A stretch of 64,000 nucleotides of DNA from Golubevia sp. BC0850 (lineage: Eukaryota > Basidiomycota > Exobasidiomycetes > Golubeviales > Golubeviaceae), in contig JAAVVG010000030.1 in NCBI GenBank assembly GCA_012976225.1, positions 1-64,000 of the forward strand. The letters run 5' to 3'. A program made the position numbers and the translations under genes. The notes under the pieces were generated by a model, which was given only the letters and a program-made list of their open reading frames with translations, was not told the origin of the DNA and made no database searches. Positions 1-64,000 of this stretch are shown here, one piece after another (the stretch's first letter is position 1; the number at the start of each line of letters is the position of its first letter).

Positions 1-669
1 CTCATCCGATATTCTATTGTTCTCTGTCCTAAATCTTCAGCTCTTGTTGACTTCCAGCCTATTCTACCTTCGTAACTGTGCCCCTCGTATCGCCATCAAC
101 CCCCGTAACATCCACTCTCCATCTACTTCCATTGACGATTTTACGTCTTCAGGTTATCAAGCGGACGGAGAAGAGTCACCAACTTCAGCAATTTCAAATC
201 AATCTTCCAGCACTCTTGGACCACCCCAACTTTTTGAAGGTTCAGAAAGACTCAAAGATGATAGCTGTGAGGGCTATGTGGGCAGTTGCGTGTCAAGCCC
301 ACCACAAAGTCCACAATTCCATACTGCTATTATTCCCAGTGAGATAGAGGCGGAGGAAGAAGAGATGGAGAATTGGGGAGTCGATATCGGTGATTCAGAA
401 GAGGAAACACTTCCGGGCACTCCTGGAGTTCACTACCAAGTAAGTAACTCAGAGGATGAAGAAGAGGAGGAAGAAGAGGCAAGTCAAATGCCTTTGACAG
501 GCAGCCAAATCCGTCTGATATGATCTCCTGTAGCGCATGCTGTCGTCAGCGATTCGGAGGTAGAAGGAAATCGCACTCACCAGGTGCGTGCGTGCGTGCT
601 GCTGGTGATACTGTCTTTGTCAGTGATTCAGAAGAAGAGGTGGAGAATCTCGACGCTCAGGACCAATGA
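1..669 (+). CDS. 3' end of a gene for an acidic, serine-rich protein (partial)
   Basis: An open frame runs in from the left edge, so the true start lies outside the window. It encodes a Ser/Thr/Pro-rich stretch, then strongly acidic runs (EEEEEE). A likely GTAAGT donor near base 440 would splice to later short exons, and the final frame ends with the TGA at 667-669. Short acidic motifs of the type SDSE or NSEDE recur at least four times (GDSEEE, SNSEDEEE, VSDSEVE, VSDSEEEVEN), a pattern seen in SUMO-interacting or CK2-phosphorylated tails of nuclear proteins. That role is only inferred. No domain is recognisable, so the function is unknown. Whether it belongs to the neighbouring biosynthetic cluster cannot be judged. 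Exon boundaries are uncertain. Confidence 0.4.
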
Positions 670-922
670 TCTTCAAGATGAACTTTTGGAGGTTTATGAG
701 TATCTTTTCATCGAATTGTACAAGTATTAAAGCACAAGGAGGCTCAGGCTGATTTCCTTTTTGAGCTTTTATATCATGCTCCCATGTCTTTCCCTCCTTG
801 CATCTTTCCTAAAGCTCTCGTTGCAAACAAAGAGAGAGACAAAAGGAGACGAACGATTTCAGATCGTAATTTTTATTCATTTCAAGGGGATAAAAGACAT
901 ATGCAAGTACCATGAAAAAGGT

Positions 923-3137
923 CTAAATCTCATTCGAGGTTGCTTTTTTGTTTGCCTCTTCAAGCTCTTCTGCTTGAATTCTTTCGATTCCTTTCTTGTC
1001 ATCCGTCCACCAAGCAAAGAAGGCGCAGAGAAGAAACAATGGGAATGAGGCGACTGTTGGTTTGAAGAGAGAGAAGAAAGGTAGAGATTGACCAAGGTTT
1101 AGAAACCATACAATCAAGACAGAAGAACTTCTCAACTTCAAGTCGTTGGTTACTCACTTCCTATGACACGAGGCTGACCAGTGGCGTCGATGATTGGACC
1201 ATTGACGACTTGAGGAATCCAAGTGGTCAGACAGGAAAGTACCAATTGGAAACCAAAGTATCTGATTTCTGAACCTTTTGGGAAAAGTTGACAGAAAAAA
1301 ACTCTGAAAAGCGGTGATAGAACCGAACCTGCTGCATTTTGAAGGACATTGAAAAGGTAAAATTCCCACCTATGTTTGAAACCGATTGGAATGCTACCTC
1401 TTAATCCAAGCATCGACCAGAAAGGTAGAATCGAAACCAAAAGGTAAGCTCCGATGGCCCACTGTCTTAGACTGAGACCAGTGCGAGGGAAGAGGAATAA
1501 CCAAAATGTGGCAAAGATCAGACTTGTAACGGCTCCAGACAGAGAATAGAGAGTAAACTCCAACATTGAAGGTCTGAGAACATTTTGGAAAAGAGTAGAA
1601 GTCACCGTTCCGAATGCGAAGACAGTGTCGTTGTAAACGGTGTAAGAGATGAGCAGCTTGAAAGCTTCTGGGTACTCGCGAACTCCATTCCAGAGACTCA
1701 AGACTGAAAGGAGGAACAGAGACCAAATAAGATAAAATTATTATTGAACGGGCTGGGAAGAATCGATTTCGACGTAGAAAACGAACTCACATGTCTTCCA
1801 GGGCACGCTGAAGATGAATTTGGCATTCCAGCCATCTGGAAGAGGAAGTCCACCGACTCTTGGAAGAAAAGGTAGAGCTACTAGAGAGATGAGAATGAGG
1901 AACGCTCCAGCCCCAGTCGTCATGTAGAGACCAGCGTAAGCAGAGCTGACGTTGAGAAGACCGATTGTGATGCAATAGAAGACAATCGTCGAAGCGTTTT
2001 GAGCGTTCCCTCCCCAGACAGAGATCGAGACTCCTTCCCTTTCTCTTTTGGTTCTGACTTGATCCAAATCTATCTCTTCGGGTTCTGATGCTGGAAGAGT
2101 ATCTGTTTGATCAGCTTCGATGGGAGCTGCCTTTCTCATAGTGTATGGAATGAAAATGTTCATCCAAGCCTGGGTGATGAAACCGATTGTGTTGAAGGTC
2201 ACGTACAATCCACTATAAGCATTGAAAGTCATGAGATCAGAAGACCTGAGACCTGCAGCCGGTAAGCACAGAGCTCCATAAATGAACAGTAGAAAGATGT
2301 ATTGTTCACGTTTCCAGGCTGTCGTTGAAGCGAATGTGGGAGAGTAGAGAGTGGAGAAGTGAGAAGGGGAGAGTAGAGAGTGGAGAAGTGAGAAGCGAAA
2401 GAGTGGAAAGGATCAGTCAAAGGCCAGACGGAGAGGGAAGACCTCTTTGACTTTAGGTCTAGAATTGCTAACTCACCAGCGTAATCCCCAAGTCCACAGA
2501 CGAAAAAGACGAGAACACCACCGAGGGCATAGGTGATTGCGTTCAGGTAAAGAATGTAAGAAGTGAGGTTTACTTCTCCACTCCCAGCCATTGGTACGAG
2601 ACAAGGCTGTCCAAAGTCGAAGCACATCGAGCCAGCAGGGGATCCTGGTTGACGCTGAAACGATGTAAGGGGCAGTGGCTGCAAGTCAGCGAAGGAAAGT
2701 AGGAAAGTAGTATTAACTCCCAAGTAAGCAGATTGAACTCACTCCTACAACGTAACCAATATTTTGGATCTGAAAGCCAACGTAGGTAGCAAATCCGCCG
2801 AACGCTGGTCCAATCTGAGAGAGCGAACATAGTAAAAACGGGATGAGCGTCAGAAGAGACATGGGAGACCAAAAATTGACCGTAGAGACTCGAGAGATCA
2901 CTCACTCCCTGTAAAAGCGATAAGGCATAAAGAGAGAGTAACTGTGTCAGATGGAATAAGTATGAGTGGTCTTTGACTGGAACATGCACTCACAAAAGTC
3001 GTCGCTGAGAAAGCTGCTTTGTATTGCAAAAGCTGTTTCTCGGTTGCAGCAGCAGGGGTTTGAGCCTCGTAGGACAAAGATTTTGAATCTGGCTCTTGGT
3101 GAGCATCTTCTGAAATCTTGATGTCTGTTTGCTCCAT
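923..3137 (-). CDS. Atg22-like major facilitator transporter
   Basis: A multi-exon gene starting at the ATG at 3137 (MEQTDIKISEDAHQ). It has a hydrophilic N-terminus followed by many hydrophobic segments: GPAFGGFATYVGFQ, FVCGLGDYAGELA, a charged central loop with acidic and basic residues, then further membrane helices. A GTGAGT donor after VIG splices to a last exon encoding a hydrophobic helix (ASFPLFLLCAFFAWW) and the tail ending at 923. The layout and the C-terminal part (LFPKGSEIRYFGFQL) resemble the Atg22 family, vacuolar permeases that release amino acids from the vacuole. It lies head-to-head with the methyltransferase at 3592 and next to an isocyanide synthase, so it may move an amino acid precursor or the product across a vacuolar or plasma membrane. 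That role is inferred. A general MFS exporter is the alternative. Confidence 0.75.
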
Positions 3138-3591
3138 GCTTTTTGAGCTCTTTTGGGGACAAGGAGTGGGAGAAAGGGAGAAGAGAGAAAAGGATGAAAA
3201 TGGGAAGCAATGATCCTCTCAAGTACTTTTCTACTGGTTCTCTTTGAAAGAGTCGGACTCGAGTTTTCAAGACTCTTCTGAGTGTCTTTCCAGTCAGCCT
3301 CGTCGGATGGTTTTCTCATCAAACGGACCCTTTCTGGGTTTCTTACTTTTTAGTTCGGCCCTTGGAAACACTAAATTCTTGTTCCTCGCTTAATCAGGAA
3401 CGTTAGTATCCGTTGAAGGACGAAAGTCTGGATTTGCAGCAGTCGGCGGAGCGTTTCTTGAAAGCTTGAGAAGGAAGCGCGCCTTTTCTGGAAAATTTAC
3501 TTTCTTCTCAATTAGACCGTGAGCAATATTTGAACTTATTCTCAGCTCCTCATCTTCTCAATAGAGCATCAAACTTCAATCTGGTCTCATC
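3138..3591. promoter_or_regulatory. bidirectional promoter, Atg22-like gene / methyltransferase
   Basis: This 454-bp gap separates two divergent genes of the candidate cluster. It contains TCGGCCCT at 3355-3362 and a GCGC-rich block followed by TTTTCTGGAAAA at 3478-3495. Near-identical elements occur in the next divergent promoter (7390-7979). CGG triplets (agtcggcggagcg near 3441-3453) would suit a Zn2Cys6 regulator, but no regulator gene is seen in the window. Confidence 0.5.
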
Positions 3592-4916
3592 ATGTCAATC
3601 GTAGAAGGACTGGCAGAAATCAACGGGACTGGTAAGCGTTTCTATCATGCAGACAACAAGGTGAGCGAACGAGCTCAGAGCTGTCTACAATTTGCCCAAC
3701 ATTCATTCACGAAAGAAGTCATCTGCATACTAGAAAAGCACTTTCTGACCTTCTTTCGACTAACGAGTCTTTTCGGTCTTGCTTGTCTTTCTCTTCATTT
3801 TTTTTACTGCAGTCTATCTACGCCTTACCAGCAGATTCAACCGAATACGATCGTCTTCACAAACAGCATCTCCTCATCCTTCATCTTTTCGGAGGACCTA
3901 TCTCTTCTCCTGAGACAGTCAAGCTTCTCGAGAACAAAGATCGAAAGACCAAGGTGCTGGATCTCGGGTGTGGTAATGGGAGTTGGATCAAGGTCAGTTT
4001 CCCAATTCCCATTTCACTAACTTTGTCGTCCATTTCCCCCGTCTTGTTCTGACTTTTTCTCCAACTTTCCATTGCTCGAATAACAGCAAATCGCAAAGGA
4101 ATATCCTGAAACCGCAGATTGTCATGCTTGTGATTTTGTTTCTTCTTTCCAACCTCAAGAAGGACTTGACATCAAGTTTGCCTTGGGAAACGTTCTTGAA
4201 ACATTGCCATACCAAGACGAGGAGTTTGATTTCGTTCACATGCGTTTCTTTACCGGTGCTTTGAAAGTGAGTGTCAGCTCTCGTCAGTATCTCTGAGCAG
4301 AGATGACACAATCTTATTACTAAAAATCTCCATCTATTCTGTCGCTTCCACTTTCCATCACTCCTCATTCTAAGCTTGAAGAATGGCCAATTGCAGTCAA
4401 AGAGCTCTTCAGAGTAGCCAAATCTGGTGGATTTGTCCAAATGGTAGAACCGGATGGAGAGCTTCGTGCGGAAGAAGCTTCCAAGATCCTCGAAGACTGG
4501 AATGAGAGAGGTGAGTAAAAGAATGGTCTCTCGAATCGCTTGCGCCGAGTTCACTTCTGACGCCAATCTCTCGGAATCTGCTCTTCATTTCAGGTATGCG
4601 TGGATCACTCAAAAAAAGAGGTGGAGATCCATTGGCAGGTCTTCGTCTCGGATCTCTGCTCAAAACGGCTGGTTGTTCAGGCGTCGAGACCGTGGTTCGT
4701 TCGGCTCCAATGGGGAAAAGATTCGAAGGAGACGAATTAGGAGCATTGATGATCCATGACTATAAAGCTCTGATCAATACTCTGGCTCCTGTCCTTTCGA
4801 GAGGTTGGGATATCTCTGTCTCTGAAATGTCAAAGTGGGGAGAAGAGATTGTCCATGAATGTGCTCGTCTCAAAGCATTCCACAACTTTGTCACCGCTGT
4901 TGGCAAGAAGGAATAA
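3592..4916 (+). CDS. class I SAM-dependent methyltransferase
   Basis: Five exons starting at the ATG at 3592 (MSIVEGLAEINGTGKRF) and stopping at TAA 4914-4916. The glycine-rich SAM-binding motif I is clear (VLDLGCGNGSW), with the acidic motif II region (HACDF) and a motif following LPYQDEEFDFVHMRF. The post-core segment is VAKSGGFVQMVEPDGEL, typical of methyltransferase domains. Total length is about 300 residues, the usual size for this family. The substrate cannot be read from the sequence. Divergent transcription from the Atg22-like gene and convergence with the isocyanide synthase 280 bp away suggest it is a tailoring enzyme of the same pathway, transferring a methyl group to O, N or a carboxyl of the product. 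That assignment is by context only. Confidence 0.85.
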
Positions 4917-5195
4917 ACTTTTCAAAGTGGCTCCAACTTTTGTGAAGATTTCATACTTGACGGTAGGATTGAAGTTGAAAAGCAATGCAATCACCTTTTT
5001 TGACTCTCTTTTTCCTTCTGATGATTTCACTCAAGGGGAGAAATCGACATCTCTTTCGGAAGCAAAAGATCTACATTGAAATTCAGTTTATATGAGTTAG
5101 ATTTGACAATCACAAAGAGAGCAAGAAGAAACATAGATGAGCGAGACTAGATGGTAACGAATGAGAAGTAAATCAAAGAGAAAAAAAGTAAGAGG

Positions 5196-7389
5196 CTACG
5201 AGGCTGGAGATTCTAGCTCTCCAAAGTAGAAGAAACCACCTCTACCTTCCCCACAATTGGAAGGAAAGAATTTGGCTTCTTTACCCTTTTCGGCTCCGTA
5301 TTTACGAACTTCTGAGGCTTTGGCAGAAAGGAAAAAGTGCTTCCCATCTTCCGATAAGCGAAGAATGCACGAATGCCATGGTGTTGGGCTATGAAACTTT
5401 TCTGCCATACCAGCAGCAACGCCATCAGTTTGAGCTAAGACATAATTAGAGTGGATGGTACGGATTCCAAACTTGGGACCAGAGTTGTCGTGTCTGATGA
5501 TAGGAAGAAGAGATTGAGACAAACGGGAATGGGGAGAGTCTTTTTCAGCTCGTAGTGATGAAATCCCGATCCCCTTCTGTTCTTTCGTCTGTGACTCACG
5601 GGTGAATACTGAGTCTGATTGCCCTGGGGAATTCGAATTGGACGAGTCTGGAGTAGGCGTCGTTGCGCTGTGGAAAACGGAAGAAAGAAATGTGAGATCA
5701 GAGAATGGTCACGGGTTGTCACTCTTTGATGAGTTAAAAAGGAAGGGATTGAAACTCACGAGCAACATATGCAAAGCGATTTGAGCAGCCAACTTCTTCT
5801 GAGCTTTGTTGGAAGTACCTTTCCTCGAAGGATGGGATTTCAAATCCTCGTAGACAAATTTGGAGAATCTGAAAAGATTAGACAAAGAGAAGCGAGAGAT
5901 AAGTCATAGTTAACCTCTTTTTGACCTCTACCGACTCTCGAAGGACTCACCCATGATACATTTTAGCAATATTCGGGTCCGACTTGATGGATTCCTTTAG
6001 AGAAGCCATCTCTAGATGACCGTAGAAGCGAGATAGAACTTCTCGGTAGAGATTCGCAAGTGGATCGATCTGAGAAATTGGCTCCAACTGGTTCGAATCA
6101 TAAACGATTTCGCTATCGAGATTGGACAAAGCCTTGAAGTAAGAAAACTTGTCACTACTGATAGAGAAAGAAGTTTCCAAGTCTGGAATGTCCAAAAGCT
6201 CATCCAGTCTGTAGAATTGGAAATGAGAATCGGAAAGAGGATCGATCGCTTTCGTCATTGCCACCAAGGCATCGTGATAGGCGCCGACGACAGAGTCATC
6301 AACACCGACTTTGAGCATAAGCAAGAGCAAGAGAGAGTGAGAAAAACAGATCAAGAAAGGACTAAAGTAAGACCTCTACTCTTCCGCTTCGAATTCAAGA
6401 AGAGGTTCGTCGACAGACTCACTCAGATCCGAAAAGACGTGTCCATCGCTGACAATGTGAAGCTTGCATCCAGGAAAGTAGATGGCCTCAACGGCAAAGA
6501 TGAAGTTGAGAAAAGTGCAAATGGCGAACTCTTCTCCAAGATCTGGAAGTTCTCCGCTTGTCTTTTCCTGAAGGGAGAAGAGAGCCCCGAGACAAGAGAG
6601 GGAAAAGAAATCAAGAGGGCGAAAGTCAGAAGGGCGCCGCCAGAGGACGGAATTTACAACCACAGCACAAAGTTTATTCTGACTTCTCCTCTGGAATTGA
6701 CTCACTCTATTGGGGGATTTGCACGGGAAGGCCGGAAGGACCATCTGAATCGGCTCATTCAGCGAGACGAACGAAGCGACCTGCTTTGAAAACAGATTGC
6801 GACCTTGATCTGGCCTTGAGCTATACCAAAAGTCTTGTTGAGGAGAATACTTCAAAAAAGACTCATATAGATCTGCGATTCCTTCCACCACCAAAGTAGG
6901 ATCTTGGACCAGAGAATCGAATCTCTCAACCGAAGGGGAGGCTGCTCTGAGCGAAGCCTCCAACACTCGAAAGACTGAATAGTGAAGATCCGAACGAGTC
7001 AAGATATCGCTTTTGACATCAATCAATGAGCTTTTGGTGGAGTCTAGACTGACAGCAACTCCAGAGGTGAGTTCAGATGAGAGAGGAATCTCGAACAAGA
7101 TAACTGCTGCCTTGCGTTTCTTCGATTCCTTTTTGAAGCAGAGATAAGCATCCAGATAGCAAATTAAACCATCCGCAATGGAATCTTCGGAGATGAAAAA
7201 ACCGATGTCTAGACCATCGCTCAGAAGGTTGTATCCCAAAGCTCTAAGTTGCTCTCGGTAGAGGTAGATGGGCTGCATTTCTGAAAGTAAGATTGGATTC
7301 TCCAAGTCGAGATCCTTCGAGCTTGTTTGAATCAGTTGGGATCCTCCTACTTTGGGCTTGTAGTTGTAAACGGCTTCGATAAAAGTCAT
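5196..7389 (-). CDS. isocyanide synthase, Dit1/PvcA family
   Basis: A five- or six-exon gene starting at the ATG at 7389 (MTFIEAVYNYKPK). Family hallmarks appear in order: LPAFPCKSPN, LPDLGEEFAI, the block SDGHVFSDL followed by GVDDSVVGAYHDAL, RFYGHLEMASLKESI, IRLSIHP, and TPWHS near the C-terminus. Every exon junction I checked joins in frame, for example IRLSIHP to HDNSGPKFGIRT. The gene therefore looks intact, at about 530 residues. Members convert an amino acid (often tyrosine, tryptophan or valine) to an isonitrile or, as in yeast Dit1, an N-formyl derivative. It is a single-domain form with no fused TauD oxygenase or NRPS part. A histidine stands where I expect arginine in the SDGR motif. 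It is divergent from the ABC transporter gene and central in the cluster, so I take it as the core enzyme. Confidence 0.92.
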
Positions 7390-7979
7390 GATTCTATAAT
7401 GTCTCGAATACGAGCAGGAAAGTTGGGCGAGAAGTAAAGAAGGGAGTCAGAGCACTTGAGAAAGAAATGAAAAGACTGAACAGCAATACCACTCGGTGGA
7501 ATCTTCTCTGCTCACTTTGATATGACGACGACGAGGTAGATAAGAATGATGTCTCTTGAAGAGGAAACAAGATCTGGCTTTGGAGGAAAAAGGCAAAGAA
7601 GAACGCTTTTCTTAAATGGATAAGAAAATCGGCCCTCTTTGCAGGACGAATTTTAAGAAATGCCCGCCCTCGGCCAAGTCTTTTCCAGGAAATAGCGCAT
7701 TTTCAATATGTACAGAGTTTGAGCTATCATAGAAGCGAAAGGCTCTCACGTCGAATGACGGAGGCTTTCTTTCAGCCGTTCCTGACCGCCCTTCCCTTCA
7801 AATGGAAGAACAAGACTCGTCGAGAAAGGCTCCGTTGAAACGATGAGACCGTATGCATGATTTTTCTGGATCTAGCTCTTTTCCAAATCTTTCTATTTTG
7901 CCACTTTTTCTCCTCTCGATAGTACTCTTTCTTTTCTTCAACTTCTTAGAATTTCCAACTCTTTAAGGCAGAGCACCTC
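7390..7979. promoter_or_regulatory. bidirectional promoter, isocyanide synthase / ABC transporter
   Basis: A 590-bp gap between divergent genes. It contains TCGGCCCT at 7629-7636, CTCGGCC near 7670, and TTTTCCAGGAAATAGCGC at 7681-7698. Read on the minus strand, the last is GCGC-TA-TTTCCTGGAAAA, matching the element at 3478-3495 except for one base of spacing and one substitution. A pyrimidine-rich tract lies just before the transporter start. Confidence 0.5.
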
Positions 7980-10900
7980 ATGTCGACCACAGTCAAGCTT
8001 GGAACGGCAGAGACTGTCGAAGATTCTCAAGTCAACAAGTCAATTGGAAGATTCACGAATCCATTCAGCTTTGCGACTAAGATTGAAACCTTTTCCAACT
8101 TAGTAGGTCTTCTCGCTGCCATAGTTGCTGGAGCGACTCAGCCTTTGATGAATATTCCTTTTGGACAAGTGAGTAAGCTAAAGCATCAAATCAAAGTCTT
8201 TTGCGACCAAAAACTAGAAGTAAATGAGCTCTTTGACCCAATTTGCATTCTGGACTCGACAGAGAACAGATAAATGCTGACGGCTTCTTTTTTCTAATTC
8301 TCTTGATTCTTTGCCCTTCTGTTCTCTTCCTTTTCCAATAATGAAAAGATTACCAACAGCTTCGTTAGCGATGTCTCTGGCCCGGAAAGAGAAAGGATCA
8401 CCAATCAGAACAACACTCAAATCGTAAGTCTTTTGTATCTGGCCGTCGCTACCTTTGTTTCGACTTATCTCTTCGTCTCCATATGGGTAAGTGTAGATGT
8501 ATTGCTAGACTGATTTTTGGTTCCAGCTCAAATGAATGGATGACGGATTGATGGCCTCAAATTTCCATTTCTCGACCAGATCTTCACAGGCGAGAAGATA
8601 ACAAGTCGAATCAGAGAACGATATCTTCACTGTCTACTTCATCAAGTGAGTACGATCAGTTCAAAAATATTTAATTTTGTAAGAATCAAACCTTCTGAAA
8701 GAGGTTTGCCCTCCTCCATCGTTTCTCCAGGACATTGAATTTCACGATACCGAAGGATCTGGATCCTTGACGTCGCGGATAGAAACTGATCTCAATAACA
8801 TTCAAATAGCTACTAGCGAAAAGTTGCCTCTGAATGTCATGTATTTGAGTTGCTTTGTTACAGGATTCGTAGGTCAGTCCCCTTTTCGATGCCTTTTCTC
8901 GCTGGAATCCTCCTGCGTTGCTCGTATCTGCTCTTTGACTTTTCTCTATTGTTTGTTCCTCTTCATTTACCTTCTCACTCTGTTTCTCTTTTCTCGACCC
9001 CTTTCCGATCCAGTCGCACTCTACAAGAGCTGGAAGTTGGGCTTAGCTCTGCTATCCGTTCTAGTAGCACTGCTCGTGGTTTCTTCTCTTTTTGCAAAGT
9101 ATGCCATCAAGTACACAATGATGGTGATGTCTTCCGTCTCAGATGCCAACACTTTAGCAGAGGAATCGATTTCCTCTGCAAAGACTGTTCAGAGCTTGTG
9201 GGCTCAAGCTGAAGTTGGATCGAAATATGCAGAGAAGATCAACATCTCAATCTCTACTGGTCGATCTCGAGCGCTAGTCTGCAGTGTCTGCGTGGCTACT
9301 TTCACCTTCATAGTCTATTCTGGATATGCTCTAGCCTTTTACTTTGGAGCTCGCCTCGTAAGAGATGATGAGATCACTCCTGGTATCATCATTACAGTAT
9401 TTCTCAGCATCGTCATGGCTTCTTTCGCCTTGGCCCAAGTACCGCCAAATCTTCAAAGTGAGTTAAGAGTCGAAAGACTAGATGAGAAGAGAGATCAATG
9501 CTTATTCTTCTCTTCTCGAGCTTCTCTAATCAAAGACTTCACCATTCTCAACTTTTTCTCTCGGTTCAGCCTTCGCATCTGCTCTCACTTCCTACAAAGC
9601 CTTGGCTCGTGTCATTAATAGGGAGTCGACAACTCCTAGCGGAGGATCCCTTCGTCCTCTGGGCCTATCCACTAGCCTGAAATTCAACAACGTCACTTTC
9701 TCTTATCCTTCACGTCCTGGAGTCAAAGTTCTCAACAACTTTTGTACGTACCTTTCGATTCGCCTCATTTCACCATCGAGTTTTTGACTCACTTTCCCTT
9801 AGCTCTCTCTCTCTCTCTCTCTCTTGCCCCTCGTTCTTCATCTCAGCAATGGAATTCAAAGCTGGAACCAGTAACGTGATCGTTGGATCGAGTGGCTCGT
9901 CAAAGTCCACAATCGCAAGCTTGGTGGAGCGTTTCTATGATCCCACTTCTGGAGAGATCACTTGGGATGGCTCCAGTCTTTCGGATTTGGACCTCAAGTA
10001 CTTTCGTTCGAAGCTCATATCTTACGTTCCTCAAGAACCAATACTTTTCGATACTACTATCGCCGAAAATGTTGCTTACGGTCTCGGTGAAGCAGATCCA
10101 ACTTCCTCGAGAGAGAGAGTCATCCAAGCTTGCAAAATGGCTCAAGCTCACGATTTCATCACTCAACTTCCTCTAGGATACAATACGATCGTCGGAACGA
10201 AAGGGAGACATCTTTCTGGAGGTCAACGTGCCAGAGTCGCTTTGGCCAGATGTGTGATCTCAACTGCACCGATCATATTGCTCGACGAGGTGACCAGCAA
10301 TCTCGATACCATCTCGGACAGAGCTGTGCACGAGAGTCTCAGACACATCTCGAAAGCGTCGAACAAGACCATCGTAAGTGTTAACAATAGCTTCTCATCA
10401 TCTCTAAAACCTTCAGCTAAATCATCACTATACCCCTCTTCTTGTCAGATCATGATCACTCACCGTCTAGAGTCTATTGATGAGTCTCAAATGATCTTCG
10501 TCATGGAAGCTGGAGAAGTGAAAGCTTTTGGTACTCACTCCGAGCTGGTCCATAGTAATGAAGCTTCTTACCTTAAGCTTCTAGGTAAGAAGAACGCCGC
10601 TCTAGAAGGGGATTTGGAGCCTGGCATGGCTAGGGCTACAAATTCTTCCAGTGCTAATGATTCATCGAGCCTCCGAAAAGATAACGAATCTGAAGCGACC
10701 ACATCTGCTTCAAATGCAGTGAAGTTCGAGAAATTTGGTGCGACTGCTACTTCGGAACACAGCTCTGGAGAAGCTTCTTCTGGATGGTCGGATCTCAAGC
10801 TCCTGATGTCTTTCAGTAGAGAGAGTGCTTATCTCATCCTTGTCGGTCTTTTTGGATGCCTTGTCGCTGGAATGGTCTACCCTGTCTATGCGTGAGTAGA

Positions 10901-13244
10901 GCTCTACAGCTGCTACATCTCGTAAAGCCTTTTCAAATTTGACTGATCCTTTCTTTCTGTCTCTCTCAATGATTGCCATCCATCCTCTTCAAAACAAAGC
11001 ATGGTCTATGCTCAAGCGTACGTTTCCCTGAACGAATCTCTGTCTTCTGCCAGGATCCAAAACCACAATGCCCTCTATTTTTTTGCGCTGGCTCTGGTTG
11101 GAACCTTTGGAGTTTTCCTTCAAAACTTCTGTCTCTCAATCGCCAGTGAGAAGCTCACGGGAAAGGTCAGGATCACTCTCTTCCAATCAATCTTGAGGAA
11201 ACCAGTCCTTTTCTTGGATCAACATTCTAGTGGAGTACTTTCCACAACTCTCAATTCTAGTCCCGATGCTATCCAAAATTTGACAGGTTCGACTTTCGGT
11301 AACTTTATCACAACTCTGGCCACTCTGATTGGAGGAGCTATCGTCGCTCTCATCTACAACTGGAGATTCGCCTTGGTCTGTCTAGTAAGTCAAAAAGAGG
11401 GCCAATTAGTTTCAGTCATTTGAAGCCACAGCGATGGATTCTGATCTCATGGGCCGCTGCTTCTCATTTCTCGATCATTTCCACTCTTTCTCTTTGCATC
11501 GATTGATTGTTCGTTCATCAAATAGAGCGTCCTTCCTTTGACGCTCGCGACTGGTTGGATCCGACTCAAAGTGGTTGATGCAAAGGAGGGTAAGATCCGA
11601 GCTGCTCACGAACCAGCTGTTAAGCTAGCTAGTGAAGCCGTTGCTCATATTCGAACGGTCGCACTTCTCTCTCGCGAAGAAAGCGTTTGTCGAGAGTATC
11701 GCAACATGCTTCTCAAAGTCCGAGGCCAAGCCAAAAAGCTGGCTTTCTTGGATACCTTTTTGTTTGCTTTGGCTCAGACCAACATGTTCTTCGTCATTGC
11801 TTTGGGATTCTGGTACGGAGGCAAGTTGACTCTGGAGGGAAAGCTTTCCAGCAGAGAATTCTTCGTTGTTTTTGTGAGTACGGAGACTTGCAAGCAAGAG
11901 AGTTCGAAGTCGAGCTAAAAGGTAACTTTTCTTCCTCCTGTTTTGCCGATCTCTCCCAGATTGCTGTTATGTGAGTCAAAGCTTCAGGTATGTGAGACCA
12001 ACTCTAATCTCGACGTTGACCTGTTGTCTCTTTTCCTTTTGATTTTCCCCATTCCACTTCTCAGCTCTGGATCGTTCCAATGTGTCAATCTCTTCAGTCA
12101 GGTTCCTCAACTTTCGCAAGCGAAGGTCGCGGCTAGGAAGATCTCTGAGCTGGTGGATGCCTCAAAGCACGCAAGCTCCAACGGAAAGCTTCCTTGTCCA
12201 ACGACTTGTTCTCTCAGTGCAAAGGATCTTTCCTTTTCTTATTCTTCTCGTCCAAGTCCCGTCCTTTCTGGTGCCTCGTTCGAAGCTGAAGCTGGCTCTT
12301 TCATCAGTATTGTCGGCCCGTCGGGGTCAGGTAAAAGCACGGTGGTCTCGCTCATCGAGCGCTTCTACGAGGCTGATGAAGGTCAAATTCTGTACTCTGG
12401 AATCGATGTCCTCGACATCGAACTAGGTGGATATCGATCAAAATTGGCGTTGGTCATCCAAGAACCGAGTTTATTCTCAACTTCCATCAGAGAGAATCTA
12501 CTTCTTGGTGTTTCTGCAAGATCCATCAAGGATGACGATATTGATCAAGCTATGAAGCAAGCTAGCATTTTCGACACAGTTCGTGGACTACCCGAAGGTG
12601 AGTCCTCCTTTTGCTACCCACGCTGATGTCGCTTCCAACTGACGAAGACTGCTTTTTTCCTCTCAGGTTTGGATACCAAGATTGGAGCTCAAGGTGTTCA
12701 ATTTTCGTAAGTCAGGCATCGAGGGAAAAGATTCTCGTGTTTGAAGCTCAAGAATTTCTGAGGCGAAACCCTTTCTTGACTTTTCTTTTCATCTTGGAAA
12801 TTGCAGAGGAGGTCAAAGACAACGTTTGGTATTGGCGCGATCTCTTCTTCGTCGTCCACAGCTGCTTCTTTTGGACGAAGGTCAGAGTAAAACAATAACT
12901 GCATTTTCGAGCTCCTTGTCAATTATCGAGATGGTGCCACTGACAATTTGACTTCACTCCTTCTCGTGGCTTTGGATCCTCTTGCAGCTACGTCTTCTCT
13001 GGATCGTCAGAGTGAAATCGAAGTTCAAAAAGCTTTAGACGATGCAGCCTCAGCTTCTGGAAGCACCATCGTCTCAATCGCACATCGTCTCCAAACTTGC
13101 AGAAAGTCCTCAAAAATCTATGTTCTGGTCGAAGGAAAAGTAGTCGAGAGCGGGAATTGGGATGATTTGATGGGAAGAGAAGAAGGGTTCTTCAAAAAGA
13201 TGTGGCTAAGACAAAGGAGCTCAGCTGATCATCTTGAAACTTAG
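7980..13244 (+). CDS. ABCB/MDR-type ABC transporter, full-length
   Basis: A long intron-rich gene starting at the ATG at 7980 with layout TMD1-NBD1-TMD2-NBD2, about 1,250 residues. NBD1 has GSSGSSKST as Walker A, Q-loop YVPQEPILF, signature LSGGQ, Walker B IILLDEVTSNLD and H-loop MITHR. NBD2 has a canonical GPSGSGKST, Q-loop LVIQEP, an FSGGQRQR signature split by an intron, Walker B LLLLDE and H-loop SIAHR. The NBD1 Walker A has serine in place of the glycine before the lysine, so NBD1 may be weakly active; asymmetric sites are common in this class. Family members export lipophilic compounds or the a-factor pheromone. Next to the isocyanide synthase, export or self-protection is the natural reading. 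A 22-bp CT run at 9803-9824 lies in an intron. Confidence 0.93.
9803..9824. repeat. (CT)n microsatellite in an ABC transporter intron
   Basis: About 11 CT units forming an extended polypyrimidine tract just before the acceptor that opens the NBD1 exon. It probably has no role beyond splicing. Confidence 0.9.
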
Positions 13245-13326
13245 GGGAAGATTGGGAAATAAAGGAGAAGGGAGACATTGTTGTATGAAAATTACAGTCT
13301 TTGAGTAAAGTCTTCAATTCAAATGC

Positions 13327-15358
13327 TTATAATCTTTCCGTTGCTTTACTTTCGACACGTTTGAAGACCAAAGAAAGTTCGAAAGGAGCCAACAGACCTC
13401 CCGCTGTGAGCTTGCATTCATCGACCCCATCTGGCAAATGAACTTCCATTTGTAGCAAAAAGGATTGTAGGAAGCTTCCTAGAATAAACATAGCGTATCT
13501 TTGGCCGAGACCTGAATCAAAAACAAAGAGGCTTTGCTCAACATCTAGATTCAAGAAAGCCGACTGGAGATCCGGGAATAATTTACTCACAAGCTCTGAG
13601 ACCAGAATGAAAAGCAACAAACTCTCCTTTGGAAGAGGCGTTCCTCAGCTTGGAGTCAATTTCCGCGAGAGTACTTCCCCATCTTTGAGGTTTGAAATGA
13701 TGACTGACGGTTCTTTGGGCTGCAAAAGCTGTCCATCCGACAAAAGTTCCTGCGGGAACGTGAGCTACGATACCGTTTCGAAGAGATAGAGACTGATCCT
13801 GATCCGTTCTCCGGTTGAGAAGCTGGGGAATAGGTGGATAAAGCCGGAGAGTCTCGAGGATAAAGGATTTGATTTGAGGGATTGAATTGGATGGGAGAGA
13901 AGGGTCAATCTCATTGAGCAAGTCTATTCTAAGCCGAGATTGCTCTTCCTGAAAAAGGAAAACAAAGACATGACCAGATGAGAAGGATGGTAGAGTAGGA
14001 TAGTCAAGGATGAGGCAGGCAGAACTCACGGGGTAAAGAGCGAGAACGTAAAGCAAGCTGATCAAAGCCTGCTGAACATTCTCATGTCCAGCGATGAAAA
14101 TTACTGGGTAATTAGAAAAAAGGATTCAAAGGTGATGAAGACAATCATTTCTTGTGAGATTTCCAACAGGGTTGGGCTGAAATACTCAGTCTCCAAATCT
14201 ACTCACTCTTGAGATTATCGATGAGCTGTCTCTGTGTCCAAATGCCTTCTGACACTGCTTCAGTCATATTTGCAAGCAAAGGAGACTCATCTTCAAGCTT
14301 TTTGGTAGTGGTGGCTTCAACTCCTATGGCTTCGATCAGCTCCACTTCGAAGCTAAGAACTGCTTCACGAGCCACCATACGAGACGGAAATAACCGACAC
14401 CAAGGCTGATTGTCGAGGAAAGGAAAACTGAGGAAGAAGGGATCGAATACATGACGCTTGACAGAAGTATGAATGTGATGGAGCTTTGGTGGCTTATCCG
14501 ACATGAACTTTTGGAAGAGAAAGAGGTTGGAAAAGAAAGCAAAGGCAAAAAATATTAGATTCGCAACCATTTGAACCTGATTGACCTTCTTCTAGGTACT
14601 AACTTTGAGGTCTTTTCTAAAAGCACACATGCAAAGGCATTGCATTGAGAAACGTTGAATCCAAGGAGTAATCATGAGAGGCTGTCCTTGATTTGAAAGT
14701 AACGAGTCGAGGAGCTGGACGACTTCCTTTTGGACCTTTTCTGAATCATAGATTGAGGAAAGGGGAGAAGCAATCACTTTTCGATATTTCTCCCATGTCT
14801 TAAGGTGGTGGTGGATTGAGGGGATGAGAGGATAGTTAGACAGAACTTAGGAGAAAGGATAGGCCAAAAGGGGATCAGAGACGAATGACCATCTTGAGCA
14901 GAACCACAAAAAGAAGAACTTACCTCTCCGTATTCGGAAATGATGTTAGAGCCAGTCAGCTGGGAAATGACAGCTTGAGGGATCTTCAAATGATTGCCTA
15001 CCTTGTGAAAACCTTGACCAGGATTTCTCCGAGTCTCTGTGGACAAGAGTCGATGGATTGAAGCAGGATCTGCAACCAAAAGGTTCCATCGAGAGGCAAA
15101 AAATATCCAAGCTGCCCCGTTCTTCATTCGAGGCTGGATGTAACGTTTGAAATGTTCGTCTTGACCTAGCATGGGTAATCGCAGGATTCGACGAAGAAGA
15201 GGGCTGATCGAAACCCACATTGGAATGACTTGGATTTGAGGATTGGGTCTTGTCAATTTGGAAGGAGGTAGTAAGATGGTTTTGATTCCGTAAATGAGGA
15301 AGAGGATTGAGAGTAGGAGCAGAGATAGAGGTAGTGAGAGAGAAATAGGGAAGAACAT
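13327..15358 (-). CDS. cytochrome P450, CYP56 (Dit2)-like
   Basis: A multi-exon gene from the ATG at 15358 with an N-terminal membrane anchor (FFPISLSLPLSLLLLSILF) followed by a proline-rich hinge. The I-helix reads IFIAGHENVQQALISLLY; the AGHEN form replaces AGxDT and, as I recall it, is shared with CYP56/Dit2 of yeast. ExxR is ETLRLYPP. The heme loop is FHSGLRACLGQRYA, with the cysteine codon split by an intron. It ends about 80 bp from the ABC transporter stop (convergent) and is divergent from the glycosyltransferase. In yeast, Dit1 makes N-formyltyrosine and Dit2 couples it to dityrosine. Here the pair suggests oxidation of the isocyanide or formyl intermediate, but the CYP56 assignment rests on one motif plus context. 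Another fungal P450 family is the alternative. Confidence 0.9.
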
Positions 15359-15658
15359 CTTCGACTTCTTCTGCTTCTGCGCGATCCAGTTGTCCGCTTT
15401 GAATCGTCGTTGAAGCTAATCTGCAGAGGAAGGATGATTTCTTCTTGAAGATCCAGATTGAATTCCAAATCTCAAATTCAAAAAAGAGCTCGCAAGCAAA
15501 TAAAGTTAGGTATAACGGAGCCTTTCTCTTTATGTTGGCGCTTGGCTCGATCGACTCTATCATGCAGAGAATCATGAATCATTCCGAACGCGTGATCATC
15601 AAACTTTCTCTTTCTCCCTTCTCCCAATCGTCGAATCATCACTTCTGCCTCATTCATC
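15359..15658. promoter_or_regulatory. bidirectional promoter, P450 / glycosyltransferase
   Basis: A 300-bp gap between divergent starts. The CTGGAAAA element of the other two cluster promoters was not found by eye here. A TCTTTTT-like pyrimidine tract precedes the glycosyltransferase ATG. Confidence 0.4.
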
Positions 15659-17421
15659 ATGAACTCTGAGGCCCACTTCTCCGTTGCATTGATCAGTGCC
15701 CCCGCAGTTGGTCATGTCCTTCCACTCTTCCATCTGGCACAAGTTCTCTCTTCAAAGGGAGTCTCGGCTGCTTTGCTTGTCTCCGATGTCGCTCTAGGTA
15801 AGTCTTCACTCTTATCTTCTGATCCCTACTTGATTTATCGTTGACTATCGACTTTGATTTTTACTCCTCGACTTCGATATCTACTTCTACAGCCGAGCTC
15901 ATTCGAAACGGAAGCATTCCCAAATCAAACGTCCATTGCGTTGCTCTTCAATCCAGCAGCACCGTCAGTTTCGAGGATATGGCAAAGTCCCCGTTGAACA
16001 TCATGAAGCTCTACTACGAGATGATGGAGCCTACCAAGAAAGCTCTTGTCTCTTTGACCAAAGGAGAAACTCTCACAGATGCTTTTGGAAGTTCTATCCC
16101 ATCTCTCCCAGCCCTCAAAGCCATCATCGCCTCTCCCTTTATCTTCTTTGGTCCTCCTATCGCAAAGGAGTTGAATCTAAACTGGACAACTCTGATCGAC
16201 ACTTCCACCGCTGGGAGTGTAGTGACACTCAGAATTGCTGAAGAAGCTTTCAAAGTTCAAGATCCACACGCGCTTCTTTGTCAGGAAGGAGTCAAATTAC
16301 CTGGATTCGCTGATTTCAAAACTCATGAACTCATCAAAGTCTTCGGAGAGAATCAACTTACGGGTACTAGTCCAACTGTGAGTGATTTGTCTGATATGAT
16401 TTACGTGAGCTGCCTTCGAAGAAATAGAACATTGAGAAGAACAAAAATTTGATTTCTCAATGTTACTCCGCTCAGCTCTCTCACCATTTCCCCATTCTTT
16501 GTTTTGCTTCTCAAAAATAGGTCGGGCTAGCCAAAGGATTTCATGGACTGATTCAAAGTTCCGACTCAATCTTGGTCAACACATCCAGAACTCTAGACGA
16601 AAAGCTTTTATTCCAATTGAAGACTACGCCTCCTAGTCTTTCTTCCGAATATCTTTGGTGCATCGGTCCCATTGAATCATCAAAAGACAAGTCAACCAGC
16701 CTATCTCCGGAGCTGGAAAACTTCCTGAAAAGTCAGAAAGAAATCGAGAAGAAGAAAGTGGTCCTGATTGCTTTTGGCTCCTTGGCTTCTTTGGGAGCCG
16801 AGGAAGAGAATGAACTGGTTTCTGCTGCAACTGCAAATTCTTCTCTAGCTTTCATTCTCTCTGGAAAGTCTTTCGGAAAGTATTCGGAGAAATTGAAGGC
16901 ATCTGAACATATCTTCTGTGTTGATTGGATTCCTCAACGTCAGCTGTTAGAAAGCTCTTCTGTCGATCTCTTTCTTTCTCACGCTGGATGGAACTCCAGT
17001 TTTGAATCTCTCTTGGCTGGTGGTGAGTGCTAGACTTGTGTTCTTGATTCTGTTGTTCTTGAGGCGGTAAAGGACGAGAAGAACATGCTCAGACTTGTTA
17101 ATTTTCTCTCACTCTCTTTTCCCTCATTGGTTTACCATTTTTCTAGTACCCATGCTCGTCAGACCTTTTGGAGCCGAACAGTTCATCAACGCTAACATCC
17201 TTGAGCAAGTTCATCAGGTAGCTAAAGCTGTCAGATCATCCTTTAGAGCCTCGCTAGATTATGCCTCGGCTTTTCAACAATTCTCTGATGGGAAATTCGA
17301 CGAGTTGAGCAATGCGTCGAAGGCAATCGAGAAGAAGCTCTCTCAAGAAAAGCAGAACCGGAATTCTGACGAGGAACTTGATCAATGGCTGGCTCTGATT
17401 AGTCGTGGCAAGAAGAGGTGA
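15659..17421 (+). CDS. UDP-glycosyltransferase, GT1 family
   Basis: Starts at the ATG at 15659. The N-terminal acceptor domain begins with SAPAVGHVLPLFHLAQ, the usual GT1 opening with a catalytic histidine. The C-terminal half holds the sugar-nucleotide site: IAFGSLAS, WIPQRQLL, LSHAGWNSSFESL and then PFGAEQFINA after an intron, together the PSPG-type signature. The length of about 500 residues is normal. Such enzymes move glucose or a related sugar from UDP to a small hydrophobic acceptor. As the last intact gene of the cluster, it likely glycosylates the isocyanide-derived product, for solubility, storage or self-protection. The sugar and acceptor are not predictable from sequence. No signal peptide is seen, so it should act in the cytosol. 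Confidence 0.9.
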
Positions 17422-17794
17422 TGAGAAGAACAGATGAGAAGGAAGGACAAAGGTTGAGCTAGAATTAGACAGGAGGTAGTGGCTAAATTCTTAAAGGGAA
17501 GAGACCAGTGAAAGGGCAAGAAAAGGGACTAAGCATGAAATTTGAGTGTAACGCTTTCCAGTCAGAGATTTTCTAAAGAATAGATGATCGAGTCATTAGA
17601 CTGAAAAATATGTTTCTTTGCTTTTATGAAGGAGTAGCTCACAGTGCGTGGCGAGTATAAAATCGATGAATGGACGAGAAGCTTTGAAAGGTTCCAAGTT
17701 GGGGCTCTGAGACTCTGAGAGGGTTTCTTGACCTTTTGACTTCTTCTCCCTATCGCAGCTTGCTTTCTTTCTTCTACCCATCTGTCTTCCCATC

Positions 17795-19260
17795 TTGATC
17801 ATTGTTTTGCTTCTTCGATATCAGCTCCTCACTCTGAAGCTGAAACAGCAAGGTCTAAGAAACCGATCTAAGGTATTAGTTGCACCGTATTCCCTTCGCC
17901 TGCCCTATCACCTCCTTACAGGTGATTTTGCAAGAATGTTTCCTCTTGCAATCCAAACGACATCCGAGGAAGGAATTAAGGAAATCGAAACTGAATTACT
18001 CCCTCCTCCCATTTGAAGCAGTACAAGAGGCATGAGATGACGATTCCAACTTTATTGAAATCTCCAAGTTTTCTAATCTCTTCGATTCTTCCAGTCCTAT
18101 TCGTCTTGATCATCTACTTCTTATCCTCTAGTTTTCTTCAATCGAGATTCTTTGAATCTAAATTCTCAAAATCAAGTAAATGAGGCTATCTATTCCAAGA
18201 CTTCGTCTCTCAGCAGGACATCGGTGGAACGAGAAGACAAGAAGAAAAGGAAAGGCAAGCTAGAACTACAATCTCAGCTCAAAGATCGAATTCCTCGAAC
18301 TATGAAGATTTTTTCCTAAATGATGAATCTTCTTCTTTCCTTTACTTCGAAGGAGCAAAAGTCGACATTTCCGTGGTACAAGCTTGTCCTCACCCACTCG
18401 ACTTTCTGGGGAAGCTACTTTTGGTTCGGTATTAGCTCCAGTCATTCAATTAGCAGGTTGGACTCTTGCACTCGCTTTTTAATTATGAATAAACAATCAA
18501 AATCTGTTTTCTACACGTCAATTCAGGCTTTGATTAGCAGGGTGAGTCAAAATGCAATTGGGAAGAAACTAGAAAGCTGGTGAAAGGGGATTGAACAGAT
18601 TGGAAGGGCTTGGTCCGTCTCCTGCAAAGAATCCGAAACACGCTAACGCGTTAGAAAAGCTTTGAAAAAGCTGAAAAGAAAGGAAGTAACGATGGGAGAT
18701 GGTTCATGGGGCAGGATGTCTCTCATTCTCCCACTCTTCTACACTTCCTCACAAGTTCTATGCTCTTTATCGACGAGCAATCCACCCAAAATCTTCAGTT
18801 GAATACCTACTATTGGTACTTTATGTTATTCAGCTCATGGGATCCCTTGCTTCAATCCACAATCAAGGCTTCTCTCAAAGCAATCCCGACTCTATCGGTC
18901 TCATTCTTCAAATCCTCAACTTCTTGCTCTGCTCTTTTGCAATCACCATTCTTTTGAGAATGCCTTGAAAACATTCATGCAGAACCTCCAACTGGAGATG
19001 ACGAAGGTCATGCACCTCCAATGGAAGATGATTGCACCCTTTGGAGTTGGTTGACTTTTAATTGGATGAACGGTTTTCTTTTTCGTCGGAGCAGAGCGTT
19101 GGAAGAGAAAGATCTTTCGAGTTTTTCCTATGAAAGGAGAAGTAGAATACTCTTACAGAACTTCTTGGCATTTCATTCACTAAGAATTGAGCTTCCAAAT
19201 CAAACCTCAATCAAGATTAATCCACTGCAGTCCCCTAACCCTCCAAAGAAGGGTTGAAAG
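17795..19260 (+). pseudogene. decayed N-terminal part of an ABCC (MRP-type) transporter
   Basis: Short hydrophobic frames in changing phases (near 18050-18180, 18320-18450 and 18780-18960) precede a recognisable ABCC linker at 19021-19150: TLWSWLTFNWMNGFLF then ALEEKDLSSFSYERRSR. In MRP transporters this stretch joins TMD0/L0 to the first core membrane domain. The order (hydrophobic TMD0-like part, then linker) fits an ABCC N-terminus. No Walker motifs or later domains follow before the LINE fragments at 20.1 kb, and frames are interrupted by stops. I read it as a truncated relic of a second transporter of the cluster. A heavily spliced live gene is less likely, because no nucleotide-binding domain can be found. 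Confidence 0.55.
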
Positions 19261-20149
19261 ATCAAGATGGAAATAGCGGCACCTAACATGCCGCCCACCA
19301 ATGCAAGCATGAGCTCAAACATGTTAAGCTCAATTTTATTTGCTTCCAACAGATTTATCTCAAACGGCTTTAAGTTGTTGGAAAGGAGGAAGAGAGGGAA
19401 GTGTGGTCACCATCATAGTCAAACAAGCTGCCACCAAGTCTTCTACCCTTTGTCAACGGCTTGTTTGCTCCACAAGATCCTGTTTACCACACTGTGAGCT
19501 CAGTTACTCTTTTCCTTTTGCCCACTCTTTCGCTTCCTCTTTTCCTCCTTTCGCTCTCTCCCGCTTTCTTTTGCTGCTAATTGCTCCTATGTGCCATTTT
19601 TGCTCACCTTCCACGGTGTTGGCGACGAACAAAAAAGGTAGAGACAGCCTCTCTATTCGGTCCCACGATCGATCCTGGATTATTGCCGCTTTTGATCTGT
19701 CCTGTTGATATTGTTCTTGTCAGCCTGTCTGACTTCGTCGTGAAATGATTCCTTTCTCAAAATACAGTTGTTGCTCCACTGCAGAGAAGGCTCTTTTTTC
19801 TTTTGACTTCACACCTCATTTTCGAAAGCTTGAACTCTCCGACTTTTTTTCGTATTTCAGACTCTGCTTACTCCAATGCTAATCAGCCATAAGACTCGAA
19901 GCTCTGAAAGCCTTCGGCTCTCAAACAAAGAAGGTCTGTCACAACATTGTTGGCAAGCAGTTGGAATTGCACGAGCGGCTGCTCCAGCAGGTCCTGCACC
20001 AGTCCTTGATTCGATGACAGTGATGGTGCCTCAGAAAGCGAGGAGAGGATCACAGAAGCAGAGGTCAGCTTTGGAGACTAAAACTAAAAAGCTGGCTCTG
20101 TGGGAAATGGTCACCTCACTCACGCATGTTTGCAATTATCCGTGAATTT
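19261..20149. other. region without a recognised gene
   Basis: Short unrelated open frames and pyrimidine-rich stretches only. It may be the eroded remainder of the ABCC gene, but no ABC motif can be seen. Confidence 0.5.
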
Positions 20150-20640
20150 GAATTAGAGTCCGAGAGTCGATTTGGCTGATAAGTGTTGATCGCTGGAGAG
20201 TTGCATCTTCGACTTTGACAGCGAGCTCTAGGTGAGTTTAGAGCTAGGGAAAGCACTGCGGAGTTGTCCAAGAAGACAAAGATACAAGAGATGCAGGAGA
20301 GTTGGGGGAGTTGGGTATCAAGTGGATTGCACGTTTGAATCCTTCATTCAGGGCCTCTGCGTCAAACACCTCTGCTCTGCTCCCCATCGGTATGTTGCCA
20401 TTGGTGCTGGTTCCAGATGGAGTAGCCTGCGCCGACACCGATCCTGCCAGGGATTGGCGGGTGGCAATCCTCCTCCTCTGAAATTGACTCACCGCATCTG
20501 TCTAATTCTAGCCTCGAGCCATCCGTGTATACGATTAGGTTTGCCTCATTCATCATCAGCTTCTCCACTAGCTTGGAGTGTCGTAGAGCCGCTTTCTCAC
20601 ATCCAGCTTTGCCCATTCTCCCTTTGGTGACCCCCCCTCT
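20150..20640 (-). mobile_element. LINE (Tad1/I-like) fragment with RNase H domain
   Basis: On the minus strand two overlapping frames give an RNase H signature: LIVYTDGSRLE, then GVGAGYSIW, then FDAEALNEGFKRAI. These correspond to the first Asp, the glycine-rich strand and the E-A-L segment of RNase H at the end of LINE ORF2. No reverse transcriptase or endonuclease is visible, and the two halves lie in different frames, so this is a short dead piece. It lies immediately downstream of the AAT tail of a second LINE fragment in the same orientation. Confidence 0.7.
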
Positions 20641-20645
20641 AACCC

Positions 20646-20676
<31 letters not shown>

Positions 20677-21045
20677 GATTAACATCTGAACGGCGTCTTG
20701 GTGTAGACATACAGATGTGGGGCACCTCCGAGGAAGAGTCCCAGAAAAGGGGGAGGCGGATATGACAACGAGAAAAACTGGTCTAAGGCATTAGGCCTGC
20801 CTTAGAACCTACATCAAAAAGAAAGAAATCAAGGCAAGAGGGCAGAGTCAAACGTGAGCCACGAACAAACCCAATGGGAAAACCTAGACGCAGCGTGGAA
20901 GGGGGGGGGGGTTCTACATGGGAACCCCATTGAGAAGGGGCAGGGGAGAGAAGATGCTGTAAAGGGAGAGAGGTTCTTGCCCCTAACCCTAGGTACCAAA
21001 GATACAAAACCCCCTTTTTGTTGACAAATTGACACCCTTCTGTTT
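20641..21045 (-). mobile_element. LINE 3'-end fragment with (AAT)n tail
   Basis: Read on the minus strand, about 370 bp of G/C-rich, non-coding-looking sequence with a poly-C run ends in CCGTTCAGATGTTAATC followed by ten AAT units. A simple-repeat AAT tail is typical of Tad1-like fungal LINEs, and its position marks the 3' end. The body lacks any open reverse transcriptase frame, so it is a 5'-truncated or internally deleted copy. It abuts the RNase H fragment, which suggests insertion of one LINE next to or inside another. Confidence 0.55.
20647..20676. repeat. (ATT)10 microsatellite, LINE tail
   Basis: Ten uninterrupted ATT units (AAT on the minus strand), taken as the tail of the LINE fragment to its right. 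Confidence 0.9.
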
Positions 21046-21491
21046 CAAACTGGGCTCAGACCGATTGAATGCTTTAAGATCTTTGTAATAACTCTTCAAC
21101 ACCAGCGATGAAAGACACAAGAGACCGCTAGGAAACCTTCCGATCGTTCAACTCTCAAACAGCGTCTGTCAATGAGGCGGACAAAGTCTCCAACTTTTCA
21201 TTAAGACTTCTCATTTCATTTGTTTGAATGTGGTCGAAAGAAACGGAAACAGAGAACTCTGACAATGTAGAAAGAAAGCGTGTGAAGCGTGAAGAAAGAA
21301 AGGTCATACAAAAAAGGGGGGGGGGGCAAACATCGTATTGAAAGAAAGAAACAAAGCGAGTAGAGACTAGTCAAAAGAAATACGGGTCAAAAGAAATATG
21401 GGAAGTTGTGAAAAAAGAATCGAAAAGAAGGCATCTTGATATATAGTTATGAAAAGTGGAGAGAGGAGATAGGTTGCTATTGGAATTGATT
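21046..21491. other. intergenic, 3' flank of pkc1
   Basis: Purine-rich, with a run of ten G near 21317. No gene is seen. Confidence 0.5.
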
Positions 21492-26488
<4,997 letters not shown>

Positions 26489-27660
26489 GATGGTGGAGTA
26501 CAATAGATGGGGATAGGGATGACCTTCCCCTGATTGGATGGAAAAGTTAAAGCTTAGAACGTTGAAAGTTGAATAGGATTAGAAATAGAAGTAGAAGGAT
26601 AGATTGGGAGGATGAGATGCTGGAGGTTTCTCCATCCACGCATTTTCGTCGTCGTTCAGTGCAGTTCATCCATCTCCGATAAGCAACACAGCCTCTTTTC
26701 TTCTACTAATCTAATCCCTTTACATACTTGATTGGTTCTATCTGCTAATCACTCAATCTCTATCCTTTGCTCTCAAGCAAGCACCCAAATCACTACAGAC
26801 CTCCGCCATTCTCCGAACTTTTTCGGTTTCAAGTGGCAGCTGAAGGCTAGAACCTGCCTTTCTTGAGAAGAGGGGGGGGTTTGGTTCTCCTCCCTTTCAT
26901 TTTGTCTTTTTGAATGGTTGAGAGAAGTACAGTGTCATGCGAGGCAGTACGATCGATCCAGAGAAGAATTGAAGCGGCGGATCTTTTCTGTCACTCTCCT
27001 TCATGTAGAACAGACTCTATAGCTAAAGTGCCAGAGAATGATTTGAGTGAAAATTCGAAAAAAGTAAGAAGGTCAATCTTGGATCCGAAAGGAGGTCCAG
27101 GAAGGACAGAGGGATATTTGAGCAGAGAACAAGTCCAGAAGTGAACCGGACAGACAACCTCATGACTTGATTCTTTTGAGAATCAGGGTTCTCTTCAAAA
27201 CCTTTTCCGTCTGTGCCTAGGGTCAGATCTCAAAGAGAAGAAAGACGGAGAGATACAGAAAGAAGGAGAGAAGAGAGATCTTTGGGGAAAATGAAGCCGT
27301 GGTAATCAGGACTTGAGTCTTGTTAACCTGACTTCGAGAACGATGTGTTGATGGAAAAAGGGTTGGCTTTCTTTGGCTAATCTACTCACCTTGATTTCTC
27401 TGGTTCTTTACTGTGAGTCAGACAGACTCTATAGGGAAGATGAGTCAACTTCGATAGCTAGACCTTTGAAAGACGAGCACTTTTGAGGCAATGGTTCGAA
27501 GGAGCAGCGCCTAATTGGGCTATCCTAATTCCTATTGCCCTTCTTCTTTAGTACTTTCTCTACGACTCTAATACCTATCAATTCGATTCAATTCGATTCA
27601 ATTCGATTCAACTCAAAGTAACTACATCAACATTAACTCAACTCAGCAAGAGTCAACGTC
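26489..27660. promoter_or_regulatory. divergent intergenic region, pkc1 / eIF3i
   Basis: About 1.17 kb between two divergent starts. It contains only short frames without family resemblance. Close to the eIF3i start the leader is built of CAA/TTCAA-rich words, including the 10-mer tandem at 27581-27610. Confidence 0.5.
27581..27610. repeat. tandem 10-mer ATTCGATTCA x3
   Basis: Three exact head-to-tail copies, 51-80 bp upstream of the eIF3i ATG, probably in the 5' leader or core promoter. Confidence 0.85.
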
Positions 27661-29716
27661 ATGGTGAGTTCTCTTGTCTCTCCATCCTCCATCAATCTCC
27701 TCAATTCCTTCCATCTGCCATCTGCCATCTGCCATCTGCCATCTCTTCTTCTACTCTCTTTCCCTGCTTCTTCTTCTCCTACTACCTTTAACCACATCAT
27801 CATCCCTCCTTCACCATCTACTCTCTCCAGCGACCAATTCTCCTCTCCGGACACGAGAGATCCTTGAACCAAATCAAATTCAACAGAGAAGGTGATCTCT
27901 TATTCTCTTGTTCAAAAGATTCCACCGTCAACGCTTGGTTCTCTCACAATGGCGAAAGATTAGGTACTTATGATGGTCATAATGGTACCGTTTGGAGTTT
28001 GGATGTAGATCGTGAGTATTCGACCTCCCAAGAGGAGAAGGAGAGAGGAAGAGAGAGGAGAAGAGAGGAGAAGGGAGAGAGAGAAGAGAAGAGACCTTCT
28101 GTAGATGTTCTTCTGAGGTCTATAAGGATTGGATCCATGAAGGTGTTGAATGGTCTACTAGCTCAATATGGGGATCGAAGGAAGTGGAGAGAAGGCGTTC
28201 TGAAGGGAAGTTAAGGACACCCAAGGCATGCTAGAAGGAAAGCAGGCTTTGGAACCTTTCCGTTCTACCTCGCTTTAGTTTCCTTGGACTTTTTGTGCTC
28301 AACGCTTTCAAGTGGATATTGTCTAGTTTTAAAGGGAGAGAGAGAGAGCATAGATGGAGGGTTAAGAAAGGCGGTAGCAAAAGGGATCACCAGGAACTAT
28401 TTGATGGTTCTGCGTCTTATCATGACCTTATCAGAAGGTTTTCACAGATTTATCTATAGGCTAGCTAGTTATGTTCGGGCTCAGATCAAGAGATTCGACC
28501 TATCACTCACAAGACTTACGCTCCTTCCACCTCTTGTCTTCCTCTCTCTCTTTTCCATCTACAATTTCTCACTCAGCTACCTCTACTCTTCTAGTAACTG
28601 GATCGGCAGACAATCAAATGAGACTTTGGGAAGTTTCTACCGGTACCTGTCTTTACGTTTGGGAATTCACGACAGCAGCCAAGAGAGTTCAATTCTCATC
28701 TTCAGGAGAACAAGTTCTAGTAGTGACTGAAGAGCGTATGGGTTTCAAAGGAACTGTGAGAGTTTTCTCTATCAATAGAGATCCAACTTCATGGACTTCT
28801 CAATCCAAAGAACCTTTAAGAACCATCACTTTCTCTGGACCAAAAGCCACTGTAGCAGCTTGGGCTCCTTTGGATGAATACATTGTGACGGGACATGTTA
28901 ATGGGAAAGTGGCAAGATACTATCATGATGAGAAAGAACCTGAAAGTGGAATCGATGCAGAGTTGGAGGAGAAAAGTGAAACTTATACAAGTACTGGGGA
29001 AGCTATTACTGATCTTCAGATGAGTAATGATAGGACCTATTTCGTTACTTCTAGTAAAGATAAGTCTTCTAGGGTGAGTTCTTCTTCTTCAGTAATCCAA
29101 TCTCCTCTCTTCTGAGAGATGTTCGCTAGGATTTCTTAGAATTGACATTCCCTACTTTGCATCTCCCTATGAACCCTTCAAACCTTCAACCTTCTGCAAC
29201 CTTCTGCAGCTAATCGACACTGAAACTTTAGATCTGATCAAGACCTATCCAACCGAAACACCCCTAAACTCTGCTTCGATTCATCCTACAAGACCTTACG
29301 TGATAGTCGGTGGAGGTCAAGAAGCCATGAACGTCACCACCACTTCTGCAAGACAAGGTAGATTTGAAACTAGATTTTGGCATAAGGTTTTTGAGGAGGA
29401 ATGTGCTAGATTACCAGGACATTTTGGTCCTATCAATACTATTGCTATCTCTCCTGATGGGAAAGGTTATGCCAGTGGTGGAGAAGATGGATATGGTGAG
29501 TTTGGAGCTGGGAAAGGGGGTTGCAGCTCACGCTTACCAAGCAATAACGTCTGAATTGGATCTGTGTACTTCTTTTTCTTCTCTCTTTCTCTTCGCCTGA
29601 CTTTCCTCCCTTTCTCTCTCTCTTTCTCATCAGTTCGTGTGAATTGGTTCGACCCAAACTTTTTCACTCAAAAACTTTATGGACCTGATTTGGAACTTAA
29701 CGCTGAAGATCAGTAA
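27661..29716 (+). CDS. TIF34: translation initiation factor eIF3 subunit i
   Basis: Five exons: ATG alone (27661-27663), 27831-28010, 28577-29073, 29211-29497 and 29634-29716. All junctions join in phase and give about 349 residues, the usual eIF3i length. The start after splicing is [21 protein letters not shown]40 signatures follow: [48 protein letters not shown], and the diagnostic [18 protein letters not shown] then [17 protein letters not shown]. It forms a seven-blade propeller in the eIF3 complex, bound to eIF3b and eIF3g, in the cytosol. The first exon consists of the start codon only. Intron 3 splits the [17 protein letters not shown] region; intron 2 is long (566 bp). A possible alternative donor at the stop codon (CAGTAAGA) is discussed among the findings. 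Confidence 0.95.
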
Positions 29717-30743
29717 GAAAAGGGTCTCTCCCTTTCTTTCAAAATCTCATTCCTGAAGTTCAATCGCTTTCAATCCTTGCAATCTCTCCTATGAATCTTT
29801 CCAAAAATGGGATCAACAATCGCCTTTAGATCTCTTTCTCTCTCTACTTTCTTTCCCTCAAAACTCCTCTCCCTTCACTTGTCTTACGCTTCTACTGTTC
29901 CACTCTGTTTCTTATGCTTGAATCGATATTTTCACTTTTTGGGTGTTCTATCTGCCTATGGGTCTTGCTTTGCTCGACTCTTTCGAATGTTCTCTTTCCC
30001 TTCATCCCCTCTCTCCTATGTTACTTTCTAGTATGACCCCACAGATATCCCCGATACTGGAAATTTCAACCAAAATACTTTGGAGGTGCTGGTCCAGAAG
30101 TAGAGGGGGGTATTAGGAATTTGATGAAGGAAACAGTCAGAATGGAGTGGAAATTGACTGCCGTTTGGAGAGGAGTGGATTGTATGGGCGGCGGGGTCAG
30201 TTGAACTTGAAGTAAGAAGGCGATTAGGGATTGTCCTAGCAGTGGAAAGAAGAGTTGGGATCCATTTACTGACATGGTTTAAATAATGCCTGTTGTTAGA
30301 ATGTTATCGTTAGGTCGAGGCGTCGAGGGATGAGGAGCCACGTTTCCTTCAATTCTGTTGTGATATGGGATGTTAGGAGCCTGATTTCAGCAAACTTTAC
30401 TTTCTTTCTTTCTAACTCTGACAACGCATCCAAATGGAGAATTTCAGCTTTTGTTGGTCGGTGGTGTGATCGACGAGGTTGGTCCTCTTCCACCATCTTG
30501 ACACTTCTTTGATTCAATCCTTCTTCTCTTCTCTTCTGATTTCAACCCAACCGGATTCACTTCAATCTCACTCTCCATTCCTTCAATCCGCGCTCCTTCT
30601 CCTTTTGCAAGCGCCGGTGAATTTCACTTGCATCAGTACAGTCAAGTCACTTCCATCCAAACCTCTAGCTCTAGCTCTGCATCTTATCTCCTTGACTCTT
30701 CAATTCCTTCAATCCAACTCAATCAAATAAGTGAATCAACCAA
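29717..30743. other. intergenic region between eIF3i and the PP2C gene
   Basis: Pyrimidine-rich sequence with one open frame at about 30045-30207 on the plus strand (starting YPRYWKFQPKYFGG) that lacks its own ATG context. No known domain was recognised. The last 250 bp is TTCAATTC-rich leader of the phosphatase gene. Confidence 0.4.
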
Positions 30744-33700
30744 ATGGGTCAAACTTTATCCGAACCAGTCATCACAAAGGTCAGTTACAATAACGGTTAC
30801 AGTTACAGCAGCAACCAATTCAGATCCAACGAGATCATTCACCCTAACCTTTTGGTCATCCTACTATCCTACTCTCTTCCTCGTAATCCATTCCTACGAT
30901 CACCCCATCTACTCCAACCCCCTTATAAATCGACATCCTTACTCTTCACCATTCCTCTTTCTCTCTTCCCTCCCCTCGGCTCCCCCTCTCCTCTCTCTCA
31001 GCACACCTCCTCAGGTGAAGATGAGTCTCTGGTCTACGGAATCTCTGAAATGCAAGGTTGGAGAATCAGTGAGTTTGGACTCTTCATCTTATTTTCCAGA
31101 AGACTTCCGACTTGATAAGAGAAGGATTGAGGATTAGCTTCAGAAGAAGAGGACAGGGTTTGAAGCGACGTGGAGAAGGGAAAGCCAAACGGAAGGGATC
31201 GAAAGATGAAGGTGACGACGATGCCTAAGATCGATCATCCCCCCAAGTCCATAAGATAAAAAGTACCATCAAGGATTGAGGACCTCTTTCAGTTAGAAGA
31301 TAGCTCTAGCTGACCTTTTCGAAGGATCAATGGGGAAGGATGGCGAAGGGAAATCAACAATCTTTACCATGTTTCTTCATTCTAGACTTTTTCTTCTTCA
31401 AGTTCTCTCCTGGGAAAAAGGGCTGTTTGCTTTTGTTGGAAGATGCGAAGATCGATAAACTCGGGTTTTGTCGAAAAGTGGAAGGATTTGGGGGGGGTCC
31501 TCCTTTCTTCCTCTTCCAAAGTAAAAAGGACTCAAACAAAGGCCAAGATTGAAATGAGCTTTCAGAACCAGAACCCTCGAAACTTTTTGATGATTCGAAA
31601 TCAGAACGACCAAATAGTTGGTTCTTCTGAGGTCAAGCAGAGAGAAACAAGGGAAGGCGCATCTATGTTTTCCATTCCCCTTCTCTTCTTCCTATCTCCT
31701 GTTTTTGTTTTTCGAGATGCCTCATCTTTTGCTGATGTCCTTCATCTCCTCCCCCTTTGCCTCAGGTATGGAAGACGCTCATGCTACAGTTCTAAGTTTA
31801 GATGAACGTACTGGAGATCAGAAGATTAGTTTCTTTGCTGTTTATGATGGACATGGAGGTGAGTTCTTCTTAAAACTGTGATACCAGGAAGAGTTTCTGG
31901 AACATTTAGCCCTGAAGCAAAGGGCTTTCTGCGCTGGAAGTGGCTTTTTTCTTTGAACAGAAGGGGTTTCGCTCCGAAGCCCAAAGCTTTGAAAACCCTT
32001 TGCCTCTCTTTTGTTTTTGGTTACTGACCTTCTTTATTTCAATTCTTGGGATTCTGGATTCTACAGGTTCTACAGTAGCCAAATTTTCTGGAGAAACGGT
32101 TCATCAGAGATTGGCAAAGACTGAAGAGTTCAAAGCTGGGAAATACGAAGAAGCCTTGAAGAGAGCTTTCTTGGGGACTGATGAGGATTTAAGGAGCAGT
32201 GAGTTCCAACTCTCCCCCACTTCTTCCAGACTTTCACTTTTTCCAGACCGAAAGTGTGATCTGATTGGATGTTTAAAGGAATCTGAAGGGCTTACTTTTC
32301 AAATCATCCTTGGCTTGACTTTCCCTTTCCCCTTGCCTTTGGCTTTCAGATCCTGACTACGCCAACGATCCGTCTGGATGTACAGCTGTAGCTGCTCTCA
32401 TGGTAGCTGGACCAGCTCCAGCTGATGCAAAGACAGAAAAAGTAGCTCGCAGAATCATTGTGGCTAATGCTGGAGATTCTAGAAGTGTTCTTAGTTATAA
32501 GGGTGAAGCTAAACCCATGAGTTATGATCATAAACCTGGTAACAAGGGTGAGTTCGGTTTCCTTTTTGAGAGATCGCAGGGTGATTCGAATGGTGATTCT
32601 TTTCTTTTTTTTGAAAGATCGTTGGGGAACTTGAAGATGGAGATCCGGAAGTTGGTTTCATTTTAGTCTTTCTCTAGAAAGATCTGAGAAACCTCGAAAA
32701 GGTCAGAGAACTCTAAATTGACCATCTCTCCTCTCTTCTCTTTCGTTTTCACAGAGGAAAACGCACGTATCGTCTCAGCAGGAGGATTCGTAGAATTTGG
32801 AAGAGTCAATGGAAACCTAGCACTTTCAAGAGCCATTGGGGATTTCGAATTCAAACAGAACTTTTCCCTTTCAGCCGAAGCTCAAATCGTAACTGCCGAT
32901 CCAGAGATCATTTCTCATGACATTGATGGAGAAGAGGAATTTTTGGTACTGGCTTGTGATGGGATTTGGGATTGTCTCTCTTCTCAACAGGTGATCGATT
33001 TCGTTAGGAGAGGGATTTATGATGGGAAGGAGATGCAGACGATTTGTGAGGAAGCTATGGATAGATGTTTGGCTCCGGATTCAGAAATTGGGGGAGTTGG
33101 TTGTGATAATGTGAGTTCTTTTGAGAGAAGAATAAAGGGAGGATGGCTGAGAGGAAACGTCGAGACCAAAAACTTGCACCCTTACTTCTTCAAGTAGGGA
33201 CCCTTCTTAGAGGTAGACTTTAACCCACTTTCCGTCTTTTTCTTCCCTGCTCTCTCTACTTTTCTCTCTACTTAGATGACTATCTGCGTCGTGGCTCTCT
33301 TGGGTGGACGTACTAAGGAAGAATGGGCTTCTTGGGTCAAATCTCGCGTGGAGAACAAGATTGGTTGGGATACTCCTCAAGATATCGCTCCTGTCTTCAA
33401 ATCTCAGCCTTCTACTGGAAGGCAAGCAGGTGGAGGAGGAGTGCTCTCAGCCCTCGCTGGAGGATTCGGAGGTGAAGATGGAGAGGATGGAAACGATGGA
33501 AATAGTAGCTTGAGGCTTCCTTCCGGTTTAGCGAATGCTCTCTCAGGTGCTGGAATCGTTTTCCGTCCAAGTAGTGATGGAGCTAGAGATTCGGAAGGTG
33601 ACATGGTTTATGAAGTGAGTTTCTCAAAGAGTTGAGGTCTTCCAACCCCACTTCTCATGTGGTCCGTGATGCTGATTCTCTTTCCTTGCGTTCACTACCA

Positions 33701-33980
33701 TTTTCGCCCCATCTTCTAGGCTCACGTAGTCGATTCAGACGAATCAGATGAAGAGGGAGAGAATTCCAATGCTAAAGTTTCAGAAGTCGATGAAACTGAT
33801 AGACCTGATTTAAAACATCAACCTGAAATCGTGGAATCTCCGGATAAGATGGCTGGAACTTCTAATCCGACACCGACTACTCAATCTAAACCTCCCGCTC
33901 AAGTGGAAGTTAGACCAAGTACCGAAGGAAGTGGAGCTGCAAAACAGGAGAAGAACGATCAGATGCAAGTAGACGCTTGA
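30744..33980 (+). CDS. PTC2: PP2C-type protein phosphatase, Ptc2/Ptc3 class
   Basis: Eight or more exons. Exon 1 (30744-30779) encodes MGQTLSEPVITK, the N-myristoylation-like start typical of Ptc2/3. A 67-nt exon (31002-31068) gives GEDESLVYGISEMQGWRI, and the next exon continues MEDAHATVLSL. Metal-site and catalytic motifs follow: FFAVYDGHGG, VANAGDSRSVL, AGGFVEFGRVNGNLALSRA, LACDGIWDCLSSQ, and GCDN before MTICVVALL. The C-terminal tail is acidic and Ser/Pro-rich and ends DQMQVDA. This Mg/Mn-dependent Ser/Thr phosphatase family dephosphorylates Hog1-type MAP kinases, Ire1 and checkpoint kinases. Intron 2 is about 700 bp, unusually long for this locus. Confidence 0.94.
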
Positions 33981-35455
33981 ATTTAAGTTCCAACTCCCTC
34001 TTTCCTTTCTCAAAGAACCCTCAACTCTCTCAAACTCAAATTCCAAATCTCCCATGACCCTTAACAACTCCAATCATCAAAAACAAAGAAAAGAGCACAA
34101 TCTTTTCAAGGATACCTCTTCTTAAAAATGAAACCACGAAACAGGTTTCTCTGCTCTTATGCCCCCCTCTCAACTCTTCCAAATCCAAAGTCTCCTTCAA
34201 GATTCAAAATCAAATCAAGAAAATCCCCGGTTCACTAATTTCGAAAGAACGTTTCTTCAATACTTTTCAAAAACAGAGCAAGCCCTGATTATCTAGACTT
34301 TTTTTCGTTTTTGCCCCAAGATGTTTTCTCTCTCCCACTTCCTCTTCTTATGTTCCTCTATTTCTTCTTCTCCTGTCGGTCGTTTCAACTTCGCTCTTTC
34401 GTTCCTCACCACCAATCCAAGTTCTCTTAAAGCCCTCAAGTCTTTCCTAAAACTTTGTTTTCCTTTCCGTTTCTCTTCCTGCTCGCCCTTTCCTCAAATT
34501 TATCATCCATCCTCTGTCAAATCTTCCCTTCGATTTTGAATTTTCTCTGCTGGCGTTTTTGTGTTCCTCTCTGTGGCTCTCTCTCTCAAAATGCATATTC
34601 TTTGTTTATGTCAATTCTGGCGCGCGATATGATCTGATGTCTTCTCATTGACTTCTCCCCTCGAATTCTTGGAGCTTTGACTTGACCGAAGTAACACTAG
34701 AACTTGAGAGGAAATCCAAAAGCAGAGGTGTAATCAACTGCTCAATGTAGCGAAAGACATTCCAAAATTGAAATTCTGGTTCTCATCATCCGAGTTGCAT
34801 TCTCTGAACGCATCTTTTCTTTCTTTGTCAGATTACAATTGATCAGCACCTTCAATTTCAACGTGTTGACTCGTACTCTCAGAGTTTCTTCATCGTTCGA
34901 AAGTCTCAACCTTCAAATCTTGTGGAGCCAGACCTATTTTCTGTAAATACTTCCTGAAACTCATTATCGAATTCTATTGTAGGCTACTTCTCTCTACAGA
35001 CTTTCTAGCTCTTCGGCCAAAATGAGAGAGGCTTCCTGAGCATCCGGGTAGCTGGGCAGGAGACATCACATTTGCTACAGATCGGAAATCTCACTAGAAT
35101 CACAACCAGTTCAAAGAGAAGACGAGTTCTCTTCAAAGATCAAAAGGCTCGATATTACAAAGAAGTAGTGAAGAACAGATCTGAGCCATCAATTCTTCTT
35201 TCCCCTGACGTCTGAGAATCTTCAAATGCAACAGCTTCAAACGGCTAATTCCCACTCCTCTCACCAACAAGATCTCCAGAATTTTTCGAGAATGAGTCGA
35301 AACTCTGAGCTTAAAGAGAGAGCATCCTGTGCATGACTGGAGATTTTCCAAGGTGGCTTCGTCTTCGCAGGTCGTAGATATAGGGAGGGGGAAGAGTTGC
35401 TCGTACTTCCCTTCTCCTCAGAATGCAGACTTGATAGCTGAGATTGTCATTCGGT
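33981..35455. other. intergenic region with no recognised gene
   Basis: The first 300 bp is probably the 3' UTR of the phosphatase gene. The remainder is pyrimidine-rich with short frames lacking homology or codon structure. Nothing further was seen. Confidence 0.5.
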
Positions 35456-36109
35456 GCTCTTGCCGGTGCTCCAACGTATCTTGAGAGACTGTGTCTTCCA
35501 AGCAATCCACCTTTTCTTCTTCTGATAAAACCAGCGTGATCCTACTTCTGGATGCTGGTTCACCTACTCTTCTCCAAAGAAGAAAAAAAGGCCCTCAAGA
35601 TCCCTAAATGGTTGTTCAGACCTGTATATTTCGAGGTCTTTCGAGAGAGGGAAAGATCAAAGACACTCAGAAAGATGGTAGAAAAGTCAAGTCAAATCAA
35701 ATCAAAAACCCACTTCGAGCAAGAAAGATATTTCGGAGGTTCTCCTCATTTCATCCGAGTACGGAGTATCCAGAGGCTCGATCTCAAACACAGGCTTGGA
35801 ACTGAACAGCAGTCTCGTGATTTTGAGAAAACCTTTTCAATTGTACAAGATCGAAAATTGAGTTCTTCTCCCTTCTCCCTTCTCCCTTCTCCCTTCTCCC
35901 TCCAGTTCCCAAAACCCCAAAACGCTTCGGTCAATCCCGATGCCGAATACTCCTTCCTTTTTCCAAACACCCCTAGCACATAGCCAAACATTCAGATCGA
36001 TCCTGGTTTTGAAGCGCTTCATCGTTGAGGCCAAAGGGAGTTCCACTGAACACTCGACAAGCATTTCTCTCCTTTTGACTCGTCGCCAACTGAGAGAGAA
36101 CGAGAGAAC
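35456..36109. repeat. dispersed duplicate, copy 1 (tail of LRR/F-box-like gene)
   Basis: This segment matches 52282-52740 in the same orientation along its whole length; for example, a stretch of about 40 bases round AGGCTTGGAACTGAACAGCA is nearly identical. On the minus strand it begins with the acceptor and last exon of the LRR/F-box-like family (VGDESKGEKCLSS) and continues into 3' flank. Relative to copy 2 it carries an extra block at 35818-35999. Confidence 0.8.
35818..35999. other. 182-bp insertion within duplicate copy 1
   Basis: Copy 2 reads CAGTCTCG-ATCCTGG without a gap, whereas copy 1 has 182 bp between these words. The inserted block ends in ATCG, so a 3-bp TCG target duplication is possible. 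It contains five tandem TTCTCCC-type heptamers near 35866-35902. No terminal inverted repeat or coding frame was seen. It may be a small non-autonomous element or a deletion in the other copy. Confidence 0.5.
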
Positions 36110-37560
36110 GACGTGAGATGAGATGGAACTCTGGACTCTTTTGGGCCAGAAAGAGAAACCCCTCCGGTCTACTCCCCTGTTTCGCCTATTTCCACGATCC
36201 TTAGCTTCACCTTCCCATTTTTGATCATCTCATTCCCTGCCAGGACCTCCGCGGTCGCTCAAACTTTGGGAAGAGGCAAGGGAGAAGCTGCCTCTGAACC
36301 TTCGAGTTTGATCGGTTTAGATGGAACCGCCATTTCTTTGAGAGCTAGAAAACTTTTGCTCGAGAGAATGGTAGATAGCATGGTCTCTTCATCGAAGTCT
36401 TCATCATGAGGATTTAATTCTCGAGCGGAGTAGGTCAGTAGATGGAGAACCTCGAGGCTTGTAAAGGAGATCACCGGCTCCTCTCTCTTCATCATTTTCA
36501 GTGAAAACCCGACCACACTCAGTATCTTCAGTGCCTTACATTTCGAGAAATCCAGCTTGCTTGACTTGAAGCGACCGATTGAAATGAGACGGAGATGCTT
36601 GATTGAAGCGTAAGATTCGGCCAGACTTGAGAGGAAGTCTACTGAGACTCTTGTTATTGACTTTGCTCCAGAGTTCGTAGTTACATCTCCTCCGAGCACC
36701 TCCAGATCATCGAGAGAGTTGGTAACCAGAAGAAAGTGATAGATTGCTGCTGTCTCCAGATTTCCTCCTAACAAGTTGCGCTTTTGACCCCACCAGTTTA
36801 ACCAACCCTGGTTGTTCGGAGAGCCATGGTCCCAGACGATTCTGGGACTGAGAGCTAGCTGCTTACCTCTTGAGAGACCTTTGAAGATTTCCGAGTACTC
36901 CAAAAGATAAGCGAATGACACGTAGTCTAAATCGAAGGATATTGAAGCCTCTGTGTAGTCAAAGCAGAACACTGTTGCCATTCAGATCGTGTGGGAATGA
37001 TTGGAGGTCAATTTGAGGGGCGAGCTAGGGCAAGTGGCCAAGTGGAGAGACAAGGGACCTTTTCAACTCACCCAGGATCCAAGTCATTGTCTCAGCCGTC
37101 ATGTTCTATTTGGCATCTGTAGACGTATCCAAAAACAGCTTCTTCAGGGAATGAGTTGAGAAAAGGAGTGGCAGGCTCTTTCCTTGGCTAATAGTCTCCA
37201 ACGGGAACGAGAAGTTATCGCCCGCTAGGACTAAAGTCTGGAGGTTCTGGCACTTGCTCAGTATGATTCCCAACAATTGATCTCCAGCTTCAGCTCGAGC
37301 AAGTCTTCGTCCAGTCACAGAATCAAGAGCTTTCCACAGCTTTGTGAAAGACGCCTGTCGATCTTTGGTAGATTTGCCTTTGTAAGCCTGCACCACCAGC
37401 TGCTTGATCTGGCGACCAAGTCCAGGCTCTCTTTGAAGTAGGGAGATGATTGAATCCATGTTGAGCACGGTGAAAGTAACGTTCTTGAGGAGGGAAGGAT
37501 ACCAACTGGAGTAGGCCAATCTCGAAGTCGAGGCAACAGAGAGAAGGGTGGAGTCTCTGG
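36000..37560 (-). pseudogene. LRR/F-box-like family member A, decayed
   Basis: The minus strand encodes a protein collinear with the copy at 56508-58061: RDSTLLSVASTSRLAYSSWYP, then THSLKKLFLDTSTDA, then LLEYSEIFKGLSRGKQLAL, then YHFLLVTNSLDDLEVL, then SSLAESYASIKHLR, then the last exon VGDESKGEKCLSS. Compared with that copy there are in-frame stops (after STDAK, and after PLPKV with the family sequence continuing beyond), and the last donor reads GGGGAG instead of GGTGAG. It is therefore a pseudogene. The family resembles basidiomycete F-box-associated LRR proteins, but no F-box is visible in the exons present, so substrate-adaptor function is only a guess. Repeated leucine-rich strands are typical of the class. 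Confidence 0.7.
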
Positions 37561-37855
37561 ATCTGTTGAAGTACGAGTCAAAATGGAGTCAGATGAGGAT
37601 CAAGATAGAAGGAGAGGACGACTAGAGGAACTGAATCTTTGGAAAAATTGTTGAAGGCTACTGGTTCCTTTTCTGATCCTTTGATGGCGAGTTTCTGATA
37701 CATGACCCAAAGACTGAGTGGGAGAGGAAGAGAAATCAAATCAGATCTGGGCTTACTCCTCTTTTGTTCCGTCTATTCAGCCAGGAAGTTACTCAAGCTA
37801 ATCAGAGGTTTTTCCTGGAGATGCGATCAATCTTCTTCCAAAGTCGAAATGACGA

Positions 37856-38203
37856 ATGATGATGGTCAGGAAGGAAGAACAAGATTTGGTTTCTCATCCG
37901 CTTTTGGACAAAATTTCGTTCGGTCTACAAAGTTCACCTCTGCCATACGGAGCTACTCTCTTCAGCTCGAAACTGGATCCACTCATTTCTAATGGGTTAT
38001 TAGAAGCATGGAATCCAAAAGAATTAATAGTAGGGAAGCGACTCTCCAATCTCTGGCGGTATGAAACCTCTTCTCGATCCAAGTCGATTTCATCACTGCA
38101 AATCCGAAAGATCAAAGGCGACAGACTTGTAAATTATCTACATTGGGTAAAGAGAAAATTGAACCAACAAATGAGTCTAGCCATTCCGACTAAGTCAACC
38201 TAG
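37856..38203 (+). CDS. hypothetical small protein
   Basis: A 115-codon single-exon frame (MMMVRKEEQDLVSHP) whose 3' end overlaps the DDB1 stop by 14 bp in tail-to-tail arrangement. Composition is protein-like (LISNGLLEAWNPKELIVGK; a basic C-terminus with LVNYLHWVKRKLNQQ). No domain is recognised. It may be chance, or part of a spliced gene starting near 37700. Confidence 0.28.
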   Translation: MMMVRKEEQDLVSHPLLDKISFGLQSSPLPYGATLFSSKLDPLISNGLLEAWNPKELIVGKRLSNLWRYETSSRSKSISSLQIRKIKGDRLVNYLHWVKRKLNQQMSLAIPTKST

Positions 38204-41200
38204 CCAACTCGTCCACCAATTTAGCAACTTCATCACCACTAACAGAGACCTTCTCATTCTCGCTGTTGGGACCCTCAAGAACTCTAGTTCTATCAGCCAC
38301 AGAAAGGGAAGTATACCGCTGTAGGAAGTCTCCGTCGATGAAGCCAGCAGCTGGGGATTGACGATGATCGGTTCTTAGAGTTCGATACCTGGAGAATGGG
38401 AAAGCAGAAATTGAAAGGAGCTCAGATGCTGCATCGAAAATGTGGATTGTTTCCTTAGTTACCCACTCATCATGAGCAATGCCTCCAACAGGTTTGATAA
38501 CCTCCCTCAGATTCCTCTCGACTTCAGTCAAGAGGGTTCCGGAACCTTTATCAGCTGAAGCTACGATTCCAATGGCACCTGCCGCAGTACAGAAAACTAG
38601 GCGTGATTTGATTTCAGATCCAGAAGAAGAAGCCGTATTGGAAGTGGGGGGAACAAGAGCCCCTAGGGAATTGGCAAAGAACAGAGGGAAGAAGCATGTC
38701 AGAAAAAGGGGATCCTAGAAAGGAAGTTCCACCAGCTTTGACTCACCATGTCTAAATTTGTTGACCATATCTCCATAGTGCCAACCAGCTTTCTTATTCA
38801 GAACATGACTCCATTTCTCATCTTCTTCAGGGACTTGAACCTTATTCGAGCTTTTACTCTTTCCTTCCTCTCCATCCTCTTCATCATCACCAACTTCCTT
38901 TTCACCTCTACCTAGTTTCCTGTTCCTCTCTTCTCTCAACTTCTTAACGACATTCCTGCTTAGTAAACTTCTTTGACTAGTCCACATATTAAGAGCAACA
39001 TCACTTCCGATAAATTCTTGATTATCTTCATCTAATGAAATTGCAGCAGTAGTCCAATAAGGATCACAATCTCTAGCCAAATCAATCAATTTACCAGAAG
39101 GCAAAACCTTCAAGATAGTAAGAGCTCTTAGAGCATCTCCCACTACTACCGAAGTTGAATCTTGACACACTGAAAGAGTACAGGCTATGAAACCTGAATT
39201 CCAGTCCCCGACTTTCTTAAGAAGATGAGGAGAAGTTGGTCTGGAGAATCTTGAAGAGTTGTCACTTGGAGGTACTACAGAGGAAGAGGCATGACTAACG
39301 CCATCCTGAGATGAGATTAGCTCGAAAGAGGCTACTTGAGAATTGACAGCAGCGACGATCTTGTCGTGTACTTGAGCCAAAGCGTAGACGTTTCCAGCGA
39401 CTTCTTCAGAGTGGACGAATTGAAGCTTTGATTTGAGCAATCCTCCCTCTGACGAATGGGAGAAGACGACCTTGTAGAGACATATCAGACCTGACTGCGT
39501 TTCTTCTTGATCCGGAGAAGCTTCTCCTGTCCCTACGACCAAGTACGATTCCCCATTCAATACCATGCTCTCGACGCAGTTAGGTCGATGAATCGCGGGA
39601 AGCGAGATTGAATGAAGAACTGAGAGTCGTGAAATGAAAAGGAGAAGGGGAGAATCAGATCAACGAAGACTCAAAGCAGGGATTCATTTTGTCGACTACT
39701 CACCGTTCAACTCTTCCCTCTCTAACAGCCAAACCTTACCTCCAGGTTCGTTCCCTCTAGCTTCTCTTCCAAGTGGTTCGAATCTCCAACTAACAGCAGC
39801 GAAATATCCCGCAGCCTCCGCCGGTGAAGAGCTTTGATCTTTACTCAAATTCTTGTGACCTGCGATAGCTAACGGATTGTCATTTCCAAACTCAATTGTC
39901 TTGACGTCCAATTTCTGAATAGCTCCAACAGTCAAAAACTGAACCTGACCATTCAAAGCCAAAGCCAGCAAACTCTTCGACCTTTCTTCCAGAGGGAGAG
40001 AAACGATAGCTTTGGTATCCCTAAACTTGGTAGAACTATAAGTTAAACGATCTCCCCCACTAGAGGTCTCAGAGAAGAGAACAGTGCTTCTATCACTGTT
40101 ACACCAAATCGATCTCTTTCCTTCATTAGTCTTAAAAGCTTGCAACTTGAGTCCAATTCCTCCTAGTGATACGGTCTTTCTATCAACCACTCCAATTGCC
40201 TTGGAGAATGAATCCTGGGTGGGAAGAGATAAGGAGTAAGAATGCAGAGAGCCATTTCCTAAACCGATCAAGACATGAGGAGAAGAAGTCGAGATAACCT
40301 TTTCGTGAAGATCGACTTGAGAGAAAGAATGAAGAAGGATGGAGGATGGAAGGGCTTCTAAGGGTTTCTGAGAAGCGATAGTTGACGGAGTAATATCTTC
40401 AAGAGAGGGAATTGAGAAGAGCTTGAACTTGTTAAGACCCCAGAAACCGATGGCTCCGATCTCGCTCCTTGAGATTCCCTTTCCGTCCAAGGAAGAGATG
40501 TCCAAGCACGAAACCTCATGTTCGAGAGATACTTGCTTGTGGGCCTGAATAATGTTGGAGTTGAATGGAACTTCCAAATAGACCACTTCTCCACCACGAA
40601 GAGAGATCAGAATCTGTCCGACTTCATTGATTGAAGCGCAAGTGATTTCAGGAATTGTAGATTTGGAAGTACTTTCTTGAGTTCCTGCCGGAGTCCATCG
40701 ATTCAGAATTGGACTAGAAGAGGCAGGATCCACTGAAATGATGGAGGAATCAGTCACTTGAACGAAATTTCCATTTTTCAGGCTTTGGATCGTCAGCACT
40801 CCTTTCCCAGTTTCGATTCCCATCCTTTGAAATTCCCCAGAAACATCTTTGATTCCACCAGATTTCTCAAACTCTAACCATTTAGTTGAACCTTGAATGT
40901 TACCCAGGATCAAAAATCTAGAGTTTCCCTGAGGATCGTCGACGTTCCAAAGATTCTCAACAGCCCCTAGACTGATTCCGAACGATTCCAAAGAGAAGGA
41001 GAAGAGCTCGGTTAGAGAGGCTCCATTCCTGACCGATCGAATTGATCCCGTTGAGCCCGAACCAGAGCAAGTCAGAATACGAGCTTGAGCTGATGAAGTT
41101 GAAGTTGGATCTCCACCAATTCCGTCATCTACGACGAAATCTAGAATCGGGGCTAGATTTGGGAAACGTAAGACTTGAGTTAGATGAGAAACCGAAGAGA

Positions 41201-43142
41201 GAGAAGGTGATGCGATGATGGCAGAGTCGTTCGAGGCTTGAAGTTGTTGAGGTTCACTTTCGATCCTGACCAAGGTTGAATCTCCGCTTGTGCTGCTGAC
41301 GTGTAGTAGACTATCTCCTAGATAAGTGAGACCATGAGGCCCACCTGGTGATGGAATGCTACCCAAAACATTGACGTTCATTTCACTTGGAGCTCTAGCT
41401 TGTCCTTGGAGATTGATGGACAGAAGGTAGAGTAAACCGGAATGCGTGGCGAAGAGAACCTTGATTGAGGATTGCCCGTCTTCTGAAAGAGCTGATAGTC
41501 CTTCATCTACCTCTTCCTGATCGTTGTTAAACTTTGGCTCTGAGACCACAATTGCAGAGATGACTTGCATCGGCTCTTGCATCTTGTAGATTTGGATCCT
41601 ATTCCCAGAGGCGTTCTTAGTACTACTTGGAGAAGGAGGCACACCTGGCAGCTTAGCTGAAGATCTTCTTCTTTTTCCATTCCCGTTCTGTCTGCTATTC
41701 GGAGGAGAAGTCGCTAGACCTGAGGCTGGGTTGATAGGAGAACTTGGAGAAGTAGAAAGCGCAGAAGCCCCAACACTACTCTTCCTCCTCTTTCCAGGGG
41801 ATCCATCGCCCGAGATTGAGATTCCTTTAGCATTAGATGTACTTGAACTGGCTCTTCTAGACCTATTAGGACCAGGTACCAATAAAATCGATTTTTCACT
41901 AAAGACCACCAATCCACTTCCCCCATTATTGACAGCAGCTGGTAAAGCCAAAATCAAATGAGATCCACATGCATCTTCAAAGGGCAAAGGAACATGTGCT
42001 CTAGTTAATGGGCTCGAAGCTAGTTTCTCCTCTCTTAACCTCTCTTGTGAAACCGAACGAGTGAATCCTGTAGAGGCTGGAGCTTTCCCGTTGTTCCTGG
42101 TCGGAGCTGCAGAAGTAGAAGGACCAACTTGAGACGTTGAGCAGTCTGCATCTTGAGAATCGAAAGCTCCGGGAATATTTCTGGAAGAGTTGGACTTCTT
42201 CCTTTCCCTTGCAGAGGTTGAAGAGGAAGAGCTGTCCGCTTCTTGAATTGTAGGAGCATCTCTGGAAGGTCCGAAGGGTAGAGATTTGAGTTCCCTAGTT
42301 TCTAAATCGATTGAATGATAGGAAAGGACTGGAAGACATTGACCGCCTAGACCTGGAATTCGAGATGGAGTTGAGGAGAGAGCAAGCAGAGCTAGGATAG
42401 AAGGCTGAGACTCAGCGGAGGGAAGGAGTGTGAAGGATATGAGAGTAGGATGAGGGGTTCTATAGAATGGCAGGTTAAAGGAGGAGGAGGGAACACAGCA
42501 TTAGCTCGAATGAAAAGGAGGTGGAGATAACACCCAAGCCAAGTGAGATTACGAATCTCAAAGCAACCCTTCCCCCATCGTGCCTCCTCCCTCTTAAAGT
42601 TGTGTAACTCACCTCAAAGAGAAGGGACTAATCCTGGAAGAAGAGCTCTGCTTCAGAGGCAATACATTGAGAAGACCTGAATGAGAATGACTGATGGCTA
42701 CTCTAGGATTGAGTAATGGATCTACTGAAAGTTGTAGAGCAGTCTCTGCAGGAGGTCTAGCTAAATGTTCTATTCTGAAACTTGAAATGGTTTCAAAAGT
42801 CCAAGATTGGTTGGAAGTGGAAGCCTTAGCTCTGACTCTGATTAGACGAGGATTGTGATGATCCGTCAGGATTAGCAGATCTTGTCCAGGAGTAGAAGTG
42901 GAAGTGGAAGGATTGGAAGGAACTGAACTGATTGATAAGATTCTAGAATTCAATTTCAAGGAAGTGATTGGTTGAAGTTGAAGCTGATTCAAGGATAAGA
43001 ACTGGAGAGAATCATGGTTCACCTGACAAAGGCATGGAATGGCTTCAGCTTGAATAGATTCATGATTGGATGGCAGGAATGAATCTAGTATTAAGGATTG
43101 AATGGAGCTTGAAGCAGAATGAACGTGCGAAACATATAACAT
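38190..43142 (-). CDS. DDB1: DNA damage-binding protein 1 homologue (DDB1/RSE1/CFT1 superfamily)
   Basis: A multi-exon gene of roughly 1,350 residues. I chose the ATG at 43142 (MLYVSHVHSASSSIQSLIL), because upstream codons offer only non-ATG starts and this one aligns with the family N-terminus. Motifs collinear with human DDB1 are HGLTYLGDSLLHVSSTSGDS (length-like), ILTCSGSGSTGSIRSVRNG, EHEVSCLDIS, IGLGNGSLHSYSLSL, CNSDRSTVLFS, GEASPDQEET, VGDALRALTILK, and the C-terminal PAAGFIDGDFLQRY with DEVAKLVDELARLT. It has three WD-like propellers and acts as adaptor of the Cul4 ubiquitin ligase in nuclear DNA repair and chromatin. A low-complexity Ser/basic insert lies near 41.6-42.3 kb. Among DDB1, Rse1 and Cft1, the C-terminus favours DDB1. 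Confidence 0.9.
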
Positions 43143-43506
43143 GTTCAAATGTAGATTCAACTTAGATGGAGAGGTCGTGGAAGACAAGGAAGAGCGGAAG
43201 AGCGAGGATGCAATACGCTCGCTGTTATACAAAGCCCTTCAACCCGAATCTTGTCTTCAATTCTTTTGATTCCTTTTCGAATTCCGATTACAATCAAGAA
43301 CAACATCGCCGACTCTAACATATGGAAGGTCCAAGAAAGGCGAGGCGGCGAGGGTCGTTACTTTTCTTCTTTTGGAAGCATCACTTCAATCCTTACCACT
43401 GTATGGACTGACATCAAGACATACCACGAAACCATTGAACATCTTATGGAATGATTCAAAGTACAAAGTTTCGACGATCAGGAAGCAGTCGCCGAACTTG
43501 AGAATC

Positions 43507-46081
43507 CTAACAAGTGGTCCTCATATCCGAGTCTTGGAAAAGAGAGAGACCCTTGTTCTGGGGCACAAGTGCATTCCCGCGTCTCTGGATAGATCTACAG
43601 ATGAAGGTCATCCCGAAGCGCTTGTTATAAGTGTTTATCTGAAAGAAGGTGAAGACGAAGAGACGATAAAGGAGAGAAGTGGGGAAGTATCAGATCTGGT
43701 CGGACCAAAGAAGTTGGTAACGATGAAGTAAACTCCCCTCATATTGGCTCCAGTCACCTGAAATGAAAAGCATATCTCCGTGGAACAGTGTCAAGTTTAG
43801 TGCCAGACTTTTCTTACTGGTCTCAGTTTTCGATTTGATGACTTGAACTTGGGTTGGGGCGCCTAGTCTTTTGAAGGGAAAAGAGGAGACCAGGTCAGAT
43901 CAAGGTCACATCTCTCCTTTCACCTTTCTCGGGGCTACTCACTGATAGATAGCTCTCAAAGAGCCTGCGCGAGCCTCAGGTCTCGAAGCGACGCTCAGCT
44001 TGTAGTTCAAAGACATGCAGCAAGTCAAATCGTTGAACTCGTAGTCCGGAGTAGGTTGAAATCTTTCTCCTTTCTCTGCTATCAGATCCATGACTGATAA
44101 CAACGCTTCAGAAGATGAAAACGAACTTGAAAATGGCGGTTGAGCATCTGAAGGCTCCAATCCTTCCAGTCGGACCGAAAGAGAGAAGAACGGATAGAGT
44201 CGGTTCGTCGATCGATTTCGAAGTCTCTCGTAACTGGATCAAGAGAAAGGGTACCTTAGGTCAGTAGAAGTGGTACACTTGCAAAGACGAGAGTCTCGTT
44301 ACTTACGGAATCTCAGAGCTTAACACTTGCGATGGCGAAAAGAGATAATTTGCATCTTCCACTAACTCGTTTCCAGCGATCAGATGATTTAGTTGAGCTC
44401 CAACAGAAAAAGAGGTGGAATAGGAATAAGACTTCAACCTATCTTCCCATTCTTCTGGTTTTGGTTTCCGATTAATTCCAAGAGCTGTGTCGAAAGCTGC
44501 TCTTCCAGTTTCCAATGAAAGACCTGGAGAGAGAGACCCATTCGAAAGTCAGCGGCAAGATGGAGTGTAATTTGATTGAATCGTCACCCACCTGTTCCGA
44601 TTCCACCGACCTTCTTGTACACGACTCCATGCAAATGTTTAGTCTCGATCTTTGGTATCTGTGTTGCTGTTCCACAAGCTTCACAGATCGACTTTGACCA
44701 TAGAGTCCTGTCTGTTACACAGTGGCAGTTATGACACCATCTTGAAGATAAGAGATTGGAGATAGGTTTGAAGGCATTTTGTTCCTGTTCAATCTTGGCA
44801 GTCGATGAAGTTTCGTACTTTGAGATGGAGACTCCAGGATGCCAATTGGAAGAAGGATTGGTTGAATACCACGGTCGACGAGAAGAGAGATTGAGGAGTT
44901 GAATCGACGCCTTGCTAGAATCGGGCGAAATCTGAACAGAGGAGGGGAAAAATGAGAGAAAACGTCTTTGTCAGTCATCGAGATGCATCATAGACATCGA
45001 AGGAGAGAACAGGCATACGTGAAATGTTGCCATCTTGAAGTATCCCAGCATGACGCATTCCTGAGTTGCATTCTCCTTTTTCGCAAACACACTAATTGAG
45101 TCTGAAAGAATCGAGGTATCCGAGAAGGTCTTGTGGAGAGCTAGGAGAAGAGGATGATCTGAACAGAAAAGTAGAAAGGTGAGTCAAGGGCCTCGAGAGA
45201 AAACTGATACGAGAACTCGACTGCCCTCGAGCCTCACCTTTGACTTTTGAGCGTACCTGATGATTGACGGAATCAAGAGCTTGAAAGTTGATCCTGGTAG
45301 TGGTAGAAGACCCAAGCCCCTGTGGGTTGAGAACGGACGAGACCGCCATCGCTTTAGAGGCAGATAAACGGGCTCTAGAACTCTTTGGCTTTGGCTTTGA
45401 TTTTGGTTTTGGCTTCGGCTTTGACTCAGACTCAGTAAGATCTACTTCTCTTAAATTCCAGAAAAAAGTTCAAATCAGCTTACTTTGACACAGCGGAAGC
45501 GGGCTTGTGTCCCTCTCGTCTCTCGCTCGTAAAGGAGACTCACATATCAATCCAATGGATTTGTTCAATGGCTCCCATCTTCCATCTGTCTGTTTTACCT
45601 TTACACTCTTTCTGATCTTCTGTCAAGAGAAGAGCTCTTCCCAAACCAGCGGCAGAGACTCTCAAAGACATAGATGAAGTCGCACTTCTTGCAACGGTGG
45701 ATCCAACTCTCTGAGCTCTAAGGGACTCAGTGCTCGGAAACAGAGGACTGAATGACTGAATAGTTGAAGTTGACTGGTGAGCAAAGAGGTGGAGGAGAGA
45801 GATATCAGAAAGTGATTGAAGAGGGATACAGAGACGAAGGGACGAAGATTCGTTCCACCTACCTTGGCCCAAAGAACAGGGCCAGGCTCCTGGAAGGATT
45901 GAACTTGTGGTGCTTCCAGCTCGATTTCCATTCCTGTATGATTGTGAAACTTTGATTGTTGCAGAAGTGACCGGTGGAGCTTGAAAGAATTGCCAGATCG
46001 AAAGGACAACCTTCGTTTGAGATCTTTGAGATATTGCGGCCCAACCTCCCTCTCATAAAACCAACCACCGTCGATTCTCAT
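43507..46081 (-). CDS. AlkB-like 2-oxoglutarate oxygenase-fold protein with GATA-type zinc finger
   Basis: Starts at the ATG at 46081 (MRIDGGWFYEREVG). Exons in order give a basic Pro-Lys repeat (PKPKPKSKPKPK), a central segment, a finger CHNC-x(6)-LW-x(4)-CEAC matching GATA spacing, then FNDLTCCMSLNYKL, the junction IYQ/LGAPTQVQV and LTLFHGDMLFISG, which resemble the LSLGAP and HGD-L-V-M strands of AlkB proteins. A later frame RFGMTFICRSI matches the RxNLTFR end strand. The HxD iron-ligand motif expected just before LGAP is not evident (VASRPEARAG stands there). The last exon joins are unresolved, so the 3' end (43507) is approximate. Function may be nucleic-acid demethylation or binding only. 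It is divergent from ORC2, 94 bp away. Confidence 0.5.
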
Positions 46082-46175
46082 TCTAATTTCGATTCATTCA
46101 ACTAGGTTCTACTCTATTCTATCCTCACAAAACGCGATTTTTTCTCAATTTCAGAAGCAAGCCCAACACTATCTG
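46082..46175. promoter_or_regulatory. 94-bp bidirectional promoter, AlkB-like gene / ORC2
   Basis: Only 94 bp separate the two ATGs. The segment is T/C-rich on the ORC2 side and contains AACGCGATT near 46131, close to the ACGCG core bound by the G1/S factor MBF in fungi. Such a site would suit ORC2. Confidence 0.45.
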
Positions 46176-48296
46176 ATGGTCTCCTCTCCCTCCACATCTT
46201 CTCGACCCAAGAGAAAGATTAACCCACCTTCCAATTACACTCCCTCAAGTCCCAACAATTCTTTAGGCGCTCCAAGATATTCAAGCCATTCGAATAGACA
46301 AGCAAGTCCTTCTTCATCGAAGTCAAAGTCAACAAAGTCAAGTCCAAGTCTAATCAAAGGCAAGGCTAACTCCAAGAGGAAGAGAGTCCAAGAGGAACAG
46401 GAGCAGGCGGAAGAGGACGAAGAGGAGATGGAGACAGTCACAAAGGGAAAGAAAAGAAGGAAGAAAAGTCAGCCGGCAGAAGAGCCTAGGAGGAGAAGTA
46501 CGAGAACAAGTCTCAAGGGAGGAGAGTACGAGGAGGTGGAAGATGAGATACAGATAGAGGATCACGCTGAAGAAGGAATTGACGATGATGAAGAGGATGT
46601 GGAAATGAAGGATAGAACTATTAGTCCAGCTAGGACTCCTTCAAAGACAACTCTAGACAAAGGAAAGGGTAGAGCTATCGATTCTCCACAAGTTATTATC
46701 AAGCCTCCAACAACCTCTACTCGTAAATCAAGCAGAAACCCTTCCACCTCTAATCAAAAATCATCAGAAAAAGATGAAGAATCCAAAATCTCATCACTAA
46801 TCTCTACAACTTCTTCTGACCTTTACTTCCAATCTCATCAATCTTCAAGGTCAAAGAAATATGTCACTTCATCCAATTTGATTTCAAGTTCTTTAGGTCC
46901 GCTTTCTTCAGCTGCTTTTGAGAGAGTTTCAGCAACAAAGTCAAAATCTACAGAAGATGATAGAATACCACTTTCACCATTTCATCCATCTTCGTTAAAT
47001 TCATCACTTCAACTTCATTCTACCAAAAGGTTTTCAACTTGGAATTCTTTACTCTTAACAGGTCATTCTTTACTTTTCTATGGAATCGGAGATAAATCAA
47101 AGATCCTTCAATCATTTTTGAGAGAGAGAGCATCTGAAGGAGAAGGGAATATCTGTTTGATAAGAGGTAACATTCCAGGAATAAGAATCGAAGGAATTTT
47201 AGATTGGATCGAAAAAGCTGCAACTTCTTTACCTGAAGATGAAGGGGAAGATGAAAGTTTTTATAAAGCTTCAGGTCTTTTGGGAAGTAGTTCTATCAGA
47301 TCTTTAGCTTTGAAAATGGGCTTGTCAAGTTTAGAAGCTAGAGCACTTTCTATCACCAGGTTTTTGGAATTCAAAGACGATGGTTTAAGTTTCAAACCTC
47401 CTGCTCTGTTTCTTTTGTTTAATGATATAGATTCTCCTGCTTTGACTTCTAGGAATGCTAGGAAGGTAATCAGTATACTAGCTTCTAGTAATCGAATTCG
47501 GCTTTTGGGAACTATGGATCATTGGAATGCTGGATTGTTGGTAGGAACTGGAGGAACAACTGGAATCTCAGAAAGAGATAATCAACAAGATGGAACTTCA
47601 GAACAAAGTCAATCATTCGGTCAAAGCTTAGTTCCGAAACCATCATTCCTTCACATCCATCTCTCAACTTACCTGCCTCCAGCCACTTCAATTCAGCTTT
47701 CAAGACCTGGAGTCAGGTTAGCAGGTCTTCCAAGAGTTTTAATCCCAGCTGGTGGATGTGGACCTGCAGTCGGTATCACGAAGAAAGGTTTAACAGGTCC
47801 CTCGGCTTCAAGTGGTCCAAATCATATTTCAAAACCTGGAGAACTTTTGACTGTTGAAGCTGCTAAACATACTTTAGCTGCCATTCCAGAAAGATCTGTT
47901 AGACTTTTTAGAAGGATCGTTGAAGCTACTTTTTTGCAACTTAGGGTTGAGAGGAATCAGAATCAAAATCAAAATCAGAGTCAAGGGTCAGAAACAAGCA
48001 AACCCTCTACTACCACTTCTAACTCTTTAACAGCTTTGAATCAAAACAAAATCTTAGATTTAGCTAGAGCTGAATTTATCATGCAAGAATCCTCATTGGC
48101 TGATGCTTTGAGAGAACCTCTAACTCATGGATTACTGACTGCCGTAGATGGAATGGAAGGAAACAAAGCTACCAAATTTTATCAGATTCAGATGGGTAGG
48201 AAAGAAGTCAAGGAATTGGTGGGAATGGTTAAAAGTTGGCCAAGGTGGGAATATATCAGCGAGAGAAACGTTAGGATGGAGAATGAGAAGAGGTGA
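46176..48296 (+). CDS. ORC2: origin recognition complex subunit 2
   Basis: An intronless gene of 706 codons, unusual in this intron-rich window. The N-terminal 300 residues are disordered, with basic clusters (RPKRKIN, KGKKRRKKS) and acidic runs. The Orc2 domain follows: LLFYGIGDKSKILQSF, LIRGNIPGIRIEGILDWI, ALFLLFNDIDSPALTSRNAR, RIRLLGTMDHWNAGLL. The C-terminal winged-helix part has GLLTAVDGMEGNKATKFYQI. These match Orc2, an AAA-like ORC subunit that binds replication origins in the nucleus and loads Mcm2-7. Start at ATG 46176, the first ATG after the short shared promoter. Confidence 0.93.
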   Translation: MVSSPSTSSRPKRKINPPSNYTPSSPNNSLGAPRYSSHSNRQASPSSSKSKSTKSSPSLIKGKANSKRKRVQEEQEQAEEDEEEMETVTKGKKRRKKSQPAEEPRRRSTRTSLKGGEYEEVEDEIQIEDHAEEGIDDDEEDVEMKDRTISPARTPSKTTLDKGKGRAIDSPQVIIKPPTTSTRKSSRNPSTSNQKSSEKDEESKISSLISTTSSDLYFQSHQSSRSKKYVTSSNLISSSLGPLSSAAFERVSATKSKSTEDDRIPLSPFHPSSLNSSLQLHSTKRFSTWNSLLLTGHSLLFYGIGDKSKILQSFLRERASEGEGNICLIRGNIPGIRIEGILDWIEKAATSLPEDEGEDESFYKASGLLGSSSIRSLALKMGLSSLEARALSITRFLEFKDDGLSFKPPALFLLFNDIDSPALTSRNARKVISILASSNRIRLLGTMDHWNAGLLVGTGGTTGISERDNQQDGTSEQSQSFGQSLVPKPSFLHIHLSTYLPPATSIQLSRPGVRLAGLPRVLIPAGGCGPAVGITKKGLTGPSASSGPNHISKPGELLTVEAAKHTLAAIPERSVRLFRRIVEATFLQLRVERNQNQNQNQSQGSETSKPSTTTSNSLTALNQNKILDLARAEFIMQESSLADALREPLTHGLLTAVDGMEGNKATKFYQIQMGRKEVKELVGMVKSWPRWEYISERNVRMENEKR

Positions 48297-48702
48297 GGGG
48301 GGTTACCGAACGAGTTGAACCTGTTTTCAGTCCATTCTGTTCACGTTGTATTTGTTTTTATAGTCAGTTTTTGTGAAAGTAGGAAAGTCGATGAAGGACT
48401 AGAAGGAGAGGATAAAGGGAGTTTAAAAGTGACGATCATTTTGAACCTCCACCCAACTCAAATGGAGATCTGGATTCTTTCTTCTCTTTCATCTTCTCTC
48501 TCTCTCCTCGCGATCTTCTTTGAAACTTGTTCTTCCTGGATCGAAGGCTTTTGAAGGCTTTGGTCTACGTCAACCTCAAGTTTCATTCAGTTTGAAGCTG
48601 GCAATCGTTGGTTGAATCCTCTGCTCTTCCTTCCTGTCCACCCAAGATCAAGAGAGTAGAATCGTCAGCTGAAGCAGAAGCAGAAGCTGGAGTCCAAGTG
48701 CG
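48297..48702. other. intergenic, ORC2 3' flank and promoter of next gene
   Basis: Short frames only; no gene is seen. Confidence 0.6.
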
Positions 48703-50874
48703 ATGCAACATCGTTCAATTCAACCAAACCAACCACTCAATTCCAATTCAGAACGATCTTCAAGGCCAACTCCAACTCTAACTCAAAGCAGTTCTTCTTC
48801 AACCGATTTAGATTTAGCCAAGCTGAACAACAAATCTAATTCTACTTCAAATGATTCAACTTCAACTTCTATAGCAGCAACTCAACCAAAATCACACAAT
48901 CAACTCAAAGGAAAAGAAGATGGGGCAACTCTGACCAGAAATCCAGATCCTTTTCACCCACAGCCACTTGAATCTTCTGAATCCACGCCTGATTCTTCAC
49001 CTTCAACTTCTGCAGCCAACGTCAAAGCTTGGTTAAATGATCAAAATGAAAGAGAAAATGGGACAGCAAACCCAACTTCAACTCTTTCATCCACTTTCAA
49101 TTCGCAGCAGCAGAACTCCATTCCAGCAACTTCTTCCACTCCTGCTCCACCTCCTCGAGTAGCCGACAACCAAGAACCAGTTCTACCTCCGATTCAACAT
49201 GGAATAGATGTTTGGAATCAACTGTACGAAGCAATGCATAATGAGAATCAGAAATTGAGGAATAGATTGGCTGTTACAGAGAGAAAGGCTGAATCTTTTA
49301 GAAGGGAGAATGTACACTTGAAGGAAAAGGTGAGTCGTCGCTTCGAGGTTCCCTGACTGCCCTCATTATCTGTTTGAATAGATGTTCGGGAGTCAGTGGG
49401 AGTTTCTGGTTGGGGATCAAGAGCCCGGTCGATAAGAGGTCCCCTCATGACGTTCGCTTCTGGAGTCTCTGGAAGAAGCTCGCCTATGACCGCATCTAAT
49501 CTCCTATCTCTCAATCTTTCCATCTCCTTGTAGCTCGATTTACTTTCTACTACGAGTTCAGGCCAGACGAGAGCCCCGAACCCTACCTCTACCAACTCCG
49601 TCAACTCTCGAAGTGGACCTGCCTCAGACTCTCTTCAAAACTCATCTATCTCCAACACGGCCCTTCGAGACGATTACTACTTACCCAGTGGATTCTCAGT
49701 CGGTGGTATCTCCACTGCCAGAAGAAGTTCAGCTTTCGAATTAGATCACAATGGTTCTCGATCTCGAGCCAGTAGTACCCTCCAGGATCTTCCTTCCGAT
49801 TATCCTTTCTCTAACAACAATCTGGAACGGAATAGAGAAAGAATTCAACCAACAAGTTTCGGATCTCCAACTTCACCTCTCGGAACCCCTCAATCTCCAG
49901 CAATTTCGGAACCTATCATCTCTAAATCTCAAGTTCAAAGCAACAATCCCTCACCTCAAAGCTCTCAACTTCGATCTCAACCCAGAACTATGGCTGCTCC
50001 AACTACAAGTACAAGTTGGCATAATCATGCAGTATCAGGATTCGATGGTGGATCTTCAAGAATGACTTGGGCTTATGCGGGAGAATTAGCTAAATCTTCA
50101 GGAGGTGGAAGTGATGGAGGTCAAAGTTCAAATAGTGGATATGCTTTTGGTCGTTCACCAAAACCTTTTGAACTAACTATGCCAACTTCTAGAGAAAGGA
50201 AAGGAGATTCGGAAATATCCAGTCAGAATTATAACAAGAATCTTCAAACTAATAGTAATATCTCCAAATCAAATCATCTTCAAGCTTCAAAAATAGATTC
50301 TTGGGCTTCAAAAGTTGCTCCTAATTCACCTTCGATCGAAGATGCTGCACTACAGAATTTTTTGGATCAAGCTGGAATGGGAAAATCTGGAGGTGGTGGT
50401 TCAGAAACAAGGGCTGGAATCTCAGAATTACCTAACACTTCTTCTTGGGCCGCTTTAATCACAGCTCATGTAGCTCATTTAAATGATACTTTACCTTATG
50501 CGGTGGTGGAAAAGGATCGATTAGAAAGGATTTTAGCTGCGTCTTCTTCTTCTGGTTCGTCTTTTGGTGGTGGATCCGGTGGTACAAGTCAGGGTGGAAG
50601 TCGTCAACCTCTCTCAACATCAAACTTAGAAGGAAATCAATTGGAGGGAAAATCAAGTGCAAATGGAGGAATTGAGATGATTAGACAAAGTTCTCAAACT
50701 TCAAGTGGAGCTTCGAAGAAGGATGCATCGACCACTCCTTCGGTTTTAACTTCTAAGCCTTTAGCTGAGGGAAATGTTTTGGAATCTAAATCTTCAATAA
50801 TAAAGGCCCCAACTACTTCATCTAGTATTACTGTTAAGAAATCACAGAGTAACGCTGGGACTGAGAAAGGCTAG
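48703..50874 (+). CDS. serine-rich protein with short coiled coil, unknown function
   Basis: Two exons (48703-49329 and 49534-50874) joined in phase give about 655 residues. The N-terminus is Ser/Thr/Asn/Gln-rich and likely disordered. Residues about 165-209 form a charged coiled coil (LYEAMHNENQKLRNRLAVTE then RRENVHLKEK). The second exon is again low-complexity, with one more ordered patch (SSWAALITAHVAHLNDTLPY). It ends at TAG 50874. No known domain was recognised. The architecture suits a scaffold or cytoskeleton-associated protein, but this is only inferred. It is convergent with the OHCU decarboxylase gene. Confidence 0.75.
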
Positions 50875-51295
50875 ATTCATTCTCATCAACTCAATCATCA
50901 GAAGTCCATAGAATCCCTTTCACTCAACTTCTTTGGAAAGTCTTCAATTCGAGCCATAGCTTTCCATCACTCTCTTTTGGCCCTCAATTTCACTCTCAAC
51001 TCGGGCTATTTGTTCAACTCCCTTCAATCACTAGCGGAAATCTGATTCTATCTGCCTCTCGCTTTCTTTGTTTTCAATTGACTATTGTCTTCGTTACTGT
51101 TTCTTTCGCACTGCATGCGAAGATTCTGTCAATACAAAAGGAGTTCAAATCAGTCGCTATCGTTTCGCTTCTTTCTCTTTATTCTCTTTCGATTCTATTG
51201 TCGCTCCTCTGTATATATGTAATTTATCTCTAAAGCAAGCAAAATGAATCCAATTCAACTGAACCAAAACATGAACTAGTCTTTCCCCTCTGTTC
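50875..51295. other. convergent intergenic region
   Basis: T-rich 3' flanks of the serine-rich and OHCU decarboxylase genes. No gene is seen. Confidence 0.6.
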
Positions 51296-52265
51296 TTAAC
51301 CTTGAATCTTGCCCGCTCGATCATTCGCGATATCCCATAGAGCTGATAAAGCTCTATCGAGTTCCTTCTGCCATTCTTCCGAGCCCACTGTCATGACAGA
51401 CTCTTCTGGAAGTTCGAAATCTAGGTTTGATCGATCAGGTTTCGAGGGATCCACTCTCATTTCGGAGGGGACAAGGTGGAGAATTGGAGTCAAGACGTTT
51501 GAAAGTTCAGTCGCTATCGCTGAGCGAGGTCGACCTGCTACAAAAGTGACGTAGCGTAGAAGAGGATATCGTAGTTCATAGAGGTGGTTGAATAGAGCGA
51601 GGTCTGGGGAGAGAAAGGGGGAAGGGTTGAGAGAGAACAGAAGGTCAGACTTCGAGGTGGGGCTTGAGACCACATCAGAAGACGGTCCTATTTAATGAAA
51701 GAGATCTAATGACGAAACTCGAGGTTGGAAATACAACGTGGAGTCAGGCAGATAGAGCAAGAACACCTGTCTGGAGGAGAGCAGAATTTCCTTATCTTTT
51801 GCCTTCCCTCCTTCTCTCATCTAGCTATCAAACATGCGTCTTCTCTTCCTAATCTCATTGAATCCTCAATTCTCATAGTTTTAACTCACTTTGAATAGTT
51901 TCCGAATCAACCTGACCGCCTCTCAGCTGTTCTTTCCTACTCTCCTCACTCAGACCTTCTGCATCTTTCCCTCCATTTGAAGTGACTGGAGCCTGATTCA
52001 AAGGGGCACCTATCCTTGGATGACCACCTACCAGCTCAGCTTTATCCTCAGAAGACCATCGATGACCATCTCCAGTTGAGCTGTCTACTTGAGATCTCAA
52101 AAGTTGAATCAAATCTTGATAGGTCTTTGGCTTCGAGCAACCTGTGGAGATTTGGTGAGAGACTTGACGAGTCAACCTTTCTAGAGGTTTGGGGTTACAT
52201 TCTAGTAGCCTTTGAATTATACGAGATAGAATTGAGGAATCGAGAGTGGGAAGTTGATTTGACAT
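51296..52265 (-). CDS. OHCU decarboxylase (urate degradation)
   Basis: Two exons. Start at the ATG at 52265 (MSNQLPTLDSSILSRIIQ). A donor after ETIQ splices in phase to NLALFNHLYELRYPLLRYVT. Family signatures are ELVGGHPRIGA, LSEESRKEQ and FVAGRPRSAI, which place it in the 2-oxo-4-hydroxy-4-carboxy-5-ureidoimidazoline decarboxylase family. The enzyme converts OHCU, made from urate by uricase and HIU hydrolase, into S-allantoin. Length is about 230 residues, normal for fungi. Acidic and Gln-rich inserts sit before the second exon. Neither uricase nor HIU hydrolase is in the window. The promoter is unusual: a relic of an LRR/F-box-like gene tail begins about 17 bp upstream of the start codon. 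Confidence 0.85.
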
Positions 52266-52281
52266 GGTCACAGTTGTCGCT

Positions 52282-52740
52282 CTGCGTTCTTGCCGCTCTC
52301 CCCTATATCTTGAGAGACTCAGCAAGCTATCTTTTCTTCTTCTGATGAAACAAGGGTGATCCTATTTCTAGCGAGATGCTGGTTCACCTTCCCTTCTCCA
52401 AAGAAAGAAGAAAGTCTACCTCAAGATCCCTATGAGGCTGTTCAGACCTGTATATTTGGGTTCTGGCCACAAAGGAAACATCAAGGGCACTGAGAAAGTT
52501 GGTAGAAAAGTCAAAGTCAAATCAAAACCCCACTTCGAGCAAGAAAGATGTTTTGGGCTTGCTCCTCGTTTCATCCGAGTACCCAAAGGTTCGATCTCAA
52601 ACACAGGCTTGGAACTGAACAGCAGTCTCGATCCTGGTTTTGAAGCTTCACCATTGAGGCCAAGGGGAGATCCGCTGAATGCTCGAGAGGCAATTTTCTC
52701 CTTTTGACCGGTCGCCAACTGAGAGAGAACGAGAGAACAA
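52282..52740. repeat. dispersed duplicate, copy 2 (relic of LRR/F-box-like gene tail)
   Basis: The counterpart of 35456-36109, without the 182-bp block. On the minus strand it starts with an acceptor and VGDRSKGENCLSS, the last exon of the family, then stops early. No upstream exons of the family are adjacent, so only the tail was duplicated or survived. Confidence 0.8.
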
Positions 52741-54579
52741 TGCTTTCCGACTTCTTCTTGGAGCTACTGACGATGTCATTGGAACTCATGAAGGGAGAAG
52801 AGAGGGGTTGAAAAAGATGCCTGCGGGACAAAGAGATGGGGAGACGAGAGTCAGTGCCTGCTCTCATTCTAATTCTACGTACAGATAGAGCTTTAGTCGA
52901 TTCATCGACCTGACTCACCTCTTCTTCTTCTTCTTCTTCTTCTTCACACGATGCTTTTGAGGCGGTTGACGATTGACAGCCGATTCGAAACTTCAAGTGA
53001 AAGACGAGATTGAATCCGATGTCTTCCGTTCCTTCAGTCTCGAGTGCTGTTTGCAGAAGAGCTCTTGCGATGTTGGACGACTCCGCTAGATGAACCAAGG
53101 TGAAGGAACGATGAGTAAGAGGGAGGGTGCCAGAGTAGACAATAGACCCTCGTAATCTCAGAGCTGGGCCCCACTCTCTTGTCCCTTCCTATCAGACTCA
53201 CCTGAATCCTCAAGCCGAGGCTGGGGTTATCAAATTATTCTTGTCGAAATTCTCCTGAAGATTCTCTAGCTTCAAAGGGGGAGAAGAGTGATTTTGATGC
53301 GATGGTTCTATAAGAAGGAAGGAGCGATAGGCAACTTCCTGAATTTGACTTTTTGTTGACTCTTGATCGAATCACTCCACTCACATTCTTTAAATTCTCA
53401 TCTTTGACTCTCTCCAATCACTTCAAGCTCATTTCCTCCACAATCCTCAATGAGAGGAAGCAAGAGAAGAGGAGAGGAAAAGAGAAGAAGGACCGTCACA
53501 GGAAAGCAGCTCCTTCGAAAGCTAGCTGGCTGGTTGAGCAAGATCTCGCTTTCTCCCTTCTTGGCTCAACGAACACCATCTCAAATCTTCCAAGGAGATA
53601 TGATTCAAGGTAATCTTCCAAATCCGGATGCTCTCTGACTTCTGAGTCTCGAAGGAGAGCTGGACAGATAGCACTTCTCCAATTCGGGATCCAAAGGAAG
53701 ATTCAAGAGGTTCACCAACTATGGGGATAAGAAAGGTCGAGTTGAGCCTTCTAGGAAGATGAAAATAATAGGAAGACTAGGAAAGGGAGTTGGTGAATAA
53801 AAGGTGAACAAGCACCCAATCAGTCTTACGAAAATTCTCTCTACCGTGGGGTTTAGTGGACAGGAAGTGACTGCTATTCTCATCCGTTTGCCTCTTTCCC
53901 CTCACTTTTATCCCCAACGCCTCCCCGTGAATCTTGTGGTTATCTCGAAAATTTCTTCGCTTTAAGACCCCTGGACCTCTCTGAACTTCATCCCTCGTCT
54001 TTCTTTCCCCCCTTACCTCGAACTCTCGTGCGAATGATCGCATTGGCAACTTGTACCTTTTTGTGCCTCTCCATGTCGGAATGTGTCTGTTCGTTCTAAT
54101 CTTTTTCGATGACCTTTGATGTTTCTGACTTTGAAATTGAGCTTGAGGGAGAATTGGAACCTGCACAAGTTCTTTCCCGAACCCATTCATCCCTTCCCGC
54201 TTGTTCACAATCTATTCACCAATTCCTTGCTCATTTCTTTTCTCCTGATTCAGTTTTGATTCTAAGCCACGACGCCTTGATTGAAATAAGCCAGGCTATA
54301 ACGTAAGCTTGTCAAGCCCCATAGTTCCAAACGAGAACCTTGGTCGTCAATCCAATTTCAAGCCATCTCACCGCCAAAGGGGATAGAAAAAGAAATAGAG
54401 ACGACAAGATATTTCGAAAGCTTTCGATAGTAAGCTTACAAATTTAAATAGCGTCATCGATTCAACAGTGTGAAAGACCAGAGAAGACAAAGTTTCTTCT
54501 CCCTTGAGTACGAGTCTTGTGATTCTGGATTCAGGGGTAAGGTTGATGTGACAAGGTTCCATCTCGACAATTCTGTCCT
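52741..54579. other. region without a recognised gene
   Basis: A minus-strand frame at 53098-52917 (VHLAESSNIARALLQTALET, ending in a Glu run and a GTGAGT donor) looks protein-like but has no ATG and no identifiable partner exon. The rest holds short frames only. It may contain eroded members of the LRR/F-box-like family. Confidence 0.4.
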
Positions 54580-55110
54580 TTCCAGCTTGACAGTTCCTTC
54601 CAACTTCGACTCTCCTAGAGTTACAAACATTTCTACCTCCCTTTTATTTCCAGAGTCGCGACTCGAGTTGTTTGAAATCCGAGTTCTAAAATGAGGTCTA
54701 TTTGGATTTTGATGTTGAAGGCTAGGTATTGTAGGTATTTGTGAGTAGAATGGCGATGAGAGAAGTCGGCTCAGGGTGGAAGGGTTGAGCTGGAAGGTAT
54801 TGAAGAACTGAGGTGTTTGAGAGAGAAGGATCATTGAAGGAAAGGTCTGAGGAGATGACTTTGAGCCTTGGCTCAGAGGGCATCCTTCCAGCTTCGACTT
54901 TCCTTAATTTGAGGCTGCTTCTTTTACCTTTTCTTGACATAGATCATGATGCTTCAGGGTTCGGGTTCTGAAATGAAGTCTATTTGAATCTCGATATTGA
55001 GGGGTAGGTATTGTAGGTATTTGCGAGTAGAGTGGCGAGGAGAGTGCTCGGCTCAAAGGAGAGGTGAGGATCGATTTGAAAGCAATTGAAGAAGTTTGAT
55101 GTTTGAGACG
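54580..55110. repeat. tandem duplication, unit about 282 bp
   Basis: Two diverged head-to-tail copies. Landmarks: TAGGTATTGTAGGTATTTG recurs at 54723 and 55005, with flanking GAGTAGA(A/G)TGGCGA and AATGA(A/G)GTCTATTTG. Minus-strand translation of both gives SPxYSQIPTIP then HFRTR. Function is unknown. Confidence 0.7.
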
Positions 55111-55291
55111 TTGAAATTTACGATGATGAGATGAGGTAAAAGGTTGGCATAGTGATTTGGGGTCCAATGACTACTTTGAGCTGCGAAGAGGGTGAGGGAA
55201 CGAAGAGAGAGGAAAATATTAGACGAAGAGGCAGAAGGATTCTCTCTGTCGAAAGGATCTATCAGTTGCTACTCACGGGAACATCTTCTCT

Positions 55292-56185
55292 CTAGACCTC
55301 AACTTCACAAATCTTTGGCTCGGAGTTACCACCAATCATCTCAACCAACTTCCAACATTCCTCCAACGCTTCAGTAGAGAACTTGCTGAAGTCAACAAAA
55401 ACCTTCTTGAGTTGCTGAATTGGGATTTAGTGATATTGAGCTCTATTTCTACCACCCGTTTTCTCTCTCTAAGGAAAGCTAGAAGACTGTCTCCAGCAGA
55501 AGTTGCTGTCTTGGTTGGTTTGAGGACTTCTCTCATCTCTGATCTGAGGACTTGAAGGTTTGGACATCTATGTAGGATTTCTTGACCATTCTTCCATTGA
55601 GGAGATCCAGAGCTCTTCAATTGGAGGGAAGAATCTATGGATGCGATCTGAGAAGACTTTTAATGTTGAAGGGACCTTAATCCAAGCTGGAAATCGTTGA
55701 ATAGGTTTGACTCCCTCCTGCAGAAACTCGAGCACCTCAAGCGCTGGAAACTCGAGTGGCATGATCACTTGACCGGCAGGTTTCTTATTGAAATAGATGT
55801 AGAGATGCTTGAGAGACCAGCAACAGTGGACGAGAATGTTCCTCCAATCTTGATGATCGAGATTTGCCATGACTTTGAGGGAGACGAGAGTTCTGAAAAG
55901 ATTTGGGTTGCTGACGTGAAGATAGGGAGAATCAGCGGCCCATGGTCGAAGAGATTGAATCCAAAGAACTTGAAGAGTTCCAGATTGAATCCCATTTGAC
56001 CTCAGAAGTTGAAACTTGGAGACCTTCTCCTCCACAGCTTGGAAGTCGACCAACTTACGAAGTCGAGGCAATAGTGAGTTAATTAGGGTAAACGCCAGAA
56101 ATCCAAAGCGATTGCCAATGTATAGCGAATGTCTTGATATGAAGGATCTGAAACGTTTCCGTCGATTTGATGAGCAATTCAGCAA
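55292..56185 (-). pseudogene. LRR/F-box-like family member D, probably decayed
   Basis: The minus strand reads LLPRLRKLVDFQAVEE, SLKHLYIYFNKKPAG, FPALEVLEFLQEG, FPAWIKVPSTLKVF, FPPIEELWISSMEEW, then in another frame CPNLQVLRSEM and FLRERKRVVEIELN, and in a third frame QLKKVFVDFSKFSTEALEE to the TAG at 55292. This is the usual order for fungal LRR-type F-box-associated proteins. Frame changes near 55580 and 55440 have no obvious GT-AG intron and suggest loss of function. Leucine-rich strands repeat every 25-30 residues. The start is uncertain; an upstream exon may lie near 56300. Confidence 0.5.
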
Positions 56186-56507
56186 TTGAGTTCAAATCCT
56201 TCTAAGACGGTAGCAGTAGAAAAATTTCAGTGTCGAGTGGTAAGTGAATAGGCAAACACAAGTCAAGATGATGGAGATTCCAATTCATTTTCCACCTTCT
56301 CTTTTCTTCCTCTGAAGAAGCTTGAAAACTGATTTCTAGGAAAACAATCCTCTTTCCTTCTAATTGGTTCGATAAGAGTGAGATGCTGTTGCGTCTCCTC
56401 TTCTACTTTCTCTCTCTTCTGAAACGTCAATCGAATCAAGCCACGCTCTGTGCTGTTAGTGGGTATGCGTAACAAATTTAAGAGTTCCTCCCTTCATTCA
56501 ACAGCTT

Positions 56508-58061
56508 TCATATCATGTGTTCAATTTTCATCTCAGTTTCTCTTCTCCTATCGACCACCTCCGTCCCCATTGGTAGAGAGTCGAGAGGAACTCTACCTTC
56601 CATGTTGTAATCTTGATCATTGACTATTGAGGGAATGGAGAGATCCACGATTGAAAGGCAGTTCTCTCCTTTGGACTCGTCACCGACTGGGAAGAAAGGA
56701 AGTGAAAAGAGCATCCGAGGTCAGATCTCAGAGCTGATGCGCTGATGAGGTCGGTGTTTGTATCTTCCACTCACCTGTCTCTCCTACCTCCAAAGTCCTC
56801 AGCTTGGCCTTTCCACTCTTGATACTCTCGTTTTCTCTCAATGCTTTCCTTCCCTCTTTCCAAAGTCTGACAGAGCGTGAAGATTCCGCCTCCTCACAGT
56901 CTACACCGATCGGCTTAGAAGGGAGTACAATTTCTGCTAAGTTTGGTAGAACGCCATTCAAAAGAGCATCTGAAAGGAACCTCTCTTCTACGAAATCGTC
57001 ATCCCTGGGTTGAGATTCTTCAAACACGTAGAATGGAAGATGTAAAATCTGGACGCTTGACAGCGAGGAACCTAGGTTTCCTGTCTTCATCTCTTGAAGC
57101 ATAAGAAAATTCAGACTCAAGGTCTTTAGATTTTTGAAGATCGAGAAATTTATCTTAATGGAATGTGAGGGAAGTATAGCGATGATACGAAGGTGCTTCA
57201 ATGAGGAGTGAGAGCCTGAGAGACTTGAGAGACAGTCCGTTGTGACATCTGCCCTTGATTCACCTCCAGAAACAGTGAGACCATCTCCGAGAGCTAGTTC
57301 CAGGATATCGAGAGAGTTTGTGACCTTAAGGAAGTGATAAACCGCTGTCGTCTCTAGATTTCTTCCCACTAATTCTTTGCTCCAGTTTCTCCCTAACCAT
57401 CCTCTGTTGTTGACAGAACCATCATCCCAAATGAAGATGGGTCTCAAGGCAAGCTGCTTGACTTTCGATAAACCTTTGAAAATCTCGGAATACTCCAGGA
57501 GAAAGTTGTAGCCATCCAGCGGTAAGGTGAAACAGAGCGAAACTTGACGTAGATGAGGGCAGTAGACTAGGATCCAGATCATGTTCTGAGCGTTCATCAT
57601 CCTTTCTGCATCCTTAGAGCCTCTCAGAAACAGTCTCTTTAGAGAGTGCGTCAGGAAGTGGAGGAGAACCCCTTCTGGTCCGTGAGAGGAAAGCGGTAGA
57701 GGCTACCGCTTAGGTTTAAAGTCTGGAGGGTTCGGCACTTCTCGAGGATAAGTCCCATGATCATCCATCCTGCTTCTCCTTGAGAAACTTCCCGTCCAAC
57801 AGCGATCTCGAGTTGTGCCCAAAGCCTTTCAAGCTCTTCAAAGGAAGCCTCTGGCGAAGCATCCTCTGGGACAAAAGTAATGTTGAGGTCCTTGACAAAA
57901 AGACCTTCTGAAGCATCTCTTTCCAGGAGAACGTAGAGGCAGTGAACATTGATCGACGAGAGAGTGGCAGTTTGAAGAAGATGAGGAAGCCAACGATGGT
58001 ATCCGGACTTGGAGCTCACAGCCAGAGCTGAGAGAGTTGAGTCTCTCCGAAGTTTGGGCAA
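56508..58061 (-). CDS. LRR/F-box-like family member B
   Basis: The best preserved copy. Exons give LRRDSTLSALAVSSKSGYH, then CRTLQTLNLSGSLYRFP, then THSLKRLFLRGSKDAER, then LLEYSEIFKGLSKVKQLAL, then SLKHLRIIAILPSHSIKI, and after a GTGAGT donor the last exon VGDESKGENCLSIVDLS to the stop at 56508. Between RFPL and THSLKR the frame changes once without an obvious intron, so the gene may be broken or the read may carry an indel. No F-box is seen; the first exon may be upstream, although no candidate is evident in 58062-58260. Leucine-rich repeats suggest protein binding. It is the reference copy for the decayed member at 36.0-37.6 kb. Confidence 0.55.
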
Positions 58062-58749
58062 GCATGCAGTACGCAGACAAACACGAAGTTACCAATTAGA
58101 GATAGGCAAAGCAACGAGTTGAAAAAAAGAGAAACAACGAAAAAGAAAGAACCGAAGTAAAAAAGAAGAGAGAACAAAAGAGTGTGTTGTGTGTGCAAAG
58201 AAAATTGGGAGAATTTCAGAAAACAGAAAAGAGTGTGAGGTTCGGCAGAATCCAGCATAAAGAATGGAGCTTAGCACGAGAGAGGAAGAGGGAAGGATTT
58301 AAATAATTAGCAACTTTAGATGTTTTCTGAGCAGCAGAGAAAAGAAAGAACAAGAATGAAGGAAAAGAGTACGATTAGATATGCGGGAAAGGAGAGAGAG
58401 AGAGAGAGGCGAGCAGAGAGAAAAAGATATATAGAAAAGTCATTGAGGGTTTTGACGGAACTCTTGCTTTTGAGAAGGGAGATGAGCCTGCTCTTCAATC
58501 TTCTTTCTGAGGTTGAAGAATTTGTGTTGTGTGTGTGAGGAAAAAAAGCATGAACTTGGGGTATATTATTTGCTCATTTGATAAGGAGTAAAGCTGAAAT
58601 TATTGAGTCGAGGATTTTGGTTCTTGAGAGATTGAGATGTCTTTTTTCTGGATCCTTTCAGCATTGTATGACTGAGAGATGACATGGAAAGAGAAGAATA
58701 AAAGATTTGAGGTTTAGAGATCGAGACTGAAATTCGGTTTATAGTTCCT
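58062..58749. other. intergenic, between family member B and the Psr1-like gene
   Basis: Purine-rich, with a GA-rich simple tract near 58393-58425. No gene is seen. Confidence 0.5.
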
Positions 58750-61176
58750 TTAAAGTCCACCATCCAACACAGCTCTGACATCACCAGTAGTAGCTAAATC
58801 AGATAAGAAAGGACATAAATCAGTTAGCTCAGTATCATGAGGATCATTGAACCAACTTGAAACCGGAACTGCATTGTTAGGATGAAAGATGTAAGAAGCA
58901 GGGGAGTTGTCGATGATTATCGATTCCGAGATAGGTCTTCCAAGTTGGGATAGATCCTTGACGTAATTTCCTTTGTGGTTGTAACAAGATTCACGGAAAA
59001 GTCTGTGACGAACTACTTTGTGAATGTCGAGAATGTCTAATACCGGATCGGCGTACTGAGAGGAGAGAATTGGAAGGCGAAGAAGGAAGAAGTGTTAGAG
59101 TAGGCGACTTTCGGAGAGACTTTTGGGTCGATGTTTCAAAAGTTGCGAGGGAACTCACCTTGCTCAAACTAGCAGTGAAAACCACGACCTCGTAGATTTC
59201 TCCCATCTTCCTCATGAACTCATCGACTCCAGGACGTTTGATCACGAAGACTGAGTGCGTCGTACCTTCAATCTCTACTGGAACAATAAAGTCAGCATTT
59301 TGAATAGCCTGTAAAAGAAAGGAAAATGAAAGGAAGTCAGAAGAAAGCAAAGAGAAAGCAGAAAGAAAGTTGCTAAGCGAATTGAGAAAGTTTCGACTCA
59401 CCTTGAAACTACTGTGAACTAAAGTCTCATCAAGATCAAGTACAAGACATTTCCTTCCAGTATCTTGCTTTCCAAGTTCCGAGAGTAGTGGCATTGGATT
59501 GCCGTTCTGAGAGAGGGGATAGAAGGACAGAAGTCGGAGAACGTGATCAGAGGGGGTCAGGAGCTATACGAAACCTAGACCAAATCGATCCAAATCGTTC
59601 CAAATCGTTCCAAATCGTCTCCATTCTTTTCTCCATCTCAGATTTGAATCTAGTTCTCATTCCCCACCAAGTTCCCATTCCCCATCCCCTGTCAAACATA
59701 ACTTCTCCCTGCCTCCAAATCCCATTCCCCCGCTCCACTCCTCCAAAAACTCACCTCATCAACAGGAATTCCAATCCCACCTTGCATAATCAATCTTCTC
59801 TCCTCATCTTCCTCTTCATCGAATTCCTCCTCATCACTTTCCTCCTCACTTCCTTCTTCATCTAAATTAGAGACTCCTAATCCAGTACTACTGGTTGATA
59901 TATCTTGAGTATCTCCTTCTGAGACAAAGCTCGAACCCGGAGGAACAACAGCAGCAGACATAACATCACCAGTTTCCTCTCTTGGAATTCTAGTTCCACC
60001 ACCTGGAGTAGTGTTAGCACTGACTTCATCGTCTCCACCACCTAAAATCATAGATCCTCTTTTCGGGGTTGATGAACCAGAAATGGCACCTTCTAAAGAA
60101 CGTCTTGGAGTGTTAGGAGTTCTTGGAGGAGCCAGGTTGTTTGAAGAAGTTGAAGTGGCCACTAATCCGCCTGCTGCTAGCCCAGCTCCAGCTCCAGCTG
60201 CTAAAGCAGTGGAACTCTTCTTCGATTTCTTAGCTTTTGAAGGAGTTGAAGGAGAATTTGTTGCAGGGATTGAAGAAACCTTTGGAGTAGCATTTCCATT
60301 CTGCTTTTCATTCACCACCTTCTTTGAATCATTCCCACTGACATTAGACTTTGCTCCATCTGTACCAGAAGCATTTCGTTTCTCCTTCTCATCTTCCTTC
60401 TTTTCAGAAGCTACGATCCCACCAGCACTACTACTACAAGTTAGAAGAGCTATCAATTTCTTCATAGGAGAAGTTGGAGCTTGTTGTTGAGGAGCAGAAG
60501 AAGTCTTAGCAGCATTCTTTTGAATAGCTGGAGCTGGAGTTGAGGTCTTTGATTTTGAAGGCACTTGATTAGAAACTACAGGAGCAGTGACATTCTCCTT
60601 ATTAGTGTTTGCAGAGTTAGAAGAAGAGGTCGCGTTAGAGACGTCTCCAACCACAGTTGAAGATGGATCAGCAGCATGACTTGAAGCTTGTTGTTCCAAA
60701 GTTGTTGAATTCCCACCATTTGCTCCATCTTTCTCCCCAGCCTTTCCATCTCCCAAAGTAACAGTTTCTTGACTAGACAACCCGCTAACCACACCAGCGG
60801 GGCTTGGATTGATGGATGAACCAGTTGCTTGAGCTTCAGCTTGAGCGTTTGCGTGTGCTTTGGCTGCATTGGCAACTTTTTCTAACTCTGAATCATCTGC
60901 CTTTCCTGTTCCTTCCTTTCCTTCTGTAGTAGTTGTAGTCTCACCAGTTGGAGCGGATGTTGTGTTTGAAGTAGTACCACCAGCACCAGTGGTTGTGGAT
61001 GACTTCTTCTTCTTCTTTGAAGCTGAGGTTGAAGTCTTAACTTTTTGAGGTCTTGCTGGACCTGAATTTCTGGTTGAAGTTGGTGCATTTGGTGAAACTT
61101 GAGTGATGACTGAAGCTAAACCACCACCAGCACTCGAGGAAGGTTCAGGGACAGAGCTGATCGGAGAGGAGGACAT
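58750..61176 (-). CDS. Psr1/SCP-type HAD phosphatase
   Basis: Starts at the ATG at 61176. The first about 490 residues are low-complexity Ser/Thr/Ala/Lys-rich and end in an acidic run ([18 protein letters not shown] in part). The catalytic FCP1-like domain follows over several exons: [17 protein letters not shown] (DxDxT nucleophile), [57 protein letters not shown] and [15 protein letters not shown], ending VRAVLDGGL at 58750. In yeast, Psr1 and Psr2 are plasma-membrane phosphatases of the sodium stress response; animal SCPs act on the RNA polymerase II CTD. No N-terminal palmitoylation cysteines are evident (MSSSPISSV), so nuclear or cytosolic location is open. It is divergent from BCP1. Confidence 0.92.
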
Positions 61177-61810
61177 TGATGGGCACTTGGGGTGATTGGA
61201 TGGATTTGTTGATTGTTTGAGGGTGTTAGAGAATCAGAACGGATTGGACTTGAAGAGATTGAGGAGGAGAGGAAGAGAGTAAGAGAGAGAGAGAGAGAGA
61301 GAGAGGTGATCGAGAGGGAAAGGGGGGCAATTGGATTAAGTCGACTTGGGAGGGCGCTAGAGGCTATCCGACAGTGGTAAATCTAAGTTTGAAGAATTAG
61401 AAGTAAAAGAAAGATTCAAAAGTAGATGGATTGACCACACGTAGAAGGTTGAGTTGACTGGTTGATGGCCTGAGACCGCGTTGAAGAGGAACTAGGATAG
61501 CGAGATTCCACTTTGCCGTCTTCTGTACTGGAAGGTCGATTGCTGCTGGTTAGAATTGAGATACTGAATTGAGTGAACGTGAGATGCAGAGAAGAAGAAA
61601 TTAGAAAAGCAGAATCCAATTCAAAAGGAAGAAAAGGGAGAACGTTTAAAATCCAGTTTAGCTTGATCTGCGGACCTTGAAATGGAAGCAGCCCAAAGAA
61701 GAAGCCTCTCTGGAAAAAATCTCCATCTTCTTTACTTCTCTCTCTGCTCTCTCGACTCCATTTATTAGAATTGATTCAAGTTCAATCAATTCTATTCAAT
61801 TCATTCCATC
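61177..61810. promoter_or_regulatory. divergent intergenic region, Psr1-like / BCP1
   Basis: A 634-bp bidirectional promoter region with a (GA)12 run at 61282-61305. The BCP1 leader is rich in TTCAA words, like the eIF3i leader. Confidence 0.5.
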
Positions 61811-63499
61811 ATGTCATTAACGAACCCAATACAAGTCAACGCTGGAGCAGAATCTTCAATCGAGCAGCCAATCTCCACTTCTTCCACAACCACAAAGAGG
61901 AAACAAGCAGATGATCAGATAGACCAAGACGACCAAGATGACGACGACGATGATGATGACGACGAAGAAGTTGTAAGTGAAATAAAAGCCAATCAACCAT
62001 CTCTTTCATCCTCTAACTGACATCTTCCCTTCTTTCCAGACTCACATCAACACCACCTTCACCTTCATCTCACCAACTTCAATCGATTACCATGCCATCA
62101 AAGCTTTGTTATCTCAACTCTTTCACACTCATGCTCAATCTGGTAAAATTCAAATCTCTCCTTTAGCAGATGGTGTTCTTTCAAGAGCTGGAGTGGACGT
62201 GGAAGCGGAGGCTGCTGCTACTAAGATTGATGATGGAGATACAGAGATGGAAATCAAACCTAGTGTTGGAACAGTTGTGAAGGTTGAGGGCAGTAAAGGT
62301 GATGCTGAAGGAGATCCTTTTGCTTTGATCAGTGCGGTGGAATTGTTGGTGAGTAGCACAAAGGTTGAGAAGGGTTGGAAGAAATGAAAGGTGAAGGATT
62401 GAGGATCGGTAGCTTGCTCAGGCTGGGGCTTGGGATCCTAAGCAAAAGTGAATCTCATTTTTTCTCCTTTGCATTGCCTTTCAATAAGTGTGTGGGGCAC
62501 GGTAGCATCGCCAGAGATCTGGCTGAGCCATTCGGCTTTCTTCTTCAGAATGTATGACCTCTCTTTTCTATCTGCAACCGATTGAAATTGACCCTTCAAG
62601 TTCTCCCCGAGTCGAACGCACAACAAGTTCGATTCTAGGCTACAACATCTGATCAAGGAAGTGGAAGAAAATTTCTCCCAACTGGCCCTCTAACCTCTTC
62701 TCTTGCCTTCTCCCTCCCAGTCAACCTCTCCCGACCCCTCTTCCCCACTTCTTCTCTCCTACTTCCTCTCAGTTCTCCCCACAACATCCCCTCTCCACTC
62801 CATCTTTTCCTCCTCAAATCCCTCAACAACTCTTCTCCTCCATTCACGATTATCCAATCTACCCTTCCAAATCTCCATCCCATGTTATCGTCTGATCCTA
62901 TCAGAACAAACCACAATCTTGGAAGAAGCTGGAAAGCCTTTACCAAAATGGGCTATGTTCTTTAGTAGATGTTTCAAAGCTTCTGCAAATCATTGGGAAA
63001 ACGAAATGAATGAAGACGATGAAGATGAAGATAAACCTAGAGGATTGAAAAAGAGAAAAGGAGGTAAAAATGGAGGTAAGACTAAGAAAGTTGGACATGA
63101 GAAGAAAGTTGAGAAGGTAGATAGTGAGGCTTTGGGATATTTCAATCCTGAAGATGAAATCTTTGCGAAGGTTAGTTGTTTTTTCCTCTCGAATCAAGTC
63201 TTCTTGCCTATTAGGTCACCCCTTTTCTGACTTTATCTCTCCTCTTCCCTTCTTTTTTCTCGCTTTCTCTCTCGATCTTGTCTTCTTTCTCCTTTCTTTC
63301 ATCTCAGTTCGCCACCCACCTCCAAACCTACTCTTTCCCACCTCCGACAAGTGCCGATCCTTCTCTCTTCGAAGCTCCTCTTTTAGGTTTGGTAGCTCTA
63401 GTTCCTTGGGATAAGGTGCCTGATATGGTAGATGCTATTGAAGTAGAGGTTGAAAAGATGGGCCATCGATTGAATGGAGATGATATGGGAATGGACTAG
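61811..63499 (+). CDS. BCP1: BCP1/BCCIP family protein
   Basis: Four or more exons from the ATG at 61811. The N-terminus is Ser/Thr-rich with a KRK nuclear signal and a long Asp run. The domain starts HINTTFTFISPTSIDYHAIK and continues ALLSQLFHTHA and GTVVKVEG, then, after an intron of about 290 bp, TTLLLHSRLSNLPFQISIP, LPKWAMFFSRCF, a Lys-rich insert, YFNPEDEIFAKFATHL and FEAPLLGLVALVPW. These match BCP1 of yeast (nuclear export of Mss4, Rpl23 chaperone) and human BCCIP. The acidic tract and Lys-rich insert suit a nuclear chaperone. The acceptor before the third exon (near 62635) is my best guess. The stop is the TAG at 63497-63499. Confidence 0.88.
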
Positions 63500-63622
63500 A
63501 TTGACTTGTAATTGTTGAGCGCTCAATTCTGGTTAATTGCTCTTTCTCTTTGCCCGTTGACAGTTCTCGTTCTTTTGAACATTTTATTGGCGAGCTTTGT
63601 CTGGAAATCTGAGATGGTGACT

Positions 63623-63883
63623 TCACTCGTTGCCTTGGGAATGGGACGGCTGGCGTTGAGCTTCTTCAGTGAATCTTCCTTTTGAAATAAGAGATTTGAC
63701 CGATTTGATCTCTTCTTTCGAGGCGAGAGAGGCCGGGGCAAAGATTGGTTCTGGCTCGAAATGTTGAGGAGCTAAGTTTCGAAAGGAGTGGTCGAACAGA
63801 TAGTTGAAAGACAGCTTATTCCTTTGAATTTGTCGCCAGCTTAGGTGGGAGACAGCAGAAGCCGAAACTTGGGTCAATTTCAT
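63623..63883 (-). CDS. hypothetical ORF at right edge
   Basis: An 86-codon frame with a true ATG (MKLTQVSASAVSHLSWRQIQ) and a plausible composition (LAPQHFEPEPIFAPASLASK). An overlapping minus-strand frame at 63523-63741 ends TRTVNGQRERAINQN. One of these may be the 3' part of a gene extending beyond the window. No family is recognised. Confidence 0.25.
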   Translation of the reverse strand: MKLTQVSASAVSHLSWRQIQRNKLSFNYLFDHSFRNLAPQHFEPEPIFAPASLASKEEIKSVKSLISKGRFTEEAQRQPSHSQGNE

Positions 63884-64000
63884 GAAAAATGGCTACTCTC
63901 TGAGGAAAAAATTCGAGATTTACTCGCGAATCTCATATGGCTGTAAGAGCTGAAGAACAACTCTTCCACTAGTAAACATCCCAAGATTTCTCTCGACTCG

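Follow-up and report, generated by a model that had tools for sequence, protein, structure and literature searches.

The closest described counterparts of the locus analyzed here are the dit1/dit2 (DIT) clusters of ascomycetes (Clans 1 to 3; Nickles et al. 2023), in which a single-domain Dit1-type synthase and a cytochrome P450 occupy one locus. In yeast, dit1 and dit2 form a divergent pair that shares a promoter. A 2023 survey that covered 3,300 fungal genomes reported the dit cluster in Ascomycota and stated that no basidiomycete was then found to contain one. Isocyanide-synthase clusters have already been published from basidiomycetes (six from Tetrapyrgos nigripes and five from Clavulina). 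In the Aspergillus fumigatus xan and crm clusters, PF05141 synthases are found with transporter and tailoring genes, and XanB and CrmA are described as fused to a dioxygenase or NRPS modules. The Dit1 branch has been reported as deeply diverged from other fungal isocyanide synthases. Evidence on the Dit1 product conflicts: yeast Dit1 has been argued to make formyl-tyrosine rather than an isocyanide, and PvcA was unable to replace it, whereas Dit1-bearing Phycomyces yielded tyrosine isonitrile. Among bacteria, the rhabduscin cluster of Xenorhabdus (isnA-isnB-GT) combines an isonitrile synthase gene with genes for a TauD-type oxygenase (IsnB) and a glycosyltransferase.

Analysis of the window, a stretch of 64,000 nucleotides from Golubevia sp. 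BC0850 (contig JAAVVG010000030.1, positions 1 to 64,000), revealed six genes with open spliced frames between positions 923 and 17421. The original prediction had named six adjacent genes of these types, and all of them were present and open after splicing in the predicted exon models:

923..3137, minus strand: Atg22-like MFS transporter, 552 amino acids, seven exons (3137-2994, 2941-2906, 2814-2743, 2678-2477, 2318-1791, 1703-1158, 1053-923)
3592..4916, plus strand: class I SAM methyltransferase, 295 amino acids (exons 3592-3660, 3813-3992, 4087-4266, 4375-4510, 4594-4916)
5196..7389, minus strand: Dit1/PvcA-family synthase, 553 amino acids (exons 7389-6706, 6567-6423, 6308-5951, 5868-5760, 5667-5600, 5493-5196)
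7980..13244, plus strand: full-size ABC exporter (ABCB/MDR-like), about 1290 amino acids in about 15 exons, draft model
13327..15358, minus strand: cytochrome P450, 515 amino acids (exons 15358-14924, 14798-14604, 14507-14207, 14103-14030, 13948-13591, 13511-13327)
15659..17421, plus strand: GT1-family UDP-glycosyltransferase, 475 amino acids (exons 15659-15797, 15893-16404, 16521-17022, 17147-17421)

A 544-residue variant of the Atg22-like protein, using a different acceptor, fits too. Pfam comparison matched the Atg22-like protein to ATG22 (PF11700; 212.7 bits, positions 29-479 of 482), the methyltransferase to Methyltransf_25 (PF13649; 49.1 bits), and the glycosyltransferase to UDPGT (PF00201; 64.9 bits). 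The ABC exporter contained two ABC_membrane (PF00664) and two ABC_tran (PF00005) domains. The methyltransferase may resemble the LaeA group. The listed relatives of the GT1 enzyme with solved structures were UDP-glycosyltransferases, including plant UGTs, and PF00201 was found at three places in the genome. No match to TauD (PF02668), a transcription factor, or isocyanide hydratase was obtained among the six proteins. Ten frames flanking the cluster were scanned, and the segment at 18.8-19.3 kb gave no match above the cut-off; it has two weak copies elsewhere and was kept outside the cluster. A kinase gene at 21.6 kb also lies outside it.

The six genes are arranged as three divergent pairs, and their bidirectional promoters were compared:

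3138..3591, no strand assigned: promoter between the Atg22-like and methyltransferase genes, with CGGAGCGTTTCT at 3447-3458 (plus strand) and, at 3322-3335 (plus strand), a copy of the longer motif that differs at one base
7390..7979, no strand assigned: promoter between the synthase and ABC genes, with two motif copies, at 7759-7770 (plus strand) and 7823-7834 (minus strand)
15359..15658, no strand assigned: promoter between the P450 and glycosyltransferase genes, with CGGAGCCTTTCT at 15516-15527 (plus strand)

The pattern CGGAGNNTTTCT, which came from our own search rather than from the published ICS-cluster pipeline, occurred in all three promoters in four copies, counted in the same promoters in which it was discovered, and nowhere else in the window. 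It showed no genome-wide enrichment (63 matches, versus 78 for a backward-read control pattern). The best 14-base word common to the three promoters matched at 27 of 28 positions, a score reached by none of 300 shuffles and, among 300 sets of three real segments (21.6-64 kb), by two. With 16-base words, 14 of 300 real-segment triples were as good; with 12-base words, 1 of 60 shuffles tied in a first run, and word lengths of 8 and 10 were not significant. The form CGGAGSSTTTCT had 13 further sites in the genome, eight of them inside stop-to-stop frames of at least 150 codons; by the same yardstick, one of the four cluster sites (15516) lies inside a frame (210 codons, 14946-15578). The ten frames around the five remaining sites contained no cluster-like gene set and no regulator; matches there were to PRP8, MFS, peptidase, and galactose-oxidase-type domains, along with glyoxal-oxidase and retroelement matches below the cut-offs. 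The presence of the motif in all three divergent promoters supports the view that the six genes form one cluster, and they look co-regulated.

The synthase matched DIT1_PvcA (PF05141) with 261 bits against a cut-off of 26.4, over positions 1-263 of 273, and an exon-by-exon search of the genome found this domain in this gene only. In an alignment of 191 relatives (72 bacterial and 119 fungal rows; L073 was dropped as short and P0001 was left out), the synthase kept all 37 columns conserved across 95% of the bacterial and fungal relatives. It also kept 67 of 72 columns conserved only in the fungal group and 43 of 56 conserved only in the bacterial group. Judged from its sequence, the synthase is a complete member of the Dit1/PvcA family in which the conserved residues are intact, which bears out the prediction that the family blocks were kept. 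In an initial 58-row tree (41 relatives, 16 bacterial loci, and the window synthase), long branches met, P0006 with P0018; P0006 was then removed and other rows were thinned. In the resulting careful tree of 32 rows (25 relatives, six bacterial loci, and the window synthase), the synthase joined Violaceomyces, Tilletia, and Tilletiaria (95/93), with ascomycetes as sister and with chytrids and bacteria outside. The supports for this nesting in the Dit1 clade were 95/93, 98/94, and 100/100; the chytrid rows formed a single clade weakly (60/1). Phylogenetically, then, the synthase belongs with Dit1, and the grouping with its family that had been set as a test was recovered. Among the 120 of 666 synthase matches listed, the nearest named relatives were basidiomycetes, in agreement with the predicted basidiomycete setting; none of the 120 carried a TauD domain, and no Vanrija protein was among them. 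A recent horizontal transfer of the synthase is not needed, because the Dit1 tree mirrors the order of the fungal groups. A xanthocillin-type (ICS-TauD) or crm-type (ICS-NRPS) identity was rejected because the synthase has a single domain. In this it differs from XanB and CrmA, as it does in lying in the Dit1 branch; the locus shares with xan and crm a fungal PF05141 synthase accompanied by transporter and tailoring genes.

The P450 gave a p450 Pfam match of 36 bits on one exon, and the spliced protein contains EXXR and FHSGLRACLG. In a P450 tree it fell into a clade of 8 of the 21 rows (100/100) with proteins from Violaceomyces, Vanrija, and Lophium. Three of its four best matches, all three in this clade, carry a Dit2 label, which is a database annotation. 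A profile search returned at least 28 matches, and no yeast Dit2 was among those listed. A P450 survey that includes Tilletiaria showed no CYP56 in the part consulted (PMC4633277), which counts against a Dit2 identity. On the strength of the database labels, the P450 is presumptively a Dit2 ortholog. In Violaceomyces palustris, the nearest P450 and a Dit1 were listed with contigs of equal size (54,736 bases) and with locus tags three apart, so linkage of the two genes is strongly indicated there. A second Dit1 of this species is on a contig of 18,201 bases. No further match of this kind was found in 120 listed synthase rows and 29 of 30 P450 rows (55 synthase rows and the P450 rows compared by script, the other 65 by eye). 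The synteny expected in relatives is thus indicated for two of the six genes, Dit1 and the P450.

This restriction to two genes would fit a pathway made up of the synthase and the P450, perhaps with the ABC exporter, in which the Atg22-like, methyltransferase, and glycosyltransferase genes are neighbors that happen to share a regulator. Atg22-like proteins and class I methyltransferases serve primary metabolism as well. We consider such a reduced pathway rather improbable, since the motif is present in all three promoters, including those of the Atg22-like/methyltransferase and P450/glycosyltransferase pairs. PF11700 also occurs at a second place, on contig C64, and the Atg22-like copy in the cluster would therefore be free for a special role. 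That the genes are chance neighbors with no common pathway is highly improbable in view of the shared motif, the three divergent pairs, and the linkage indicated in V. palustris, even though they stand beside a repeat-rich contig end: base 1 of the contig, where the window and with it the visible part of the cluster's left flank begins, lies inside a dispersed repeat, and repeats also occur at about 20.2-21.0 kb.

The locus probably represents a co-regulated specialized-metabolite cluster that derives from an ancient dit1/dit2-type pathway of fungi. Its host is a basidiomycete, probably related to Violaceomyces within Ustilaginomycotina and so to the smuts. We infer the substrate, each tailoring step, the product, and the transport roles as follows. 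The Dit1 ortholog would add a one-carbon unit, taken from ribulose-5-phosphate by homology to PvcA/IsnA, to the amine of L-tyrosine, yielding tyrosine isonitrile or, once hydrated, N-formyl-tyrosine. The Dit2-like P450 might oxidize this product by phenol coupling or at the side chain, the methyltransferase would cap the carboxylate or the phenol, and the GT1 enzyme would glycosylate the phenol. The ABC pump would export the product, and the Atg22-like carrier may shuttle tyrosine or the product across the vacuolar membrane. Of the isocyanide pathway originally predicted, the Dit1-family synthase stands; given the disagreement between the yeast and Phycomyces reports on Dit1, an isocyanide is a likely product, with formyl(di)tyrosine as the alternative.

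The same genes could instead serve the cell wall. Dit1 would then make N-formyl-tyrosine and the Dit2-like P450 bis-formyl-dityrosine, the pump would deliver it to the wall of spores or resting cells, the sugar and methyl groups would modify or anchor the precursor, and no free isonitrile would accumulate. The Dit1 grouping of the synthase and the Dit2 labels among the kin of the P450 are consistent with this, as are the yeast reports of formyl-tyrosine and of the failure of PvcA to replace Dit1. Against it stand the free tyrosine isonitrile from Phycomyces and the gene order: the P450 does not stand head to head with Dit1, an arrangement that one survey saw in every budding-yeast genome with a DIT2; here both are minus-strand genes, separated by the ABC gene. 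Sugar and methyl genes, moreover, are not known as part of the yeast pathway. A wall function appears unlikely.

Relative to the ascomycete DIT cluster, this locus agrees in having a single-domain Dit1-type synthase and a P450 together and in a synthase that clusters with the Dit1 proteins of ascomycetes, the bacterial ones falling outside. It differs in its basidiomycete host, in a P450 that is only presumptively Dit2, and in the adjoining GT1, methyltransferase, ABC, and Atg22-like genes. The suggestion of a new cluster type in a basidiomycete holds in part: isocyanide-synthase clusters from that phylum are in print, and what is newer is the occurrence in Basidiomycota of a dit-type gene set accompanied by sugar and methyl genes. 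Open-licence full texts contained nothing pairing Ustilaginomycotina with isocyanide or Violaceomyces with dityrosine. A basidiomycete Dit1 linked to a Dit2-like P450 would, if true, imply an older origin of the gene pair, closer to the common ancestor of Dikarya, and the dispute over the Dit1 product would become testable where a soluble, sugar-bearing product is predicted. Given that isocyanides bind metal and inhibit enzymes in other organisms, a lineage that secretes a glycosylated one would be ecologically interesting.

As a tentative extension, the dit pathway may be ancestral to Dikarya (the synthase to all fungi), and kept in Ustilaginomycotina, where it would now lead to a tyrosine isonitrile that is secreted and carries sugar and methyl groups. 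This route would parallel that to bacterial rhabduscin, with the TauD oxygenase replaced by a P450 derived from Dit2. The locus resembles the rhabduscin cluster in combining an isonitrile-synthase-family gene, an oxygenase gene, and a glycosyltransferase gene with a UDPGT match; it differs in that its oxygenase is a P450 and not a TauD-type IsnB. The isnA-isnB-GT order was also found in locus L029 and in a Pseudomonas (L031). The window glycosyltransferase and that of L029 are identical at 27 of 132 aligned positions (20%), and the likeness to rhabduscin is therefore one of logic and not of close descent.

Exon models for the region at the start of the window were generated with a small coding and splice-site program and then corrected by hand against family motifs. 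The window, which makes up the opening 64 kb of contig C23 in a genome of 25.77 Mb and 64 contigs, is intron-rich and has a G+C content of about 44%. The models bore out the six genes of the original prediction at 923-17421, with the extent claimed: an Atg22-like MFS transporter, a methyltransferase, a Dit1/PvcA synthase, an ABC exporter, a P450 and a GT1-family UDP-glycosyltransferase. Pfam analysis revealed clear matches for five of the six spliced proteins; the P450 was scanned on one exon, and its spliced protein contains the EXXR and heme motifs. All six genes are present and complete, are arranged in three head-to-head pairs (Atg22/methyltransferase, synthase/ABC and P450/glycosyltransferase) and have a common promoter motif.

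The three intergenic regions between the paired genes (3138-3591, 7390-7979 and 15359-15658; 454, 590 and 300 bases) were compared for common words. The best 14-base word matched at 27 of 28 positions, and its score was equalled by 0/300 shuffles and 2/300 triples of real segments drawn from 21.6-64 kb. The corresponding counts were 0/300 and 1/300 at k=12, 0/300 and 14/300 at k=16, and 47/300 and 41/300 at k=10. In an initial run of 60 shuffles, 23, 4, 1 and 0 equalled the score at k=8, 10, 12 and 14, respectively. The shuffle and real-segment counts make the common signal clear at 12 to 14 bases. The motif CGGAGNNTTTCT, a generalization of the best words from the three promoters, occurs four times in the window, each time in one of these promoters (3447, 7759, 7823 and 15516), where 100 shuffles gave 0.38 matches on average; a longer form with one mismatch allowed has five, again all in the promoters. 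Genome-wide, CGGAGNNTTTCT has 63 matches, not above the 78 of a backward-read control. At genome density, 1,344 bases should hold 0.003 matches; the motif comes from these very regions, which makes the test non-independent. Eight of the 13 other genomic CGGAGSSTTTCT sites lie within frames of at least 150 codons, as does one of the four cluster sites (15516, frame 14946-15578). A CGG core is typical of Zn2Cys6 regulators; no regulator is present among the six cluster genes. The six genes form a real, probably co-regulated cluster.

The best named matches of the synthase are two proteins from Violaceomyces palustris, a basidiomycete of the Ustilaginomycotina. The initial P450 search gave 10 matches among 8000 candidates.

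Proteins among the best P450 matches
Vanrija pseudolonga, "P450-DIT2", 43% over 92%
Vanrija albida, "P450-dit2"
Lophium mytilinum, "Dit2"
Violaceomyces palustris, P450, 48% over 58%, short model

Vanrija is a tremellomycete and Lophium an ascomycete. In a tree of 21 rows (the window and 20 of 30 P450 matches), one clade (100/100) unites the window with the four best matches and with three metagenome sequences (two proteins and a fragment); within it, the window and Violaceomyces P450s are paired (97/95). The affinities of the synthase and the P450 suggest that the window species belongs to the Ustilaginomycotina. Linkage of Dit1 and P450 in Violaceomyces is very likely, because IE53DRAFT_385311 (P450) and IE53DRAFT_385314 (Dit1) have near-consecutive tags and share a listed longest-contig value of 54,736 bases. 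The second Violaceomyces Dit1 (P0002) lies on an 18,201-base contig and carries FPGKS where FPCKS is usual; none of the P450 search matches shares that contig figure. A metagenome protein (P0001) is by eye near-identical to the first synthase frame of the window, intron read-through included, so public metagenomes contain the window species or a strain close to it. Two versions of a single protein from the chytrid Cladochytrium tenue (P0027 and P0037) combine a Dit1 domain with MFS transporter domains. Unless it reflects a gene-model fusion, this combination agrees with a partnership of synthase and exporter and with the pathway being old.

The cluster had been suggested as a possible new cluster type. 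It stands as a variant of the dit/isocyanide kind and not as a new category. Its chief interest lies in the Dit1 lineage being basidiomycete, in the indicated linkage of a P450 to it and in the extra tailoring genes. Nickles et al. (2023, preprint PMC10153163), who surveyed 3,300 fungal genomes, described the dit cluster from Ascomycota and stated that at that time it occurred in no basidiomycete. Isocyanide synthases have been reported from four basidiomycete species (Lim et al. 2018, PMC5974471), and the accessible text of a P450 survey that includes Tilletiaria mentions no CYP56 (PMC4633277). In budding yeasts, DIT1 and DIT2 have one common promoter (PMC6723986), whereas the synthase and P450 of the window do not. 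Rhabduscin requires isnA, isnB and a glycosyltransferase (PMC6386379); two bacterial loci, L029 and L031 (the latter from a Pseudomonas), have the order synthase-TauD-glycosyltransferase. Yeast Dit1 was concluded not to be an isocyanide synthase (Basiony et al. 2020, PMC7345447), but a 2026 paper detecting tyrosine isonitrile in Phycomyces reached the opposite conclusion (PMC13005658).

In the proposed pathway, the synthase would convert tyrosine to an isonitrile or formyl-tyrosine, the P450 would oxidize this product, the methyltransferase and glycosyltransferase would add methyl and glycosyl caps, and the product would be exported. The glycosyltransferase has UDP-glycosyltransferases as its listed solved relatives; several come from plants and act on phenolic or terpenoid acceptors, which would suit the tyrosine phenol as acceptor. 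In yeast, Atg22 moves tyrosine and other amino acids out of the vacuole, and precursor supply by the Atg22-like transporter is therefore a natural guess by analogy.

To the left of the cluster, contig C23 starts within a repeat of about 110 bases (window 1 to about 110), and 18 of the 19 genome matches of the first 920 bases are further copies of it. Because this terminal repeat recurs at 18 other places in the genome, the assembly breaks at a repeat adjoining the cluster. On its right side, the cluster is followed by some 4 kb that include dispersed repeats (around 20.2-21.0 kb); the genes beyond this stretch have protein kinase C-type, EIF3I, PP2C, CPSF_A and ORC2 domains. The segment 18851-19174 has two copies elsewhere, one on contig C20 (72%) and a shorter one on contig C11 (69%). 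It has no Pfam match above the cut-off; its reading frame is reminiscent of the start of an ABCC transporter, and it is possibly a relic. Similar minus-strand genes at 36259-37588 and 55568-58088 have common phrases, e.g., LLEYSEIFKGLS. No Pfam match was obtained for them in the two frames scanned; judged by eye, they look like F-box/LRR-type paralogues.
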